Both the position numbers and the translations under genes were made by a program. The notes below the pieces were generated by a model. That model did no database searches. It worked only from the letters and a program-made list of their open reading frames with translations, and was not told the DNA's origin. From Bacteroidaceae bacterium (lineage in GTDB: Bacteria > Bacteroidota > Bacteroidia > Bacteroidales > Bacteroidaceae): a DNA stretch of 64,000 nucleotides. Shown piece after piece: positions 1 to 64,000 of this stretch (positions within the stretch are counted from its first letter, which is position 1; every line of letters begins with the position of its first letter). The stretch lies in contig JAFZSP010000010.1 of assembly GCA_017619335.1 (NCBI GenBank), positions 1 through 64,000 on the forward strand, written 5' to 3'.

Positions 1-167
1 ACATGACCTTCGTCAAGACCGTCAGCCGCACCGTCCAGGCCGCCGTTGACAAGCTGGTCAAGGACGGCACCATCTCCGCCGAAGAGTGGCAGGGCATCCT
101 CGATGGCGAGATCACCGTGGAGCTGGATGACAATGGCAATGTCACGCCCGTGACGCCGGAGCCGTAA
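1..167 (+). CDS. C-terminal end of an unrecognised protein (5' end cut by the window)
   Basis: The frame is open from the window edge to a TAA at 165-167. About 55 residues are visible. They begin with a likely amphipathic helix (around TVSRTVQAAVDKLVKDG) and end in a short acidic, Pro/Thr-rich tail (NVTPVTPEP). An ATG at position 3 could make this a complete 54-residue protein, but no ribosome binding site can be judged because the upstream sequence is missing. I do not recognise the family. The gene is followed by repeats rather than by another gene on the same strand. Confidence 0.5.
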   Translation, partial: MTFVKTVSRTVQAAVDKLVKDGTISAEEWQGILDGEITVELDDNGNVTPVTPEP

Positions 168-187
168 TGGAAGGTCGGCCCCAACAG

Positions 188-230
188 ACTCACCCCCGAC
201 CCCTCTCTTTCAAAGAGGGGGGCGAGGGAG
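188..230. repeat. C-rich palindromic repeat (same class as 39421, 39534, 40149, 53125, 53258)
   Basis: The stretch reads as a C-rich arm (CACCCCCGACCCCTCTC), a short loop and a G-rich arm (GAGGGGGGCGAGGG). The same CACCCC-n-CCCCTCnC...GAGGGG layout recurs at five other places in the window, both between and within genes. It looks like a short, dispersed, non-autonomous repeat rather than a gene-specific terminator. Confidence 0.55.
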
Positions 231-267
231 CCGGGCAGAAGGGAAAAGGGTAGCCCAGCGGAAAGGC

Positions 268-284
268 AAGCCCCAGAGGGGCTT
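268..284. repeat. Perfect short hairpin next to the REP-like element
   Basis: AAGCCCCAGAGGGGCTT is a perfect 7-bp stem with a 3-base loop. It lies 6 bp before the larger palindromic element at 291-434 and may belong to it. It has no T-tract of its own, so a terminator role is not supported. Confidence 0.4.
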
Positions 285-290
285 AACAAA

Positions 291-434
291 GGTAGCCAGC
301 CGTTTTAACGGCTGGTATGAAGGGGCGGAGAAAAACGCGTGCCTTTAGGTACGCGACAACAGATTCCTCTCGCGTACCTACGGCACGCATTCCATTTGCG
401 ACCACCTTACCAGCCAATGAATTGGCTGGCTACC
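291..434. repeat. Compound palindromic (REP/BIME-like) element, 144 bp
   Basis: The ends are inverted copies, GGTAGCCAGCC (291-301) and GGCTGGCTACC (424-434). Inside are three hairpins: a CCAGCC...GGCTGG hairpin at the left end, a long central hairpin whose arms are GCGTGCC..AGGTACGCG (337-355) and CGCGTACCT..GGCACGC (371-388), and a CCAGCC...GGCTGG hairpin at the right end. Short open frames cross it, but they are a by-product of the symmetry and look nothing like proteins. Such nested symmetry is typical of elements moved by RAYT transposases, and a RAYT-like gene lies at 40948-42351 in this window. A link between the two is inference. Confidence 0.6.
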
Positions 435-483
435 CTTATCAAATGCCTACGGCATTACTTGCGAAACTTGAAACTAAAAACAG

Positions 484-526
484 ACTTGCCTGCATCACGA
501 ATGAGGATGCGGGCAAGTTTTTCTTT
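484..526 (-). terminator. Terminator of the DUF4236 gene (possibly bidirectional)
   Basis: A strong stem (ACTTGCC-TGCATC ... GATGCG-GGCAAGT, 484-518) is flanked by a T-run on the plus strand (518-526) and by an A-rich run on the left that gives a T-run on the minus strand. It lies 43 bp beyond the stop codon of the minus-strand gene at 569-1108, so it most likely ends that transcript. Confidence 0.6.
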
Positions 527-568
527 ATGGATGGTTGGCTGGCCGATTGGCGTCCTGCAACTTTTTCT

Positions 569-1108
569 TTAGGCTGAAGTGGCACCGTATTGCTGCCAGA
601 GGAAGTAGGCGATGACAGCCAGGAGGGCCAGGACGATGAGCAGTCCCAGGCAACCGAGGATGGCACAGCCCCACGAACAGCCCTGCTGCTCAGGCAGTTG
701 GATGCCGCCGGGAAGGGTGGTTCCCTGCTGGGTGTTCTCCTGCTGGGCCTCTGCTTCGGCCTCGGCAATGGCTTCGTCCAGAGACGGAACGGTCGTACCC
801 TTTTTGCCCCGGGTGACGGCACCTTTGGTGGTGGTCTCCACGGCGCTTCCCTTGTTGCCTTTCTTGCCTTTCTTGGCAGCTGCGGCACCGCCGAGGCCAA
901 GGATACTCAAGAGGTTCAGTTTCTTCCAGGTGATCAGGCGCTTGCTGTAACCTACGCCTTTGCCCAGGCTGACGTTGACGTTGACACCGGTGGAACCGAT
1001 ATTCAGGGTCTTGCCCTTGGGGCCCACGGTGGCGCTGATGCCACTCTTGCCGACATTCAGTTTCAGCCAAGAGAAAATATTGATACGTTTGTTGAATCGG
1101 ACGCCCAT
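569..1108 (-). CDS. DUF4236-domain protein with a C-terminal membrane segment
   Basis: The 179-residue product starts MGVRFNKRINIFSWLKLNVG and continues with GKSGISATVGPKGKTLNIGS. This is the characteristic DUF4236 pattern of short beta strands with SGxSxTxGPxG and NxGxxG motifs (residues about 1-60). A linker rich in Ala, Lys and Thr follows (65-125). A hydrophobic segment near the end (about 148-172, CAILGCLGLLIVLALLAVIA) should anchor the protein in a membrane. The function of DUF4236 is not known to me. The gene has its own promoter (1164-1172) and terminator (484-526), so it looks monocistronic. The start ATG at 1108 is the only one that keeps the whole DUF4236 motif. Confidence 0.8.
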   Translation of the reverse strand: MGVRFNKRINIFSWLKLNVGKSGISATVGPKGKTLNIGSTGVNVNVSLGKGVGYSKRLITWKKLNLLSILGLGGAAAAKKGKKGNKGSAVETTTKGAVTRGKKGTTVPSLDEAIAEAEAEAQQENTQQGTTLPGGIQLPEQQGCSWGCAILGCLGLLIVLALLAVIAYFLWQQYGATSA

Positions 1109-1127
1109 TGTTGAGTTGAGAGTTTAA

Positions 1128-1297
1128 AGTTTAAAGTTTCAAGTTTAAGAGGTGATTTCGGGTGCAAAGATAGTAAGAAGTTTCAAGTTTCAAGTTCCAA
1201 GTGACAAAGAAAATGCATCTGAGAAGCAAAAAATGATGATTTTGATGTTTTATGAGGCAAAAACTTGAAACTTGAAACCTGAATCTTGAAACTTTTT
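1128..1297. repeat. AAGTTTcAAGTTT-type repeats in inverted arrangement between divergent promoters
   Basis: On the left side, tandem AGTTTAAAGTTT and AGTTTCAAGTTTC units (about 1128-1148 and 1177-1192) run in one direction. On the right side (about 1258-1297) AACTTGAAACTTG units are their reverse complement. Each side runs up against the -7 box of the nearby promoter. Similar units flank the divergent promoters at 35360-35510. Confidence 0.55.
1164..1172 (-). promoter_or_regulatory. Promoter -7 element for the DUF4236 gene
   Basis: On the minus strand this reads TATCTTTGC, matching the Bacteroidota consensus TAnnTTTG. It lies 56 bp upstream of the ATG at 1108. Confidence 0.6.
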
Positions 1298-1300
1298 CCG

Positions 1301-1309
1301 TACCTTTGC
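1301..1309 (+). promoter_or_regulatory. Promoter -7 element for the thiamine uptake operon
   Basis: TACCTTTGC matches TAnnTTTG and lies about 10 bp before the TPP riboswitch. The transcript would therefore begin just ahead of the aptamer. Confidence 0.65.
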
Positions 1310-1318
1310 CCCCGAATT

Positions 1319-1395
1319 ATCAAGGGGTGCTCCCGTTTGGGGGCTGAGATGATACCCTCTGGACCCGATGCAGGTAATGCTGCCGTGGGAATGGA
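1319..1395 (+). promoter_or_regulatory. TPP riboswitch (thi box)
   Basis: The conserved thi-box elements are present in the right order: GGGGTGC (1324-1330), GGCTGAGATGATACCC (1342-1357), GACCCGATGCAGGTAATG (from 1362) and a closing GTGGGAATGG. This aptamer binds thiamine pyrophosphate and turns off expression when thiamine is plentiful. Downstream are a TonB-dependent receptor and a PnuT-like permease, which fits control of thiamine uptake. A stretch at 1419-1427 (GCGCCCCTT) can pair with 1322-1330, which is part of the aptamer (8 Watson-Crick pairs and one G-U). This suggests an alternative fold in the space before the start codon. Confidence 0.93.
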
Positions 1396-1455
1396 TAGTG
1401 GAAATCTGGCAGGAATCTGCGCCCCTTTATTGTTAAACATTAATGATAAAGGAAA

Positions 1456-3855
1456 ATGAAAAAGCAAATCATGAGAATTCTGGGAATTCTGGGAGCTATG
1501 GGAGTTATGGGCTTGACTGCTGCCCAAGGGCAGGAGGCTGACTCTCTGCGGCTGGCCGAGATGCAGGAAGTGATGGTCAGCGGCGTCAGGGTGCAGCAGG
1601 ATGCGCCGTTTGCCGTGACCAACGTGAAGTACAAGGAACTGCACGAGCACGCCCGCACGGGGCGCGAACTGCCGCTGCTGCTGGCCCGCACACCGGGCAT
1701 CCTGGCCTGGGGCGAGAACGGACTGGGAACGGGCACCACCTACATGCGCATCCGAGGTGCCGGCGACTCCCGCATCAACGTGACGCTGGACGGAGTGGCG
1801 CTGAACTCACCCGAGGATCAATGCGTCTTCTGGGCCAATATGAATTCCTATGCGGCCCTCCTGGGCAACGTGCAGGTGCAGCGCGGCGTGGGCACCAGCA
1901 CCAACGGCGACGGCGCCTTTGGCGGAACGGTGGCGCTCTCCACAGCCACTCCCTCGCCCACTCCACGCGCCGAGATCAACTACAGCGCCGGCTCCTACAA
2001 CACCATGAACTATGGCGTACAGGCTTCCACAGGACTGCTCTGGAACCAGGTCATTCTGGAAGGCGCCTGGCACCAGACCACCACAGACGGCTTCGTACAC
2101 GGCACCGCGGGACGCTCCGGCTCCTACTACGGCGGACTGACGTGGATGCCCACAGAGCGACTGACGCTGCGCTACAAGAATATCGGCAATTACGAGCACA
2201 CGGGGCAGGCCTGGAACGGCGTGACGGCCGGAGACAACGACCTCAGCCTCATGGACGGCACCTTCGGAGCCAACACGGGTATCAGGACCTACGAAGACAT
2301 GTACCGCGTGGGACTGGGAAAGTTCAATTCCCTGTATGAGGCGCTGGAGTATGACGAGGAAGGCAACTTCGCCCGTGATGCCAACGGCAACTACCTCACG
2401 CGGCGCTACACCATGGCCGACGGCAGCCTCTGGGACCGCACCACCGACAACTTCCAGCAGAACCACAACCTGCTCTCCGCCGCATGGGACATCAGCGAAC
2501 ACTGGAAAGCCACAGCCACCCTGCACTACACCTACGGCTACGGCTACTATGAGGAGTTCCGACCAGACAACAAGCTGCCCAAGAAGTTCGGCCTCAACTA
2601 CTTCCGTGAAAACGGCAAGGAGAAGAAAAGCGATGTCGTCCGCCAGAAAGGACTGGAACAGCACAGCCGAGGAGTGGTGGCCAACGTCTGCTACAAGGAT
2701 GAGCAGTGGGATGTCATCGGAGGCATGGCGGCACAGCGCTTCACAGGCGACCACTTCGGATACCTCACCTATATCAAAGACGAGGCCGTGCGCCAGGAAG
2801 TCCTGAAGAACGGGCGTTACACCTACTATGACTCCGATGCCACCAAAGACGACATGAGCGCCTTCCTGAAAGCGGCACACCACGTGGACGAAGCGTGGAC
2901 GGTATTCGGAGACCTGCAGTACCGCCATGTGGGCTACCGCACCGACGGTTACAACGACAAGTTCATCCGACAGGCCGACGGCACCTACGCCAAACACTAC
3001 CTGGACATCAACAAGCACTACCATTTCCTGAACCCCAAGGCTGGCATCAGCTGGCACCGAGGCGGTCACCAGGCCTACGGTTCCGTGGCCTTTGCACATC
3101 GCGAACCGGAGCGCAACAACTTCACAGACAACGGCTCCTATCCGGCACCCAAGGCAGAGAGGGTCATGGACTATGAACTGGGCTATTCCTACACACACGC
3201 GCGCTGGCACGCGGGCGTGAACCTTTATTATATGTACTATAATGACCAGTTCGTGCAGACGGGTCAGGAGAGCGACATCGGCGAGAAGCTGACCACCAAC
3301 ATCGCACAGAGTTACCGCACCGGCATGGAAGTGACGGCAGGCGTGGCGCTGACACCGTGGCTCTCCTTAGAGGGCAATGCCGCACTGAGCCGCAACCGCC
3401 TGACAGACTATGACGAGGTGGCCAGCGTCAACTGGGAGGACAGCTGGCAGACGATCCATTATGACGATGCGCCACTGGCCTTCTCGCCCACAGCCATCCT
3501 GAACGGCTTCGTGGACTTCCACTGGAAGGGATGGCAGGCCGTCTGGCACACCAATTACGTCAGCCGGCAGTACTTGGACAACACGGGGAACCGAGACCGC
3601 TCCCTGCCGGCCTTCTCCGCCTCCGACTTCAACATCACCTATACCCTGCCCTGCCACCGCACGCTGGGACTGCGGGAAGTGGTCCTCGGCGCCTCGTTGA
3701 ACAATGTCTTCAACCGCCGTTATGCCGCCAACGGATGGGTCTATAGCACCATCGTGGAAGGCTATGGCCATCCCAATGACAACCGTTATTACCAGATCGG
3801 ATTCATCCCTGCCGCCGGCTTCACGGCCATGGGAAACATCACGCTAAAGTTCTGA
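1456..3855 (+). CDS. TonB-dependent outer-membrane receptor for thiamine
   Basis: The 799-residue product begins with a signal peptide (MKKQIMRILGILGAMGVMGL...AQGQ) and continues with a plug domain (about residues 35-170; TPGILAWGENG, MRIRGAGDSRINVTLDGV, RGVGTSTNGDGAFGG). A long, aromatic-rich beta barrel follows and ends in an aromatic/hydrophobic strand (GNITLKF). There is no carboxypeptidase-like N-terminal extension, so it is of the BtuB/FecA type rather than SusC. It would import its ligand across the outer membrane using TonB energy. The ligand is inferred from the TPP riboswitch upstream and the PnuT-like permease whose ATG follows the stop by three bases. This is the arrangement described for thiamine acquisition in Bacteroides thetaiotaomicron. 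The ATG at 1456 follows AAAGGAAA. Confidence 0.9.
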   Translation: MKKQIMRILGILGAMGVMGLTAAQGQEADSLRLAEMQEVMVSGVRVQQDAPFAVTNVKYKELHEHARTGRELPLLLARTPGILAWGENGLGTGTTYMRIRGAGDSRINVTLDGVALNSPEDQCVFWANMNSYAALLGNVQVQRGVGTSTNGDGAFGGTVALSTATPSPTPRAEINYSAGSYNTMNYGVQASTGLLWNQVILEGAWHQTTTDGFVHGTAGRSGSYYGGLTWMPTERLTLRYKNIGNYEHTGQAWNGVTAGDNDLSLMDGTFGANTGIRTYEDMYRVGLGKFNSLYEALEYDEEGNFARDANGNYLTRRYTMADGSLWDRTTDNFQQNHNLLSAAWDISEHWKATATLHYTYGYGYYEEFRPDNKLPKKFGLNYFRENGKEKKSDVVRQKGLEQHSRGVVANVCYKDEQWDVIGGMAAQRFTGDHFGYLTYIKDEAVRQEVLKNGRYTYYDSDATKDDMSAFLKAAHHVDEAWTVFGDLQYRHVGYRTDGYNDKFIRQADGTYAKHYLDINKHYHFLNPKAGISWHRGGHQAYGSVAFAHREPERNNFTDNGSYPAPKAERVMDYELGYSYTHARWHAGVNLYYMYYNDQFVQTGQESDIGEKLTTNIAQSYRTGMEVTAGVALTPWLSLEGNAALSRNRLTDYDEVASVNWEDSWQTIHYDDAPLAFSPTAILNGFVDFHWKGWQAVWHTNYVSRQYLDNTGNRDRSLPAFSASDFNITYTLPCHRTLGLREVVLGASLNNVFNRRYAANGWVYSTIVEGYGHPNDNRYYQIGFIPAAGFTAMGNITLKF

Positions 3856-3858
3856 AGT

Positions 3859-4443
3859 ATGAACGCATTGGACGTCACTACAGCCGCCCTGGGACTGGCC
3901 TACATCGTACTGGAGTACCGCACCAGCATCTGGATGTGGGCCGTGGGCGCTGTGATGCAGCTGCTGGGCATCATCCTGTATTATGAGAAGGGGTTGTATG
4001 CCGACTGCGGCATGGAGTTCTATTACCTGGCCATGACGGCCTACGGCTGGTGGAAGTGGAGGGCTCAGAAGGCCGATGGTGGCTCTGAGAACGCGGCACG
4101 CACCGAACTGCCCATCACGCATATCCCCGTGCGCACAGCCCTGCGCTGGGGACTGACGGCGGCAGCATTGTGGGCAGGCATCTGGTGGCTGCTGGTCACC
4201 TTCACAGACTCCACGGTGCCCGTGGCTGATGCCTTCACAACGGCGCTCTCCCTCGTGGGCATCTGGGCGCTGGCCCACAAGTACCTGGAACAATGGTTCA
4301 TCTGGATAGCGGTGGATGCCGTCACCTGCATCCTCTACTGGCACAAGGAAATTCCCTTCAAGGCATCACTCTATGGCCTGTATATCATCATTGCCGTCGC
4401 TGGCTACCTGCGCTGGCGACGGCAATGTAAAGCCGAAAGGTGA
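3859..4443 (+). CDS. pnuT: PnuT-like thiamine permease (PnuC family)
   Basis: The 194-residue product is a small multi-span membrane protein with about seven hydrophobic segments. It has the Trp-rich helices of the PnuC/PnuT family (SIWMWAVGAVMQLLGIILYY, YYLAMTAYGWWKW, EQWFIWIAVDAVTCILYW). PnuC proteins move nicotinamide riboside by facilitated diffusion; PnuT relatives take up thiamine. The shared riboswitch-controlled transcript with the TonB receptor, three bases upstream, argues for thiamine. In some Bacteroidales operons a thiamine pyrophosphokinase follows. Here it does not, because the next gene is on the opposite strand with its stop only six bases away, so phosphorylation must be encoded elsewhere. 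Confidence 0.9.
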   Translation: MNALDVTTAALGLAYIVLEYRTSIWMWAVGAVMQLLGIILYYEKGLYADCGMEFYYLAMTAYGWWKWRAQKADGGSENAARTELPITHIPVRTALRWGLTAAALWAGIWWLLVTFTDSTVPVADAFTTALSLVGIWALAHKYLEQWFIWIAVDAVTCILYWHKEIPFKASLYGLYIIIAVAGYLRWRRQCKAER

Positions 4444-4448
4444 AGGGG

Positions 4449-6860
4449 CTACTTCCGCTTCTTTTTCTTGCCTTCTTCTTCGTTGCCATAGCCATAGCCG
4501 TAGCCATAACCATAGCCGTAATGGCCGTAACCATAACCGTAATGGCCATAGCCATAGCCGTAGCGCTTCTTCTCCATCTTGGCATCATTGATGACGATGC
4601 ACAAGTTGTTGAATTTCTTCTCGTCATACAGGCGCTGTAACTCAGGCAGATAACGGCGGTCAATGATGCCTTCACGCACCACGTAGAGCGTCACATCGGC
4701 CACACGGTTGACAATACCGGCATCGGCCACCACCTGGGCAGGAACGTTATCCACCACAATATAGTCATAACGCTGTTTCAGCTCTTCAAAGAGCGCTTCC
4801 AGACGGTCACTCATCAGCAGTTCAGACGGGTTCGGAGGCGTGATGCCGGCCGGCAGCATATCCACATTGTGCTCCTTGTCCAACGGCATAATCAGCTCGT
4901 CCAAGTTCTCCACACGACTGCTCAGGTAGGACGTCAGACCCTCATGGTGGCGGATACCCGAGAGCTTGGTCTGCGTGCGCTTGCGGATATCGGTATCTAT
5001 GAGGATAACGCTCTTGCCTGTCATGCCCAGCGTCACGGCGAAGTTGCGGGAGATGAAGGTTTTACCCTCACCGGGCGTGGTGGAGGTGAACATGATGACC
5101 CGCGCGTCCTTCTTGATGAAGTTGAGGCTGAAACGCAACATGCGGAACGACTCGTTGATGGAGTTGGTGTTATGCTCACTCACGAGAATGGCGGCATCTC
5201 CGATACCTTCCTTGCGGTGGGGAATTTCACCCAGCACGGGAATCGTGGTGTTGTCCTCGATATCCTTTCTGCCGCGAATACTCATATTCAACAGGCTGCG
5301 CACGTGGAAGAAAGCGAAGGGCGCCACGATGCCAATCAGCAGGGCTATCAGATAGATGACCTTGGTGCGCGGGGAGATGGGCCTGTTGCTGCCGAAGGGC
5401 TCTTCCACCACGCGGATATTTGCTTCCTGGATGGCCAGCTGAAGGGCTGTCTCCTCACGCTTGTTCAGCAGGTAGGTGTACAGGGTCTCCTTGATGGTCT
5501 GCTGACGGGTGATGTCCAGCACTTCTTTTTCCTTGTCGGGCACGCTGGAAATCACGCCTTTCACGCTGCGCTCTTCCTGACGGGCGCTCTGAAGTTGCAC
5601 ATTCAGGGACTGGAGGAACGCCTCGGTGGTGGCAATGATATTGGCGCGCATCTGTGCCAGGTTCTGGTCGGCCTGCTGGATGCGGGGTGTATTCTCACTG
5701 GTGTTCTGAATCAGGCGGTTACGCTCCAGCATCAGTTCATTATACTTCATGATCTGTTGCTGCAGGCCTGCATCGGTGATGCCTCCCAGGGTGGGAATGA
5801 TATTCATGCCGTTGGCCTTGTCCTTCAGGTTGTCCAGCAGGTACTGCACCACACCCACCTGGGATTCCAGCTGGATACTGCGCTGGCGGGCAGAGATGTT
5901 CTGCTGGAGGAAGGCGTTGGCATCGTCCTTGAGACTGACGAGGCGGTTCTGTTGCTTGAAAGCGGCCAACTGACCCTCCACTTCACTCAGTTCCTCACTG
6001 ATGATCTTGATGCGGTCGTCAATGAAGGCTGCGGTGCTCTCGGCCACACGGTTCTTGTCATCAATGATGCTCTTCCGGTAAGCTTCCAGGACGGCGTTGA
6101 GGATATCCTCGGCACGCTGGATATTATTGTCGGAATACTGGATGCCCACGAGGGTGCTCTCCTTGTCCAGTTCACTGGATTTCAGCGGGCCGCCGAAACT
6201 ATTGGCCGCCTGTTCCACCGTTGTGTGAGTGACGCGGATGGTCTTGCCGTCAAAGTAATCCAGGTACTGCTCCATGGGAATAAGCGCCATGCGGCCGATG
6301 GGCGTGTTGATGGTGTCACCCAGCCGGAAGTTCTTCTCGAAGAGCTGCTCTCCCTCGATGGTCTCGAGTTTGGACAGACGAGCCTCGCGCCCGTGCAGTT
6401 CTATCATAAAGGTATAGGGCCGCTTGGTCTCCACGGTGTCAAAGACGGCCGTGAAGGGACGCACATCATACAAGCTGATGGTCTGCAGACGACGCTTGTA
6501 GGAATAGTTCACATCCAGGCGCAGGCGGCGAACCACCTCCATCATAATCTGGTGGCTCTGAAGGATATAGACCTCATTCTTCACGCTGGTGCCCATCATG
6601 ACGCCATTGAGCTGCATGAGGGCATCGGTGCCGATTTTGGAGCGGGAACCGCCGGCAGACTGGTCATCCTTCACCAGCATCACGGCAGAGCGCTGGTAGA
6701 TCTTGGGCTTCGTGGCCAAATAAAGACGGGCGACTGCCAGACAGAGAATGACCGACAGGATAAACCACTTCCAATTATATACAAAGATATCAATAATGTC
6801 ACGCAGTGACAGCATATCATCCACCAACTGCGACTGTTTCTTCTGATTGATTTTTGCCAT
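4449..6860 (-). CDS. Wzc-like polysaccharide copolymerase / tyrosine autokinase
   Basis: The 803-residue inner-membrane protein has a short cytoplasmic start, a first membrane span (about 33-53, WFILSVILCLAVARLYLA), a Wzz/GNVR-type periplasmic region with coiled coils (about 250-450), and a second span (about 520-540, VIYLIALLIGIVAPFAFF). It ends in a cytoplasmic BY-kinase domain. Walker A is TTPGEGKT (about 592-600), Walker A' is VILIDTDIRKRTQ (about 618-630) and Walker B is YIVVDNVP (about 700). The C-terminal tail is a run of about twelve Tyr alternating with Gly (about 770-795), the usual autophosphorylation cluster, and then Lys/Arg. Such proteins control chain length and export of capsule or exopolysaccharide. 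Its partner Wza-like gene lies just upstream. The start is at ATG 6860. Confidence 0.92.
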   Translation of the reverse strand: MAKINQKKQSQLVDDMLSLRDIIDIFVYNWKWFILSVILCLAVARLYLATKPKIYQRSAVMLVKDDQSAGGSRSKIGTDALMQLNGVMMGTSVKNEVYILQSHQIMMEVVRRLRLDVNYSYKRRLQTISLYDVRPFTAVFDTVETKRPYTFMIELHGREARLSKLETIEGEQLFEKNFRLGDTINTPIGRMALIPMEQYLDYFDGKTIRVTHTTVEQAANSFGGPLKSSELDKESTLVGIQYSDNNIQRAEDILNAVLEAYRKSIIDDKNRVAESTAAFIDDRIKIISEELSEVEGQLAAFKQQNRLVSLKDDANAFLQQNISARQRSIQLESQVGVVQYLLDNLKDKANGMNIIPTLGGITDAGLQQQIMKYNELMLERNRLIQNTSENTPRIQQADQNLAQMRANIIATTEAFLQSLNVQLQSARQEERSVKGVISSVPDKEKEVLDITRQQTIKETLYTYLLNKREETALQLAIQEANIRVVEEPFGSNRPISPRTKVIYLIALLIGIVAPFAFFHVRSLLNMSIRGRKDIEDNTTIPVLGEIPHRKEGIGDAAILVSEHNTNSINESFRMLRFSLNFIKKDARVIMFTSTTPGEGKTFISRNFAVTLGMTGKSVILIDTDIRKRTQTKLSGIRHHEGLTSYLSSRVENLDELIMPLDKEHNVDMLPAGITPPNPSELLMSDRLEALFEELKQRYDYIVVDNVPAQVVADAGIVNRVADVTLYVVREGIIDRRYLPELQRLYDEKKFNNLCIVINDAKMEKKRYGYGYGHYGYGYGHYGYGYGYGYGYGNEEEGKKKKRK
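4485..4563 (-). repeat. Tandem 6-bp repeats coding the Tyr-Gly tail of the Wzc-like kinase
   Basis: Repeated CCATAG/CCGTAG units (GGCTAT/GGTTAT on the coding strand) encode the alternating Tyr-Gly tail. Slippage in units of six bases would lengthen or shorten the tail without shifting the frame. Confidence 0.7.
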
Positions 6861-6875
6861 GAGGATACGGAACGT

Positions 6876-7718
6876 TTATTTGTTGATGGCAATAATGAGA
6901 GACACGATACTGACGACCATACTGACCAACGTAGAGCTGACGCTGAGCAGGGTATAACTGGTGCTGCCCTTGACGCGCACAGACTTGTTGGGCTTCACAT
7001 ACACCACGTCGTTCTGCTGGAGGTAATAGGCGGGGGACTGGAAGACGCTGGCCTGGTCACGCAGGTCGATGTCATAGACCACGCGGTTGCCGCTTTCTTC
7101 ACGGATGACCTGCACGTGGTCACGCTTGGCAGAGCTGTTCAGGTCGCCAGCACGACCGATGGCCTCCAGGACCGTCAGACGCTCGCCCGTGAAAGTCTGG
7201 GTGCCAGGAGTGCGGACATCACCCAGAATCGTGACCTTGAAACTCATAATCTTGGTGTTCACAATGGCATCACGGATGAAGGCGCTATGGGTGGCATCAC
7301 CCTCGCGCAGCAACTTCTGGACCAGCTCACTGACCTCTGTGGTGCTCTTGCCCACCACTTTCAGCTGACCGAAAACAGGGAAGGAAATCTCACCGTTCAT
7401 ATCCACTCGGAAGTAACTGACGCCCGAAGTGGTGTTGACCGTATTGGTGCCATAGTTGGACGAGGCGCCGCCACCGATCAGCGTGTTGTTGTTGAACGGT
7501 TCTATGAGCTCGCGGTCCTGGGAAGTGACAGAGATGGCCAACTGGTCGTCGGGCTGGATTTTCAGCTCGAAGGCTTGGGCAATCTCACGAGGGAAAGCGT
7601 ACTCCTGATCCGCTCCCTGCAGATAAACAATGGATTTGTCAGACATGCACCCTGTCATCATTACCGATGCAGTAACCAAGACAAGGAGGAAAGAGAGGAT
7701 TTTTGCGTGATATTTCAT
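6876..7718 (-). CDS. Wza-like polysaccharide export lipoprotein
   Basis: From the ATG at 7718 the product is 280 residues and starts with a lipoprotein signal peptide (MKYHAKILSFLLVLVTASVMMTGC; lipid-anchored Cys24). The open frame continues upstream to 7913, but only the 7718 start gives a clean signal peptide, and it lies 32 bp from a good promoter. The polysaccharide-export domain (about 55-155; KIQPDDQLAISVTSQD) is followed by a soluble ligand-binding beta-grasp (SLBB) domain (about 160-245; VTILGDVRTPGTQTFTGE). A C-terminal hydrophobic helix (about 258-278) probably crosses the outer membrane, as in Wza. The gene is 15 bp upstream of the Wzc-like gene, and the two should work as one export channel. 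Confidence 0.9.
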   Translation of the reverse strand: MKYHAKILSFLLVLVTASVMMTGCMSDKSIVYLQGADQEYAFPREIAQAFELKIQPDDQLAISVTSQDRELIEPFNNNTLIGGGASSNYGTNTVNTTSGVSYFRVDMNGEISFPVFGQLKVVGKSTTEVSELVQKLLREGDATHSAFIRDAIVNTKIMSFKVTILGDVRTPGTQTFTGERLTVLEAIGRAGDLNSSAKRDHVQVIREESGNRVVYDIDLRDQASVFQSPAYYLQQNDVVYVKPNKSVRVKGSTSYTLLSVSSTLVSMVVSIVSLIIAINK

Positions 7719-7749
7719 TGTTTTGGGTGTAAATCTTGTCAAAATGCGT

Positions 7750-7758
7750 GCAAAGATA
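7750..7758 (-). promoter_or_regulatory. Promoter -7 element for the polysaccharide export genes
   Basis: The minus strand reads TATCTTTGC, preceded by an A/T-rich run. It lies about 32 bp upstream of the ATG at 7718. Confidence 0.65.
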
Positions 7759-7857
7759 GGTATTTTTTCCCACCTAATACCATAAAAACACAAAAAAAGT
7801 TTGTCATTCCCCCAAAAATGCCTAACTTGCGCCCCGAAACCCCTAAAAACCTCTCGA

Positions 7858-8454
7858 GTGAGTACCCGTTTTATCCTTTTTTGGGCATTTTTGCTCCTTT
7901 TTCCACAACTCACCGCCGCTCAGCAGCTGAAGGAACAGAAGGGCAATGCTTCCTATTATGCCGACCGCTTCCACGGACGGCGGATGAGCAACGGACAGAT
8001 TTACCATCGTGACAGTTTCACCTGTGCCCATCTGCGATACCCGCTGGGGACGTGGCTGCTGGTGCGCAACCTCACCAACGGAAAAGAGGTCATCGTGCAG
8101 GTCACAGACCGGGGCCCCTACTCCCGCAAGTTCGTCATTGACCTCTCCAGAGCCGCGGCCCGAGAATTGGACATCATTCATTATGGATGGCGTCCGGTGG
8201 AGATCATCCCCTTCGTGGCCGGAAAGATTCCCTACCGTTTTGACCCGCCCACAGAAAGGCCGGAGCTGGATTTGGGCTACAGTGGAGAGGACGTTTTTGA
8301 GCCGCCTGTGTGGATGGAAGACAGCATCTACCGTGCCCGTCACCGCCTGTCACGAACACAAGTGGTGGCACTGGATCCGGACTCCCTCCGACAGGTCGTC
8401 ACCAAAGACACGACCCTGCACGCAGCCGTCAAGAAAATACATAAGAAGAAATAA
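7858..8454 (+). CDS. rlpA: RlpA-like septal-ring / lytic transglycosylase-type protein
   Basis: The double-psi beta-barrel domain of RlpA is clear (about residues 25-115): GNASYYADRFHGRRMSNGQI, then FTCAHLRYPLGTWLLVRNL and VTDRGPYSRKFVIDLSRAAA, with the conserved Asp of the DRGP motif. RlpA proteins are exported, and some cleave glycan strands that lack peptides. No SPOR domain is present; the C-terminus ends in a basic KKIHKKK. There is no in-frame ATG at the front. A GTG at 7858 gives a good signal peptide (STRFILFWAFLLLFPQLTAA), whereas a TTG at 7801 would add 19 residues. I prefer the GTG. The gene is divergent from the polysaccharide export genes. Confidence 0.85.
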   Translation: MSTRFILFWAFLLLFPQLTAAQQLKEQKGNASYYADRFHGRRMSNGQIYHRDSFTCAHLRYPLGTWLLVRNLTNGKEVIVQVTDRGPYSRKFVIDLSRAAARELDIIHYGWRPVEIIPFVAGKIPYRFDPPTERPELDLGYSGEDVFEPPVWMEDSIYRARHRLSRTQVVALDPDSLRQVVTKDTTLHAAVKKIHKKK

Positions 8455-8478
8455 GGCCATTTTTCCGACTGTTTTTTC

Positions 8479-8555
8479 TTTCCTTTAACGGAAAAATTTT
8501 CCTCTCGCGGAAAAAATGCTTTCCTCTCGCGGAAATTTCCGTGAAAGGAAAAAGG
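8479..8555. repeat. Cluster of TTTCC...GGAAA hairpins
   Basis: Several short palindromes follow each other: TTTCCTTTAACGGAAA, then TTTCCTCTCGCGGAAA twice, then a TTTCCGTGAAAGGAAA unit, followed by a T-run near 8556. They lie just beyond the stop codon of the RlpA-like gene and before the next promoter. One or more may serve as a terminator. Confidence 0.5.
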
Positions 8556-8572
8556 TTTTTTATATTTATATG

Positions 8573-8581
8573 TACTTTTGC
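8573..8581 (+). promoter_or_regulatory. Promoter -7 element for the small-gene pair at 8622-8980
   Basis: TACTTTTGC fits TAnnTTTG and follows an A/T-rich run. It is 41 bp upstream of the ATG at 8622. Confidence 0.5.
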
Positions 8582-8621
8582 AACGAAATTCAAGAGCGAC
8601 CATACATATATTCTATCAGAT

Positions 8622-8759
8622 ATGAATACAAGCAGAATTATCGCCCTCATCATTATGGGCATCTTTACAGTCATCCTCATCTACTGCATCTGGAAAGGCC
8701 TCCGGATACAGCGGCACGACGAGCGCAGGGAGGATGATAAGTTGAGAATTGAAAGTTGA
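8622..8759 (+). CDS. Small single-span membrane protein (45 aa)
   Basis: From the ATG at 8622 the product has one hydrophobic helix (residues about 4-24, SRIIALIIMGIFTVILIYCI) followed by a strongly charged tail (RIQRHDERREDDK). An upstream frame extension to 8541 would run through the promoter and is unlikely. I do not recognise the family. It sits between the RlpA-like gene and the small YxxP peptide gene and probably shares a transcript with the latter. Confidence 0.55.
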   Translation: MNTSRIIALIIMGIFTVILIYCIWKGLRIQRHDERREDDKLRIES

Positions 8760-8794
8760 AACATATTATTTAACAGCCATCACACAATAACAAA

Positions 8795-8980
8795 ATGAAA
8801 AAGATTTATGAAATGCCCGAACTTCGGGTCACAATGGTCAAGACGACTCACATGCTTTGCACCAGCACCACAGAAGTGCTCAACATCTCCACCGGCGTAG
8901 GCATCGGTTACGGCGGAGGCAGCAACCAAGCTGCCCGCGTCAAGGAAATCCTCGACGGATGGGAAGACTGGGAAGAGTGA
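8795..8980 (+). CDS. Small YxxP peptide (61 aa), first of three in the window
   Basis: The product begins MKKIYEMPEL, has LCTS at residues 21-24, a Gly-rich middle (GVGIGYGGG) and an acidic, Trp-containing end (DGWEDWEE). Aligned from residue 1, it shares K2, K3, Y5, P8, T23 and S24 with the peptides at 44851-45015 and 48511-48666, which also end in Trp and acidic residues. There is no hydrophobic signal peptide. It lies 43 bp upstream of a large exported-protein gene. The Y-x-x-P near the start resembles the leader motif of lasso peptide precursors, but no modifying enzyme is nearby. Function unknown. Confidence 0.7.
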   Translation: MKKIYEMPELRVTMVKTTHMLCTSTTEVLNISTGVGIGYGGGSNQAARVKEILDGWEDWEE

Positions 8981-9023
8981 AGAATGGACAACTGATTACC
9001 TACTTATTATAATAAGGTGTATC

Positions 9024-10373
9024 ATGGCACAAACAATTCACATAAAGAACAAGGTCCTCGCAGCAGTGCTGACGTTAGCAGCACTCCTGACGGGACAGAA
9101 CCTGTGGGCGTGGGAAGGCTCAGGAACAAGCGAGAGCCCCTACCTCATAAAGACAACCAGCGATCTCGACCAACTGGCCACCGAAGTGAACGCCGGCACC
9201 AGTTATAGTAGCACGTTCTTTAAGCAAATGGCCAATCTCGACTACAAGGATGTCGCCCTTGTCAATGGCTCGAACTATACAGCCATTGGTGTTCCCGAAC
9301 ATCCATTCCGCGGTACTTTCGATGGGAACAACAGGACCATTAGCGGCATCCGCATCAACAAGAGCGGCTCCAGAGACCAGGCCCTCTTCGGGAATATCGG
9401 CAGCGGTAGCACCGTGAAGAACGTCATCCTCATTGACGCAGATATCACAGGCAGTCAATATGTCGGAGGTATCGTGGGATTCAACGCAAGCGGCACCATA
9501 CAAAACTGCCTTGTGTTCAACTCCACCTTCACCGCATCTTCTAAAGTCGATGCCGTTGTGGGTGACAATAATGGCACGCTCAGCAACAACTACTATCACA
9601 ACTGCACTGTGAACAGTAGCACCAGCAGTAGCATCATAGTCATCCATAATGATGACACCGCCCTGGCCGAAGGCAAAAAGAACACAGACGTCATCACCGC
9701 CAATACCGGCACAGGCAAGAATGTCATCCTCTATGGCCGCACCCTCTACAAGGACGGCGGTTGGAACACGCTCTGCCTGCCGTTTAACCTGACCATCAGC
9801 GGAAGCGTGCTCGATGGAGCAGACGTGCGCACACTCAGCAGTACCAGTTTCAACAGTTCAACGGGCGAACTCACCCTCACCTTCACGGCCGAGGGCGATG
9901 TGACAACCATGCTTGCCGGCACACCTTATATTATTAAGTGGGCCAGCGGAACCGACATCGTGAACCCCACATTCGCCAATGTAAAGGTGAAGAAAGACGC
10001 TGTCAATGTCTCGAAGGATCACGCCGATTTCATCTGCGCCTATAGTTCTGTCCCCTTAGAAGCCAACGACAAGACAAAGCTGTACCTGGGTTCAGGGGAG
10101 AAACTGTACTACCCCAACGCCGCTGTGACCATTAACGCCTGCCGCGCCTACTTCCATCTGAAAGGCATCACTGCAGGTGACAAGGAAAAGGACGTCCGTT
10201 CCTTCCTGCTGAACTTCGAGGACGACTCATTGCCGACCAGCCTCAGTGCCCTCAACCCCACAGAGGGGCTTGGAGAAGGCCACTGGTATGATTTGAACGG
10301 ACGCCGGTTGGTCAAGCAGCCTACTCAACGCGGCATTTATATCCATAACGGCAGAAAAGTCGTGATACCATAA
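9024..10373 (+). CDS. Exported GLUG-repeat adhesin-like protein with the shared C-terminal motif
   Basis: The 449-residue product has a signal peptide (about 1-29, ending LLTGQNLWA). A region of beta-helix/GLUG character follows (about 85-175; RGTFDGNNRTISGIRINKSG, SQYVGGIVGFNASGTIQNC). A module then starts with GGWNTLCLPFNL and contains LAGTPYIIKW (about 245-330). The C-terminus is WYDLNGRRLVKQPTQRGIYI followed by HNGRKVVIP. GLUG repeats occur in bacterial adhesins and IgA peptidases. The terminal motif is shared with five other proteins in this window and probably marks them for export or anchoring on the surface; type IX secretion is a guess. It is the first of three co-directional exported-protein genes. 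Confidence 0.8.
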   Translation: MAQTIHIKNKVLAAVLTLAALLTGQNLWAWEGSGTSESPYLIKTTSDLDQLATEVNAGTSYSSTFFKQMANLDYKDVALVNGSNYTAIGVPEHPFRGTFDGNNRTISGIRINKSGSRDQALFGNIGSGSTVKNVILIDADITGSQYVGGIVGFNASGTIQNCLVFNSTFTASSKVDAVVGDNNGTLSNNYYHNCTVNSSTSSSIIVIHNDDTALAEGKKNTDVITANTGTGKNVILYGRTLYKDGGWNTLCLPFNLTISGSVLDGADVRTLSSTSFNSSTGELTLTFTAEGDVTTMLAGTPYIIKWASGTDIVNPTFANVKVKKDAVNVSKDHADFICAYSSVPLEANDKTKLYLGSGEKLYYPNAAVTINACRAYFHLKGITAGDKEKDVRSFLLNFEDDSLPTSLSALNPTEGLGEGHWYDLNGRRLVKQPTQRGIYIHNGRKVVIP

Positions 10374-10422
10374 TCATTGAGCAAGTAATAATCACATATT
10401 TAAAAGTTAACATTTATACTTT

Positions 10423-13400
10423 ATGAACCGAACAAGAATTCAAACGAAGTGGTGGCAGCGATTGCTGCTGACGCTTCTCATGTGCCTGTTCGCAGGTGGC
10501 AGTAGTCTGTTTGCCGCCTCCGACTACACACACAGTTTCGAGGAAGACGGAATGTCAAAAATCCGTCACCAGCCCACATTGAAGAAACCGTGGATTGAAA
10601 TCGAAATGACCATCTATGACAACTATGGTTATGGCGGTTTCTTCCTCCACAGCGAAGCCGAAGAAGGACACGCAGGCCCTGCCGTGTATGTGAACGGTGA
10701 GTATGTGTGCTCTCCGAATTATGAGCTCGCATGGCCCGGAGGCCTCCTCGATCACGGCAACTGGAGCCAATTGAATGACGAGATTTCGAAAAATGAATGG
10801 TGGGGCAACGAGTACGAAGGCAATGGATACACCGTTCGTTTCTGGAACCCCTTCAAACAGGAACACGGTAAAGATAACTCTTACGTCCGTGTGACCATGT
10901 TTATTTTCCCAGATGTGTGGGAAGTTGGTAAGCAATACACCGTGAAAGTCAAGGGAAAATGGAGAATCGTTACCGGGGCTTTTTCAGAGGACGACAACTG
11001 GGTGGAAAAAGAGTGGACAACCGATCCCTTCCCCAACATCTGGAAAGTGCCCGATACCGACATGACAAGCAAAGAGGAGGTAAACGTCAGCGGTAAGTTG
11101 GAACCCCTTGTCTCTTCTACACGTATAGGCTTTTATACACAGGACACCAAGGCTCCCAATGTATATATAAGTGAGGAGAAAGAGGACATGTTCGCCAAGA
11201 CACATCCGGCTGGAATAAATAGTGAGTCGTACCAAAATGTCAAAGTCCCTTTCGTTCGTGAGAAGTTCAATGTCTTCAAGGACTTGCCCATGCAGTACAG
11301 TGGAAAAATAACTGCCGACCCTAAGCCCGATGTCTGGCCAAGAGTAAAGAAGACGATGAAAGTCTTCCAGTGGCTCACCGCTTCCGTCCCGGGCTTTGCC
11401 TATCCCGAGAACGTAACCTGTGAGAAAAAAGACCAATGGAACAAGACTATCACGGTCAATTGGAACAAAGTAGATACGGTCACGTACGACAAAAAGAAGC
11501 GTTGGCTCAGCACAGTCGGCACATGGACAATTTATAACGCTACCACTGAAGCAGTGCTGGAGAGCGGAATCAAATACGACAAGCTAAGCAGAGATGTGAA
11601 GCTGGAGAGCTATGACACCCCCAACACCATAGAAGTGTATTTTGTTCCCAATCAGTTGGATAGTCTCCCAGCCGAACTGATGAGCAGCGCAGAAGCCAGC
11701 ATCCATCCTGTCTGGAGCTTTACCGACCTGACAGCCCGCGAAACCGACGAAGGCATCGTCCTGAACTGGGCCCACAACGCACTCGAAGATGCCAAGAACA
11801 ACAATAAATACTACATCAATATTTTGCGGACCACAAGTCCCGACAGTAATTCCTGGACTTCCATCGGAACCAAAGAGGTGAACGACACTACCACCTCAGG
11901 AACTTACACGGATGCCAGCAGCAATCTGGAGCCCAATACCACCTATTACTACCAGCTGATGGTCACGGTCTTCGACACCAACCAATACAGCCCTACTGCA
12001 TCGGCTCGTCTTGGCGGTTCCAAGCTCGAGGGCTTCACCGCATCCCAGGGCACCTACAGCAACACGGTGAAACTGCAGTGGAACGTGAAGCAGGTGGGCT
12101 CGTTCGACACCAACTTCACCGTCTTTCGCCGCCCGTTGGGCAGTCTAAACGAAAGCGACTGGACAAGCATCTACACCACTTCGGGTAAGACCGCTACCTA
12201 CACCTACGACGATGTGACGGCCCAGCCCGGCAACTACAATGAATACAAGGTCGCCATCACGAGCAACGACGACGGGAAACAGACGGAAGACGACATCCTT
12301 AAAGCCGACGGATTCTGCCTCGCCACAGGTCTCATCAGCGGAAACATCACCTACGGAACAGGCACCGCTGTGGAAGGAGCCAAGGTAACGCTGAAGCAGC
12401 AGAACCCCGACGGCGAAATCATCAGCGGCATGCGCTCCGTACTGCTCACCAACTATGGTTCAGGTTTCAAGTACGCCTGTGACCAGAGCAACTTGAATGA
12501 ACTGTTCAACAGCGACTTCTCCATTCAGCTGTACGCCTATCCCCTCCTCAGGGAAATGAGCACCGACAGCGCCTACTACAAAATCATGGACGTCTGGAGC
12601 ACCTTTGGCCTGTACCTCCACTACAAACAAGAGGACAACACCTACCGGCTTGGCGTTTCCTTGGGCAAGAAAAATTATGATTCCGACCTCATCATAGAGC
12701 CGGATGCATGGACACAAATCAACTGCGTACACAAAAGTGACGCGGCCAAGACCATCCTCTATGTGATGGATGGAGACCAAGTCAAGAGTTGCGAACTGGA
12801 TATCCAGAAAGAAGAGGGCAAGGTGAACGTCAGTGACCTGGAAGAAGATCAGCGGTGCGTGGCCATCGGTAACAACTGCTACTTCGACAGTCAGGACTAC
12901 TACCAGGGCTACCTGGACGAGTTCCGCTTCTGGACCAAGGCACTCGCTCCGGATGACATCCGGAAGAACTACAACCATCCCTTGACAGGTAGCGAATCCA
13001 ATCTGGCCATCTACTATCCCTTCGACGAAGGACTGGAAAAACAGACGAAGGCCTACGACCTCTCCAAGAAGAACGGCATTGCCAACGGACGTCACGCCAA
13101 AACGAAGGTGGCAGCAGAAGGTACCACCAAAGTGCCTCATGAAGAACAGCTGAGCCAGATGGCCGTCACCGACATAAATGGCTACTACGAGATTCGCGGC
13201 ATACCGTTCTCGGGTGATGGCACCAGCTACACCGTGATTCCCACCTTGGGCATCCATGAGTTCTCTCCCAGCACAAAGTCACGCTTTGTCAGCATGTCAT
13301 CGCTCACCCACAGCGGCGTGGATTTCAAAGACGTCTCGTCATTCCCTGTCAGTGGTAAGGTCTTCTATGCCGGCACGGACTATCCCGTGGAGGGCGCCTA

Positions 13401-16400
13401 CCTTTATGTGGATGGAGTCGTCTGCTCCCAAGACGGTCAGATTATTCAGACCAACGAGGAGGGAGAATACACCATCAGTGTGCCCATCGGAGACCACTTT
13501 GTCTCCGTGGAAATGAACCAACACGAGTTCGTTGATGGAGGCCGTTATCCTGTTGATCCCAACAACGTGGGCGTCAAACACAATTTCGACCGCGAAATCA
13601 AGAACTTGGACTTCTATGATGCCACTCTCGTCAACTTCACGGGCCGTGTGGTTGGCGGTGATATCGAGGGTAAAAAGGACCTGGGCTTCGGACTGAGCCA
13701 GAACAATATCGGCGTGGCTGAACTGGTGCTTACCCCGACGAACAATACGTATCGCATGAATGTGGTGAAACAAGAGGAAGAGACCACTTTCAGCTACGAG
13801 ACCAACACAGATACCGTTTTCGTCGCCTCGGCCACCAAACACATCAACAGTAAATCATGGCGCGGTGCCGGTGCCAACGATTGCAAAAGTATCTTCATCC
13901 ACACCGACTCCCTGACAGGCGAGTTCTCTGCCATGTTGCCGCCCTTGGAATACAAGTTGGACGACATCAAGGTGGTGAAGACCGGGCTTATTATGGTTGG
14001 CTCCTCCACAATCATCGATTTGACTAACGCCGCGTTGGAACGCTCCGACACGTTGCGCCGTGACAACAGTTCAGAAGAGACATACACATACAATACGAAG
14101 CTGCTACAGACCTATCACAGCACACCGGTATTCAACGTGACCCAGGAGGATCATGACGACGGAGCCTTTGGATTGAGTAGTTATTCAATTGAAGATGAGA
14201 TGGGTAAGCTTCAGATAGACGACATCTACACCATCGATAATGGCCAGCCCGTCTATAAATATGGCGGTGCCATCTTCGAAATGTATGAGTACTACACCTT
14301 CAAGATAGAGGCCTACGAGGAATATGTCAATAGTGACAGCGGTACCCCCGTCAACTTCTATGTCCCATTGCAAGATCTGGTGGTCACCATCGACAATGCC
14401 TTATCCTCTGATCAGACCGTTTGCAATCAGGAAGCTACAGATGAAGATGGAGAGACCTATAAGCCGGGAGATGTGATTCAGTTGAAGAGCAACCAGTTGC
14501 GTTTAGACAGCATCGGCTGTGCTACCTACAAGTGGATGGCGGGTCTGCCAAATATTGCGGCACCCTATTCCCGAAACATTTCCATCACCTACCAGATAGA
14601 AGACCGTACCCACGTGTGGAACGACGGTGGCCTAACGGGCATCGTCTTGGGCAACCTGCCCACCGGCAACAACTTCGTCACTTCCGGCCCCGATATGGTA
14701 CAGATGATCCTGCGCGACCCTCCCGGATCCAAGTCAAAGACAGAATGGGCCTCGGGTACAATTTTTAATAGGTGGAGTACTCATGGCGGTCATGTTGCAG
14801 GCGATATTTTTGCAAACCCAGAATTTCATTTTGGCACAAAACTTGTTACTGATGAAGGTTTTGGCGTTGCTGTTGAAAATACTAATGAAGACAAATTTGA
14901 TATTCTTGGTGGTATCAAGCTTGGTTGTGAATACCATGGAGACAAGAAGTCATCTACCAACATAGAAGCCGTAAAGACCGTCTCCACCAGCGATGATCCC
15001 GAATTTGTGGGTGCAGCGGGTGATGTGTTTATCGGTTCTGCCACCAATGTGATTTTCGGCGACTGTAACAATTTGGGGTTCCATCGCATAGGCACCAGCG
15101 ACGAAGTTCAATTGGACGTAGCACAAAGTGTTTCCACGGATATGAGTTTCAGCACCATATTCCACTATACGCAAAGCTACATCGAAAACACGCTGATTCC
15201 TAACTTGGAACTGTTGCGCAACTCCATGCTGAAGACAGTCACTCAGGAAACGATTGACGGCTACGTCAACAAGGGTCGGTATCCCGTGTATCTGACCACG
15301 CGTTCTCCAGAAGACCCCAATTTCGGAGAACCCAACAGGGATAAAAACGGGGCTCCTGTATCCTCTGGTGAATCCTATACGATGTTCTCGCCCGAAGGGT
15401 CGGACGAGAGTTTCCAGGATAGCGTTCTCTGGGTTTATAACCAAATAGATGTCTGGGAAAAATACCTAAAATTTAATGAGGAAGAAAAAGTAAGAGCCTA
15501 CAACAACCGCGAAAACCCTGATAGTGTGACGTATGAGAACTACTCCTTCGACTCTGGTACATCCATTACCAAGAGTTGGGAAAAACAAACATCTTCGGGC
15601 GGCGTTCACCATCAGGTGGAACTTGATTTGTCCGTCTTTGTTCACTTTGCAACGGGCTACTTGTGGAATTCTTTTGGTATCGTCTGTAATTTCGGTGTTG
15701 ACATAAATGGAGGATACAATTATGAACACGAAGAATCAACCACCAAAAAGACAGCGATTAATTACACCCTTGCAGAAGATGGCGATGACAACGCCCTTAC
15801 GGTCGATATCTATGACTACGGTAGTTACAGTCCTATTTTCCGCACCCGTGGTGGGCAGACCAGTGCCCCGTATGAGAAAGAAGTGGTGACTAAGTACTAC
15901 AATCCGGGCACGACCATTATGGAAGGCACCATGCAGATAGAGGTGCCGCAAATCCAGGCCGAGAAATCTTCGGTCACAGATATCCCATCGGGCTCCACTG
16001 CCACCTACACGTTGCGACTGAGCAATGCCTCGGAGACCAACGAGGAACTGTATTACCGCCTGATGCAGGCCGAGGAAACCAATCCCTATGGCGCTATGCT
16101 TTTCGTGGATGGTATGCCGCTGACAGACTCGCGCATCATTAAGATTCCGGCCCACGAAGCCGTCTATAAGACCCTGCTGCTGAAACAGAGTGACCAAAGC
16201 ATCCTCAATTATGAACACATCGGAATCGTTTTGGCTTCACAGTCACAGTACCAGCCTTCCACCAACTGGGATGTCATTGCCGACACCGTGTTCATATCTG
16301 CTTACTATGTGCCGTCATCCTCACCCGTGACGCTCGCCCTCTCCAAGAACGTCATAAATACCAATACAAGCACCGACGTGGTGCTGACCATGACGGACTT

Positions 16401-19400
16401 CGACCGCACCTACCGTGGACAGAAAGCCTTCCGCATGGAGTATAAGAAACAAGGTGAAACGACCTGGACACAGATCCATGAGTATGTGCTCAACGAAGAC
16501 GACATGAAAAACAACAGTGAACTGTTGCCCAAGGAGGGTTCCAGCGTCAGCTACACGCAATCCATGAAATCCTTCCCCGACGGTGAATACCTCTTCCGCA
16601 TCGTCTCGGCCAGCACCTACGGCAACGAAGAAGTGAGAACGACCTCCGAGGAACTTGCCTTAGTGAAAGACATGCAGAAACCGACACCCATCGGCGTTCC
16701 GGAACCGGCAGACGGCATTCTGGATATCGGCGACGAGCTGAGCGTGACCTTCAATGAAACCATTCTGAAGGGCGAGCTCACCAACGAGAAAAACTTCAAG
16801 GTGACGGGTGTCCTCAATGGTGCAGAGATTGCCCATGAGACAGCACTGAACCTGACGGCCAGCGAGGCAGCCACCGCCAGCACCGAGGCCAACATCGACC
16901 TCAAAGACAAGGACTTTGCCTTCGACATGTGGGTGAACCTCACTGGCGAGGCAGGCACTCTGCTGACCCACGGAAGTGAAACAGAAAAACTCACCCTTGG
17001 TATCAATGACGCTTCGCAGTTCGTGGTCACCATCGGTAACTCGACCTACACTTCCACGGACGCTGTGCCAACGGGCAAGTGGGCTTTCCTGAGCCTCAGC
17101 CTGACAGCAGACGGTAAACTGAATGCCTCTGTGGCCGACGACGCCAACACCACCAACCTGTTCCTGGAGAAGGCTGTGAATGCGTACACCGGCAAGGGCT
17201 TGCTCACCGTTGGCGGCGGCACCACTGCGGCCCTCCATGAGCTCCTCCTCTGGGACGAGGCCCACGACATGACCACCGCCCTGCTGAACCGCAGCAAGAC
17301 GAAGAACCCATCCACCCGTCACCTCATCGGTTACTGGAAGATGGATGAGGGTGAAGGAACCACCATCCGTGACTACGCCCGCAACCGCCACATGACGATG
17401 GCCGACGAGACGTGGTACCTGAACAACGAGAACAAGGCCATCAGCCTCGATGGTAACAGCTATGTGAGCATCAACGCTTCAGAGCTTCCCACCAGTGTAA
17501 ATGATGACTATGCGTTGGAATTCTGGATGCGCGGCAGTGAGCAGACAGGCGAAGTGCAGCTCCTGCAGATGGGAGACATTGCTCTCTCTCTCAACGCCCA
17601 AGGCGTGTTGCAGCTGGCAAATACGAAGGACGGTGCCGTCCAGACCTTCCTCACCACAGCCTCTGGCTTGACGGACAACGTCTGGCACCATGTGGCACTG
17701 AACGTGCTGCGTCAGGGAACCGCTGCTGCATACGTCGATGGCAAGCGCTGCTTCTCCACCAATGCCGCCAACGTTGGCAGCATCACCACCAATAACCTGA
17801 TTCTCGGTGCACGACGCACCTCCACCTACAATGAAGCAGGTGTCGCAGAGGGTTACACCTACGACCATCCCTTCATCGGACAGATTGATGAGGTACGCGT
17901 GTGGAACGCTACGCTCAACGGAGACTTGCTAATCAAGAACCGCAAGGTACGCCTGACGGGTAGTGAAGATGGCCTGGTGGCCTACTATCCCTTCGAGAAG
18001 AAGCAACTGGACGAGGGTAACCAGGTGAGTACCGTCGGCGATGCAGCCGATCTCACCGGCAGTGGTCTCCAAGCACAGCTCTGCGTGCTTGATGGTTCCG
18101 CCAAAGAGGCAGCCTACACCGATGAGGCTCCCGCCCTGCGCACGAAACCCTCTGAGACAAACGTCAGCTTCTCCTTCATGGCCAGCGAAGAGAAGGTGGT
18201 TATCACCCTCAACGAGGACGCCTCCACCATTGAAGGTTGCACGCTGAACTTCACCGTCAAAAATGTCTGTGACGAGAACGGCAACTACTCCGAGGCCGCC
18301 TCCTGGTCGGCCTTCGTGAACCGCAAGGAACTCGTCTGGGACGAGAGTGAAGTAAGTTGCGTTGCCAACGAAACCGCCGGCGCTGCCCTCACTGCCACCA
18401 TCATCAACAAGAGCGGCACCCAGCAGATGTGGACCCTCAGTGGAATGCCCGCTTGGCTCACTGCCAGCGAGGACTACGGCACCACCAATCCATTGGGCGA
18501 GACAGAGGTGACCTTCACCGTCAGCCCCGCCACACCCATCGGAAAGTATGAGGAGACCATTTATCTGCAAAGCAACAACGGCATCGAAACACCGCTGACC
18601 CTCTACATCACCGTCACTGGTGAAGTGCCCGACTGGGCTGTCAACCCCAATGACTTCGAGACCTCCATGAACGTCATTGCCCGCGTGGAACACAACGGCG
18701 TAGCATTGAACGATGAGGATGATATCGTGGCAGCCTTCATCGGTGAGGAATGTCGAGGCATTGCCCACCCGAGCTATATGGAGCGCTATGACAGCTACTT
18801 CATCACCATGGACATCTACGGCAACGACGGCGAGTCTGGTGACATCATCTTCCGTGCCTACGATGCTTCCGATGGCATCACCTATCCCGTCATCCAGGCA
18901 GACCGCAAACTCAGCTTTGCATCCCTCGCTCTGGAAGGCCGCTATGAGGCACCCGTCGTGCTCACCATCACCGACAAGCTGGAGCAATCCACCGAGCTGA
19001 AAGCCGGATGGAACTGGTTCTCACTCTATGTCACGCCAGAAGACATGTCGACAGAAAACGTGCTGAAAGACATTGCCTCCGATGTGCTTGCCATCAAGAA
19101 CCAGAACAGTTGGTCGATGCCCGATGCACAAGGGGTACTCACCGGAAGCTTGCCAGATACCCTGAACAACGTAGAAATGTATGCCGTGCAGATGAAGACA
19201 GCTCGCACCCTGCGAGTGGTGGGCGATCCTGTGAATCCCGCAGAGACACCCATCTCTCTCGAAAAGGGTTGGAACTGGATAGGTTACTATCTGAACCGAA
19301 TCAGCAGCGTGGACGACGCCTTCGCTGGCATGAATCCCGTGGCAGGCGACATCGTCAAGGGTCAGAGCGGTGTGAGCTACTTCAACGACTATGAATGGGC

Positions 19401-20013
19401 AGGCTCTCTGCTGCTCATGCAGCCCGGAGCAGGTTACATAGTGAACGTCGGAGAGAAACGCGATTTCAGCTATCCTGGCAGCAAAGTCATGAACGCTCCT
19501 CAAGCATCTGGTGCATCCAAAGCTTCCAGAATATCCAGGAAACCTGGAGACAATAGCCTATTCTCTCCCGTTGACTACCATCTCTTCTCCACGAATGCCA
19601 TCATGGCCGCCCGCCTCGTGGCCAACGGTCAACCTGTCAGCAACATTGAACTCGCTATCTTCAACGGAGACGAGTGCCGCGCAGCAGCCGTCACCAATGA
19701 CAACGGTATGGCCTACCTCACCATTCCTGGTGACGAAGATGCCGTCATGAATGTCAAACTCGCCGTGGCCGGTGAAATCATTGACACGCCAGTAAATGTC
19801 AACTACGAGCCTGATGCCGTCATCGGTTCTCTCAGTGCTCCATTCGTAATCAACCTTGGCAATGTGGACGGCATCCACCTTGTGAACTCCGACACCGACC
19901 TGGAGAACGGCTTCGACCTCAGCGGACGTAAGCTCTTCAACAGCAATGCCGAACACAAGCAGCTGCACAAGGGTATCTACATTATCAACGGCCAAAAGAT
20001 TGTCATCAAATGA
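10423..20013 (+). CDS. Giant exported LamG / fibronectin-type III surface protein (3196 aa)
   Basis: A signal peptide (about 1-32) starts the protein. Approximate modules are: Fn3-like 428-620; carboxypeptidase-regulatory-like 630-675 and 972-1050; LamG/concanavalin-like 682-855, 2150-2281 and 2300-2525, each followed or preceded by the typical YYPFDEG or YWKMDEGEG strand; Big_5-like 2087-2140; BACON-like 2645-2735; a module with DIVAAFIGEECRGIA (2740-2830); two GWNW segments (2862-3020); and a second copy of the latter module type (3050-3145, FNGDECRAAAVTNDNG). The end (FDLSGRKLF...GIYIINGQKIVIK) is the shared C-terminal motif. The part between about 1060 and 2080 has no recognised domain. 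LamG modules usually bind glycans, so a role in adhesion or glycan binding is likely. The downstream gene overlaps its stop by four bases. Confidence 0.85.
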   Translation: MNRTRIQTKWWQRLLLTLLMCLFAGGSSLFAASDYTHSFEEDGMSKIRHQPTLKKPWIEIEMTIYDNYGYGGFFLHSEAEEGHAGPAVYVNGEYVCSPNYELAWPGGLLDHGNWSQLNDEISKNEWWGNEYEGNGYTVRFWNPFKQEHGKDNSYVRVTMFIFPDVWEVGKQYTVKVKGKWRIVTGAFSEDDNWVEKEWTTDPFPNIWKVPDTDMTSKEEVNVSGKLEPLVSSTRIGFYTQDTKAPNVYISEEKEDMFAKTHPAGINSESYQNVKVPFVREKFNVFKDLPMQYSGKITADPKPDVWPRVKKTMKVFQWLTASVPGFAYPENVTCEKKDQWNKTITVNWNKVDTVTYDKKKRWLSTVGTWTIYNATTEAVLESGIKYDKLSRDVKLESYDTPNTIEVYFVPNQLDSLPAELMSSAEASIHPVWSFTDLTARETDEGIVLNWAHNALEDAKNNNKYYINILRTTSPDSNSWTSIGTKEVNDTTTSGTYTDASSNLEPNTTYYYQLMVTVFDTNQYSPTASARLGGSKLEGFTASQGTYSNTVKLQWNVKQVGSFDTNFTVFRRPLGSLNESDWTSIYTTSGKTATYTYDDVTAQPGNYNEYKVAITSNDDGKQTEDDILKADGFCLATGLISGNITYGTGTAVEGAKVTLKQQNPDGEIISGMRSVLLTNYGSGFKYACDQSNLNELFNSDFSIQLYAYPLLREMSTDSAYYKIMDVWSTFGLYLHYKQEDNTYRLGVSLGKKNYDSDLIIEPDAWTQINCVHKSDAAKTILYVMDGDQVKSCELDIQKEEGKVNVSDLEEDQRCVAIGNNCYFDSQDYYQGYLDEFRFWTKALAPDDIRKNYNHPLTGSESNLAIYYPFDEGLEKQTKAYDLSKKNGIANGRHAKTKVAAEGTTKVPHEEQLSQMAVTDINGYYEIRGIPFSGDGTSYTVIPTLGIHEFSPSTKSRFVSMSSLTHSGVDFKDVSSFPVSGKVFYAGTDYPVEGAYLYVDGVVCSQDGQIIQTNEEGEYTISVPIGDHFVSVEMNQHEFVDGGRYPVDPNNVGVKHNFDREIKNLDFYDATLVNFTGRVVGGDIEGKKDLGFGLSQNNIGVAELVLTPTNNTYRMNVVKQEEETTFSYETNTDTVFVASATKHINSKSWRGAGANDCKSIFIHTDSLTGEFSAMLPPLEYKLDDIKVVKTGLIMVGSSTIIDLTNAALERSDTLRRDNSSEETYTYNTKLLQTYHSTPVFNVTQEDHDDGAFGLSSYSIEDEMGKLQIDDIYTIDNGQPVYKYGGAIFEMYEYYTFKIEAYEEYVNSDSGTPVNFYVPLQDLVVTIDNALSSDQTVCNQEATDEDGETYKPGDVIQLKSNQLRLDSIGCATYKWMAGLPNIAAPYSRNISITYQIEDRTHVWNDGGLTGIVLGNLPTGNNFVTSGPDMVQMILRDPPGSKSKTEWASGTIFNRWSTHGGHVAGDIFANPEFHFGTKLVTDEGFGVAVENTNEDKFDILGGIKLGCEYHGDKKSSTNIEAVKTVSTSDDPEFVGAAGDVFIGSATNVIFGDCNNLGFHRIGTSDEVQLDVAQSVSTDMSFSTIFHYTQSYIENTLIPNLELLRNSMLKTVTQETIDGYVNKGRYPVYLTTRSPEDPNFGEPNRDKNGAPVSSGESYTMFSPEGSDESFQDSVLWVYNQIDVWEKYLKFNEEEKVRAYNNRENPDSVTYENYSFDSGTSITKSWEKQTSSGGVHHQVELDLSVFVHFATGYLWNSFGIVCNFGVDINGGYNYEHEESTTKKTAINYTLAEDGDDNALTVDIYDYGSYSPIFRTRGGQTSAPYEKEVVTKYYNPGTTIMEGTMQIEVPQIQAEKSSVTDIPSGSTATYTLRLSNASETNEELYYRLMQAEETNPYGAMLFVDGMPLTDSRIIKIPAHEAVYKTLLLKQSDQSILNYEHIGIVLASQSQYQPSTNWDVIADTVFISAYYVPSSSPVTLALSKNVINTNTSTDVVLTMTDFDRTYRGQKAFRMEYKKQGETTWTQIHEYVLNEDDMKNNSELLPKEGSSVSYTQSMKSFPDGEYLFRIVSASTYGNEEVRTTSEELALVKDMQKPTPIGVPEPADGILDIGDELSVTFNETILKGELTNEKNFKVTGVLNGAEIAHETALNLTASEAATASTEANIDLKDKDFAFDMWVNLTGEAGTLLTHGSETEKLTLGINDASQFVVTIGNSTYTSTDAVPTGKWAFLSLSLTADGKLNASVADDANTTNLFLEKAVNAYTGKGLLTVGGGTTAALHELLLWDEAHDMTTALLNRSKTKNPSTRHLIGYWKMDEGEGTTIRDYARNRHMTMADETWYLNNENKAISLDGNSYVSINASELPTSVNDDYALEFWMRGSEQTGEVQLLQMGDIALSLNAQGVLQLANTKDGAVQTFLTTASGLTDNVWHHVALNVLRQGTAAAYVDGKRCFSTNAANVGSITTNNLILGARRTSTYNEAGVAEGYTYDHPFIGQIDEVRVWNATLNGDLLIKNRKVRLTGSEDGLVAYYPFEKKQLDEGNQVSTVGDAADLTGSGLQAQLCVLDGSAKEAAYTDEAPALRTKPSETNVSFSFMASEEKVVITLNEDASTIEGCTLNFTVKNVCDENGNYSEAASWSAFVNRKELVWDESEVSCVANETAGAALTATIINKSGTQQMWTLSGMPAWLTASEDYGTTNPLGETEVTFTVSPATPIGKYEETIYLQSNNGIETPLTLYITVTGEVPDWAVNPNDFETSMNVIARVEHNGVALNDEDDIVAAFIGEECRGIAHPSYMERYDSYFITMDIYGNDGESGDIIFRAYDASDGITYPVIQADRKLSFASLALEGRYEAPVVLTITDKLEQSTELKAGWNWFSLYVTPEDMSTENVLKDIASDVLAIKNQNSWSMPDAQGVLTGSLPDTLNNVEMYAVQMKTARTLRVVGDPVNPAETPISLEKGWNWIGYYLNRISSVDDAFAGMNPVAGDIVKGQSGVSYFNDYEWAGSLLLMQPGAGYIVNVGEKRDFSYPGSKVMNAPQASGASKASRISRKPGDNSLFSPVDYHLFSTNAIMAARLVANGQPVSNIELAIFNGDECRAAAVTNDNGMAYLTIPGDEDAVMNVKLAVAGEIIDTPVNVNYEPDAVIGSLSAPFVINLGNVDGIHLVNSDTDLENGFDLSGRKLFNSNAEHKQLHKGIYIINGQKIVIK

Positions 20014-21281
20014 ACACGCATCAGTCATTATTCACCCAGAACCCAGCGGCCCTGCACGGGAGCCGCTGGGTCTCCAGGGCCTGCTGGCTTCAGCGCCTCC
20101 TCTGGGTCCTGTGCCTGCTCTGTCCACTCGGTGCGCCATCCAGCCTCCGTGCCCAGACAGCCGATCCCTTCCCTGCCGTGAACCCTCACGACTATTACGG
20201 AAACATGATGCTCACCGTGCAAGTCAAGGCCAGCGACCAAGTCATCAAAGACGTCAGCATCGCAGCCTTTGTGGGCGATGAGATTCGAGGCAAGGGAGCG
20301 CCGAAAGACCCTGCTCGTCCAGGCATAGCCTATCTCACCATCTATGGTAACACTTCTGGCGAGACGCTCACCTTCAAGGTTGCTGCCAAAGGCTTCGTCA
20401 TCGAGTGCAGTCAAAAGCTCACCTATGACGTCAATGGCATCACCGGATCACCAGACGCACCCTACGTCCTCGACATCACCAATCAGGTTCCATACGAAGG
20501 CATCACCTTGAAGGAAGAAAACGGACGACGCATCGCTATCTTCGATGACGACTCCGAAGCCACCATCAACATTCCCCTGCCTCTGAAGGTCGATTCCATT
20601 ATCTACAACCGAACCTTCATCCCTGGACAGCCCGCTGCCCTCATTCTGCCTTTCGATGTGACTGGCAACATGATTACTGGTGACAAGTTCTACCTCTTCG
20701 ACACCGTGGAGTTTGAGGACCCCAAGTGGGTCGTTACCATGCGACAAACCACAGAGACAGAGGACAACATGCCCTACGTCATCCTGCCCAACGAAGACCG
20801 CCTCACCTTTGACTTCAATGGACAACCTGTCATCCTCATGACCGAGGCGAAGACACCCCAAGCCCACAACGGCTGGACCTTCAAAGGAACCTATAGCACC
20901 CTGCGCTGGACGGAACTCAGCACGGACTACAGCATCCCTGCCAACGCAGACGATACAGGAGCCCCGCGTCACTTCACACGCCTCAACGACGGCGACTACA
21001 TCCGGCCCCTCCACTGCTACCTCAGCTACGTGGGTGAGAACCCGCCTGCAAACGCCCGTCGCCGTGTGCCGACCCAGGACATTCTACTCCCCGACTCCAT
21101 TGAACTCCGCCTCATCGATGATGACGAACCCACTGGAATATCCGAATACTCAAAGTATTCCGAGTCATCCAATTACTCCAACAGCAACGCCTTCTTCACC
21201 CTCGACGGCCGCCGCCTCGTCGGCAAGCCCACGGATTCAGGCATGTACATTTACAGGAAAAAGAAGATGATTGTCAAGTGA
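20010..21281 (+). CDS. Exported protein coupled to the giant LamG protein, sharing its C-terminal module
   Basis: The ATG overlaps the TGA of the giant gene (ATGA), which suggests translational coupling. The 423-residue product has a long basic N-terminus and then a hydrophobic signal segment (LLWVLCLLCPLGAPSSLRA). The first mature domain (about 52-155; FPAVNPHDYYGNMMLTVQVK, VAAFVGDEIRGKG) matches the DIVAAFIGEECRGIA module of the giant neighbour. A second module with ALILPFDV and MPYVILP (about 205-300) resembles the LCLPF module of other exported proteins here. The end is FTLDGRRLVGKPTDSGMYIY followed by a basic tail. The two proteins probably act together at the surface. Confidence 0.78.
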   Translation: MNTHQSLFTQNPAALHGSRWVSRACWLQRLLWVLCLLCPLGAPSSLRAQTADPFPAVNPHDYYGNMMLTVQVKASDQVIKDVSIAAFVGDEIRGKGAPKDPARPGIAYLTIYGNTSGETLTFKVAAKGFVIECSQKLTYDVNGITGSPDAPYVLDITNQVPYEGITLKEENGRRIAIFDDDSEATINIPLPLKVDSIIYNRTFIPGQPAALILPFDVTGNMITGDKFYLFDTVEFEDPKWVVTMRQTTETEDNMPYVILPNEDRLTFDFNGQPVILMTEAKTPQAHNGWTFKGTYSTLRWTELSTDYSIPANADDTGAPRHFTRLNDGDYIRPLHCYLSYVGENPPANARRRVPTQDILLPDSIELRLIDDDEPTGISEYSKYSESSNYSNSNAFFTLDGRRLVGKPTDSGMYIYRKKKMIVK

Positions 21282-21305
21282 GTTCAAAGCAACACTCCGT
21301 CTTCC

Positions 21306-21339
21306 AAAGGCACTCTCCCAATTTGGGAGGGTGCCTTTT
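21306..21339. terminator. Terminator between convergent genes
   Basis: The stem AAAGGCACTCTCCCA / TGGGAGGGTGCCTTTT has a very short loop and A/T-runs on both sides, so it can work on both strands. It lies 25 bp beyond the stop of the exported-protein operon and before the 3' end of the polysaccharide operon. The remaining bases to 21476 hold one weaker hairpin (GGACGT...ACGTCC, about 21344-21366) and nothing else that I see. Confidence 0.8.
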
Positions 21340-21476
21340 CCTATGGACGTAAACTGCGTAACGTCCAGTGGAAAAGCACTTTGCGAACAGACGAAGTGGC
21401 CAATTCGTCCAGACGCAATGCCCGCTGCAACCGTTTCTTCACCATTCACCGTCCGCCTGCCGCTCCTGAGAGGTCT

Positions 21477-22487
21477 TCAAGCAAGACACTGCATTCCCCA
21501 TTCATAAACGGCATCGATGCAGGGACAATTGAGATGTCTTTGATGAGCTGATTCGTAAATGAATCTCAGCCCGTAAGGAAAGTCCTCCGTGAAATAACGG
21601 CTTGAGAAGTCTGGCACCCAGCCATTCTCCACCGCTTTCATAGGGGATTTCAGCCCCTGAAAGGCCGGGATGGAGCACAGCTTGCGAGTGAGAGATTCTG
21701 CATCGTGGCTTTCGTAATAGTCCAGGACAGAAGGAACGGCGCCCTCTTTGAGCCCCAGGACCTTCAAAAGAATCTGAAACTCATTATCCATTTTAATGAA
21801 CAACTCGGAGGTTTCTGTCGTCCAATCAGCATAGAAGAAGGGGTTATACTCATAAACCATTCCGGGCTTCCAGTCGTGCCATAACGTATAGAGCCGGGAC
21901 GTGTGCAACAGAGGATTGCTGTTGGAGAGGCTCACCTCATAAAAGCTGTCAAGTAACACCACTGGCGTACAGAAAAGCTGTTCAAGCGTCCTTCTCACCT
22001 GTTCTTTATCAGCGGTTTGCTCCACTGCCACTCTTAACGACTCCTTGTAGCCCTTCAACTCGGCACTGTGACCATATTCTGTGGTGCGAGCAATAAAAGG
22101 AACCCGCTGGAAACCAAACAATGTCTGATGCCTGGGCAGCAAGTCCATCGCCTCGAAGAAGAAGCCTGTACTGGACACCACAGTTCCCACCCAAGCAGAC
22201 GGCTTCACATAAGGAGCTATCTGCAGCAAGACATCATGGATGGCATACCCAGGAAGACAAATCAGCACAAGGTCTGCCTCGGGAATGACATCCTCTGGAC
22301 GAGAGGACTTTTCCTGTATTCTCCCAGAGTACATCTTTCCATTCAGGTCTGTAACCTTAATTTCTGACGCCCAACGTTCAGGCCGTGTCGTCAACAATGA
22401 GACATTGTTTTCCACACCCAAGAACCCAGCACAAACGTGTCCTAAGTTTCCACCTCCACAAATCGTTATGTTCATCACGTCATTCAT
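21477..22487 (-). CDS. Opine-dehydrogenase-like NAD(P)-dependent enzyme
   Basis: The 336-residue product has a Rossmann fold at the front (ITICGGGNLGHVCAGFLG, GGGNLG as the dinucleotide-binding loop, residues about 6-24). Its overall pattern is that of the NAD/NADP octopine/nopaline dehydrogenase family. In this family the C-terminal helical domain begins around SNSNPLLHTSRLY (about 195-207), with the catalytic His in the NPLLH motif. These enzymes join the amino group of an amino acid to a 2-oxoacid by reductive condensation. The gene is the last of the polysaccharide operon and overlaps the WecG/TagA-like gene by four bases. It might make an N-(1-carboxyethyl)-type amino acid used as a polysaccharide substituent; that is inference. 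A second ATG (22475) could be the real start. Confidence 0.75.
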   Translation of the reverse strand: MNDVMNITICGGGNLGHVCAGFLGVENNVSLLTTRPERWASEIKVTDLNGKMYSGRIQEKSSRPEDVIPEADLVLICLPGYAIHDVLLQIAPYVKPSAWVGTVVSSTGFFFEAMDLLPRHQTLFGFQRVPFIARTTEYGHSAELKGYKESLRVAVEQTADKEQVRRTLEQLFCTPVVLLDSFYEVSLSNSNPLLHTSRLYTLWHDWKPGMVYEYNPFFYADWTTETSELFIKMDNEFQILLKVLGLKEGAVPSVLDYYESHDAESLTRKLCSIPAFQGLKSPMKAVENGWVPDFSSRYFTEDFPYGLRFIYESAHQRHLNCPCIDAVYEWGMQCLA

Positions 22488-23218
22488 TGGGGTTGTTGTG
22501 TCTTCGCTTTCCTACGCTCCTCAAAATACAGTCCCGGCAACGTCCTGACAATCCAGTAACAACGGCTCAACTGCTTCTTCGGGTCTTGCAGAATCCGATA
22601 AATGAATTCCATGTGCCACTTCTGCATCCACACGGGGCAACGACTCTCTTCCGTGCCGCTGTAGAACTTGAATGCAGCTCCCACACCTATCATCACGCCA
22701 GCAGAGAGATGAGGCTGCAACCGGTTCATGAAACGTTCCTGCTTGGGAGCACCCAACGCCACCCAGATGATCTTGGCACCGTCCTCCTCTATCATTCTTG
22801 CAATCCCCTCATAGTCAAACTCCTCGACTTGACGGAACGGCAACTCCACGAACTGCATCCCTTCGACAGCTGGATTCATCTTCTTCAGCTCACTGCGTAA
22901 CCCGTCCAGCGTGGCCTGATTGGCCCCCAGAAACATCATTCTGTATTTCCTGGAAGAAACGATATCCTTGAATATCTCCGAACCACAGTATTGCTGATAC
23001 TTCACGCCATAGATGGACTTCAAGTAGAGTGGTACCCAGCTGCTGTCACAGATGCTGAACAAACTTCCATTGACGACGTCCAGATAGTCCCTTTCTCTAT
23101 TCGCAATATTCAGCACCACGCCATCTGCCACGCAGATATATCCCTTCTGCGCTGCTTCAATGCGGCGATGCACCTCCTGCTTGTCAAACTCGTAATTAAT
23201 ATTGAAATATGTCTTCAT
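22484..23218 (-). CDS. WecG/TagA/CpsF-family glycosyltransferase
   Basis: The 244-residue product matches the GT26 family: CVADGVVLNIANRERD near residue 30, the MFLGANQATLDGL strand (about 93-105), and the diagnostic VALGAPKQERFM (about 152-163) and GVMIGVGAAFKFYSGT (about 172-187) motifs. Members transfer ManNAc or ManNAcA from UDP to a lipid-linked sugar early in polysaccharide assembly. The UDP-sugar dehydrogenase in the same operon could supply a uronic acid donor. The C-terminus has the WMQKWHMEFIYRILQDP segment typical of the family. Confidence 0.9.
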   Translation of the reverse strand: MKTYFNINYEFDKQEVHRRIEAAQKGYICVADGVVLNIANRERDYLDVVNGSLFSICDSSWVPLYLKSIYGVKYQQYCGSEIFKDIVSSRKYRMMFLGANQATLDGLRSELKKMNPAVEGMQFVELPFRQVEEFDYEGIARMIEEDGAKIIWVALGAPKQERFMNRLQPHLSAGVMIGVGAAFKFYSGTEESRCPVWMQKWHMEFIYRILQDPKKQLSRCYWIVRTLPGLYFEERRKAKTQQPQ

Positions 23219-23225
23219 TGTAATC

Positions 23226-23816
23226 TTATCTTACACCTTTATTGAAGCCATTTATATACTCTATATGACGCTCCTTTTCTTCGTCTGTTTGAAATCGCTC
23301 TTTGAGAACTCTTGCCGGATTCCCTCCGACGATGGCACAAGGCGGAACGTCTTTCGTCACCACAGATCCTGCAGCAACGATGGCACCATCACCAATCGTG
23401 ACACCAGCCAGGATAATGGCTCCATGGCCTATCCACACATCAGAGCCGACATACGTCTTGCCCGTATCACCCCGTCCAGAATTCCATATCGTTTGTTCTG
23501 GGATGTTTGTAAGATGGTCGTCGCGGCCAATGAAAGACACACGGGAGGCCATGAGTACATAGTTCCCGAACTCAATATCACACTGGATAAGGCATTGAGG
23601 CCCGAACTGCACATGATGTCCCATCGTAACATCTTTGTGTGGAGACCAGATGACAGTGGAAACCGGTATTCTAATGATATCATTGAACGTCAGCGAGGCC
23701 TTCACAAAAGGATATTTGATTCGCAGCATAAACCACGATCTCACATAGTTGGCAACATGGCGAATGACTGTCACCCACTTTCTCTGATCTGGTAATATAT
23801 TATTGTTCAAGTCCAT
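23226..23816 (-). CDS. Hexapeptide-repeat acyltransferase (CatB/DapH-like)
   Basis: The 196-residue product is a left-handed beta-helix transferase. Hexapeptide repeats run from about 65 to 165 ([20 protein letters not shown], then [20 protein letters not shown] and [20 protein letters not shown]), ending with the usual [14 protein letters not shown]. Such enzymes transfer acetyl or other acyl groups to sugars. I use the ATG at 23816, because the open frame's extra codons start with GTG. It overlaps the 3' end of the preceding GT4 gene by 17 bp. It is probably one of two polysaccharide O- or N-acyltransferases in this operon. Confidence 0.87.
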
Positions 23817-24954
23817 AACCACAACCTGTTTTCAGTGATGCCGCAATAGCATCATAACTATATTTATATCGAACACGTGAAGAGACAACAGAGAAGTGCT
23901 GATAATCATGAATGATATCCCTGATGGCTTTCAATAGCTCTTGATAGTCTCCTGTTTGCAAGAAGATGCCATTTTGCTCTTGTTGAAAATGCCTAACATT
24001 ACCGGAAGATTTGACAATCAACGGTATGCCACAAGCTACAGCATCCTCAATGAGTGTCGTATGAAGTAAGGGCCAACAAGCCACATCTGAAAGGGCGAGT
24101 AGAGAAAGAGTTGTATCCCTGTCACACCAACCAAAATTCGAAACAAAAGGACTTTCTTTAACCGCTTCTGCGACTTCTGAATCAGACTTTCCGAATAAAA
24201 TGAGATGAAGTTGAGGAATCTCCTCTTGAAGATCTCGAATTACATTAATCAAATCAATGGTGCCCTTGGAAGCATCCATTTTACCACCACTGACCACCAG
24301 AAATGCATCGTTTGAGAAACCATATTTCTGACGCAATTCAACACGATTCAGGCCTAATGCATCTACATGATAGGTGTCACAACCAATCGGTAAAAAACCG
24401 ATCTTGTGGGAAGGGACACCAAACTTGACATGCAGATATTCACAGCGCAAAGGAGTGACACCAAAGTAACAATCCACGAGGTCTCCCAACAACTTAACTA
24501 CTGCAGAAAGCAGCACCTTATTATAACAGATGTCCCAAATCCTATTACGGGTTTCGTTGATGGCATCAGCATGATTATCTACATATAATCTTATATCTTT
24601 ATGGTTGTATTTGTACATCGTCGCCACCACTAACGAGGAACTATCTATGCCATGATGCAGAATCATATCAGGCTGTTCTTCTCTCAATAGCCGATAGAGT
24701 CCTTTGCAAAACAAGGATGTATTGGAAGTGTTGAAGAAACATTTTATCTTACGAATCCTGACACCATTGATGACATATTCAGAACCTCTTGCTCTAATGG
24801 CTGAAGCTAATTCTGGATTTTGCATATATCCAAGGTGGTCGTTGTCTGACACCACGACGACCTCATCCCCCTGCCTATATTGGTATTCAGGAAGTAAGTT
24901 GTCTTGATAGCCCCAGCCATCAATGTAATGATGAGTAATATGTACAATTTTCAT
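23800..24954 (-). CDS. Family 4 (GT-B) glycosyltransferase
   Basis: From the ATG at 24954 the product starts [19 protein letters not shown], the typical GT-B N-terminus. The frame opens 30 bp further up, but that would overlap the stop of the upstream dehydrogenase gene. The N-terminal Rossmann half includes [20 protein letters not shown]. The C-terminal half has [20 protein letters not shown] (the usual G-R/K-x-x-x-x-K-G region) and an acidic [16 protein letters not shown] donor-binding segment. It would add one sugar to the repeat unit on the cytoplasmic side of the inner membrane. Confidence 0.88.
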
Positions 24955-24970
24955 GTGAGCGCCTTTTTGC

Positions 24971-26254
24971 CTACAGCCTTCCATCTATGATCTCACGAGG
25001 AAGAATTCCCTTCACATCGTAAATTATTCCATTATCATTAGTAAGAGCACGGATGTCCATCTCCAAGAATTCCTTATGGGCGACAGCAAGAATGATAGCA
25101 TCGTATGTTGAAGCTTGAACTTGAGCCATTGTCTTTTCAATCTCTATTCCATACTCATGTAAAACGGATGCAGCATTTGCCCAAGGATCATAGATAGTAA
25201 TGTTGTTGGAATATTCTTCCAGTGTGTGATAGATATCCACCACCTTTGTATTACGTATATCCGGGCAATTCTCCTTGAAGGTGATTCCGAGAATAAGAAT
25301 CTTTGCATCCTTCACCAATAAGCCCTTTTTGTTCATGAGTTTAATCACTTGATTGGCCACATAATCTCCCATACCATCGTTCAAGCGACGGGCATTAGAC
25401 ATCACACGAGGTAACACACCATAGACTTGAGCTTTCTGGATGAGATAGTAAGGATCAACGCTGATACAGTGACCACCAACAAGTCCTGGAGAGAGTTTGA
25501 TAAAATTCCACTTGCTGGATGCAGCCTCGATGACATCGTGAGTATCAATACCCATCGCATTAAAGATCTTTGCCAACTCGTTCATGAAGGCAATATTCAC
25601 GTCACGTTGTGAATTCTCAATGATTTTGGAAGCTTCAGCCACCTTGATGCTTGGTGCTTTATGTGTTCCATTAACGAGCACTGAGTTGTAAACTCTATCA
25701 ACGATGTCTGCAACTTCTGAAGTACTGCCGGATGTCACTTTTTTTATCTTCTCCACAGTGTGAAGTTTATCTCCTGGATTGATGCGTTCAGGAGAATAGC
25801 CTGCATAGAAATCCACATTAAACTTCAAGCCACTGACACGTTCCACCACAGGTAAACACTCTTCCTCTGTAACGCCGGGATATACCGTGCTCTCATAGAC
25901 CACGATGTCACCCTTGGAGATTACCTTTCCCACTGTCTCAGAAGCACCCCACAGAGGTTTCAGGTCCGGACGATTGTTCTCATCCACAGGGGTGGGCACT
26001 GCTACAACATAAAAATTGCAACTGCGAATCTTCTCCAAATCCGTGGTGCAGACAAAGCCATGATTGTTAATGGCATCTTGGAGCAGTTCATCGCTCACTT
26101 CCAGTGTGGCATCATGGCCAGTCATGAGAGCATCCACACGCTTCTGGTTCATGTCATAACCAATGGTTTCATACTTGGTGGAAAAAAGACGAGCCAAAGG
26201 AAGGCCCACATATCCAAGGCCGATGACGGCAATTTTAATGTCTTTTGTTTCCAT
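24971..26254 (-). CDS. Nucleotide-sugar dehydrogenase (WbpA/TviB type)
   Basis: The 427-residue product is a full UDP-glucose/UDP-N-acetyl-hexosamine 6-dehydrogenase: NAD-binding GLGYVGLP (about 12-19), VVYESTVYPGVTEEECLP, the GYSPERINPGDKLHTV stretch, and the catalytic Cys in GLVGGHCISVDPYYL (about 262-276). The GYSPERINPG and GGHCISVDPYYL signatures are those of WbpA/TviB enzymes that oxidise UDP-GlcNAc or UDP-GalNAc to the uronic acid. It would provide an acidic sugar for the polysaccharide. The exact substrate cannot be read from sequence. A 45-bp gap separates it from the preceding acyltransferase gene. Confidence 0.9.
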   Translation of the reverse strand: METKDIKIAVIGLGYVGLPLARLFSTKYETIGYDMNQKRVDALMTGHDATLEVSDELLQDAINNHGFVCTTDLEKIRSCNFYVVAVPTPVDENNRPDLKPLWGASETVGKVISKGDIVVYESTVYPGVTEEECLPVVERVSGLKFNVDFYAGYSPERINPGDKLHTVEKIKKVTSGSTSEVADIVDRVYNSVLVNGTHKAPSIKVAEASKIIENSQRDVNIAFMNELAKIFNAMGIDTHDVIEAASSKWNFIKLSPGLVGGHCISVDPYYLIQKAQVYGVLPRVMSNARRLNDGMGDYVANQVIKLMNKKGLLVKDAKILILGITFKENCPDIRNTKVVDIYHTLEEYSNNITIYDPWANAASVLHEYGIEIEKTMAQVQASTYDAIILAVAHKEFLEMDIRALTNDNGIIYDVKGILPREIIDGRL

Positions 26255-26299
26255 ATTTTCAACTATTGCATTAAACAGCTTATTAAAAACTTCTGTAAT

Positions 26300-27049
26300 T
26301 TATCTGGTTAAATGTATGTCATTATTTCGTTTAACTGCTTCTAAAAAAGCATCAAAGGTATCAAAAGGACGAGAACGATTGAGGAACTCGTGTATATCTA
26401 CTTTCCCTTTTAACCTGAAATCGACATTGTGACGAACCTTATTATTGTTTTTGTATTCCTCTTCTGATAAGAAAAGGACCCATTCCTCTGGAAAATCTCC
26501 CATCTCCAACTTTTCTATACCCCCTTTTTGCTTAGCCAGTTCTATAGCATATTCGAATGCTTCTGATAATTGTTGGTTCTTGCGTTTCTTATAATATTCA
26601 TCAAGAGAACAAATCACCTTTGCAGGTACACCGACAGCTACAGAATTCTGAGGGATGGAACTTGAGACTATTGAACCGGCTCCTATTATACAATTATCAC
26701 CGATAGTAACCCCTTTCAAAATTGTAACATTCCGACCAAAAACAATGTTACTCCCAATCTTAACCCGGCCTGATGAGTTAACAAAATCTTTATAATAGCC
26801 TCTGAAAACAAATGAGGTAAAGTCGTGAGTAAGAACAACAAAGTTGTCATTGATATCCAAGTTATCACCAAGTTCCACAAGACAAGGACGATTAGTGTCT
26901 ATCAAAGTGTGGGCAGGGTATCTGAATTTTACATTTTGACCTACCCGTATTCCCATTTTTCGCAAATAGGACACATATTCTTCTCCACTCATGGATTCTC
27001 TCCATAAACGTCGGATTATAGTCTTTAGTCTTTGAATATATCTAACCAT
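26300..27049 (-). CDS. Hexapeptide-repeat acyltransferase with a C-terminal extension
   Basis: The 249-residue product has beta-helix repeats from about residue 30 to 165 (RVGQNVKFRYPAHTLID, VKIGSNIVFGRNVTILKGVT, IGDNCIIGAGSIVSSSIPQN, SVAVGVPAKVICSLDEYY). After the usual GVPAKV end it has about 80 more charged residues (KQKGGIEKLEMGDFPEEW...), a region I do not recognise. It probably acylates a sugar of the repeat unit. It is six bases downstream of a GT2 gene on the same transcript. Confidence 0.85.
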   Translation of the reverse strand: MVRYIQRLKTIIRRLWRESMSGEEYVSYLRKMGIRVGQNVKFRYPAHTLIDTNRPCLVELGDNLDINDNFVVLTHDFTSFVFRGYYKDFVNSSGRVKIGSNIVFGRNVTILKGVTIGDNCIIGAGSIVSSSIPQNSVAVGVPAKVICSLDEYYKKRKNQQLSEAFEYAIELAKQKGGIEKLEMGDFPEEWVLFLSEEEYKNNNKVRHNVDFRLKGKVDIHEFLNRSRPFDTFDAFLEAVKRNNDIHLTR

Positions 27050-27055
27050 AGCGTA

Positions 27056-28027
27056 TTAGTAATTATGATATCGTAATCTGTACAAAATACTATAAACTTC
27101 AAATAGCCTACCAAAGAATAATGTAGCCAAGAACCCCATTACTCTGTTATTAAAACCTGCATGTTTTAAATAACTTATTAGGACAAAGTTCTTATTGACA
27201 AATCTCCGAAGAATAGATATTGTGTCTTTATCTTTACATTGTTGGGAAAGGAACAACACAGAATTAACAGTTTGTGCAATACAGAAGCCCCATTTATATT
27301 TCATGGAAGCAGGAATAGCCTCATTGCCATAGTTGATTAACGTTTCAATTATATACATTAAATCTTTGATCCTTTTTGGGCTAACCTCACTTTGCGTGAT
27401 GGAACCATCCCTAAAACGATGATGATACACAGGCGTTTTGTAACATTTGACAGGACCGGCATGTGTAATCATAATGGGAGTGAACAATGTATCTTCGTGC
27501 AGTAGGCCCACTTTAAACGAGAGGTCATTTTGCAAAAGAAAAGCTCTGCGCATAATATAATAGGGTGCACAGAAATAAAAAGGCTTACATGCTAATTCAG
27601 ATCCTGTGAAGGCTTCGATAACACGTTTGTCAAGAGTCTGATTGCCGTTGTCTTCATTATAGCCAAAGTAGCTGCTAAAATACAAGAAATCGATGCCCTG
27701 TAGTTCCTTAATAATTTGGGGAATCTCTTGAGTTTCAGCCCAATCATCCGAATCGAAACACCAGATGTATTCACCCTTTGCTTCTTGAATACCTCTGTTA
27801 CGTGCAGCAGACAGTCCTGCATTGGTTTGCTCAACAATCCTTATGCGTGAATCTGCATACTTCTCCCTAATAATATCTATACTTCTGTCCATTGTTCCAT
27901 CATTAACAACAACAATCTCATAATCATCATTATCTGGGACAAGGAGGGAGTCCATACACTTCTCTATGTACTTCTCCACGCCATACACTGGCAGGACTAT
28001 TGATAGTTTCAAATTCTTATCCTTCAT
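27056..28027 (-). CDS. Family 2 glycosyltransferase
   Basis: The 323-residue product starts with the GT2 pattern LSIVLPVYGVEKYIEKCMDS (about 8-27), followed by YEIVVVNDGTMDRS, QTNAGLSAARNRGI, and the metal-binding DSDD in WCFDSDDW. The C-terminal part has basic and hydrophobic residues (around AGFNNRVMGFLATLFFGRLF) that may sit on the membrane. The gene overlaps the upstream polymerase gene by 11 bp, which supports co-translation. Confidence 0.9.
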   Translation of the reverse strand: MKDKNLKLSIVLPVYGVEKYIEKCMDSLLVPDNDDYEIVVVNDGTMDRSIDIIREKYADSRIRIVEQTNAGLSAARNRGIQEAKGEYIWCFDSDDWAETQEIPQIIKELQGIDFLYFSSYFGYNEDNGNQTLDKRVIEAFTGSELACKPFYFCAPYYIMRRAFLLQNDLSFKVGLLHEDTLFTPIMITHAGPVKCYKTPVYHHRFRDGSITQSEVSPKRIKDLMYIIETLINYGNEAIPASMKYKWGFCIAQTVNSVLFLSQQCKDKDTISILRRFVNKNFVLISYLKHAGFNNRVMGFLATLFFGRLFEVYSILYRLRYHNY

Positions 28028-29309
28028 AGCTGTCTATTTCTTCATCAGATTGTTCTTCTTCCATGTCTTCACTCTCTTCACCACTACCATCCTGATTAAT
28101 ATAAAGCATCATTGCCATTGCCACCCAAGCTTCTGTATCAAGAAATAATGTACCAGAAGTAAGACGCAATAAAAAGAAATAAATGAATATAAGTCCAAAA
28201 GCAGCAATGTTCATATTATTGCGAATGGCATACATGCAATTTTTTATCCCATACCACAACAATATCATAAAAGGAATCGTAAACACAACTCCAAATGTCA
28301 TCAACAGCTCCAGAATAAAATTGTGAGGATAATTACCCACACGTGATCCCAATAATGTCCTAAAATAGGAACCCAAAAATGGACCATCAGAAATCTGTCG
28401 CCATGCAAGAGAGAACTCAGAATCTGCAGAACCAAAGCGACCGGTGCCACCATCTTCTACTACAGAAAAGAATCGCTTGAAAACATAAAATTCAGACAGA
28501 AAGGACATCAGCTCTTGGCTAAATAAGAAGGCAAAACACGAAACTATCAATATGAACAAGAATGTTTTTATTCCAAAGAAACCTTTGCAGAAGAGATAGA
28601 ATAGTACTGTCACAAACAGAAACAACAAAGGACCTCGTTGAGCGATGACAATGACATTGATAAACGTTAATGTGGCTATACTCCAAAATAGAATTTTATT
28701 CAGGATTAGATTCTTCGTCCATCTGTCTTTAAGCCATAGATTCAGAAGAAAGGCTTCTGATGCATATTGCGCCAGGGAGATTTCATCCAACATCCTGAAA
28801 GCTTTTATCAAATCATGTTTCTCCGTAATCTTGGCTGCTTGAAGCATATATACAGACATATTACCGGACAAATCATGAATAATTAACATGACAACAAGAA
28901 ATAGTGTAGATATTCTCAACAACATATCCAGATTGGCATATTGCTGATAGAGAACGACAAAAGAGCAGACAAGAGAAATAGTGATAATATTTTGAATGAT
29001 AGTCACATTACTCAAAGGCACGTGCATCATAATGTCACGTGGAATCTGGGGATCTACCATGATGTAATAAATCACATAGAAACTATATATCCAGTAGAGT
29101 AATTGAAAGATTAAGACGGTCATTAAACTTTCATGATTCCATCTCATTTGGAAGGAATGAAACATAAGGGCCGTCAGACAGAGATACTCCACAACAGCTA
29201 AACCCGAAGCAATCATTGGATAGCCAAGAATAGGCAACCAATGGATGAGAATTCTCATGGGGAATAACCAAAAGAGTAGTACTTGTATTGTCAGTTGCAA
29301 CCTATTCAT
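28017..29309 (-). CDS. Wzy-like O-antigen/capsule polymerase with an acidic tail
   Basis: The 430-residue product has about ten or more hydrophobic spans and the loop motif YPHNFILELLMTFGVVF (about 332-348), typical of O-antigen ligases/polymerases. Near the middle is a VIAQRGPLLFLF stretch, which also fits the Wzy/WaaL superfamily. It should polymerise lipid-linked repeat units at the periplasmic face. The last 25 residues are very acidic (SGEESEDMEEEQSDEEIDSY), which is unusual in this family. The start ATG overlaps the stop of the flippase gene by four bases. Confidence 0.82.
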   Translation of the reverse strand: MNRLQLTIQVLLFWLFPMRILIHWLPILGYPMIASGLAVVEYLCLTALMFHSFQMRWNHESLMTVLIFQLLYWIYSFYVIYYIMVDPQIPRDIMMHVPLSNVTIIQNIITISLVCSFVVLYQQYANLDMLLRISTLFLVVMLIIHDLSGNMSVYMLQAAKITEKHDLIKAFRMLDEISLAQYASEAFLLNLWLKDRWTKNLILNKILFWSIATLTFINVIVIAQRGPLLFLFVTVLFYLFCKGFFGIKTFLFILIVSCFAFLFSQELMSFLSEFYVFKRFFSVVEDGGTGRFGSADSEFSLAWRQISDGPFLGSYFRTLLGSRVGNYPHNFILELLMTFGVVFTIPFMILLWYGIKNCMYAIRNNMNIAAFGLIFIYFFLLRLTSGTLFLDTEAWVAMAMMLYINQDGSGEESEDMEEEQSDEEIDSYEG

Positions 29310-30880
29310 ATCATCATAGAAATATTATTAGAAGAGTGGGAGTTTCGAGAGCCAGATTTCCGACATTTAGCGCCTACGTAGTTACGCATCCAAATCCATT
29401 CTTCCTTGTTTAAGCCCAAAAGTATGATAACTAAGACGGTCTCTATTGCCACCATCAAACAAGAAACAAGGAGCATAATAAAGGAATGAGGCTCTATGTG
29501 GGTAAAATGAAGACAAATGGCACTAATAGCAGCCACAAACAGGAAAGGAATAACGATTCTTCTATAATAAGAACCTATTGTGATATCCAATATTTTGGAT
29601 AATGACCATACTCGATAAAAAAGAACAATCATACAAATCGCCGTAAGAAGAATCATAGAGGCAATCGGTGGGGCCCCCAATTTAAACACTAAATAGCAAA
29701 TCGGGATAAACATCAGCGTCTGCACCCCCACTCCTATTTGATATTTTTTAATATCACCTGTGGCTCTCACGGTTTGCGTGATAGGATATTCGAAAGAAAG
29801 TGCCATACAGTGGATCAATGTCCACTGAGAAAAAAGGACCATATCATCTGTTACCTGTCCTTCACCAAGCCAAAGGACAAGCAGAGGCTTCATATTCACT
29901 ATCAGAGGCATTGATAGGAGAAGTATTAAAAAGAGAGAAAATCTTGAACTTTTGAGGACTAATTGTTTAGTATATTCTTTTTCGTTATTGGCATAGGTCT
30001 TGACAATTTGAGGATTGACCGCCATAAAGAAATTCGAAACAAATGAAATCACCAATGTATGCACATTATCTGAAATAGCTTTTGCAGCATTAACCACAGG
30101 ACCAAAGAAAATATTCAGCAAGATGGCTTGACCTTGTACATTCATTACGCTGGTTGCCGTACCAAACAGATTCCACCCCATAAAGGACAATAGATGCTTC
30201 AGAACACTTTGATCCCAGTATCGTTGATATATACAACCTGCTAATTTCACCTTACAATAAACCACATACACCAAATTTGATAGCAAATGAGCCACAACCG
30301 TCATGAAGACAATGGTTATCAAATGGTCATAAGGTGTAATATAAAGTAGATAAACAACGGCCAGTTTTAGCCCTGCATCCAGTAAGGACACATAGGCAAA
30401 TATATCCATCTTTTCGTATGCAATAACGGCCGATGTATATGGAATAACCAAGGTACTGATGACAAAGTCAAGAATCGTAAACTGAAAAATCCATTGAGCG
30501 GCATTGAGACGATTGGGAGGGATGGTAAGCTGGTGAGAAATAAAATAGGGGCCGACGAGTTCGAAAAGGACAATTCCTATAACCGAGATGATAATGAACA
30601 AATTTATCAGCATGCTGAATGTGCGACGGAACTGAACCATATCGTTCGTTCCTAAACCATAGGCCAGAAAACGCTGTGCCGCATTCACCATAGCGGTCGT
30701 TACGATTCCCATGAAACTGATGATACCAGCAATAACATTCCGAATACCAAAATCTTCTACTCCGAGAATTTGCAAAGTGATACGAGTTGTATAAATGGAG
30801 ACGATAGTCATCACTATCATCCTAAAATATAGCAACAAAGTGTTTTTTGCTATCCTCTTATTATTCTGAGATTTGTTCAT
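29306..30880 (-). CDS. Wzx-like polysaccharide flippase (MATE/MVF superfamily)
   Basis: From the ATG at 30880 the 524-residue product begins MNKSQNNKRIAKNTLLLYFR and then has about 12-14 hydrophobic spans (TRITLQILGVEDFGIRNVIA, then GIISFMGIVTTAMVNAAQRF) that match O-unit flippases. The frame is open upstream to 30949, but this would overlap the preceding glycosyltransferase gene; the chosen start lies directly after its stop. It would move the lipid-linked repeat unit across the inner membrane for the Wzy-like polymerase encoded next. Together with the Wzc/Wza genes at 4449-7718 this makes a Wzx/Wzy-dependent pathway. Confidence 0.88.
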   Translation of the reverse strand: MNKSQNNKRIAKNTLLLYFRMIVMTIVSIYTTRITLQILGVEDFGIRNVIAGIISFMGIVTTAMVNAAQRFLAYGLGTNDMVQFRRTFSMLINLFIIISVIGIVLFELVGPYFISHQLTIPPNRLNAAQWIFQFTILDFVISTLVIPYTSAVIAYEKMDIFAYVSLLDAGLKLAVVYLLYITPYDHLITIVFMTVVAHLLSNLVYVVYCKVKLAGCIYQRYWDQSVLKHLLSFMGWNLFGTATSVMNVQGQAILLNIFFGPVVNAAKAISDNVHTLVISFVSNFFMAVNPQIVKTYANNEKEYTKQLVLKSSRFSLFLILLLSMPLIVNMKPLLVLWLGEGQVTDDMVLFSQWTLIHCMALSFEYPITQTVRATGDIKKYQIGVGVQTLMFIPICYLVFKLGAPPIASMILLTAICMIVLFYRVWSLSKILDITIGSYYRRIVIPFLFVAAISAICLHFTHIEPHSFIMLLVSCLMVAIETVLVIILLGLNKEEWIWMRNYVGAKCRKSGSRNSHSSNNISMMI

Positions 30881-30881
30881 G

Positions 30882-31820
30882 TTACCGCTTTTTGAACCAG
30901 CTGATCGTTTCCCCATTCTGGCAACTGGCAAAAGGCAAACGTTTTCCAATGAAAATGATTACCTTACGGCGAAGTCCTCTTGTGAAATAGGAGGGAGAAT
31001 ACCAGAAATATTTTTTTGTTAATTGAAGCGCCTTTGTGAATTCATGTTCTTGGAGATAGGGAACCAATAGGGAGCCATAATGCAAAGCATATACTTTCTT
31101 ACGGAATCCAGGTTCGACTTCGTCAATATTATTAATGCAATCGGAAAAAGTGTTCAGGAAAAAAACTTTCACGCTCTGTAATGATTTTGAGGAAGGTATG
31201 TTATTATTTCCACCGGTCCCCCGCTCCACCAAAGGCTCTTTCACACAACCAATCTTATAGTTCGCATTAAAAAATCGAAGAAGTAACTCATAATCTTGAT
31301 GCCGACGGAAAGCTTCATCAAAACCATGAATTTGACGAAGAGGCTCTGCACGAAACATGAGACAGGTCGTAAACATCCTTGTTTTCATCAGAAGGAGTTC
31401 TCTCGTTGCATCACCTTCATAAGGTTCCACCGCAATTTCAACACCATTCATTTGAGCATAACAATAAACCGCATCAAATGTGGGGTGAGTGGAAAGAAAT
31501 TGTACTTGCTTCTCAATTTTACTAGGTAAGAAACAGTCATCATCGTCTAAGAAAGCTATAAATTCCCCATGAGCATACCTTATGCCTGTATTGCGAGCTG
31601 CTGAACCATTCTTGTTCTTTTCATGTTTTAGGTACACAACACGAGTGTCTGCTAAAAACGGAAACATAACCTTTTCTGTCTCCTCCCTCTCCAATGATTC
31701 AGGAGAATTATCATCAACAACGATTATTTCTATATCGTGATACGTCTGATTCAGCACAGACTTGATTGCCTTGCCAACGACACCACTACTCTTGTATGTA
31801 GGTATTATTACAGAAACCAT
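30882..31820 (-). CDS. Family 2 glycosyltransferase (first gene of the operon)
   Basis: The 312-residue product starts VSVIIPTYKSSGVVGKAIKS, then IEIIVVDDNSPESL and GSAARNTGIRYAHGEFIAFL with the DDDD metal-binding cluster right after. This is a standard GT2 enzyme. A promoter -7 box about 70 bp upstream (31890-31898) marks it as the first gene of the minus-strand polysaccharide operon. Between its promoter and the MurF-Alr stop at 32008 there is nothing else that I can recognise. Confidence 0.9.
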   Translation of the reverse strand: MVSVIIPTYKSSGVVGKAIKSVLNQTYHDIEIIVVDDNSPESLEREETEKVMFPFLADTRVVYLKHEKNKNGSAARNTGIRYAHGEFIAFLDDDDCFLPSKIEKQVQFLSTHPTFDAVYCYAQMNGVEIAVEPYEGDATRELLLMKTRMFTTCLMFRAEPLRQIHGFDEAFRRHQDYELLLRFFNANYKIGCVKEPLVERGTGGNNNIPSSKSLQSVKVFFLNTFSDCINNIDEVEPGFRKKVYALHYGSLLVPYLQEHEFTKALQLTKKYFWYSPSYFTRGLRRKVIIFIGKRLPFASCQNGETISWFKKR

Positions 31821-31889
31821 GTTTAATCAAAATAAGACAACAAACCTCGTTTGCTTTTCTTAAAAGATAAGTCACTTTATATTAATCGT

Positions 31890-31898
31890 GCAAAGTTA
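31890..31898 (-). promoter_or_regulatory. Promoter -7 element for the polysaccharide operon
   Basis: The minus strand reads TAACTTTGC, preceded by a run of T's. It lies about 70 bp upstream of the first glycosyltransferase gene. Confidence 0.6.
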
Positions 31899-32007
31899 CT
31901 GAAAAAAAAGACGGTGAAAGCGTTTTTGATGTTAAAAAATGCCAAAAGAGAGGGTGAAGGGGGTATTATGCTGTCTTTCCGCTAAAAACGACGTGCCCGA
32001 GTATGGT

Positions 32008-34437
32008 CTAATCCACATAATAGATGCGTTTGACGCGGGGTGAAACGGAAGTGAGTATCTCATAGGGAATGGTGCCGATAGCCTCTGCGAGGATGGTGGG
32101 CGGAAGCTCCGGTCCGAAGATGACGGCCGTGTCTCCCTCCTGACAAGGAATATCGGTGACATCTATCATGCAGACGTCCATGCAGATGTTGCCCACGTAG
32201 GGTGCTGGCTGCCCATTGACGAGACAGTAGCAACGGCCACAACCGAGGAGACGGTCCAGACCGTCGGCATAGCCGATTGGAAGGGCGGCGATGCGGCTGT
32301 CCCGGGTAAGGTGGCCACGACGGCTATAGCCCACGGTATCTGAGGCTGGCACGTCGTGGATCTGCAGGATGGTGGTCTTGAGGGTGGAGATGGGGGTGAG
32401 TGGAGAGGGAAGACGGGAAGGGGTTCCGTCGGGTGAACCGACGGACACAGGTTTTGAACTCAGAGGAGCGAGCGGCTGCACACCATAGAGCCCTAATCCC
32501 AGACGAACCATATCACAATGACGATCAGGAAAATGCTCGATGCCTGCACTATTGCAGATGTGACGGAGGATATGATCTGGGAAGGCTGTCTGGAGCGTGT
32601 CTGCTGCGGCACAGAAAAGGTTCCACTGCTGCAATGAGAACTGGTCAAAGTCTTCGCTGTCTGACCCCACAAAGTGGGTGAATACAGAACGCGGCACGAG
32701 CGCTTTCTGTGCGTGGAGACGATCTATCAAGGTGGGAAGGTCTGTGGCAGGCGTAAAACCGAGGCGATGCATGCCTGTGTCCAGTTTGACATGAATGGGG
32801 AATCCCGTAATTCCTTCTCGTTCAGCAGCGTGGATGAGTGCATCCAAGAGGCGGAAGCTATACACTTCAGGCTCCAGTTGATACTCGAAGAGCGTCCGGA
32901 ACGATGACATCTCGGGATTCATAACCATGATGTTGGCCGTGATGCCTGCACGACGCAGTTCCACGCCCTCATCGGCCACTGCCACCGCCAGATAATCCAC
33001 CCGATGATCCTGCAGCGTCTTGGCAATCTCCACGGCACCAGCACCGTAGGCCGAAGCCTTCACCATGCACACCATCTTGGTCTCCGGCCGCATGAAAGAG
33101 CGATAATAGTTGAGGTTCTGCACCACAGCAGAGAGATTCACTTCCAAGACGGTCTCGTGTACTTTCTGCACCAGCGCATCAGCCAGACGGTCAAAGCGTG
33201 CCTGACGGGCACCCTTGATAAGGATAACCCGATCCTGCAGGGCGGAGAAAGTGGCGGAGGAGAGAAAAGCATCCAGAGTGGGGAAGGTGGAGAGTATCCC
33301 TACGGGTGAACCGTCGGGCACACGTGCCGCCACGTTCGCCATCCCTGCAGAAATCTCTGTGCCGATGCCGATAAACTCATCCACACCATATTCTTTCACG
33401 AGTTCTGCCACCCGGTGATACAACTCCGTCAGGTTGAGGCCAGACTGTTTGATGTCGGAGAGGATGAGCGTACGGCGACGCCCGCTGCTGTCAGGACGGC
33501 GCCGCATGAAGTCAAGAGCCGTTTCCAGTGAGTCGAGGTCACAGTTGCAGGTGTCGGTAATGAGAGAGCAGTTGTTTCGTCCCTCCTTGACTTCCAGGCG
33601 CATAGCCACGGGCTCCAGCCGCTTCAGGCGTTCGTTGATGACTTCTTCCTTCAACCCCAACAGACGGCACACGGCCACGCAGTGCAGTGTGTCCTCATCA
33701 CCATCTTCTTTCCACCCAATGCGCTGCCCTTGGAAGCCGCTGACATCGATACATTCTTGAACGACTTCGTCAGAAGCATTATAAATAAGTACGCGCGCGT
33801 GACGGAAAAGGCGCAACTTCTCCATGCATTTCTCACGACGGTTGGCAAAGTTCTCGTCATGTGCAGGGCCCAGGTGGGTGAGTACGCCGATAGTGGGCTG
33901 AATAATGCTCTCCAGCGGATCCATCTCCCCCGGCTCGCTGATGCCAGCCTCAAAAATGCCTATCTGAGTGTGCTCGGACAAGCGCCAGACCGAAAGCGGC
34001 ACGCCAATCTGCGAGTTCCAGGAACGCGGCGAACGAGTGATGTTGAAGTCGGGTGAGAGCAACTGGTAAAGCCACTCCTTGACGATGGTCTTTCCGTTGC
34101 TGCCCGTGATGCCGATAACGGGAATATCAAACTCTTCCCGATGCCGTTCGGCCAGCCGCTGCAGGGCTTTCAGCGGTGAGGGGACGACAAGGTAGTTGGC
34201 ATCCGGTTCGGGCTTCTCAGGTGCCTGACTGACCATGAAGGCGCGGACACCACGTCGATAGAGTTCTGGTATATAACGATGGCCATCGTTCTTCTGTGTG
34301 CGGATGGCAAAGAAGAGCGTGGCCTCGGGGAACGTGAGAGAGCGGCTGTCTGTCAACAGCCAGTCTATATGGGTCTCGGCAGAGCCTATGCGATGTGCAC
34401 CTACGAGGGTGGTAATGAGGGAGATGGGGTATGTCAT
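32008..34437 (-). CDS. murF-alr: Bifunctional MurF - alanine racemase
   Basis: The 809-residue product joins two enzymes of peptidoglycan synthesis. The N-terminal half (about 1-440) is a Mur ligase: TDSRSLTFPEATLFFAI, the ATP-binding GITGSNGKT (about 109-117), and ITDTCNCDLDSLETAL. MurF adds D-Ala-D-Ala to the UDP-MurNAc-tripeptide. The C-terminal half (about 445-809) is an alanine racemase with PLP lysine in CMVKASAYGAGAVEIA (KASAYGAG instead of the usual KADAYGHG) and the catalytic Tyr in the VGYSRRG region; GNICMDVCMIDVTDI is the usual C-terminal signature. This fusion is known in Bacteroidota. Two short PDGxPxG segments are encoded by related in-frame repeats. The gene overlaps the upstream GSCFA gene by four bases. 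Confidence 0.93.
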   Translation of the reverse strand: MTYPISLITTLVGAHRIGSAETHIDWLLTDSRSLTFPEATLFFAIRTQKNDGHRYIPELYRRGVRAFMVSQAPEKPEPDANYLVVPSPLKALQRLAERHREEFDIPVIGITGSNGKTIVKEWLYQLLSPDFNITRSPRSWNSQIGVPLSVWRLSEHTQIGIFEAGISEPGEMDPLESIIQPTIGVLTHLGPAHDENFANRREKCMEKLRLFRHARVLIYNASDEVVQECIDVSGFQGQRIGWKEDGDEDTLHCVAVCRLLGLKEEVINERLKRLEPVAMRLEVKEGRNNCSLITDTCNCDLDSLETALDFMRRRPDSSGRRRTLILSDIKQSGLNLTELYHRVAELVKEYGVDEFIGIGTEISAGMANVAARVPDGSPVGILSTFPTLDAFLSSATFSALQDRVILIKGARQARFDRLADALVQKVHETVLEVNLSAVVQNLNYYRSFMRPETKMVCMVKASAYGAGAVEIAKTLQDHRVDYLAVAVADEGVELRRAGITANIMVMNPEMSSFRTLFEYQLEPEVYSFRLLDALIHAAEREGITGFPIHVKLDTGMHRLGFTPATDLPTLIDRLHAQKALVPRSVFTHFVGSDSEDFDQFSLQQWNLFCAAADTLQTAFPDHILRHICNSAGIEHFPDRHCDMVRLGLGLYGVQPLAPLSSKPVSVGSPDGTPSRLPSPLTPISTLKTTILQIHDVPASDTVGYSRRGHLTRDSRIAALPIGYADGLDRLLGCGRCYCLVNGQPAPYVGNICMDVCMIDVTDIPCQEGDTAVIFGPELPPTILAEAIGTIPYEILTSVSPRVKRIYYVD

Positions 34438-35348
34438 AGTTCAATGTTATACTTGGCCAGCAACTCGTTGAGGCGCTGCTGAGTCTGTTCACGAAAACGG
34501 ATGGTGGCAGGCGAATCAGGATCCTCCGGCCGATGCTGTAAGGCACGACGAATGGGTTCATAATCCACCAGATAGCGGTGTGTCTCAGTATCCAACCAAC
34601 GATCTGCAAATCGTTCCCAAATGTAGTCCAAGGCCTGTGGTGACGGATGCAGCATATCCTCTGCAAAGAACCTATAATCCCGCAATTCATCCAACTGCAA
34701 CTCGTATGCAGGGAAATAACAGACTTGCTGTGGGCGATTGCGCATGACAGCATCCACCGCCAACAGCAGTACCGCCTTGCTCAGACGGCTCTCATGAAAG
34801 CCATACTTCGCATAACGGTAGGGTGAGACGGTGAAGACGACCTGTGCCCGAGGGAAGAGCTGACAAAGACGGTCCAAGGTGTCTGTGACATCCTCAACCG
34901 TCATATCCTGCTCTGTAAACTCGGCCTGCGGTTGCTTGTGGCAGTTGCCCACGACCAGGTCTCCCTTGGCATAATATCTGTTGGTTCCCAGTGTGATAAC
35001 CACCGTGTCGGGGTTCCATTCAAAGAGGCGTCCTCGTGCCGAGAGGATTCCTGCCTTGCAGGCATCTAACGTGGAGGCGTTCTTGCTGCTGTCTGTCAGC
35101 CAGCAATGCCAGCGCTGGTCTGCATCCTCGAAATAGAGGGCATCGTCCATGGGATTCTGCATCAACACCTGCAGAATGCTTTTGGGATTGTAGAGTACGC
35201 CAAAGGGATTGACCAAGGCGGGCAGGCCGCTCTGCCTCATGCGCGTTCCTATGTTCTCCGCGAAGCAGGAACCGATGAACGCCACGCGACTTCTGATGCC
35301 GATGAGCCGCAGCGGTTGAGAGATTTCTATGGTTGTTTGCAGTTTCAT
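34434..35348 (-). CDS. GSCFA-domain protein (SGNH-hydrolase-like)
   Basis: The 304-residue product carries the name-giving motif FIGSCFAENIGTRM (about 24-37), where the Ser is in a nucleophile-like position, and then GLPALVNPFGVLYNPKSI, VVITLGTNRYY and the EDMLHPSPQALDYIWERFAD segment with a DxxH pattern near the end. The family resembles SGNH hydrolases, and its substrate is not known. It is co-transcribed with MurF-Alr, and the four-base overlap suggests coupled translation, so a cell-envelope role is possible. A promoter -7 box ends only three bases before the ATG, so the mRNA may be leaderless. Confidence 0.88.
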   Translation of the reverse strand: MKLQTTIEISQPLRLIGIRSRVAFIGSCFAENIGTRMRQSGLPALVNPFGVLYNPKSILQVLMQNPMDDALYFEDADQRWHCWLTDSSKNASTLDACKAGILSARGRLFEWNPDTVVITLGTNRYYAKGDLVVGNCHKQPQAEFTEQDMTVEDVTDTLDRLCQLFPRAQVVFTVSPYRYAKYGFHESRLSKAVLLLAVDAVMRNRPQQVCYFPAYELQLDELRDYRFFAEDMLHPSPQALDYIWERFADRWLDTETHRYLVDYEPIRRALQHRPEDPDSPATIRFREQTQQRLNELLAKYNIEL

Positions 35349-35351
35349 GGT

Positions 35352-35360
35352 GCAAAGGTA
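35352..35360 (-). promoter_or_regulatory. Promoter -7 element for GSCFA-murF-alr
   Basis: The minus strand reads TACCTTTGC and is followed by only three bases (ACC) before the ATG at 35348. Confidence 0.65.
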
Positions 35361-35505
35361 GTAAAAAAGTTTAAAGTTTGGAGTTTAGAGTTTAGAGTTT
35401 TTCGTCTGAGGACTTCATTTTTACCCATAAAACCATGAAAAATGACCCAAAAGACCCCCTTTTTGGAAAGAAACTCCCAACTTTGAACACTAAACTCTAA
35501 ACTTT
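35361..35505. repeat. AGTTTAGAGTTT repeats between divergent promoters
   Basis: Units of the type AGTTTAAAGTTTGG and AGTTTAGAGTTTAGAGTTT lie at the left, and the reverse complement type (CTAAACTCTAAAC) at the right. Each side abuts a TACCTTTGC box. The pattern is the same as at 1128-1297. Confidence 0.5.
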
Positions 35506-35509
35506 TCCC

Positions 35510-35518
35510 TACCTTTGC
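35510..35518 (+). promoter_or_regulatory. Promoter -7 element for dxs-trkA
   Basis: TACCTTTGC lies 18 bp before the ATG of dxs. It is preceded by AAACTTTTCCC, as in the other divergent promoter. Confidence 0.65.
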
Positions 35519-35536
35519 ACTCGAAATACCACATTC

Positions 35537-37435
35537 ATGGAAGAAACCAATCAATCGACATACGCTCTTTTGGAGCATATTCATCTTCCCAAGGATCTGC
35601 GAGCCCTGCCGTTGGAGCAGTTGCCACAGGTATGTGAAGAGTTGCGTAAAGACATCATCGCAGAGGTGGCCGACAATCCTGGTCACTTCGCCTCCAGCCT
35701 TGGCGTAGTGGAGCTGACGGTGGCCCTGCACTATGTCTATGACACGCCCTACGACCGCATCGTCTGGGACGTGGGACATCAGGCCTATGGCCACAAGATC
35801 CTGACGGGACGCCGTGAAGCCTTCCGAACCAACCGCCATTTCCATGGCATCAAGCCTTTTCCCTCTCCAGAGGAAAGTCCATACGATGCTTTCACGGCAG
35901 GCCACGCCTCCAACAGCATCTCGGTGGCCCTGGGACTGGCATTGGCCGCCAAGAGTAAGGGCGAACGACGTAACGTGGTGGCCGTCATCGGTGACGGAAG
36001 TATGAGCGGTGGTCTGGCATACGAGGGTTTGAACAACGCCGCCAACACCCCTAATGATGTACTCATCATCCTCAACGACAACAACATGTCCATTGACCGC
36101 AGCGTCGGAGGCATGAAGAATTTGCTGCACCGTCTGCAGACCAGCTCTACCTACAACCGCTGGCGTGACCGCACGGCTCGCAAGATGGTGTCATGGGGAT
36201 GGATGAGCGAGGAGCGCAAGAACAGTATTATCCGCTTCAACAATTCCCTGAAGAGCATGATCAACCACCAGCAGAACATCTTCGAGGGAATGAATATCCG
36301 ATACTTCGGTCCCACAGACGGACACGATGTCATCGAGTTAGTGCGCACCCTGCGCATCATCAAGGACATGCGTGGTCCCAAGCTGTTACACATCCACACC
36401 ATCAAGGGTAAAGGCTTCAAGCCCGCAGAGAAAGGCGGTGCTATCTGGCATGCCCCTGGCAAATTTGACCCCCTGACGGGCGAACTCATCAAATGTGACG
36501 AGACAGGTTTACCCCCGAAATTCCAGGATGTCTTTGGACACACCTTATTAGAACTCGCGCGCGCGAACGAAAACATCGTAGGTGTCACACCAGCTATGCC
36601 CACCGGCTGTTCCTTGAACATCATGATGGACGCCATGCCAGACCGTGCCTACGATGTCGGCATTGCAGAGGGACATGCTGTCACCTTCTCGGCAGGAATG
36701 GCCAAAGACGGATTGTTGCCCTTCTGTAACATCTATAGTTCCTTTGCCCAGCGCGCCTTTGACAATATCATCCATGACGTTTGCATTTCCAAGCTACACG
36801 TGGTGCTGTGCCTGGACCGTGCAGGACTCGTGGGTGAAGATGGCCCCACACATCATGGTGCCTTTGACCTGGCCTACCTGCGTCCCATCCCCAATCTCAT
36901 CGTGGCATCACCCATGGACGAGCATGAGCTGCGCCACCTGATGTACACCGCACAGCTGAAGGACTGTGGTCCCTTTGTCATCCGCTACCCTCGAGGCCGT
37001 GGTTCCAACGCCGACTGGCAGTGTCCCATGCAGGAGATTCCCATCGGACGAGGACGACGCCTGAAGGATGGGCAGGATGTGGCGGTGCTCACCATAGGCC
37101 CTTTAGGTCTGGCTGCCGCCGAGGCCATTCGCCAGGTGGAAGCTGAGCGCCCAGGCTTCACCGTTGCACATTATGATATGCGTTTCCTCAAGCCATTAGA
37201 CGAGCGTCTGCTCACAGAAGTAGCAGCTTGTTTCCGCCGCATCGTGACACTGGAAGACGGCGTCAGGACTGGCGGCCTGGGGTCTGCTGTGCTGGAATGG
37301 ATGGCCGATCACGGTGCTGCACCTCGAGTGGTCCGGTTGGGGCTGCCAGACCAGTTTGTGGAACACGGCTCCATACAAGAGCTGCATCACCTCTGCGGTA
37401 TAGACGTAGAAGGTATTAAAAAGGCATTATTATGA
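35537..37435 (+). CDS. dxs: 1-deoxy-D-xylulose-5-phosphate synthase
   Basis: The 632-residue product is full length. It has [16 protein letters not shown] (about 77-92), the TPP-binding [16 protein letters not shown]...[10 protein letters not shown] (about 153-183), the [12 protein letters not shown] linker, and the transketolase-type centre [20 protein letters not shown] (about 396-415) followed by [15 protein letters not shown]. The enzyme joins pyruvate and glyceraldehyde-3-phosphate to form DXP, the first step of the MEP isoprenoid pathway (DXP is also used in thiamine and pyridoxal synthesis). It depends on TPP, the vitamin whose uptake is encoded at 1456-4443. trkA overlaps its 3' end by four bases. 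Confidence 0.96.
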
Positions 37436-38811
37436 AAATCATCATTGCCGGAGCCGGAGCCGTGGGCAGCCACTTAGCCACCCTCCTCTCCAAGGAAAAC
37501 CATGATATTGTGCTCCTCGACGAGGATGCCGAGAAGCTCTCTGCCGCCTCAGACGGCCTGGACTTGATGACGCTGGCTGTCTCACCCACCAGCATCACGG
37601 GTCTCAAGGAAGCCGGCACCCCACAGGCCGATCTCTTCATCGCCGTTACTCCACTGGAGACCAAGAATATGACCTGCTGTATGCTGGCCCACAGTCTGGG
37701 AGCCCGCAAGACCGTGGCGCGAATAGACAACGGAGAATATCTGGAAGAACGGTATGCAGATTTCTTCTCCTCGATGGGTATCGGTTCGCTCATCTACCCC
37801 GAAGTGCTGGCTGCCCACGAAATCGTGGATGGCGTCCAGCGCTCTTGGGTTCGGCAGTGGTGGGACGTGCATGATGGCGCCCTGACCATCCTTGGCATCA
37901 AGCTACGTGAAGAAGCCACCGCCCTCTACGGCAAACAGTTGCGAGAGCTTTGTCCACCGGATTCACCTTACCACATCGTCACCATCAAGCGTGACGAGGC
38001 CACCATTATCCCAGGTGGTTTTGACGAACTGAAACAGGGAGACATCGCCTACTTCATGACCACCAAGAAGTATGTACCGTTCATCCGCGAACTCGTGGGG
38101 AAAGAGAAATACCCCGATGTGAAGAAACTAATGATTATGGGTGGCGGACGCATCTCTCTGGAAACCTGTCACTTGCTGCCTGACTACATGGAAGCCAAGC
38201 TCATCGAGCGTGACAGCCTCCGCTGCCAACAACTGACAGAACAACTGGACAATGACGATGTGATGGTCATCAATGGTGACGGCCGTGACATGCAGATGCT
38301 CATGGAAGAAGGTATCCGCCAGACACAGGCTTTCTGTGCCCTGACGTCTGACACAGAGGAGAACATCCTGGCCTGCTTAGCCGCCAAACGAATGGGCGTC
38401 CGCAAGACGGTGGCACTGGTGGAGAATATGGAGTATATCACGATGGCCGAGAAATTGGATATCGGCACCATTATCAATAAGAAAGCCATCGCCGCCGGAC
38501 ACATCTACCAGATGATGCTGGCCGCCGATGTGGCCAGCGTGAAGAGCCTCACCATCGCAGATGCAGATGTGGCAGAATTCGTGGCTGTGGAAGGCAGCCT
38601 TGTCACCAAACAGCCCGTGATGAATTTGGGACTTCCCAAGGGTATCACTATCGGTGGCATCGTCAGAGATGGTGTGGGACAGCTGGTCAATGGCCGCACA
38701 CAAATCCAACCCGGCGATTTCGTGGTGGTATTCTCCCGCACAGCGCTCTTCAAGCAATTAGACCGTTTCTTCCAAAAGCCCCAAGGTGGACTATTTGGAA
38801 TCCTACATTAA
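37432..38811 (+). CDS. trkA: Trk potassium uptake regulatory subunit TrkA
   Basis: The 459-residue product has two RCK units. Each has a Rossmann NAD-binding start ([19 protein letters not shown] at 1 and [18 protein letters not shown] at about 228) and a following TrkA-C domain. It would bind the TrkH channel at the cytoplasmic face and gate K+ entry. It overlaps dxs by four bases. In many Bacteroidales trkH follows trkA. Here the next gene is a TonB-dependent receptor 15 bp away, so trkH must lie elsewhere. Confidence 0.95.
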
Positions 38812-38826
38812 TCCCTTTATTCATTC

Positions 38827-40932
38827 ATGCGACAAAAGCATCTTTACAGATCTTCTGTTCCCTTTATCTTCCATCGTTTCTGCCGCCGAGGCTACGCAGC
38901 CTTTGCCAGTATGCACCGTGAAGTGTGCATCGGCGTGCTCACGGTTGGGATGCTGGCCAGCGTGCAGCTGCCGAAAGTGCAGGCACGTCAGCTCGCTGCC
39001 CACCCCGAAGAGGAAGGGGACACCGATGACCGTGAACTGGCAGAGCTCACCGTCTCGGGAACACTGTCGCCGCTGGCAGCATTGCAGGCGGCACGCATCG
39101 TGGGCGTCATCACACGCCAACAAATAGAGTCATCGGCGGCGCAGACCGTCAACGACCTCTTGAAATCAGTCGCCGGCTTGGACGTCCGACAGCGCGGCGG
39201 CTTTGGTATTCAGACGGACATCAGCATCAACGGCAGCTCGTTCGACCAGATTATCATTCTCCTCAACGGCGTTGATATTTCCTCTCCCCACACAGGCCAC
39301 TTGGCAGCAGACTTCCCCGTGAGTCTGACAGATATTGAACGCATCGAGATTCTCGAGGGCGCCGCCTCTCGCATCTATGGACCCTCCGCCTTTGGAGGTG
39401 CCATCAATGTGGTGACAAGAGGGGCAAGCCCCTCCTCTGTTAGTGAGGGGAAAAAAGCTTCTTTTGATGTCGGCGTGCAGGGTGGCAGCCACGGTACCTT
39501 TGGTGCCGACGCCAGAGCAGCAGTGGGGACAAAGCTCCTCCCCCTTGGGGGTAAACCGACCGTGTGGAAAGGTTTTTGGGAGGGGGCTTCTCTTTCCACC
39601 TCCTACCTCCGCTCCGACGGAGCCACCCAGAACAGTGACTTCTCCCGCTTCACAGCCTTCCTCCGTGGTGTCACAGAGACCGAAGCGTTAACCTTTGACG
39701 TTCAAGCCGGTTACAGTCAGAAAGCATACGGTGCCAACACCTTCTACTCGGCCGCCTACCCCAACCAGTGGGAGAGCAACCACCGCTTCATCGTCAGCGC
39801 CGGTGCACAGACCAAAGGGCAACTACGAGTGCGTCCAGAAGTCTTCTGGAACCGCCTTTATGACCACTTCCAGCTCATCCGTGACGCACCCACAGCCGAG
39901 AACTACCACCGCAGCGATGTGCTCGGCGCCCGCCTCACCGCAGAATACCACTGGGCTGCCGGACAGACCACCTTCGGGGCGGAACTGAGGAAGGAAGCCA
40001 TCAACAGTTCCAGCCTTGGGAAACCACAGGGCGAGGGCGGCTCTCCCCCATACACTCATCATGACAGCCGTACCAACCTCAGTATCACCGCAGGACACAC
40101 CATCCGTCTGTCACAATGGACCATCAGTGCTGGACTCTTAGCGTTTATGCCCCTCCCCCTTGGGGGAGGAAGGGAGGGGGCTCAGTATTCCACTCTCGCC
40201 CCAGGCCTGGATCTGGCATACACCCCCACTCCACGCTGGCGACTCTTCGCATCCTACAACAAAGGTTTCCGGCTGCCCACCTTCACAGACCTTTACTACA
40301 AAAGTTCCACCCACGAGGGTAATCAGGGGATGCGTCCAGAGGTGAGCCACAGCTTCCAGCTGGGCTTTCAGCATCATTTCCTGCTGTCATCTGCCGATTG
40401 TCATTTCTTGGGTAAGGCCTTCTACCATCGAGGCAACGACCTGATAGACTGGGTGATGTATGCACCGGATGATGTCTTCCACAGTGCCAACTTCGCGTTA
40501 GATAATCTCGGTTTCCAGATACAGGGTGATTTCCACCTTGCTCCGCTCTCCGTGAATCTCTCCTACGCCTTCATCCACCAGCACCGTCGTGACGACCTTC
40601 CCGTTTGGAAGTCCAACTACGCGATGGAATACCTCCGCCACAAGGTTGTGGGGACGGTGAACCACCCTATCACCTCACGCCTCTCTGCCTCTTGGACCTT
40701 CCGTTGGCAAGACCGCAACGGCGGATACATCCTTTATGAGAACGCACAATCCACTGGTCGTCAGGTTCCTTACGACCCATACGCCACCCTGGACCTGCGC
40801 CTCCGTTGGACACTCTCCCACTGCCTGTTCTGGGCCGATGCCACCAACCTCTTCAACCGCCGTTACTACGACCTCGGCAACATTCCACAGCCCGGTTTCC
40901 AGTTCCTCGCTGGCATCCGCGTCAACCTCTAA
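38827..40932 (+). CDS. TonB-dependent outer-membrane receptor (BtuB/FepA-like)
   Basis: The 701-residue product has a plug domain (about 65-200; NDLLKSVAGLDVRQRGGFGI, IEILEGAASRIYGPSAFGGA, INVVTRG) and a C-terminal barrel ending in RYYDLGNIPQPGFQFLAGIR followed by VNL. The ligand cannot be told. The N-terminus is unclear: from 38827 there is a basic stretch before the hydrophobic segment, while an internal ATG at 38911 gives a neater signal peptide (HREVCIGVLTVGMLASVQL). Three or four short C- or G-rich palindromes lie within the gene and are translated in frame (GASPSSVSEGKK, LLPLGGKPTVWKGFWEGAS, MPLPLGGGREGAQ), most likely in surface loops. It is 15 bp after trkA and 15 bp before the HUH transposase gene. 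Confidence 0.88.
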   Translation: MRQKHLYRSSVPFIFHRFCRRGYAAFASMHREVCIGVLTVGMLASVQLPKVQARQLAAHPEEEGDTDDRELAELTVSGTLSPLAALQAARIVGVITRQQIESSAAQTVNDLLKSVAGLDVRQRGGFGIQTDISINGSSFDQIIILLNGVDISSPHTGHLAADFPVSLTDIERIEILEGAASRIYGPSAFGGAINVVTRGASPSSVSEGKKASFDVGVQGGSHGTFGADARAAVGTKLLPLGGKPTVWKGFWEGASLSTSYLRSDGATQNSDFSRFTAFLRGVTETEALTFDVQAGYSQKAYGANTFYSAAYPNQWESNHRFIVSAGAQTKGQLRVRPEVFWNRLYDHFQLIRDAPTAENYHRSDVLGARLTAEYHWAAGQTTFGAELRKEAINSSSLGKPQGEGGSPPYTHHDSRTNLSITAGHTIRLSQWTISAGLLAFMPLPLGGGREGAQYSTLAPGLDLAYTPTPRWRLFASYNKGFRLPTFTDLYYKSSTHEGNQGMRPEVSHSFQLGFQHHFLLSSADCHFLGKAFYHRGNDLIDWVMYAPDDVFHSANFALDNLGFQIQGDFHLAPLSVNLSYAFIHQHRRDDLPVWKSNYAMEYLRHKVVGTVNHPITSRLSASWTFRWQDRNGGYILYENAQSTGRQVPYDPYATLDLRLRWTLSHCLFWADATNLFNRRYYDLGNIPQPGFQFLAGIRVNL
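39421..39450. repeat. C/G-rich palindromic repeat inside the TonB receptor gene (copy 1)
   Basis: GGGGCAAGCCCCTCCTCTG followed by TTAGTGAGGGG fits the CCCCTC...GAGGGG class. It is read in frame as part of the receptor. Confidence 0.5.
39534..39590. repeat. C/G-rich palindromic repeat inside the TonB receptor gene (copy 2, long form)
   Basis: GCTCCTCCCCCTTGGGGGT at the left and TTTTTGGGAGGGGGCTTC at the right form an inverted pair around about 20 bp. It is read in frame. Confidence 0.55.
40149..40183. repeat. C/G-rich palindromic repeat inside the TonB receptor gene (copy 3)
   Basis: GCCCCTCCCCCTTGGGGGA then GGAAGGGAGGGGGCTC. It is read in frame as PLPLGGGREGA. Confidence 0.6.
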
Positions 40933-40947
40933 CCGCACCTGTAACTC

Positions 40948-42351
40948 ATGAGTACCTCACAAGAAGCCACCCCAGAACGTCATTACAGCAATCACGGAGC
41001 TGTCCACAACCCGACACAGCCCAACAGCCACCGTCGGTCCTTCAGTCACGACTATCATGACGAGGGTATCTATATGGTGACCCTTGTCACAGAGAACCGC
41101 GCTCGCCTTTTTGGGCACATCGAGGGGAACGCTCTGGCCACCAAGCAGCCCAGCAAAACCGCCTGGGTAAAGGACTGGCAGGCCCCTCACATGGTGCTGT
41201 CTGAGTTAGGCCATCGCATTCTGGAAGAGGAACTTCCGAAAATCACCCACTATTATCCACAAGTGGAAGTCTGGCGTGCCACGATCATGCCAGATCACCT
41301 CCACTTGCTCTTGCGAGTAAAGGAGCACTTGCCCGAGGGCAAGCACCTGGGTCACATTATCCGCGGCTTCAAGACCGGCTGCACCAGAGCTTGGTGGGCG
41401 CTCCAAGATGCCGGCATCATGCCCCCGTCCACGGGCAAACAGCCCCTCGCCGACCACAGCCTGCCCAGCGGAAAAGCACTGGGCACGACCGCCCCAACCC
41501 CGGGAAACACCCCCACCTCCCTCTCCACCCCCTTCGCCACCTCCCCCACCTCCGTTGCCTCCAACACCACCGCAGCCTCCCTCGTGTCCCCAGCTTCTAC
41601 AGACCCTCGGGTAGTGGCCCCCGTGCCCGAAGCGTCGCCTTCGGGCAGCCTCCCCCTCCGCCCCCTCCTCTTCTCCCCCGGCTACCACGACCGCATCATC
41701 AACCGCCCCGGCATGCTGGAAAACATCAAACGTTACATGCTCGAGAATCCCCTCCGAGCCCGCATCCGTGAAGAATGCCCGCACCTCATGGAGCGCCGCC
41801 TCCACCTCTGGATTGCCGGCCGCGAATACGCGGCCTTCGGAAACCTCTTCCTCCTGAAATACCCCCTGAAAGAGCAAGTCTTCTTCCATCGCTACACCAC
41901 CGTGGACGAAGAAGAGCGCCAAGCCATCCTCGCCTCCGGCAACCTCACCGAGAAAGAGCGGTCACACATCTCCACAGACCCTCAAAAGATGCCCACACAC
42001 CTCACCGCCTTCTTCGCGACCGAACGCACCCGCCTCCTCAGCACTGCAGAAGAGGGCACCGTCCTCATCACCCCTGGCATCTCAAAAGGGGAAAGCATCA
42101 TCGCCAACGCTGCCATCGATGCCGGCCTGCCACTCATCCTCCTCCAAGCACTCCCCATTGGACAGTACTGGAAACCCGAGCAGCGCCGCTTCTATGCCTG
42201 TGCCCAAGGTCACCTGCTCATTCTCTCCCCCTGGGAACTGGAAGGAGAGACAGACTATGAGCACTTCCACCGCCTCAACGACCTCGCAAGCGAGCTATGC
42301 AACGCCACAGAAATGCGCATTATGGATTACACCATGCTCAAAACGCTATAG
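40948..42351 (+). CDS. RAYT-like HUH (Y1) transposase with a Rossmann-like C-terminal extension
   Basis: The 467-residue product starts with the RAYT/IS200-like domain: GIYMVTLVTENRARLFGHI (about 45-63), the HUH motif in MPDHLHLLLRV (about 113-123), and after an insert GYHDRIINRPGMLENIKRYM with the likely catalytic Tyr (RYMLENPLRARI, about 268-280). Between about 157 and 243 lies a Pro/Ser/Thr-rich insert that is unusual for the family; its DNA contains hairpins (TGCCCAG...CTGGGCA at 41462-41485; GCCCGAA...TTCGGGC at 41625-41646). The C-terminal about 185 residues (GTVLITPGISKGESIIANAA, GLPLILLQALPIGQYWKP) look like a Rossmann-type nucleotide-binding fold of the DprA/SLOG kind; this is inference. 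RAYTs move REP elements, and a REP-like element lies at 291-434. No terminal inverted repeats flank the gene itself. Confidence 0.8.
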   Translation: MSTSQEATPERHYSNHGAVHNPTQPNSHRRSFSHDYHDEGIYMVTLVTENRARLFGHIEGNALATKQPSKTAWVKDWQAPHMVLSELGHRILEEELPKITHYYPQVEVWRATIMPDHLHLLLRVKEHLPEGKHLGHIIRGFKTGCTRAWWALQDAGIMPPSTGKQPLADHSLPSGKALGTTAPTPGNTPTSLSTPFATSPTSVASNTTAASLVSPASTDPRVVAPVPEASPSGSLPLRPLLFSPGYHDRIINRPGMLENIKRYMLENPLRARIREECPHLMERRLHLWIAGREYAAFGNLFLLKYPLKEQVFFHRYTTVDEEERQAILASGNLTEKERSHISTDPQKMPTHLTAFFATERTRLLSTAEEGTVLITPGISKGESIIANAAIDAGLPLILLQALPIGQYWKPEQRRFYACAQGHLLILSPWELEGETDYEHFHRLNDLASELCNATEMRIMDYTMLKTL

Positions 42352-42430
42352 AGCAAAGAAAAAGCGAAGAAAAATACAAAGGAAAAATGTTTTTTTCCCC
42401 ATTTCTTTCGTCCATATCAGAGAAAAACAT

Positions 42431-42439
42431 TACCTTTGC
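42431..42439 (+). promoter_or_regulatory. Promoter -7 element for the first large-protein/peptide cassette
   Basis: TACCTTTGC follows an A-rich run and lies about 52 bp upstream of the ATG at 42492. Confidence 0.65.
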
Positions 42440-42491
42440 CCCCAAATAATGCATTTATCAACTAAAATTTTCAATTTTAATCAACAAAACA

Positions 42492-44804
42492 ATGAAACAA
42501 AAATTACTCAAGAAACTTTCATTGCGAGCAACAATGTTCGTAATGATGCTCGTGGGAGGCTTTATGTCCCTCATGGCACAGAATGACTACTCTGCCGTGT
42601 TTACCAGCAATGTAACACTCACCACAGAGGGCGGCTCAAACCTCAGTGAAGCAAAGGTGGTAATCAATGGAGAATCATTTGATGCAATAAAGGCTGGTAC
42701 CAATTCCAAGGCTGGTGTTATGTTCATCGTAGCTCCTGCCGGTACCAAATACCTGCATTTCCACATTGCTGGTTGGAACGGCAAGGCCGTAAAGCTTTCT
42801 GTTTTAGGTAATGAGGGGTCTGTCTTCATGGAAAACTATGATTTGACCTCTGATACAGGTATTGCCAACAACAGTCCATTCACTTTCGCTGGTGATGCCA
42901 CAAGCACAGACTTCTACAAAGTCATCACTTTCACACAACCACTTGCTGGAGAAATGACTTTAAGACTTGAAGCAACGGCCAACTTCCGCTTTGTCATCTG
43001 GGGCGTTAACGCAGAATTAGGTGGCACCGTGGTCAACAAGGTATCCAAGCCAGCAATTAACGGTGAGACTCCTTTCTATGAGAGCACAGCCGTGACCATC
43101 TCTTGTGGCACATCGGATGCCACCATCGAATATAGCACCGACGGCGGCGAAACTTGGCAGCCCTACACTATCCCCTTCCGTCTTCTGGAAACCACGACCG
43201 TTATGGCCCGTGCCACAAAGAGCGGTCTTGATGATAGTGATATCGCAGAGAAGACCTTCACCAAGTTGGCTCCCGTCTCCCCCGCAGAGGCTCTGGAAGC
43301 AAATATTGGTGACGTGGTATTCGTGGCAGGCGTTGTCTCCGAAATCGTTACTCCGTTTAACGCTTCTTTTGGCAACATTTCCTATATGATTTCGGACGGT
43401 GAAGCTGAAATTCAGGCTTACCGCGGTATTGGCCTCTACAAGGAGAAATTCACTTCTGCAGACGATCTCCTCGTTGGCGCTGAAGTGGTTGTCGCCGGCA
43501 CCATTAGTGAGTATAATGAAGTCAAGCAGTTGGCCGCCGGTAACTACCTGCTTTCTTACAAAGCCCCTGAAGTGGTGAAGCAAGATCCCAAAATCGATGT
43601 AGAAGATGTGACCGTTTCCTATGGTGAATCATTCACCCTTGATGCAGAAAAGATTGAGGGCGGCGCCATCACTCTCACCAGCAGCAACCCGACTGTGGCC
43701 GAGGTTAACGGACTGACCATCAAATCCAAATCAGTGGGCGAGGCTACCATCACAGTAGCCACAGCAGCCAACGCTCTGTACTATGCCGGTGAAGAAACCT
43801 TCGAATTTGAAGTGCTCCAGCCCGAAGGCAAGACCGAGGGCGATGCTAGCAACGCGTTCAAAACCGAGTTCATCAACAAGGATCTGGAGTATGTATCTGG
43901 CATCGACTGGACAGCCAGCATCCCTGCCAACAGCTTTGAGTCCCAAAGCCCTGCTCGTGGCGTGCAGTTCGGAGCAGCCAAGGGCGTGTTCACCATCACA
44001 GCCAAGAACAGTGCCAAGGTCACACTCGTGGAACTGTGGGTATCCACCAATGGTGAAGGCAACACTGTCTCTGTGAAAGTCGGCGACACCGATTTCATTG
44101 CCAAGGAATATGAAGACGCAACGACTGTCACTTTGAAGAAAGAGAACCACTATGCAGTCTCCTTTACAGGTGAAGCCTCTGGCGACATCGTCATCACCAT
44201 CAACAATGTAATGAAGAGCGTGTACATTAAGAGTATTGGTCTGGTGCTGGCAGGCTCTGACGATGCCATTGTCACATTGAACGATAAGGGCTTTGCCACC
44301 TACTGCTCCGAGTATCCTCTGGATCTCTCCGCTATCAAGGGTGGCTCCGCATGGCAGCTCATTACGATTAAAGACAACACCGCTTGGTTTGACCAGGTGT
44401 ACATACCCGTCATAGGCGGTGAGGGCCTGCTGCTGGAGGGCGAACCGAACGCCGAAGTCACTATCCCCGTCAAGAGCAGTACCACAACACTGCCCAACAA
44501 TCTGCTGATTGGTACACTGGCTCCCACCTTCTCAGAAGACAGTGAGTATCTTGGTCTCAAGGGTGACAAGTTCTTCTTGGTGGATGAAGGCGTGATTCCC
44601 GCCAACAAGGCCCTCATTGACGCCGACTTGGTTGACTATGCCTCAGTGAAGGAATTCCAGCTGGTATTCAACGGCATCACGGGTGTCAAGACTGTCAAGG
44701 TCAGCGCTCAGGAATTTTCCGAGATGTTCAACCTCGCTGGACAGCGTGTGAACAAGAATACCAAGGGTGTGGTCATCAGCAATGGCAAGAAGGTCATTCG
44801 TTAA
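42492..44804 (+). CDS. Exported Ig-like / OB-fold protein with the shared C-terminal motif (cassette 1)
   Basis: The 770-residue product has a signal peptide (about 1-30, ending GGFMSLMA). Approximate layout: a jelly-roll-like domain (32-175); a chitobiase-C-terminal-like repeat (190-255, SDATIEYSTDGGETWQPYT); an OB-fold-like domain (265-360, NIGDVVFVAGVVSEI); a Big_2-like domain (370-440, VTLSSNPTVAEVNG type); a second jelly-roll-like domain (450-590); and a C-terminal module with NDKGFATYCSEYPLDLSAIK. The end is FNLAGQRVNKNTKGVVISNG plus KKVIR, a variant of the motif shared by six proteins here. The small YxxP peptide gene follows after 46 bp. It probably acts at the cell surface; the ligand is unknown. 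Confidence 0.8.
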   Translation: MKQKLLKKLSLRATMFVMMLVGGFMSLMAQNDYSAVFTSNVTLTTEGGSNLSEAKVVINGESFDAIKAGTNSKAGVMFIVAPAGTKYLHFHIAGWNGKAVKLSVLGNEGSVFMENYDLTSDTGIANNSPFTFAGDATSTDFYKVITFTQPLAGEMTLRLEATANFRFVIWGVNAELGGTVVNKVSKPAINGETPFYESTAVTISCGTSDATIEYSTDGGETWQPYTIPFRLLETTTVMARATKSGLDDSDIAEKTFTKLAPVSPAEALEANIGDVVFVAGVVSEIVTPFNASFGNISYMISDGEAEIQAYRGIGLYKEKFTSADDLLVGAEVVVAGTISEYNEVKQLAAGNYLLSYKAPEVVKQDPKIDVEDVTVSYGESFTLDAEKIEGGAITLTSSNPTVAEVNGLTIKSKSVGEATITVATAANALYYAGEETFEFEVLQPEGKTEGDASNAFKTEFINKDLEYVSGIDWTASIPANSFESQSPARGVQFGAAKGVFTITAKNSAKVTLVELWVSTNGEGNTVSVKVGDTDFIAKEYEDATTVTLKKENHYAVSFTGEASGDIVITINNVMKSVYIKSIGLVLAGSDDAIVTLNDKGFATYCSEYPLDLSAIKGGSAWQLITIKDNTAWFDQVYIPVIGGEGLLLEGEPNAEVTIPVKSSTTTLPNNLLIGTLAPTFSEDSEYLGLKGDKFFLVDEGVIPANKALIDADLVDYASVKEFQLVFNGITGVKTVKVSAQEFSEMFNLAGQRVNKNTKGVVISNGKKVIR

Positions 44805-44850
44805 ATAGAATAGAAACGTATATTGTATAATCACTAAAAAACAACGCTAT

Positions 44851-45015
44851 ATGAAAAAGACATATATGACTCCCGCAGTGAAGAGCGAGTATTCCTCTCT
44901 CTGCGAAATAGTGGCAACCTCCACGATCGATGTAGCCATCGACACGGAAGGCAGCGTGGATGCCGGAGATGTCGATGTGAAAGCCAACGACTGGAACATC
45001 TGGGGTGAAGATTAA
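44851..45015 (+). CDS. Small YxxP peptide (54 aa), second copy
   Basis: The product starts MKKTYMTPAV, has the conserved T23-S24 (VATST), an acidic middle (DTEGSVDAGDVDVK) and ends ANDWNIWGED. The start ATG is preceded by ACAACGCTAT, and the same ACAACGCTAT-ATGAAAAAGA stretch starts the peptide gene at 48511. It shares K2, K3, Y5, P8, T23 and S24 with the peptide at 8795, and the NDWNIWG end with the one at 48511. There is no signal peptide. It is the last gene before a terminator, so it is probably made from the same mRNA as the large exported protein. Function unknown. Confidence 0.75.
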   Translation: MKKTYMTPAVKSEYSSLCEIVATSTIDVAIDTEGSVDAGDVDVKANDWNIWGED

Positions 45016-45057
45016 TCCTCACGTGTATTCCTATGTACAATAAATAAGTAAAGCTTT

Positions 45058-45114
45058 GACGCTGGGTGGACAGGTTCCTATTTTACCTGTTCACTTAGCG
45101 TCTTGGTTTTTTTT
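45058..45114 (+). terminator. Terminator of cassette 1
   Basis: A long stem (GACGCT...ACAGGT / ACCTGT...AGCGTC, 45058-45102) is followed by a T-run (45107-45114). It lies 43 bp beyond the stop of the peptide gene. The bases from 45115 to 45240 hold a weaker hairpin (about 45145-45171, AAAGCAGGG...CCCCTGTTTT) and the leader of the next gene; I see no clear TAnnTTTGC box there. Confidence 0.8.
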
Positions 45115-45240
45115 AGATAACTAACTTTTTCCTTTACCAAAATCAAAAAGCAGGGAAGGCCCCTGTTTTTTCACCTAAATAAACAGAACAGTATTTCCTT
45201 AACATCAGACTATTTATCTACACCATTAATCTACAAAGCA

Positions 45241-48200
45241 ATGAAACAACTATTACCTAAAATATTTGCGCTCAAAGCGTTTTTGTTCATTGCCATGCTC
45301 GTTGGAAATATCAGCGGAGCATGGGCTGACGAAGAAACCATCGATTTCTCAACATTAGGTTATGAGAATAGTGTACAATATCCCACAACCACCAAAGGAG
45401 AAGTAACAGTAACTTTTGGCGATGGTTCAAATGATGGCAAGTACTATACCACGGGTTCCGCTATTCGAATTTATAGTAATGGCTATGCCAAATTTGAGGC
45501 TAATGGAGCTACTATTACTAAGGTCGCCCTCACTTTTGCGACAACAAGTGGTAATTATCCTACAGATGAAATTGGCGAATGGTCTTCTGAAGGCAAGACT
45601 CGCTCAAATCTGGACAGTGATTGTTATTGGGAGGGTTCTGCTACATCCGTAAAAATCACTCGTACAAATGCAAGTAGTGGTCATTGGCGTCTGCAAAAAG
45701 TCACAGTCACCTATAGTGGCACCTCCAATCCTGCCGTAGCAACACAGACCACCATCAACGTTCCCGAAGACTTCAACACCGATATTAATGCTGGTACCAC
45801 AGCAGGACAGTTGACAGCCTCCGTGGTTGCTGCCGAAGGAGAGGTCATTCAGAATCCAACCATCACATGGTCTTCTGCCAAGCCAGACGTTGCCACCGTT
45901 GATGAAAATGGCAATGTAACCCTCTTGGCTACTGGTTCCGCCTCCATCAAAGCCGAATATGCGGGCGTGACCAATGAGTATAAACCGTCAAGCGATGTAT
46001 TTACTTTTACGGTAACGAACAGTGATGCCACAGTCCTCACCATCGCAGAGGTGCGTGCACAAGGAACAGGTGAGGTCATCACCAAGGGCATCGTCACCAG
46101 CAATGAGGGTACAACGGCCTATATTCAAGATGAGACAGCTGGCATCTGTGTCTATGGCCTTTCACTCACTGCCAGTGAAGAGGTCATCGTGCAAGGCACC
46201 CTCCAAGACTATAAAGGTTTGTTAGAAATCACGAATCCCACACTTATTGAGGTCGTTTCTCGAGCCAACACCGTCACACCAATCGTGAAGACCATCGCTG
46301 AAATTAACGCCGATTTTGCCGGCAATAATGCCCTGCAAGGTCTTCTCGTCAAGATTGAGGATGCCACCGTCACAGCTATCGATGGAAAGAATACCACCAT
46401 TGCTCAAGGCGAGAATACCATTGTGGTACGCAGAAGCGTTACACCTGACGAATACGCTGTGGACGATGTAATCACCGTCGTTGGTAACATCGGTTGTTAC
46501 AACTCCCCACAGATTGCCAATCCTATTGGAATTACTGTTCAGAGCCATCAGGAAAAAGCTGATGCCGCTTTCTCCTTTGGCGAGACCACAACATTCACCA
46601 TCACCATCGGCGAAGAGTTCACAGCTCCCCAGCTGGCCACAGCTGAAGGCTTCGATGGCATCATCACCTACGAAAGCAGCAAGAAGGAAGTGGCCACCGT
46701 TGATGCACAGACTGGTGCTGTGACCATCGTTGGCACGGGCACCACCGTTATCACCGCTTCTTCCGAAGCCACTGATGCCTTCAAGGCTGGCAGTGCAAGC
46801 TACAAACTGACCGTGAAAGAACCCGTAGTGGGAAATCTGGCAGAGTTCGACTTCCCCAATATGGGTTATGAGAATGCTGAAGTTCTAACCACCGAAGAAA
46901 AGGATGGTATTACACTGACATTTGACAAGGGGGCACACACCACTTATGGTCCCACATATTATAATACTGGCACTGCCGTTCGCCTGTATGCAGGCAACAC
47001 CATCACCGTCTCCAGTGAGAAAGTCATCACGCTGATTCAGTTCTCCTTCTCTGACCAACCCACAGCCCTGCAGTTGACATCCGGTGGCGGTGAATTCACA
47101 GAGGGTCAGTGGACTGGTTCCAGCAACGAGGTTGTCTTCACCTCCACTGCCAAGCCTCGCATCCAGGCCATCAAGGTCCTCTATGAATCCGAAGCTCAGG
47201 TGAAACTGGATCCAGAACTCGCCTTCGAGGAAGCAGAGTTCACAGTGGAACTGGGTAGCACATTCGAGGCTCCCGCTCTCATCAACCCCTACAACCTGCC
47301 CGTAACCTACAAGAGCAGTAACGAAACAGTGGCTACCGTCGACAAGACCACCGGTGCTGTTCAGATTGGAGAAACAGAAGGCATGGCTATGATTACTGCC
47401 TCCTTCCCTGGCAACAACGATTACAAGTCTGCTGCCGTCAGCTACACCATTTTCGTCATAGATCCCAATGCCACCGCCAACTACAAGGCCCTCGTAGCAG
47501 AATATAACGGTCAGTTCTTTGCCATGAACGCCACACTCGACAACGGCGTCTGGGGAGCCACCGAGGTAGCTGCTGTGAATGGTAAAGTCGTCACCAGGCA
47601 AGCCGATGAGCTCACATGGGACGTCAAAGCATACGGCAATGGGTACTCTTTCATGAACAAGGCAAATGGTAAGTTCATCGCCAACGCCGAGTCCGGCACC
47701 GCCCTCGTGGCAAGTCCCACCAAAGTTCTGTGGACCTATGATGAAGCAAATGACGGTTGGACCCTCGCTGGCCGCTCCTTTGCATACCGTGCAGGCACAG
47801 GCTTCAAAAACTACGCGATCTCCAACCTCGGTTCCGGAGAGTACGCAGGATTCACACACGCTTATGAATTCGTTGCTGGTTACTATCGTGAAGTCACCAT
47901 TTCTGAAGGCGAAGACGCCGCCGCTTGGGGCACCATCTGCCTGCCTTCCAACGTGAAAGCCGAAGACCTCGGAGGTGCAGAATTCTTCAGCATTAAGGGC
48001 ATTGATGCAGCCCATACATATATCCAGCTCCAGCCCGAGACAGAAGGACTGACTCCTGGCGTTCCCTACATCTTCAAGGCAACGAGCAACAAGGTTGTTG
48101 CCGCCTACACCGAAGACTCCGCAGTGGAAGCTCCCGCCACAAACGGTGCACTCATAGGTTCATTCTCCGGCGAGGAAGTGGCTGCTGGTATGTACCTCCT

Positions 48201-48462
48201 CTCTCACGGTGAGATTGTGAAGTGTGGAGAAGGATGCAAGATTGAAGCCAACCGTGCCTATATCGATCTCACCAAGGCAGAAGTCCTTGATGGCGATGTG
48301 GCAGAGGGCGTAGCCGTCAAGCTCTTCATTTCTGGCAACGCCACAGGCATCACCAGTGTGAAGGCACAGCAGGCTGGCGAGGCCTACGACTTGACTGGTC
48401 GCCGCGTCAACACCACCAAGTCTGGTCTCTACATCATCAATGGCAAGAAGGTTGTCCGCTAA
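45241..48462 (+). CDS. Exported Ig-like / OB-fold protein with the shared C-terminal motif (cassette 2)
   Basis: The 1073-residue product has a signal peptide (about 1-29, ending ISGAWA). A domain starting DFSTLGYENSVQYPTTTKGE (about 34-160) is repeated at about 545-655 (DFPNMGYENAEVLTTEEKDG). Big_2-like domains (TWSSAKPDVATVDENGNVTL, TYESSKKEVATVDAQTG, TYKSSNETVATVDKTTG) and OB-fold-like domains (ITKGIVTSNEGTTAYIQDET, about 270-430) lie between. A module with AAWGTICLPSNVKAEDLGG (about 895-1000) comes before the end, YDLTGRRVNTTKSGLYIING plus KKVVR. Its general plan is that of the cassette 1 protein, and it too is followed by a small YxxP peptide gene, after 48 bp. Confidence 0.82.
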   Translation: MKQLLPKIFALKAFLFIAMLVGNISGAWADEETIDFSTLGYENSVQYPTTTKGEVTVTFGDGSNDGKYYTTGSAIRIYSNGYAKFEANGATITKVALTFATTSGNYPTDEIGEWSSEGKTRSNLDSDCYWEGSATSVKITRTNASSGHWRLQKVTVTYSGTSNPAVATQTTINVPEDFNTDINAGTTAGQLTASVVAAEGEVIQNPTITWSSAKPDVATVDENGNVTLLATGSASIKAEYAGVTNEYKPSSDVFTFTVTNSDATVLTIAEVRAQGTGEVITKGIVTSNEGTTAYIQDETAGICVYGLSLTASEEVIVQGTLQDYKGLLEITNPTLIEVVSRANTVTPIVKTIAEINADFAGNNALQGLLVKIEDATVTAIDGKNTTIAQGENTIVVRRSVTPDEYAVDDVITVVGNIGCYNSPQIANPIGITVQSHQEKADAAFSFGETTTFTITIGEEFTAPQLATAEGFDGIITYESSKKEVATVDAQTGAVTIVGTGTTVITASSEATDAFKAGSASYKLTVKEPVVGNLAEFDFPNMGYENAEVLTTEEKDGITLTFDKGAHTTYGPTYYNTGTAVRLYAGNTITVSSEKVITLIQFSFSDQPTALQLTSGGGEFTEGQWTGSSNEVVFTSTAKPRIQAIKVLYESEAQVKLDPELAFEEAEFTVELGSTFEAPALINPYNLPVTYKSSNETVATVDKTTGAVQIGETEGMAMITASFPGNNDYKSAAVSYTIFVIDPNATANYKALVAEYNGQFFAMNATLDNGVWGATEVAAVNGKVVTRQADELTWDVKAYGNGYSFMNKANGKFIANAESGTALVASPTKVLWTYDEANDGWTLAGRSFAYRAGTGFKNYAISNLGSGEYAGFTHAYEFVAGYYREVTISEGEDAAAWGTICLPSNVKAEDLGGAEFFSIKGIDAAHTYIQLQPETEGLTPGVPYIFKATSNKVVAAYTEDSAVEAPATNGALIGSFSGEEVAAGMYLLSHGEIVKCGEGCKIEANRAYIDLTKAEVLDGDVAEGVAVKLFISGNATGITSVKAQQAGEAYDLTGRRVNTTKSGLYIINGKKVVR

Positions 48463-48510
48463 AGCTGAATGTAAAATATATAATGTATAACCTATAAAGA
48501 ACAACGCTAT

Positions 48511-48666
48511 ATGAAAAAGATATATTTGAAGCCTGCTTTTGCAGCCATGACGATGGACGAGAGCCTCCCCATCGCCACCAGCCTGAATATCAACGATGAG
48601 CCTCAGGACAACATCTCTGGCGATGTCAAAGGCAACGACTGGAACATCTGGGGCGACGAAGATTAA
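48511..48666 (+). CDS. Small YxxP peptide (51 aa), third copy
   Basis: The product starts MKKIYLKPAF, has T23-S24 (IATSL), an acidic middle (NINDEPQDNISGDVK) and ends GNDWNIWGDED. It is closest to the peptide at 44851: both the end (NDWNIWG plus acidic residues) and the untranslated leader (GTATAA...ACAACGCTAT) match. The cassette ends in a terminator at 48701. Function unknown; see the entry for 8795 for the shared residues. Confidence 0.75.
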   Translation: MKKIYLKPAFAAMTMDESLPIATSLNINDEPQDNISGDVKGNDWNIWGDED

Positions 48667-48700
48667 CTCTTAATAGACTTCACAAGCTCAATACTGATAA

Positions 48701-48731
48701 CCGCTGCAGCATCCTTGTCGCAGCGGTTTTT
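48701..48731 (+). terminator. Terminator of cassette 2
   Basis: CCGCTGC (48701-48707) and GCAGCGG (48720-48726) form a 7-bp GC-rich stem followed by TTTTT. It lies 34 bp beyond the peptide stop. Confidence 0.8.
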
Positions 48732-48780
48732 GTTATTTGTTGTCTTGTTCATTGTAAGGTACAGCCCTTTGTCACCTGTC

Positions 48781-48886
48781 TGTCTCATTAGTGAGACAGG
48801 GTTGTCTCAAAGGTGAGACAAAGGAGTCTCATTATTGAGACAGGGTTGTCTCATTAATGAGACAGATGTGTCTCACCTTTGAGACA
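48781..48886. repeat. Array of five 18-bp palindromes at an exact 22-bp period
   Basis: TGTCTCATTAGTGAGACA (48781-48798), TGTCTCAAAGGTGAGACA (48803), AGTCTCATTATTGAGACA (48825), TGTCTCATTAATGAGACA (48847) and TGTCTCACCTTTGAGACA (48869-48886) start every 22 bp, with 4-bp spacers (GGGT, AAGG, GGGT, GATG). A half-site (TGAGACA) follows at about 48891. It lies between a terminator and the MATE transporter promoter. The sites look like operators of a dimeric protein placed on one face of the DNA. They are not CRISPR: the spacers are four bases long. The bases from 48900 to 49060 hold nothing else that I see. Confidence 0.85.
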
Positions 48887-49066
48887 AACATGAGACAAAG
48901 GACGTGCAGGGCGATGCGGCAAATAGCTCATTCGGTTTTGGGGGAATAATAGGTGATTTCAACGCGGTCGGGGTGTTGGCTGCACACCTTTTACAAAACT
49001 TAGTTAAAAAAGAAAGGGGAAGATAATAAAAACATCATTTTAGGATTCTATCTGTCAAAAAAGCAG

Positions 49067-49075
49067 TAACTTTGC
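49067..49075 (+). promoter_or_regulatory. Promoter -7 element for the MATE transporter gene
   Basis: TAACTTTGC follows an A-rich run. It is about 40 bp upstream of the first good ATG (49115) and about 180 bp downstream of the palindrome array. Confidence 0.6.
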
Positions 49076-49114
49076 GGCCTTGAAGGCAGCAACCGCGTGC
49101 TTTGGGTCCCAAAC

Positions 49115-50452
49115 ATGACAATAACAAACAAGGTAATGAATAAAGAAGAAAAAGCATCATTCAACAGTCAATACTGGCGCTTCCTGTGGTCCTCCATCCT
49201 CATCGCCCTCTCGGGTTGTCTGGGTAATGTCGTGGACGGCATCATTGTTGGCAATCTGCTTGGCGAGGACGGTGTCAGCGCCATCAACTTGTCAAAGACG
49301 GTGATACAGTTTATGTTCACCCTGAGTATGCTCCTTTCCACGGGTGCCGGTATGCTGGTGGGTATGGAAATCGGACGGAAAGACATGAAACGAGCGGCCT
49401 ACATCTATACGCTCTCGATGGCGTCCTGTCTGGCCGTTGGATTGCTGCTCACCGTCTGCGGTTTCATCATGCCCGACACCATCGCCGGATGGCTCTGTAA
49501 CAATGAGTTACTCTATCAGCCCACACTTGACTATCTGATTCCGACCCTCGTTGGCGCGCCGGCTTATATGATTATGTGGGCCATGAGTACGATGGTGGGC
49601 GTCGATGGCAGTCCCCGCTTAGTGAGCGTGGCCATTCTGATAGACAATGCCGTCAACCTGTTCTTGGACATCGTCTTCATCAAGTGGTGTGGCTGGGGCA
49701 TCGAAGGTTCGTCGCTCGCCACCGTGGTGGGCCATCTGGTCGGCATCGCCATCATGTGCTGGCATTATCAATACAAGGACAACCACCTGCGCTTCTCGTG
49801 GGCTCACGACAATCCCGCCTTTGGCAGCATCATCTCCCAGGGCGCGCCGCTGGCTGTGGCTTCCATCTGCCTGACCCTGCTGCTTTACAGCGCCAACACC
49901 ATTGTGCTCTCATCGCTGGGCCGCACGGGTATTTTTGCATTGGCCGTGTGCATGAACCTATTACAGATTTACAACCTCTTCCTCGCCGGCGTCTGCCGCA
50001 CCATTCAGTCCCTGGGTGCCATTCAGGTGGGCAAGGGCGACAGCGAGGCATTCGGCCTTGTACTGAGTAAATCATTCTGGTTCATCACCATCGCCATGAT
50101 CATCACCTGTATCTATGTGTGGTTTGACCCGACAGCCATCAGCAGTCTGTTTGGTGCAGACGAACCGGAAATCATCTCCGAGAGCAACTACGCCCTGCGT
50201 ATTCTCGCGCTGAGTTTCATTCCGTTCTGCTACATTTATACATTAATGATTGTCTATAAGCTTTACGGCCACCACAAGATGGCACTCTTCATCTCCTTCG
50301 CCCTGTCACTGACGGTTATTCCGGTGCTGTGGGTGGTCTCCCAGTTCTTCCCCAATCTGCTCTGGTACAGTTATCTGATTGCCTATATCATTGAGGCACT
50401 GCTCATCGCCCTCTTCCACCGCTTAGGGCATGTGAAACTGGAGTTAGGATAA
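49115..50452 (+). CDS. MATE-family efflux transporter
   Basis: The product (about 445 residues) has twelve hydrophobic spans in two similar halves (SILIALSGCLGNVVDGIIVG at the front, GAPLAVASICLTLLLYSANT in the middle). MATE transporters export drugs or metabolites in exchange for Na+ or H+. The frame opens at a GTG at 49097, but ATG at 49115 or 49136 (NKEEKASFNSQYWRFLWSSI) is more likely; the latter has an AAGG stretch just before it. The gene has its own promoter and terminator. The palindrome array upstream may control it, though this is only suggested by position. Confidence 0.88.
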   Translation: MTITNKVMNKEEKASFNSQYWRFLWSSILIALSGCLGNVVDGIIVGNLLGEDGVSAINLSKTVIQFMFTLSMLLSTGAGMLVGMEIGRKDMKRAAYIYTLSMASCLAVGLLLTVCGFIMPDTIAGWLCNNELLYQPTLDYLIPTLVGAPAYMIMWAMSTMVGVDGSPRLVSVAILIDNAVNLFLDIVFIKWCGWGIEGSSLATVVGHLVGIAIMCWHYQYKDNHLRFSWAHDNPAFGSIISQGAPLAVASICLTLLLYSANTIVLSSLGRTGIFALAVCMNLLQIYNLFLAGVCRTIQSLGAIQVGKGDSEAFGLVLSKSFWFITIAMIITCIYVWFDPTAISSLFGADEPEIISESNYALRILALSFIPFCYIYTLMIVYKLYGHHKMALFISFALSLTVIPVLWVVSQFFPNLLWYSYLIAYIIEALLIALFHRLGHVKLELG

Positions 50453-50455
50453 TGT

Positions 50456-50490
50456 AAAACCCCGATAGTCAGGAAGGCTATCGGGGTTTT
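50456..50490 (+). terminator. Terminator of the MATE gene
   Basis: AAAACCCCGATAG and CTATCGGGGTTTT form a strong stem with a T-run. The A-run at the left could make it work for the converging gene at 50541 as well. Confidence 0.85.
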
Positions 50491-50540
50491 CTTTGCCCAG
50501 CAACGATCGCTGCGGTGTGCAGCGTTGCCAGTACTATTTC

Positions 50541-51179
50541 TTACTGCTGTTCCACGACGACGGTCTGGTTGATGATGACCTGTGCCTTCTCGTCGGGGAT
50601 GGTGATGCCAGTCTCCTTGCGGGCGGCATCAAAAGCAGCCTTGCGGGCGTTCGTGGCCTTGGTCTGATTGACGATGTAGTAGGATTCCAGTTCATAGACG
50701 CCGTCGGCACCTGTGCTGATGAGGCTGTAGGAGGGCTTGATCTGTCCCTTGATTTCCGACTCTACCTTGGTGAGGTAGATGGCGCTGAACTTATCCACTT
50801 CCTCATCCACGTTCTCTGCATTGCCTTCCAGCGTCTGTTTGAGCTGACCCTTGATCTGTGCAGAAGCCTGGGCGGCATAGCGGGAAGCGACACTGTTCTG
50901 TGCAGCAGCAGCCAGCAGGTTCTTGGACTTGCCGCGGGCATAGCCCACGATTTCCTGGACATCATCACCGCCGTTATCCAGCGCCTCGAAGTGGCTGAGC
51001 AGTGCCACATCAATGCTACGGCTGGTGCCGAAGAGTTCCTGTTTGTTGTTCTTGATGGCTTTCTTGCGCTGGGCGAGTTCCTTCTTCAGGGCCTTGGCCA
51101 TCTGCTTGTTCTGTGCGGCAGCGGGCGCTGCAATGATGAGGCCGAGGGCGGCCAGCATAATCACAAAGTACTTTTTCAT
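50541..51179 (-). CDS. Exported helical protein, probable partner of the LPP20-like gene
   Basis: The 212-residue product has a signal peptide (MKKYFVIMLAALGLIIAAPA...AAAQ) and a mature part rich in Ala, Lys and Gln that should be mostly helical (KQMAKALKKELAQRKKAIKN; about 25-130). I do not recognise a catalytic motif. The repeated Ala/Gln residues and the ARGKSKNLLAAAAQNSVASR stretch resemble LPP20-type proteins. It lies 123 bp downstream of the LPP20-like gene on the same strand and may be co-transcribed. A periplasmic or outer-membrane role is likely, and nothing more specific can be said. Confidence 0.65.
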   Translation of the reverse strand: MKKYFVIMLAALGLIIAAPAAAQNKQMAKALKKELAQRKKAIKNNKQELFGTSRSIDVALLSHFEALDNGGDDVQEIVGYARGKSKNLLAAAAQNSVASRYAAQASAQIKGQLKQTLEGNAENVDEEVDKFSAIYLTKVESEIKGQIKPSYSLISTGADGVYELESYYIVNQTKATNARKAAFDAARKETGITIPDEKAQVIINQTVVVEQQ

Positions 51180-51302
51180 TGTTGATTGATGTTTTTGAAT
51201 GATTAGGATTTGATTGATTAACTTTCTCTATGGTGTGACCGCCCCGCTGGGCAGTCCGTTCTTTTCTTTGACGGGCGAGAGGGAAAAGGGTTTAATTCCT
51301 AC

Positions 51303-53204
51303 TCAGAAATTTCCTCCCCAGTAGAGTCCGTAGTGCGGGTTGTCCCAGCCTCCATTGGCGTTGAGGTTGGGGTCTCGTTCGGGCTGCCACGTGCGGACCT
51401 TGATGCAAGGTTGGAAGACGTCATTCAAATCCACGAGGACGAAGAGATAACCGGTGTCACCGTAACTGCTGGAGTAATAGTCCTGATGGATCTGTATGCC
51501 GTAGGTGTCACCGCCCACGCCCATTCGGGAGATTTCACTATCGGAGAAGCGGATGTTGATGAATTCGTTGCTCTTAAAGCATTTCTCCAGGTTGTTGAGG
51601 TAGGTGTTCTTGTCCAGGCGGTTGTACTTGACGATGTCGCTGTTGGAGTAGCGGGCGTTCTCACCGCTCTTGGGGGCAGCCTTGGTGACGTGTCCCACGA
51701 TGATGATGGCGTTGTCATCGAAGATGCTGCGGATGTAGTCCAAGCGCTTGAGGGCGAAGGCAGTCTTGTAGTTCTCCAGGAAGGTGACAATGCTCATGCG
51801 AACGTCATCACTCCACGGAGCCTGCTTCTCAAAGACAGCGTCGCGGGCGTTCTTGCTCAGGCCGAAGGCCACGCTCTCTATCTTCTTCTCGGCGTTGAAG
51901 GTCAGGGTGACATCTTCCGTGAACTTGCGCTTGTTGTTCTTGAAGGTGAAGCTCATGGGAATGCTGCGGCAGATGGTGCGGCCCTGCAGTTCATAGAAGT
52001 TGAGGGCCGGCGTGCCCAGTATGCGGGCGTCGCCGTAATGCACGAGGGCATCGAACATGCCAAAGCCCTCATCGGTGAAGTACTGCTTGACGCTGGCATA
52101 CTGCTTCTTCTTGATAGCATCGATGATGGCGAGCACGGCGGTGTTGAACTCATCGGGCTGTGCCACCTTCACGGCGTGTGTGGCGGTACCCACGGCAGCG
52201 GCAGCGGTCTGGAACTGCTGCTGGGCCACTTTCATCTCCTTCTTCTTGCCAAGGTTGACGGTGGTAGTGGCTTTGGCAAAAGGCGTGCCGTGGAAGATCT
52301 TCATCACCTGCTCCAGTTCCTTGTCCTGACGGCTCTGTCCCATGTACTCGAACTCATACTTGATCTGCAGACGGTCTGGTGAAGCGCCTGGACGCAGCTC
52401 AATCTCTGCCATTCCGCCCTTGGCAGAGCAGATGTTGGAGAAATTCTGACCATCCATGAAGCGGAAATCCACGCTGGTGACAGGTTCGCCCTTGTAGTTC
52501 ACGATGAGCTGGATGATGTCTCCTTCCACGCCGGCGATGTCGGCCTTGAGGTTGCCCAGGATGGCATTCATCTTCTCGGGAATCCAGTTCACCAGAATCT
52601 CTTCACTGCCCTCTACCTTACTCTTGTAACGGCAGTCGTTGGGGTGCTGGAGACTCTTGAGGAGGGTGTAACCCCAGTAGAAGTTGCGCAGGGCGTCATC
52701 AATGCGACCGTCCTTCTCGGCGTTCTCTGCACTACGCATGTAGGAGAAGATGCGGTCCTGCCGACCCTTGAAGATCTTGTCTATCTCGCTCTTCTTGATG
52801 TAGGCGAAGACGTGGGCGTCCGGTGCTGCCTTGATGATGACGGTCTCGGTGTTGGTGAGCGTGCCGGAGGTGTAGGTTTTGACCACGTTCTCCACGATGC
52901 TCTTGCTATCGACGTCTCCGCTGCCGGTGTTCACCTCTTCCTCGTCAATAGAGAATTCCGAGGAGACGCTGACAGAGATCTTTGTCATCAGGTCGGCCAA
53001 TGCCGCCTGCTTGGCAGCCGCCTCGGTCTGGCCATAGCCTTCACCCCAGAGATAGGTGGCATCGCCCTTGATGGCCTCCACATCCTGTGCGAAAGAGATG
53101 ATGGGGAACAGAAGGAACAAAAGGCCCACCCCCAAGCCCCTCCCTGTGAGGGAGGGGAGTATATACCTTTGTAAATACGTTTTCGTTGATTTCAACATTT
53201 CCAT
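51303..53204 (-). CDS. Exported LPP20-like protein with a C-terminal NTF2-like region
   Basis: The 633-residue product has a front domain (about 40-140; KGDATYLWGEGYGQTEAAAK, then ALADLMTKISVSVSSEF and KIFKGRQDRIFSYMRSAENA) with the LPP20/FlgT-like pattern. A central beta-rich region follows (about 215-310). Toward the end FLENYKTAFALKRLDYIRSI and NLEKCFKSNEFINIRFSDSE look NTF2-like (about 495-600). The signal peptide is odd: between MEMLKSTKTYLQRYI and the hydrophobic LLFLLFPIISFA lies PSLTGRGLGVG, which is encoded by a palindromic repeat (53125-53160). A later start would lose the signal peptide. Function unknown; presumably periplasmic. Confidence 0.72.
   Translation of the reverse strand: MEMLKSTKTYLQRYILPSLTGRGLGVGLLFLLFPIISFAQDVEAIKGDATYLWGEGYGQTEAAAKQAALADLMTKISVSVSSEFSIDEEEVNTGSGDVDSKSIVENVVKTYTSGTLTNTETVIIKAAPDAHVFAYIKKSEIDKIFKGRQDRIFSYMRSAENAEKDGRIDDALRNFYWGYTLLKSLQHPNDCRYKSKVEGSEEILVNWIPEKMNAILGNLKADIAGVEGDIIQLIVNYKGEPVTSVDFRFMDGQNFSNICSAKGGMAEIELRPGASPDRLQIKYEFEYMGQSRQDKELEQVMKIFHGTPFAKATTTVNLGKKKEMKVAQQQFQTAAAAVGTATHAVKVAQPDEFNTAVLAIIDAIKKKQYASVKQYFTDEGFGMFDALVHYGDARILGTPALNFYELQGRTICRSIPMSFTFKNNKRKFTEDVTLTFNAEKKIESVAFGLSKNARDAVFEKQAPWSDDVRMSIVTFLENYKTAFALKRLDYIRSIFDDNAIIIVGHVTKAAPKSGENARYSNSDIVKYNRLDKNTYLNNLEKCFKSNEFINIRFSDSEISRMGVGGDTYGIQIHQDYYSSSYGDTGYLFVLVDLNDVFQPCIKVRTWQPERDPNLNANGGWDNPHYGLYWGGNF
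53125..53160. repeat. C-rich palindromic repeat inside the signal-peptide coding region
   Basis: CCCACCCCCAAGCCCCTCCC followed by TGTGAGGGAGGGGAGT. It is read on the minus strand as PSLTGRGLGVG. A reverse-oriented copy lies about 100 bp away at 53258-53292. Confidence 0.7.
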
Positions 53205-53257
53205 ATTCTTAAAAAACTATTTATTATTTTAATCATTACTGATTATCTTTAGTGACC

Positions 53258-53292
53258 ACTCCCCTCCCTCACAGGGAGGGGTAAGGGGTGGG
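53258..53292. repeat. C-rich palindromic repeat, inverted copy, just after the giant gene's stop
   Basis: ACTCCCCTCCCTCACAGGGA followed by GGGGTAAGGGGTGGG. It is the reverse complement of the 53125 copy with few changes, and lies three bases beyond the stop codon at 53296. Besides serving as a repeat, the hairpin could stop transcription or protect the 3' end of the giant mRNA. The 53 bp between the front of the LPP20-like gene and this repeat hold an A/T-rich stretch only. Confidence 0.65.
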
Positions 53293-53295
53293 TCT

Positions 53296-56200
53296 TTATC
53301 TCATCACCTTCTTGCCGTTCACGATGTAGATACCCTTGCGAGCAGCTTTCTCCACACGGCGTCCGCTGAGGTCATAAATGCCATCGGCAAGGTTGCCGGC
53401 CTGACGCAACATAAAGGCTGGAATATCCTCGATGCCGTCTGCTGGATCCTCGAAGAGCTTGACGGGAGCGTTGCCCGGAGTCTGCACATAGGCCTCGAAG
53501 GGCAGCACGCTGCGGCTCTGCGGCAGGAAGATGCTGCCCTCGGCGTGTCCGTCAATAACTTCACGGTTAATGGCTAAGATGTCTGCGGCCGCAGCCTGAC
53601 GACGGAAGTTGGAGATAAGGGAGAGGCCATTGGCGTCTGTCACGGTCTCGGGTGCGGTGACTCCGATGGTGACGTTCTGTCCCTCGAAGGTGACATCGCC
53701 AGCGAGGATATAGCGGTCTGCATACTCGGGATTGTTCGGCATGGAGACGGCGTAGGGCTTGTGGGCCTCGATGGTGGTGGCCACCTTGAAGCCGTCGGTC
53801 TGCAACTCACGCAGCCAGAAGCGCGGCAGCTGCACATCCTCCGGCAGTTCTACGCCGAACGGCACGGCTTCACCACGGGTAGCGTGGGTGATGCGGGTGA
53901 CGTTGAACGGCACTGCCAAGGTCTCCCAACCGCGTGTCTCGCCGATGCCTGTCTGCATGGCGTAATGGTGGGTATAGGTCACCTGCTTGGCAAAGAACGG
54001 ACGCGGGCTGTGGAAGTTGCCGTCGGTGGCGGCATCGGTCAGTGTGATGTTCGCGGCCTGACGACCCACGATGACATTGCTGACGGTGGTGGGAGCGTAT
54101 GCGGCCAGCGGCACATAGAGCAGGAGGTTGGGATTCTCCACTCCTGTGAGAGCATCAGCACTCAACGGCATTGCAGCGTTCCAGATGATGGCAGAGAGCT
54201 GATGACAGTCGGTGAAGAGGGCATTGCCCGTCTGCTGCAGGTCGGCAGGCAGTTCGGCAGTGACCAGACTGCTGCCGGCAAAGGCGCCAGCAGGCAGTTC
54301 ACGACCTGTGACAGACACCAGCTTCAGGTCTGCGGTCTCCAGGGCGGTGGTCTCTGTGCGGATGGTGGCGAAGTCTGCTTCACCCATGCGACCGAGAACG
54401 GTAAGGGTCTTCAGCTGAGACTTGTCCATCCAGGCCAGGGCCTGTGAGAGAGAGCCGGGCGTGCGGAGTGTGGCGGTCAGTCCGTCGAAGTATGCGGGCA
54501 GTTCCAGCAGACTCTCGTTGGAAGGATTGCTGCCTTCCTTGACGGCGATGGCACGGACGGTGCAGAGGCCGTCGGCAGCGGTCTGACCCGTGTAGAGGGC
54601 CGAGAGCGCGGTGGGATTGGAACCGTCCGTGGTGTAGTAGATGGCAGCGCCGTCGGTAGCAGTGAGTGTGAAGGAGTGACCGTCAAAGTCGATACCCACA
54701 GCCGACAGCGCAGGCAGTGCGGTGTCGAAGGTGGTGACCTCTGAATCCCTGTAACCTTCACGCACGGCCAGCGCCTGCACCACAGTACTATTATTAACAA
54801 GGAACGGGTGCGCGTACGCGGGCGAGGCTGTGGTGGGCACAGTGCCGTCGGTGGTGTAATAGATGGTGGCATCGGGCGTGAGACAGCTCAGGGTGAGTTC
54901 ACCGACGTTGAGCGCGTAGGCAGGCAGGTCGGCCTGGAAACAATCGATTTCCAACTGTGCTTCTTCACTGTCGCCATAACCTGTCTTCTTGGCCACAGCA
55001 CGAACGAGGCCATTGCGCTCCAGTTCGATGGCACCCGTGTAGGGCGTGGTGGGCGCGGCACCATTAAGGGAGTAGTAGAGGGTGGCACCGTCGGTGATGG
55101 TGCTGATGGTGAGCAGGCGGTCGGCCAGGATGAACGTGGGCTGTGCACAGTGTTCCTCTGCCGGGTCGATATCCACCACGAGCATATTGGAAGTGGTGTA
55201 GCCGTCACGCACACCGAAGGCCTTGATGGTGGTGCGTTCCTCCAGATAAATGGGTGCATCAAAGACGGGGCTGGAGGTGGTGGGCGTGCTGCCATCGAGG
55301 GTGAAGTAGATGGTGGCGTTCGGGGTCTCGGTGGTCAGATAGAGGAAGCGCTCGAAGAGCTCGGCACGGATGTCTTCCACACGGAAGCGGTCTGTGACGA
55401 ACTCTGCCACGCCGGAAGTGCGGAAGCCCGGGGCGATGGCGATGGCACGGACGGTGCAGTTGCGGGTGAGCTGGATGGGTGCCGCATAGACGGTGCTCAT
55501 CTCTGTCGGCATCGTGCCGTCCATGGTGTAATGGATGACGGCGTCGGGTGTCGGGCAGAAGATGTGCAGCAGTCCGTCGGCGAACTCGAAGATCGGCGTC
55601 ACAGCGCTGGGATTCTCCAATGAGAAGTAGTAACTGGAGACGTTGGAGGGCTGCATCTGCTCACGCACAGCGATGGCGTGTACCACACAGCTGTGGTCGA
55701 TCGTGATGGGTGAGGTGTAACGCTCACTCTGCTCACTGGGCTGACTGCCGTCAATGGTGAAGTAGATGCGGGCACCTTCCGTGGCTGTCTGCATCGCCAG
55801 ACGACCGCCTTCATAGATAAAGGTGACATCCTCCACGGTGAACCAGTTGACCATGTAGGTGCTGACGCCGCTGGGCAGCGTGTTGTCGGCCACGGCGATG
55901 GCGCTGACCACGCAGTTCTCGGTCAGGCGAATCGGACCTTCATAGAGGGCTGAAGCCGTGGTGGGCGTGGTGCCGTCGAGGGTGTAGTAGATGCGGGCCT
56001 CCTGGGTAGCAGAGGTGAGGATGAGTTCGTCTCCGCTGCGGCTGAAATTCGGCGTGGCAGCAGTGACGGTGGCAGTGCGGAACTGGAAGATGGAAGCCTC
56101 GGCAGTGGTCCAGCCGTCCAAGAAAGCAGCTGCGCGAACATCAGTGTCCTGCGTGAGCAACAGCGGATGGGTGTAGGCGGTGCTGGTGGCCACAGGTGCC

Positions 56201-59200
56201 GAACCGTCCAGGGTATAACGGATGGTGGCATCCGGTGTAGCCGTGTGGAGTACCAGTTCAGGACCTTCCAACATGAATTCCACGCTGGAGACACGGAACC
56301 AATCCACCTGATAGAGCGAGATGGCAGAAGCCATGTAGTTGCTACCCAAGGCAATGGCTCGCACCACACCGTTGCGGGTGAGCTGAATGGGTTCGGTGTA
56401 CATCTGGCTGGAAGAGGTGGGCTCGCTGCCGTCCAGGGTGTAATAGACCGTCACATCTGTCACACCTGTACTGATGGACAGCACATTACCATTTCTGCGG
56501 AACTGAGGAGCGGGAGCGGTGTGGGCGTCACGGTTGAAGTGGAAGAGGCTCACAGCCGAGGGGTTCCAGCCCTGACGATAGGCGATGGCACGGAAATCGG
56601 CATCTGCCGTCAGTGTCAGCGGTGCCACATAGGGCGCTGAACTCTGGTCGGGAATGGTGCCGTCGATGGTGTAATAGATGGCGGCGTCAGGAGTGGGCGT
56701 ACTCATGGTGAGTTTCAGGCCATCCAGGGCAAACTCCACGCCGGAAACCTGGAACCAATCCACGGTGTAGGCACTGACGGCGGAGGGGAAGTAGAAGTGC
56801 TCGTTCAGGGCGATGGCACGGATGGTGCCGTTCTCGGTGAGTAGGATGGGTTCGGTATATTCCATGGAAGCCTCCGTGGGCTCGCTGCCGTCTGTGGTAT
56901 AGAAGATTTGAACATCCTGCACGCCCGCAGTGATGGAGAGCTGGTTGCCGTTGCGGTAGAACTGCGGCGTGGGAGCGGTGACAGCGGCGCGATTGAAGTG
57001 ATAGAGCGTCACGTCGGACGTTTTCCAACCCTGACGCACAGCGATGGCGCGGACGTCACAGTCGGCCGTGAGCATGATGCGGTCGGTATAGACCTGGCTT
57101 TCCTCACTGGGATAGCTGCCGTCGGTGGTGTAATAGATGGTGGCGTTGGCGGTGGAGGTGTACATCTCTAAGTAGAGTTCGTGATAGGCAAACTCCACGC
57201 GCTCGGTCTGGAACCAGTCAACGGTGTAGCTCACGACGGGTGAGGGGTTGAAGTTCGGGCCGGTAGCCATCGCACGGATGGTGTAGTTCTGCGTCACCTG
57301 TATGGGTGCCGAATAGACCTGAGAAGCGGTGGTGGGCACGGAGCCGTCCAAGGTGTAATAAACGGTGGTGCCCTCGGTGATATTCGTGATGGTCACGAGG
57401 TTTCCTTCACGGCTGATAACGGGACTCTCTGCGGTGACATTGCTGAGGCTGAACTCGTAGGAAGAGACCTCTGAATCCTGCCAGTTCTGACGCATGGCGA
57501 CGGCCTGCACCACACAGTCACTTGTCAGCTCGATGGGTTGCTGATAGACTGGGGACTGGGCGTTGGGCGTGGTGCCGTTGATGGTGTAATGGATGGTGGC
57601 TCCAGGCGTCGTCGTGCTCATGGTCAGGTGCAGGTTGTTGAAGGAGAAGTCCACATCGGCCACCTTGAACCAGTTGACCTGATACTCGCTCAGTGCAGAA
57701 GGATAGAAGCCTTCGGCCACCGCCATAGCGAGTACCACACCGTTGCCGTCCAACTGGATGGCACCAGTGTAGGAAGGACTCTCAGTGGTGGGTTCGGTGC
57801 CGTCCAAGGTGTAATGGATGGTAGCACCTGACGTCGTGGTGGTGATGAAAAGCTGGTTGCCATTACGGCTGAACTGCGGTTTCACCACGGTGACATCTTC
57901 CAGGAAGAAGTCGTAGGCGGTGACCTCGGAGTTCTGCCAGTTCTGGCGCACGGCGATGGCACGCACCTTACTGTCAGCGGTCAGCTCTATGGGTTCGGAA
58001 TAAACCTTCGTGTTACCGGTGCCAGTGGTGTTGGGCGTGGTACCATTGGTGGTGTAGTAAATAGTGGCATCGGGCGTGGCGGTGCTCATGGTGAGCCGCA
58101 GGTTGGCGTAGGTGAATGTCACGTCGGCCACCTTGAACTCACTGGCGACGTATGTACCGATGGCAGAGGGATACATATCACTCTTCAGGGCGATGGCTTT
58201 CACCGTCACGTTTCCGCTGAGTTGGACGGGATTGGTGTAGGCGGTGGACTGTGCCGTCGGGTCGGTACCGTCGGTGGTGTAATAGATGGTGGCACCGGAA
58301 GTGGTGGTGGTGATGAGCAGCTCGTTACCCTGACGACTGAACTGAGGCGTTGCCACGGTGACAGCGGCCAAGGTGAAGGCGTAGGTGGCAGCCGCAGAGG
58401 GTGTCCAACCTTCCCTCACGGCGATGGCACGAACCACGCAGTCCGCCGTCAGCTCGATGGGAGCGGTATAAGCGGTGGAGGTGGTGGTGGGCACGGTGCC
58501 GTCGGTGGTGTAATAGATGGTGGCACCTTCTGTAGCGGTGGTCATCGACAGACGGAGATTGGTGTAGGCAAACTCCACGACAGCCACCTGGAAGTCATTG
58601 CTGCTGAAGTTGGCCACAGCAGAGTTGAACAGGTCTGAGCGCATGGCGATGGCCTTCACCGTCATATTTCCATCGAGGGTGACGGGAGCGGTGTAAAGAG
58701 TGGATTGTGCCGTCGGGTCGGAGCCATCGGTGGTGTAATAGATGTCGGCACCTTCTGTGGCTGTGGTGATGGTCAACGTGTTGCCCTCACGATTGAACTG
58801 CGGCGTGGCAGCGGTGTGATCAGCCAGCACAAAGTCGTAGGAGGTACTCTCTGAATCCGTGTAACCCGAACGCAGGGCGATGGCGGTGACAGTGGTGTTA
58901 GCGGTCAGCGAGAGCGGAGCGGTGTAGGCCGGGCTCTGGGCCGTGGGTGCTGTGCCGTCAAGGGTGTAACGAATGGCCACACCTGGAGTAGCAGAAGAGA
59001 GGACGACGGTGCGATTCTCGTAAGCAAAGGTGACGGGCTCACACTTGAACCAATCCACCTCGAAGGTGGTAACCGCAGATTGTGCCATACCGCTGGCCAC
59101 GGCCAAAGCCTGGATGGTCTCGTTCCGCGTGGGGGTGATGGCTTCGGTATAAAGCGTGGAGGCAGTGGTGGGCGTGGTGCCGTCCTCGGTGTAATAAATG

Positions 59201-62200
59201 TCAGCGCCGACGGTGGCAGAGGTGATGATGACCGTGCTGCCCTCCCGTGCTATCACGGGTGCAGCGGTGGTGCTAGCATCGATATTCACATCGTATGAGG
59301 TGGAAGCAGACTGGTTGTAGCCCGGACGCTTGGCGATGGCCTTGACAGTGGTGTTCTGCAGAATCTCGATGGGTTCGGTATAGACGGTGCAAAGGGTGTC
59401 GGGTTCTGAACCGTCCAAGGTATAGTAGATCTTGGCACCCGTGCTGGCCGTGGTCATTGTCAAGTTAGGATAGGAATAGGAGAAGAGCACGACAGAAGTA
59501 GTCAGCCAGTTGACCGTGTATTCTGTGTATGACGGCAAAAGTCCTGTGGCGGTGGCAAGGATATTGAGTGTGCCGTTGGCCGTAGGAATGAAGGGTGCCG
59601 TGTAGGGGGTATCGTTGGTCGTGGGAGTGGCACCGTTGGTGGTGTAATAGAAGGTGGCACCTTCCGTGGCAGAGGAGATAGTGAGGTAATCACCGTTGCG
59701 AATCACCACGGGTTCAGCCACGGTGTAGTCGGCTGCCACGAACGTATAACTGCTCACCAAAGAGTTGGTCCAACCCTGACGAACGGCCATGGCCTTCACC
59801 GTGCAGTCAGCACTCATCGGTAACGGAGCCGTATAGACAGACGATGAAGTGGTGGGGGTAGTGCCATCCAACGTGTAATAGATGGTGGCACCGTCGGTGG
59901 CACACGTGAGGGTGAGCTTCAAGGCGTCGTAGGCAAAGGCCACGGTGTCACACTGGAACTCACTGGCGATGTAGGTGTTGACAGCGGAGGGCAGCAAGTC
60001 TGTGGCATAGGCTCTGGCGCGAACCGTCACATTGCCTTCCAAAACGATGGGCTCGGTGTAATGTAAACTGTTCTGGTCGGGATCCTGCGGAGCGGTGGCG
60101 GACAATCCGTCATCAATGAGGTAATAGATTTCAGCATTGGGCGTGGCGGAGGTGATGGTCAGTTTGCTGTCCGCAAAGGCGAACTCCGGTGTGGCCACGG
60201 TGTAATCAGAGGCCACGAAAATGTAGGTGCTGACATCAGAGGTGGTCCAACCCGTGCGCACAGCGATGGCTTTCACCGTGCAACTGGCCGTCAGGCTGAT
60301 GGGAGCGGTATAGGCGGTGCTGGCGGTGGTGGGCACGGTGCCGTCCATCGTGTAATAGATGGCAGCATCGGCAGTGGTGGTGGCCAGCGTCAGCTTCAGG
60401 GCGTTATAGTCGAAGGTCACGGTATCACACTGGAACTCACTGGCGATGTAGGTGTTGACAGCAGAAGTGAACATACCATCCTTGTAGGCAATGGCCTTCA
60501 CGGTGACATTGCCGTCCAGGGTAATCGGTTCGGAGTAAAGCGTGGCGTTGTTGTCTGGATCTGCATCAGCATTTACATTATAGTATATATGCGCGTCGGG
60601 CGTGGCAGAAGTAATGGTGAGTTGGGTACCGTTGCGAGCGAACTGAGGTGTTCCCACGGTGTGCTCTGCCAACACGAAATGGTAAACAGAAACCTGTGAG
60701 GTGGTCCAGCCCGTGCGCACGGCGATGGCACGGACGGTGCAGTCAGCGGTGAGGTTCAGCGGTGCTGAGTAAACGGTGCTGCTGGTAGTGGGCACGGTGC
60801 CGTCAGTGGTGTAATAGATGGTGGCACCCTCAGTAGTAGTGAACAGCGAGAGTTGAAGGTCGTCATATACGTAGGCCACGGTGTCACACTGGAATTCCGT
60901 CACCACATACTCATTGACACCAGAGAGATAGTAACCCTGAGCGATGGCCACAGCCTTCACAGTCACGTTGCCGTCCAGTTCCAGGGGAGCAGTGTAAGGC
61001 GTGCTGGTGGTGTCGGGATCTTCCGCTGCATCTACATTATAGTATATTTTGGCTCCCATCGTGGCCGAAGTGATGGTCAGACGAGCGTTTGCAAAGCTGA
61101 ACTCCGGTGTGGCAGTCACATGGTCGGCCAGCACGAAGTCGTAGGTGCTCACCTCGGAATCGTCATAGATGGAAGCATTGATGGCAATGGCCTTCACAGT
61201 GGCATCAGCGGTCAGCTCGAAGGGAGCGGTATAGGCCGTGGACTGCGCTGTGGGCGTGGTGCCGTCAAGGGTGTAGTAGATGGCAGCAGCCGGTGAGGCG
61301 GAGGTGATGGCCAGGCGCAGGTTAGCATAGTTGAAGACCGGTGCCGCAGCCTGCACACCCGTCACTGTCTGCATCACCACTGGCGAAGAGGCCAGGCTGC
61401 TGCTCTTGGCGGCAGCATAGAGATAACCGTTATAGGTGGGATTGATGCCGACGCTGAGGTCTGTGAGTTCACCGCCTTGCACTTCCGGCAAGTCAATATT
61501 GTTGGCGGCCATCTGCTCTTCGCGGGCAGCGACGGCAGCAGTATAAGCGGCCAGAATCTGCTCGTAGGTGGTCAAGGACAGCTGCGTGGCCGAGAGGAGG
61601 TAAGCCACAGTGGTACCCTCACTGGCACTGGCGAAGGAGATCTGACCGCCTTCCATGGTGATGGAGGGTGCGACTGCCTGATGGTCGGCCAGATTAAAGA
61701 CCGTGATTTCGGAATCCATCCAATTCGCTCTCAGTGCGATGGCCTTGACCACAGCTCCCTGCTGCAGAGTGATGGGGGCCGTATAGACGGAGCTGGTGTC
61801 GGATGGCACATCACCGAGGGTGTAATAGATGGTGGCACCGTCGGCCGTGCTGGGACTTTCCATCGCCAACTTGTTGTCTGTAAAGGTGAAGGTGACGTTC
61901 TCACACTTGAACCAGTCAACTGCGTAGGTGACGATGTTGGAAGGAACCTTTTCCGGAGCCACAGCCTGCGCCTGCATATAACCGCTCGGAGCGTTCTCCG
62001 TGAACAACACGGGTGACTCATAAAGCGTGGTGGGCAGGTCACCTGCATCCGGGCTGTAATAGATAATGGCACCCGCATCTTCACAAGTGATTGTCACTGT
62101 ATTGTCTGTCCGGCTGAACTGAGGCTCGGCAGTGATGTGACCTTCACGGGTGAAGATCGTGACGTTGGAAGCGGCAAAGCCGCTGCGCTGACCAAAAGCC

Positions 62201-63603
62201 TGGAGGTCATGCTGGAAGTCACCGGCACTGTTGATGAGGAAAGGCGCAGTATAACGGATGGCATTCACGGTGTCTGTAGGTTCTGTGCCGTCCAAGGTAT
62301 AGAAGATGGAGACGAAGGGTGTGGTGCTGGTCAGCGACATCAGACGGGTCTGGTAGTCGTAGGAGAACGCAATGTCCTCAACCATGAATTCTCCATTCTG
62401 GAAATCCATAATGGCCGAACTCTCAAAGCCGTCACCACCGGCAATGGCACGCAGATAGACATTCTCTGTCAATACTATTGGCCCTTCATAGAGGGTACTG
62501 GCTGTGGTGGGTTCCGTACCGTCAAGGGTATAATAGATGCTGGCACCGTCCGTTGTGGTAGAGAGGGTCAGGATATGGGAAATCTCATCATAGTTGGCTA
62601 TCGGCTCAGCGGCCTGAATCAAAGTAGCAGAATAGAAAGCGTGGAGAGCCGTGAATGAAGGAGCAGTAACTGGCATCGCAATCTGCAGGTCAGAAGCCGA
62701 ACCGTTCCATTGGTTGCCCGAGAAGGAACCGGCATTGCCCGTACCGCTGCCCAATGAAGGATAGCAGCCGGCAGCCTCCATCGATTCAGCACTGCCTTCG
62801 CCCGGAACAAAGACCAACTCCGACAAGGTGGAAGCGGAAGTCAGTCGCAGGTTATAGGCTCCCATGGAACCTATCTCAATTCCACCACTGACAGACAAAC
62901 GGATTACCGCGGCACCGCCAGTGAAAGACATATTCACAGCGCCGAAAGTGAAAGGTATCTCATCCAGCGGATAACCTTCTGGGTAATAGGTATTCAGCAC
63001 ATTCTGAAGTGTTTCAAAGCCTTCCCCGTTAAACTCCAACATGGCATCTGTGGCAGTCACCGTGGTGTGCACAGCTGCCTGAATATAGGCAACCATCTCT
63101 TCCTGCGAAGGAGGATTCACAGCGGTGGCTACGGTCACTGAAAGAGACAATACTTCCGTGGCATCACCCGTCATGAAGTACAGCTTCTCCATGGGTTCAC
63201 CTTCCCAAACATATTCATCGCCACTAACGAGGTTCAAGATACCGTGGTCGGGCGTAAAAGTCATGGTGGCTCCAGAGTTCATAATCACCGTAGCGGAAGT
63301 AATGGTGGAGCTAACATCGTTCGGTTGGAAGGTAAGGATGGAGCCCTGATTCACAGACAGGTATGTCCCCGAACTAATCATAGATTGGTAAATCGTACCC
63401 GGTGAGGACTCGTTGTCTTCAGAGGTGATGGTCAACGTTACTGCGCCCTGATTGAAAGACGAGCCATTAGACAGTTCCACGGAGGTCTGTTGATTGGGAA
63501 TCTCCTCGGCAGAGAAGTCAAAAGTATAAGTCTGTGCGTGCAACGGCAACGCTGTCATCAAGAAGGAAGCCAGCAGCAACTGTATATGTCTTAAACCTTT
63601 CAT
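53296..63603 (-). CDS. Giant exported protein of about 35 chitobiase-C-terminal-like repeats (3435 aa)
   Basis: The product has a signal peptide (about 1-23, ending PLHA). An N-terminal domain (about 24-330) starts TYTFDFSAEEIPNQQTSVEL. Then come about 35 repeats of about 80 residues, each with the CHB_HEX_C_1 core ATIYYTTDGTxPTTxSTxYT followed by a AIAVRxGW or AIAxxxG strand. Two types alternate: one led by PQFSRNGNQLTI and ending SAVxxY, the other led by FQCDTVxFxYxxLxL with LTADCxVRAIAVRxGW, so the real unit is a pair. The C-terminal part has BspA-like leucine-rich segments (ELPAGAFAGSSLVTAELPAD), a module with GWETLAVPFNV, and the end YDLSGRRVEKAARKGIYIVN with GKKVMR. It should form a long surface fibre; sugar or mucin binding is possible but unproven. 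Confidence 0.85.
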   Translation of the reverse strand: MKGLRHIQLLLASFLMTALPLHAQTYTFDFSAEEIPNQQTSVELSNGSSFNQGAVTLTITSEDNESSPGTIYQSMISSGTYLSVNQGSILTFQPNDVSSTITSATVIMNSGATMTFTPDHGILNLVSGDEYVWEGEPMEKLYFMTGDATEVLSLSVTVATAVNPPSQEEMVAYIQAAVHTTVTATDAMLEFNGEGFETLQNVLNTYYPEGYPLDEIPFTFGAVNMSFTGGAAVIRLSVSGGIEIGSMGAYNLRLTSASTLSELVFVPGEGSAESMEAAGCYPSLGSGTGNAGSFSGNQWNGSASDLQIAMPVTAPSFTALHAFYSATLIQAAEPIANYDEISHILTLSTTTDGASIYYTLDGTEPTTASTLYEGPIVLTENVYLRAIAGGDGFESSAIMDFQNGEFMVEDIAFSYDYQTRLMSLTSTTPFVSIFYTLDGTEPTDTVNAIRYTAPFLINSAGDFQHDLQAFGQRSGFAASNVTIFTREGHITAEPQFSRTDNTVTITCEDAGAIIYYSPDAGDLPTTLYESPVLFTENAPSGYMQAQAVAPEKVPSNIVTYAVDWFKCENVTFTFTDNKLAMESPSTADGATIYYTLGDVPSDTSSVYTAPITLQQGAVVKAIALRANWMDSEITVFNLADHQAVAPSITMEGGQISFASASEGTTVAYLLSATQLSLTTYEQILAAYTAAVAAREEQMAANNIDLPEVQGGELTDLSVGINPTYNGYLYAAAKSSSLASSPVVMQTVTGVQAAAPVFNYANLRLAITSASPAAAIYYTLDGTTPTAQSTAYTAPFELTADATVKAIAINASIYDDSEVSTYDFVLADHVTATPEFSFANARLTITSATMGAKIYYNVDAAEDPDTTSTPYTAPLELDGNVTVKAVAIAQGYYLSGVNEYVVTEFQCDTVAYVYDDLQLSLFTTTEGATIYYTTDGTVPTTSSTVYSAPLNLTADCTVRAIAVRTGWTTSQVSVYHFVLAEHTVGTPQFARNGTQLTITSATPDAHIYYNVNADADPDNNATLYSEPITLDGNVTVKAIAYKDGMFTSAVNTYIASEFQCDTVTFDYNALKLTLATTTADAAIYYTMDGTVPTTASTAYTAPISLTASCTVKAIAVRTGWTTSDVSTYIFVASDYTVATPEFAFADSKLTITSATPNAEIYYLIDDGLSATAPQDPDQNSLHYTEPIVLEGNVTVRARAYATDLLPSAVNTYIASEFQCDTVAFAYDALKLTLTCATDGATIYYTLDGTTPTTSSSVYTAPLPMSADCTVKAMAVRQGWTNSLVSSYTFVAADYTVAEPVVIRNGDYLTISSATEGATFYYTTNGATPTTNDTPYTAPFIPTANGTLNILATATGLLPSYTEYTVNWLTTSVVLFSYSYPNLTMTTASTGAKIYYTLDGSEPDTLCTVYTEPIEILQNTTVKAIAKRPGYNQSASTSYDVNIDASTTAAPVIAREGSTVIITSATVGADIYYTEDGTTPTTASTLYTEAITPTRNETIQALAVASGMAQSAVTTFEVDWFKCEPVTFAYENRTVVLSSATPGVAIRYTLDGTAPTAQSPAYTAPLSLTANTTVTAIALRSGYTDSESTSYDFVLADHTAATPQFNREGNTLTITTATEGADIYYTTDGSDPTAQSTLYTAPVTLDGNMTVKAIAMRSDLFNSAVANFSSNDFQVAVVEFAYTNLRLSMTTATEGATIYYTTDGTVPTTTSTAYTAPIELTADCVVRAIAVREGWTPSAAATYAFTLAAVTVATPQFSRQGNELLITTTTSGATIYYTTDGTDPTAQSTAYTNPVQLSGNVTVKAIALKSDMYPSAIGTYVASEFKVADVTFTYANLRLTMSTATPDATIYYTTNGTTPNTTGTGNTKVYSEPIELTADSKVRAIAVRQNWQNSEVTAYDFFLEDVTVVKPQFSRNGNQLFITTTTSGATIHYTLDGTEPTTESPSYTGAIQLDGNGVVLAMAVAEGFYPSALSEYQVNWFKVADVDFSFNNLHLTMSTTTPGATIHYTINGTTPNAQSPVYQQPIELTSDCVVQAVAMRQNWQDSEVSSYEFSLSNVTAESPVISREGNLVTITNITEGTTVYYTLDGSVPTTASQVYSAPIQVTQNYTIRAMATGPNFNPSPVVSYTVDWFQTERVEFAYHELYLEMYTSTANATIYYTTDGSYPSEESQVYTDRIMLTADCDVRAIAVRQGWKTSDVTLYHFNRAAVTAPTPQFYRNGNQLSITAGVQDVQIFYTTDGSEPTEASMEYTEPILLTENGTIRAIALNEHFYFPSAVSAYTVDWFQVSGVEFALDGLKLTMSTPTPDAAIYYTIDGTIPDQSSAPYVAPLTLTADADFRAIAYRQGWNPSAVSLFHFNRDAHTAPAPQFRRNGNVLSISTGVTDVTVYYTLDGSEPTSSSQMYTEPIQLTRNGVVRAIALGSNYMASAISLYQVDWFRVSSVEFMLEGPELVLHTATPDATIRYTLDGSAPVATSTAYTHPLLLTQDTDVRAAAFLDGWTTAEASIFQFRTATVTAATPNFSRSGDELILTSATQEARIYYTLDGTTPTTASALYEGPIRLTENCVVSAIAVADNTLPSGVSTYMVNWFTVEDVTFIYEGGRLAMQTATEGARIYFTIDGSQPSEQSERYTSPITIDHSCVVHAIAVREQMQPSNVSSYYFSLENPSAVTPIFEFADGLLHIFCPTPDAVIHYTMDGTMPTEMSTVYAAPIQLTRNCTVRAIAIAPGFRTSGVAEFVTDRFRVEDIRAELFERFLYLTTETPNATIYFTLDGSTPTTSSPVFDAPIYLEERTTIKAFGVRDGYTTSNMLVVDIDPAEEHCAQPTFILADRLLTISTITDGATLYYSLNGAAPTTPYTGAIELERNGLVRAVAKKTGYGDSEEAQLEIDCFQADLPAYALNVGELTLSCLTPDATIYYTTDGTVPTTASPAYAHPFLVNNSTVVQALAVREGYRDSEVTTFDTALPALSAVGIDFDGHSFTLTATDGAAIYYTTDGSNPTALSALYTGQTAADGLCTVRAIAVKEGSNPSNESLLELPAYFDGLTATLRTPGSLSQALAWMDKSQLKTLTVLGRMGEADFATIRTETTALETADLKLVSVTGRELPAGAFAGSSLVTAELPADLQQTGNALFTDCHQLSAIIWNAAMPLSADALTGVENPNLLLYVPLAAYAPTTVSNVIVGRQAANITLTDAATDGNFHSPRPFFAKQVTYTHHYAMQTGIGETRGWETLAVPFNVTRITHATRGEAVPFGVELPEDVQLPRFWLRELQTDGFKVATTIEAHKPYAVSMPNNPEYADRYILAGDVTFEGQNVTIGVTAPETVTDANGLSLISNFRRQAAAADILAINREVIDGHAEGSIFLPQSRSVLPFEAYVQTPGNAPVKLFEDPADGIEDIPAFMLRQAGNLADGIYDLSGRRVEKAARKGIYIVNGKKVMR

Positions 63604-63658
63604 ATCTATACTATTTTAAGGTTGTGAGGTCTTGAGGTTGTGAGGTTGAGAGATCAGC

Positions 63659-64000
63659 TCAATACTGCGGGTCTGGATTATCATCGTCACCCGGCATCTT
63701 GCCTGCCGTGGTGAAGCTGACTTGTTCGCCGTAGGTGATGCCCGTGGCATTGCGGGCAAAAGGACGGACGAAATACATCGTTCCGGACTCTAAGTTGGAC
63801 AGGGTAAAGGTCACATCGTTGCCGGTGTCGTTGCCACTGCGAGCGACCTTGCCGTCGTTGACGGTCGGATTCTCATGGGTGGCGAAGCAGACGCCATACT
63901 CGCTGACGACCGATGTACTGCTCTGGTAACCAAAGGAAACAACGGCACTGTACTTGCTCACTTCGCTGACTACCGTCTGCTGGACGGAGGGTGCTGCACC
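63659..64000 (-). CDS. C-terminal end of a fibronectin-type III-like surface protein (5' end outside the window)
   Basis: The frame is open to the right edge of the window. The visible 113 residues (from about GAAPSVQQTVVSEVSKYSAV) include a Bacteroidota Fn3-like domain (SEYGVCFATHENPTVNDGKV, then NLESGTMYFVRPFARNATGI and TYGEQVSFTT). The end (GKMPGDDDNPDPQY) is an acidic, Pro-rich tail without the 'DLxGRR' motif of its neighbours. It lies 55 bp upstream of the giant repeat protein gene on the same strand; the gap holds GAGGTTGTGAGGTTG-like direct repeats and no clear promoter, so the two may share a transcript. Confidence 0.75.
   Translation of the reverse strand, partial: GAAPSVQQTVVSEVSKYSAVVSFGYQSSTSVVSEYGVCFATHENPTVNDGKVARSGNDTGNDVTFTLSNLESGTMYFVRPFARNATGITYGEQVSFTTAGKMPGDDDNPDPQY

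Follow-up and report, generated by a model that had tools for sequence, protein, structure and literature searches.

The window analysed here, a stretch of 64,000 nucleotides from a Bacteroidaceae genome, contains three short genes for peptides of the form MKKxYxxP, each next to the gene of an exported protein (Table 1). We recovered the three open reading frames as the first-pass annotation had given them, with K2, K3, Y5, P8, T23 and S24 common to all three in an ungapped alignment. A search of the peptides against Pfam and NCBIfam assigned no family, and a literature search by peptide sequence string and by T9SS terms found nothing. A signal peptide was rejected, the hydrophobic stretch being absent. 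AlphaFold2 modelling of a peptide gave a pLDDT of 66, a pTM of 0.14 and no fold; such a foldless model is consistent with a disordered precursor, but is not evidence for one.

Table 1. Features of the window and of the enzyme operon found on another contig (C40) of the same genome (G000)
Feature	Position	Strand	Remarks
Peptide gene 1	8795..8980	+	61 aa, MKKIYEMPELRVTMVKTTHMLCTSTTEV...DGWEDWEE; precursor candidate; profile E 7e-14
Exported protein	9024..10373	+	449 aa, same kind of tail; starts 43 nt 3' of peptide 1
Exported protein	42492..44804	+	770 aa, ends NLAGQRVNKNTKGVVISNGKKVIR; 46 nt ahead of its partner, peptide gene 2
Peptide gene 2	44851..45015	+	54 aa, MKKTYMTPAVKSEYSSLCEIVATSTIDV...NDWNIWGED; profile E 6e-17
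Peptide gene 2, putative leader	44851..44913	+	residues 1-21, KKxYxxP RRE tag, if cut before A22 as in LPP (PMC13381572); profile homology ends at residue 26
Peptide gene 2, putative core	44914..45012	+	A22-T23-S24 to Trp/acidic end; S24 probable phospho-acceptor
Exported protein	45241..48462	+	1073 aa, Big_2 domains, ends YDLTGRRVNTTKSGLYIINGKKVVR; 48 nt ahead of its partner, peptide gene 3
Peptide gene 3	48511..48666	+	51 aa, MKKIYLKPAFAAMTMDESLPIATSLNIN...NDWNIWGDED; profile E 1e-14
Discrete RRE, PqqD fold	G000:C40:71561-71827		PF05402 3e-17; on the minus strand
S24/S26 signal-peptidase-like protein	G000:C40:71849-72400		TIGR02228 (sigpep_I_arch) 5e-5
HprK-like kinase	G000:C40:72400-73290		Walker A GTGKST; HprK_rel_A/ScmC matches

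The peptides of the window belong to a much larger family. In the same genome, the DNA pattern ATGAARAARNNNTAYNNNNNNCCN, which corresponds to MKKxYxxP, occurred at 26 places, versus 0 for the reversed pattern; by translation about 24 of these are true members, while two (L022 and L026) appear fortuitous. A peptide profile gave 38 matches at E<=1 in this genome, about 34 of them below 1e-3, and had matches in all 24 congeners searched. The purifying selection on which the first-pass annotation had made its proposal depend was evident in 66 close pairs, where the pooled pN was 0.18 and pS 0.50; the frames are therefore selected as protein. The core had a dN/dS as low (0.23) as that of the leader (0.22). 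The motif [hydrophobic][ACG]xS ended at residue 24 in 71 of 92 distinct peptides (at 24 or 25 in 76), compared with a mean of 7.3 after shuffling. Residue 24 was Ser in 85 and Thr in 9 of 107 distinct peptides, so that Ser24 is not universal. The Trp/acidic end seen in the three window peptides proved to be general, with a Trp within the last 20 residues of 98 of the 107 and a mean net charge of -5.8 past residue 24.

The association with exported proteins extended beyond the window as well. The partner proteins share a tail of the type 'NLAGQRV...GIYIVNGKKVV' (CTD), and about nine out of ten peptides lie on the same strand as the gene of such a protein and behind it, mostly by no more than 300 nt. 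The CTD gene was directly upstream of 39 out of 44 peptides (35 by regular expression and 4 by eye, the window included) and of 21 out of 22 in a second set; conversely, a peptide followed 13 of 31 CTD sites. All three window peptides adjoin a CTD gene, as had been described, peptide 1 in the opposite order to the other two. The pairing was also found in a genome with 18 peptides (G050) where SprA was not found. A leader or secretion-arrest peptide acting on the downstream gene was considered and rejected: it is the upstream neighbour that stays constant, and the gene downstream often lies on the opposite strand. The tails (YDL.GR+V ... GIYI+NGKK) resemble the end of the sorting domain of T9SS type A cargo (TIGR04183, Por_Secre_tail), from which they differ in that this model touched only 2 of 22 tails, weakly (best E 0.039), and that AlphaFold2 modelling of the CTD (pLDDT 70, pTM 0.43) gave no significant PDB match.

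No processing enzyme had been seen by the first-pass annotation because the enzyme genes lie outside the window, on another contig. There, adjoining rpoD and not adjacent to peptides, we found an operon of just three genes, which encode a discrete RRE, a P-loop kinase of the HprK-like kind and a protein resembling S24/S26 signal peptidases; next to this operon there is neither a nucleotidyltransferase nor an ABC exporter in this genome. The RRE matched lasso PqqD models, and its nearest PDB chain was the lasso protein TfuB1 (6jx3, 2.7e-6). N35 and D73, 38 residues apart, were invariant in 18 sequences and correspond by fold position to N33 and D70 of LppB, 37 apart, which hydrogen-bond the P and Y of a YxxP leader (PMC13381572); binding of YxxP by the RRE is thus predicted from sequence. 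The kinase has an invariant GTGKSTH and resembles HPr-rel-A (TIGR04352, with TIGR04353 PqqD_rel_X) and SynChlorMet ScmC, systems in which an HprK-like kinase goes with a PqqD-like chaperone, but its matches (TIGR04352 1.8e-5, ScmC 2.5e-5) were far under the curated cut-offs (24 versus 200 bits). Comparison of an HprK profile with the PDB gave nothing convincing. In the predicted peptidase, Ser67 (SMxP), His105 (HR) and Asp120 (GDG) were invariant in 19 sequences, and Sec11-type chains were among the weak PDB matches.

Other Bacteroidales carry the same enzymes in a single, larger operon that also encodes a nucleotidyltransferase, an ABC exporter, a surface lipoprotein and a YxxP-AxS peptide. 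The gene order was peptide-HprK-S24-PqqD-NTase-ABC in G192 and peptide-lipoprotein-PqqD-NTase-ABC-HprK-S24 in G102 and G120, with a similar order to the latter in G188, G179 and G401; the nucleotidyltransferase and exporter were present at the clusters of G192, G283, G102, G120, G188 and G401. Among 726 small ORFs at 53 PqqD/HprK loci, which take in G188 with four related matches and G102 and G120 with one and the same peptide, 15 had the form YxxP-[ACG]xS, as compared with 0.7 in each of two controls (in the reversed-sequence control, 7 of 6850 candidate ORFs, or 0.74 per 726). Profile homology between the dispersed and the operon-linked peptides was confined to residues 1-26 (E 1.3e-6). Across 151 genomes of the family, the kinase was detected in 77 of 80 peptide-positive and 43 of 71 peptide-negative genomes (p 3e-8), an association confounded by ancestry; for SprA, a T9SS marker found in 74 of the 80, the p value was comparable (5e-9). 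The three peptide-positive assemblies in which the kinase was undetected (G084, G107 and G178) are 86-94% complete. A T9SS accessory role as sole explanation was rejected, in view of G050 and of the pairing of operon peptides with lipoproteins.

This gene set matches that of the linear polyphosphorylated peptides (LPPs; Popov et al. 2026, Nat Commun), so that the 'unknown class' considered previously is not wholly unknown. Both systems have a discrete RRE, an HprK-like kinase and a leader peptidase resembling archaeal-type signal peptidases, to which the full clusters add an NTP transferase and an MsbA-like exporter. At the clusters of both, no cyclase is seen and polysaccharide genes are frequent neighbours, and the precursors of both have a conserved N-terminal YxxP, a variable C terminus and a conserved Ser about 18-19 residues past the Tyr (19 here, 18 in LPPs). 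LPPs, however, are stated to occur in Bacillota alone (PMC13381572), where a cluster has one to three precursors and where they were reported with no known role, while we found the present peptides in Bacteroidales, as tens of putative precursors that are encoded in trans and each have an exported-protein partner, and with an operon in the source genome that holds only RRE, kinase and peptidase. The LPP leader has the consensus YxxPxVLxHQxIxFETxxS (PMC13381572), of which the HQxIxFET part is absent here. As only YxxP, a hydrophobic residue at P+2 and the Ser are shared, we file the system as LPP-type rather than as a member of the LPPs.

The MKKxYxxP peptides are thus probably trans-encoded precursors of a Bacteroidales RiPP system of the LPP type. 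The leader would extend over residues 1 to about 21, with KKxYxxP presumably bound as a beta strand by the one discrete RRE. The HprK-like kinase may phosphorylate the near-invariant Ser24, third residue of a core starting with A-x-S, and the signal-peptidase-like protein would cut the leader off at a site predicted from the LPP case, leaving a core of some 25-45 residues that is acidic and Trp-ended. A single machine would in this way serve up to about 40 precursors scattered across the genome. Because nearly all of these are co-encoded with a large exported protein, the matured peptide would be exported and most likely act in concert with its partner on the cell surface.

The position of the cut could be read otherwise. 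The A or C at residue 22 and the S at residue 24 obey the -3/-1 rule, and the peptidase is of the S24/S26 signal-peptidase kind; A-x-S24 might therefore be a signal-peptidase site cleaved after Ser24, the kinase-like protein or the nucleotidyltransferase modifying another residue, and the nine peptides with Thr24 also speak against a strict Ser phospho-site, an LPP with Thr in place of the third core residue (S3T) not being phosphorylated (PMC13381572). We consider this unlikely. The LPP peptidase is of the same type, and its cut falls between T-1 and the A1-Q2-S3 with which the core begins; S3 is the phosphorylated residue (PMC13381572), and the distance from the Tyr fits the equivalence of S24 and S3. 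On this precedent, cleavage before A22 is likelier than after S24.

It could also be argued that the peptides act unmodified, each as a small chaperone, inhibitor or immunity-like partner of the adjoining exported protein, the RRE operon being a bystander of shared ancestry. The pairing with CTD genes is indeed the most constant feature, G050 included, and the core is as constrained as the leader. This reading appears quite improbable to us, as one leader is common to all peptides, whichever the partner protein, and homologous leaders are found inside the RRE/kinase/peptidase operons of other genera.

Lasso peptides, to which the first-pass annotation had compared the YxxP motif, deserve separate mention. 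The RRE part of that idea was supported, by a discrete RRE with invariant Asn and Asp and by the operon-linked YxxP peptides, while lasso biosynthesis does not hold. KKxYxxPx[LM] does resemble lasso leaders, and the RRE has its nearest counterparts among lasso B1 proteins. The G at P+6 and the penultimate T of lasso leaders were, however, absent in our peptide alignments; inspection of the genes catalogued around PqqD/HprK, by terminal sequences and, for selected genes, Pfam, revealed neither an Asn-synthetase-like cyclase nor a transglutaminase-like B2 protein; and an S24/S26 peptidase replaces the B2 cysteine peptidase. Canonical lasso peptides are therefore very improbable. The phosphorylated lasso peptides of the paeninodin type share the RRE-leader logic and have kinase and nucleotidyltransferase accessory genes, but differ by their cyclase, B2 peptidase, lasso core pattern and a Trp instead of a Tyr in the leader motif. 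Chance or non-coding ORFs, which the shortness of the frames might suggest, are refuted by the conservation of both peptide ends, the 26 places versus 0 and the lower pN than pS.

The LPP enzyme set takes the form of a core operon in Prevotella-like and other Bacteroidales, where it would serve up to about 40 precursors, nearly all of them beside exported-protein genes. If the peptides are LPP-type precursors, the pairing provides the first consistent functional context for the LPP class and a likely function for many unannotated small ORFs of gut, rumen and oral bacteria, and the role of phosphorylated RiPPs becomes testable through deletion of one operon. One may go further and speculate, tentatively, on a peptide-companion system that spans the genome in Bacteroidales. 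Tens of exported surface proteins would each be accompanied by a separate polyphosphorylated peptide, encoded alongside the protein and matured under RRE guidance by a single central machine; the peptide would travel with its protein or become attached to it, and would belong to the general process of assembling the surface or attaching polysaccharides to it. This we hold to be possible, though doubtful. For tens of dispersed substrates to share one recognition machine is uncommon in RiPPs, the prochlorosins being a precedent.

A related arrangement was observed on a Butyrivibrio plasmid. A tblastn search of plasmids with one peptide gave no match, as expected for a short and divergent query. 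The plasmid encodes a MKKAYVKPEL peptide, without AxS and without BLAST similarity to a window peptide, between an HprK-like kinase and PqqD plus S24/S26 genes. Its kinase and the predicted kinase of the rpoD-linked operon are 34% identical across half the protein (E 2e-16).

The first-pass annotation had described three short genes of the window as a family of MKKxYxxP peptides with several residues in common, and our own translation confirmed both the open reading frames and these residues. A search of the rest of the genome and of other Bacteroidales extended the family far beyond the window. The MKKxYxxP DNA pattern matched the 3.59 Mb assembly 26 times, and the reversed pattern had no match. 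About 24 of the matches translate to family members of 46-66 aa, in which M1, K2, K3, Y5 and P8 are invariant and S24 is near-invariant. Their middle varies and is acidic or rich in Gly, and their end, often ALVKxxxxWDIW, contains Trp and acidic residues. With a profile, we found 38 matches (E<=1) in the same genome, and matches in all 24 congeners searched and in 80 of the 151 family genomes (16 of the 30 genera); beyond the family, they were chiefly in one genus of another family. The named matches were rumen Bacteroidaceae/Prevotellaceae MAGs. The frames, expected to be constrained if real, had a pN of 0.18 versus a pS of 0.50 in close pairs, the constraint being alike on leader and core. 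Contigs labelled Ruminococcus (L099, SIG535) and Oscillospiraceae (L102, RGIG2617) also matched the DNA pattern, and translation of these places gave no MKKxYxxP frame of the right length; the matches are due either to chance or to mis-binning. One 369 aa frame (L173) opens with the leader sequence MKKIYTQPRIETVATTPQQILCASGG of the peptides and continues with lipoprotein-like sequence; either the leader has become fused to an exported protein, or a stop codon has been lost.

The peptide genes had also been claimed to neighbor genes of exported proteins with a shared C-terminal motif. Of 44 cases, 39 (35 by regex, 4 more by eye) indeed had such a gene as their immediate upstream neighbor in the same orientation, as did 21 of 22 cases from five more genomes belonging to two families. 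The tail of this partner (CTD protein) is like YNLAGQRVNKAQKGIYIVNGKKVVR, and its distance to the peptide is mostly 1-280 nt. A strict DNA pattern for the tail occurred at 31 places in the genome (0 in the control), 13 of which were followed within 200 nt by a peptide of the profile set, for an estimated expectation of about 0.03. In sequence, the tail is similar to the last part of the T9SS type A sorting domain, and TIGR04183 was touched by only 2 of 22 tails (best E 0.039). SprA was present in 74 of the 80 peptide-positive genomes; it was looked for and not found in G050, a genome with 18 peptides, those examined adjoining CTD genes. Both giant ORFs of the window carry the tail motif. Downstream of the third peptide gene, TGTCTCA occurs ten times in alternating orientation, the copies being nearly all spaced by exactly 11 bp with one step of 22 bp; they make up 10 of the 19 copies in the window, where 12 would be expected in all, and are possibly a regulatory or terminator-like array.

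Coordinates of the features (strand where reported)
Feature	Sequence	Position	Strand
Peptide genes, MKKxYxxP family	window	8795-8980, 44851-45015, 48511-48666	+
Giant ORF, 3196 aa, tail motif GIYIINGQKIVIK	window	10423-20013	+
Giant ORF, 3435 aa	window	53296-63603	-
DNA tail pattern in the 3435 aa ORF	window	53306-53334	
TGTCTCA array, intergenic	window	48781-48897	
Apparently exported protein, IYIFGFAASFTDSIACQT... (L119)	L119 (own genome, contig 40, G000:C40)	12288-12815	
Leader-containing frame (L173)	L173 (G416:C10)	5448-6557	
Plasmid locus (L216)	L216 (pNP243, NZ_CP146964.1)	8587-10610	

As the annotation had proposed, we looked for co-occurring RRE genes. PF05402 (RRE fold) matched 136 of the 151 family genomes and, in the own genome, one standalone 88 aa protein encoded outside the window on contig 40. 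Starting from rpoD, the genes there code for proteins of 175, 296 and 183 aa and then for the RRE. The 296 aa product carries a P-loop, GTGKSTH, that is invariant, and weakly resembles HprK-related kinase A and ScmC. The 183 aa product is S24/S26 signal-peptidase-like, and its Ser (SMxP), His (HR) and Asp (GDG) do not vary among 19 relatives. N35 and D73 of the RRE are invariant; among solved structures, its closest relative is TfuB1, a lasso B1 protein. Human oral Prevotella sp. oral taxon 299 (L214) has the same operon. The apparently exported protein encoded between rpoD and the kinase gene of the Prevotella-type operon (146-175 aa in L119, L121, L122, L130, L133 and L214) belongs to no Pfam family and may be part of the system.

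These enzymes recall those of linear polyphosphorylated peptides (LPPs), stated to be restricted to Bacillota in a report that leaves Bacteroidales unmentioned (PMC13381572). The LPP core set comprises an archaeal-type signal peptidase (LppS), a discrete RRE (LppB), an HprK-like kinase (LppK), an NTP transferase (LppN) and an MsbA-like exporter (LppD). LppB holds the Pro and Tyr of the leader, YxxPxVLxHQxIxFETxxS, through N33 and D70; the kinase adds several phosphates to Ser3 of the core (AQS), and LppS (Ser, His, Asp) cleaves before A1 only when LppB is present (PMC13381572). The peptides described here have a YxxP ... [AC]xS motif, with 19 residues from Tyr to Ser compared with 18 in LPPs and in G192; N35 and D73 of the RRE stand at a spacing equivalent to that of N33 and D70, and the peptidase keeps the Ser, His and Asp of LppS. 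The earlier hint at an RRE partner pointed to the correct kind of system but not to the correct family, which is probably LPP-like rather than lasso. The available passages of a Bacteroidales RiPP survey (PMC10352776) cover rSAM, YcaO and GG-motif systems and contain no description of an RRE/kinase/peptidase peptide system.

In other genomes, peptides were found inside the enzyme operons. That of G192 has a peptide (MKKLYTSPEIEVVEVIEYGFAAS...) at its head, with HprK, S24/S26, PqqD, a PF14907 nucleotidyltransferase and an ABC exporter. G102 and G120 share the order peptide, lipoprotein (1086 aa), PqqD, NTase, ABC, HprK, S24/S26, with similar arrangements in G188, G179 and G401. In G070, 261 nt separate the PqqD gene from a peptide and its CTD partner. 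Over 53 PqqD/HprK loci, Y..P.{13,14}[ACG].S was present in 15 of 726 small non-overlapping ORFs, compared with 0.7 after residue shuffling and 0.74 when the sequence was reversed. Some of these hits duplicate each other, and the one in L125 appears fortuitous. Profiles of the dispersed and operon peptides matched (E 1.3e-6) over residues 1-26 only, as expected of a common leader with unrelated cores. On the Butyrivibrio fibrisolvens D1 plasmid pNP243, a Cys-rich 57 aa peptide (MKKAYVKPEL..., WP_167562696.1) is encoded between an HprK-like kinase and PqqD, followed by an S24/S26 peptidase and pssD/pssE. Its RRE gave a gap-free match to the own-genome RRE (31% identity, E 3e-16) and its peptidase also matched (E 6e-10). 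The locus looks like a plasmid-borne LPP-type cluster in Lachnospiraceae.

The kinase was found in 77 of 80 peptide-positive versus 43 of 71 negative family genomes (p 3e-8), a comparison confounded by ancestry. It was present in all six peptide-positive genomes devoid of SprA. Among 295 genomes of the order, the three besides our own with at least 7 pattern matches were all kinase-positive, for 21 of 295 overall, ancestry again being a confounder.

Taken from sequence, the most likely interpretation is that these Bacteroidales have an LPP-type RiPP system whose many precursors are dispersed and paired to exported proteins. Judging from homology and motifs, the RRE would bind KKxYxxP, the kinase would phosphorylate S24 and the peptidase would remove residues 1-21. 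We conjecture that an exporter, as in the full clusters, would then move the core, which might act with the exported protein encoded beside the peptide. This overall scheme appears the most likely one, with as contrary signs the replacement of S24 by T24 (9 of 107 peptides), other residues at 22 or 24 in several own-genome peptides, the missing HQxIxFET part of the leader and the distance, in the own genome, between the peptide genes and the enzyme operon.

In three loci (L163 in G259, L157 in G053 and L201 in G179), HprK/PqqD/S24 genes lie within exopolysaccharide export loci with Wza- and Wzc-like genes. This setting parallels that reported for LPPs in Bacilli and suggests a link with surface polysaccharide.

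Follow-up and report, generated by a model that had tools for sequence, protein, structure and literature searches.

Phased palindromes in a Bacteroidaceae genome are probably an iteron-like cluster of DUF6078 sites left by a small mobile element

The palindromes at 48781-48886 of the window, five in phase (the whole 64,000-nucleotide stretch analysed here, from contig JAFZSP010000010.1 of a Bacteroidaceae bacterium) probably represent an iteron-like cluster of sites for DUF6078 (PF19555), encoded by a small mobile element of rumen bacteria. The copy in the window is a decayed element, of which part of the end of the DUF6078 gene and the array are left. The anatomy of the intact element, the covariation of protein residues with palindrome bases and the relic itself were established by computation.

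The array in the window and across its own genome

An earlier note, made from the sequence of the window, had placed units at 48781, 48803, 48825, 48847 and 48869 with an exact 22-bp period, and rechecking the sequence bore this out for all five of the 18-bp palindromes. Its consensus, TGTCTCN6GAGACA, is perfect in four units, the one at 48825 carrying A as its first base, a single mismatch. The true arms are 7 bp long (TGTCTCA-N4-TGAGACA, with 69 of 70 arm bases matching), and the loop and the spacer measure 4 bp each, the array being a run of 7-bp half-sites whose direction alternates every 11 bp. The features are as follows:

48781..48886, minus strand (sense taken from the polarity of the loops and from the relic alongside): five TGTCTCA-N4-TGAGACA palindromes arrayed with a 22-bp period
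48781..48798, no strand, by pattern match: unit 1, perfect
48803..48820, no strand, by pattern match: unit 2, perfect
48825..48842, no strand, by pattern match: unit 3, with A for T as its first base
48847..48864, no strand, by pattern match: unit 4, perfect
48869..48886, no strand, by pattern match: unit 5, perfect
48891..48897, no strand, from the sequence: one more half-site, TGAGACA, following the array in direct orientation
48928..48975, minus strand, by similarity to L016 and a shuffle test: what remains of a DUF6078 gene at its 3' end, HPDRVEITYYSPKTE followed by a stop

An additional half-site in direct orientation also stands at the array ends of loci L008 and L009. Elsewhere in the window, a 21-bp tandem repeat of 3.9 copies occupies 4485-4562.

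The genome search for TGTCTC-N6-GAGACA that the earlier note had proposed returned 43 exact sites in the own genome, compared with 0 for a reversed control pattern, and the array is therefore not a product of chance. Apart from one isolated site, inside a gene that we take from its sequence to be parA-like, all of them fall within 15 arrays of 4 to 9 units each (86 units in total), every array keeping the exact 22-bp step. Across these arrays the inner arm bases are 98% conserved and the loop and spacer positions about 58%, and the loops show a polarity (CCNN) that is mostly consistent within an array. With up to two mismatches allowed, the whole genome holds 102 sites (9 for the control pattern), and since 85 of the 86 array units are among them, half-decayed arrays are rare, an outcome that the near-perfect patterns used to seek arrays tend to favour. 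Another dispersed repeat, AATGCCTACGGCAT, was seen near several arrays (L012, L014, L015 and L017).

The arrays of the own genome adjoin unrelated genes, and one lies inside a kinase gene. This speaks against a host operator that controls the MATE transporter, a reading prompted by the MATE ORF that begins 229 bp downstream of the window array. When orthologous regions were compared, as the earlier note had also advised, the array preceded the MATE gene in the own locus alone and in 0 of the 19 other MATE loci of the genus (20 loci in all), two of which have different 22-bp repeats alongside. The MATE operator was consequently rejected, and we regard it as barely credible.

The arrays belong to a two-gene mobile element

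In the intact element the order is inverted repeat, promoter, DUF6078 gene, array, PrimPol-VapE gene and inverted repeat. The second gene encodes a PrimPol-like domain (PADLOC PrimPol model) and a helicase-like domain; the primase-helicase protein of L008 matches both PF08800 and PF05272, and in the L010 copy VapE and DUF3874 are present and PF08800 is absent. In both of these loci the array directly precedes the VapE-like gene, within inverted repeats, and three gene-less copies have the arms of L010. A transposase gene or an integrase was not seen among the genes of the element, NCBIfam gave no match for the three proteins searched, and in eight elements examined no target-site duplication was clear, there being no empty site for comparison.

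A search of the genus with the L008 protein found matches in 94 of 139 genomes, from which 30 primase-helicase loci were fetched, 27 of them with sufficient upstream DNA. Upstream of the PrimPol-VapE gene, 22 bp was the best period in 23 of these 27 loci, two more had a 22-bp array and two had none; downstream, a 22-bp signal was present in one of 29. Flanking inverted repeats were found at 21 of 26 loci, compared with 7 of 26 mismatched pairs. A promoter-like box (TAnnTTTG) lies at about -570 to -850 in 18 of the 27 loci, and 20 of 21 leaders hold a DUF6078-like ORF of 143 to 160 residues between this box and the array, the repeats adjoining a DUF6078 and a primase-helicase gene as would be expected of an iteron replicon with DUF6078 as its putative initiator.

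An order-wide search of 247 genomes matched the primase-helicase in 29, the own genome included, and beyond the genus the sole clear upstream 22-bp array among these 247 was that of L278. In a second primase-helicase subfamily (about 34% identity), most of 19 stretches have upstream 22-bp arrays, the exceptions being L267, L272 and L273, which lack one, and L275, which is too short.

DUF6078 genes and the relic in the window

The gene in L016 matches DUF6078 at 109.3 bits (curated cut-off 27), as does the one ORF tested from the primase-helicase loci, and the other leader ORFs fit the alignment of the family. DUF6078 is present in 82 of the 139 genus genomes and as a single gene in the own genome, where an array begins 8 bp past its stop codon. 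Of the 113 DUF6078 genes with enough flanking DNA, 67 are followed on the 3' side by a 22-bp array of palindromes; the corresponding figures are 4 of 60 for the 5' side and 1 of 250 for random windows. By this 3'-side test about 40% of the genes have no array; arrays and DUF6078 do not coincide in every genome, and many of the assemblies are incomplete. PADLOC and PHROGs gave no match for DUF6078, a search of the literature library found no paper naming it, and none of the papers listed was recognised, from its listed entry, as describing these arrays.

The C-terminus of DUF6078 is a predicted helix-turn-helix in which the key residues open the second helix after a short turn, with a pLDDT of about 90 there; the model is unreliable in the N-terminal half. 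A fold search with the C-terminal domain placed lambda-repressor-like regulators in several of the top rows, all of them weak matches (best Z 3.6, no E below 0.001).

In the window, the minus strand at 48928-48975 reads HPDRVEITYYSPKTE plus a stop codon. This 16-codon stretch is what remains of the end of a DUF6078 gene, for which the intact counterpart in L016 has YDRVEVTYYFPND plus a stop. The score of this relic, 52, was reached by none of 60 shuffled flanks. Read in the sense direction, it precedes the array by a short distance, as the gene does in intact elements, and because the array stands beside it on the expected side, the window copy is read as an element that decayed while its array survived. 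Inverted repeats were looked for around the window array and none were found.

Residues of DUF6078 covary with palindrome bases

We scanned all 145 protein columns against every variable palindrome base in 39 genes with CA-N4-TG arrays (34 unique proteins, 28 after clustering at 80%; the tree analysis, without L369 of the other subfamily, used 33). The best predictors were three consecutive residues after an FGS motif, at the start of the second helix. With the 34 unique proteins, the top-ranked column was 97 for both d5 (z 11.2) and d6, 96 for d8 (z 7.9) and 98 for d9; in the clustered set column 73 ranked above 98 for d9. With R, K or H as the first residue, the eighth base counted from the centre is G, and with other residues it is T; with A or P as the second residue the fifth base is T, and with S or T it is C. 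The DUF6078 protein of the own genome has RAQ at the three positions. The rule has no exception in 33 unique proteins, and on the protein tree all eight base changes at d5 and all four at d8 occur on branches that also show a change in the matching residue class. This covariation strongly supports binding of the arrays by DUF6078, which we hold to be probable. In a second DUF6078 subfamily (FG-RNxYF or FG-RSxYF), AGTACT or GGACT palindromes were seen (L412, L426, L364, L427 and L384), RSA being paired with CGGACT and RNQ with GGTACT.

The code also extends to arrays unlinked to a DUF6078 gene. Learnt from arrays that adjoin the gene, it was matched by 59 of 81 unlinked arrays in nine genomes when each was compared with the code of its own genome (permutation mean 19.7, p 5e-5). 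This count leaves out gene-adjacent arrays, overlapping matches of one array, genomes for which no intact DUF6078 of the same type was available, and G068, whose one listed array is in the kinase gene discussed below. The poor fits came from G076 (2 of 9) and G142 (8 of 13).

The PrimPol-VapE protein might instead bind the array, with DUF6078 covarying merely through genes that travel together; the array does lie between the two genes, and in PICIs the origin is just 3' of the initiator gene according to the accessible part of PMC6092414. At the 18 loci shared by both proteins, however, the 694 columns of PrimPol-VapE gave a much weaker signal, with a best z of 3.6 (d5) and 4.2 (d8), compared with 8.1 and 6.3 for DUF6078 (in this subset column 121 stands slightly above column 97 for d5). 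Solo arrays, moreover, obey the DUF6078 code, and binding by PrimPol-VapE is in our judgement decidedly improbable.

Structured repeats had also been suggested, and an RNA of tandem hairpins is conceivable in that every unit could fold into a hairpin (7-bp stem, 4-base loop) and in that the arrays of intact elements, lying downstream of a promoter-like box, may be transcribed. The period nevertheless stays at 22 bp while loop length differs between families (0 to 6), and the covarying partner of the array is a set of helix-turn-helix residues, which leaves this reading with next to no likelihood. The part of the earlier proposal that fits is that of phased sites for a DNA-binding dimer, since the arms are conserved, the loops and spacers free, the period invariant and the bases covary with a predicted helix-turn-helix protein; an operator specific to MATE does not.

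Arrays in other species and in a kinase gene

A scan of species genomes with a two-unit pattern found 44 stretches, nearly all in Bacteroidaceae or Bacteroidales bins, many of them from ruminants. The pattern also matched Mesorhizobium, Trichococcus, Bradyrhizobium, a Clostridia bin and five viral contigs (L045, L058, L063, L071; L077-L081). When the pattern was relaxed to three YCA-N4-TGR units spaced by 22 bp, 63 of the 139 genus genomes matched, most of them with few control matches; G161, G096 and G108 matched the control pattern alone, hinting at other cores. Other species of the genus, among those whose matches were listed, carry 22-bp arrays with palindromes of their own, and because they keep the architecture with different sequences, the notion that GTCTC marks a target of DNA modification fails. 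In a sample of six other genomes taken along contigs irrespective of arrays (about 711 kb), 22 was the commonest repeat period above 15 bp. Composite arrays, in which quite different units share one 22-bp phase, were seen at L054:7166-7337, L057:3131-3457 and L050:4397-4568.

The array on contig C54 lies in frame within a gene that, from domains recognised in the sequence, we take to encode a hybrid histidine kinase, in the part for its ATP lid. Orthologues of this kinase have 22-bp arrays in the same place, of TTTCCCA in G018, AGTTCCA in G127 and AGTCCCA in G153, and in G068 TTTGCCA occurs among other palindromes. The palindrome at the kinase site agrees with the DUF6078 code of the same genome in G000, G127, G153 and G068; G144 and G071 are discordant, having another palindrome, and G003 agrees in one arm only.

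Solo arrays would persist either because they are still bound or because they were copied recently. The fixed arms in the own genome, with free loops and spacers, favour selection there. In G134 copying is favoured, since near-identical array copies sit there within a dispersed repeat of about 150 bp, whose fixed flanks include the last DUF6078 codons (L322-L335). Copies of this kind, together with the gene relic beside the window array, are what one would expect if solo arrays were inert relics, formerly bound by DUF6078 inside elements and now without function. Against this stand the 12 solo arrays of the own genome (68 units), in which inner arm bases are 98% conserved and loop and spacer positions average 61%, and the rarity of half-decayed arrays there, with the bias of the search patterns borne in mind; we therefore think inert relics unlikely. 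Conservation and the matching code suggest that solo arrays may still be bound by the single DUF6078 protein of the genome. A bolder proposal, which we put forward tentatively and would not bet on, is that solo arrays are genome-wide DUF6078 docking sites under selection, rewritten in trans, even inside the kinase gene, when the three residues change. If true, a mobile-element protein and sites scattered over a bacterial chromosome would be co-evolving fast, in a way that could be read as a simple residue-base code.

Discussion

In the mechanism we favour, each palindrome would be recognised by a DUF6078 dimer through the residues that open the second helix in its C-terminal helix-turn-helix, and dimers two turns apart would align side by side on one face of the DNA. 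By analogy to satellites, the complex of DUF6078 and array in intact elements probably recruits, positions or loads the primase-helicase and so starts replication of the element, and it may also control the element.

REP/BIME and MITE sequences are dispersed palindromic repeats, mostly intergenic. The arrays resemble them in being dispersed palindromes with some gene-less copies flanked by inverted repeats, and differ in the fixed 22-bp phase and in the linked DNA-binding protein of matching predicted specificity.

Closer parallels come from integrated elements that replicate. The pri-rep-ori region of PICIs and SaPIs, as described in the accessible part of PMC6092414, combines primase and initiator functions with a repeat origin just 3' of the initiator gene, and here too the repeats lie 3' of a presumed initiator gene beside a primase gene. 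Unlike what that part of the source describes, the presumed reader here is a separate helix-turn-helix protein, the element has two genes and inverted repeats with no integrase seen, and the palindromic repeats keep strictly to a 22-bp period. In the PLE satellite of Vibrio cholerae, the initiator RepA_N binds semi-palindromic iterons in a non-coding region (PMC7145576, in the portion available), and our candidate iterons likewise lie in non-coding DNA of an integrated element. PLE, however, replicates as a phage satellite in the course of ICP1 infection, and we saw nothing that connects RepA_N with DUF6078. For VirE domains, a helicase role in mobile elements has been predicted (PMC5862659, accessible part), and the second gene of our element matches both the BT4734-like primases and the VirE/VapE helicases of such elements; the accessible part of that paper makes no mention of DUF6078 or of an adjoining phased array.

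For DUF6078, a family of unknown function, these results offer a function hypothesis with base-by-base predictions and tie the family to a compact two-gene mobile element. The covarying sites and the three residues would allow the DNA target of a DUF6078 protein to be predicted from its sequence, and about thirty protein-site pairs form a natural series in which a helix-turn-helix protein changed its specificity. The element also accounts for part of the common class of 22-bp repeats in rumen Bacteroidales.
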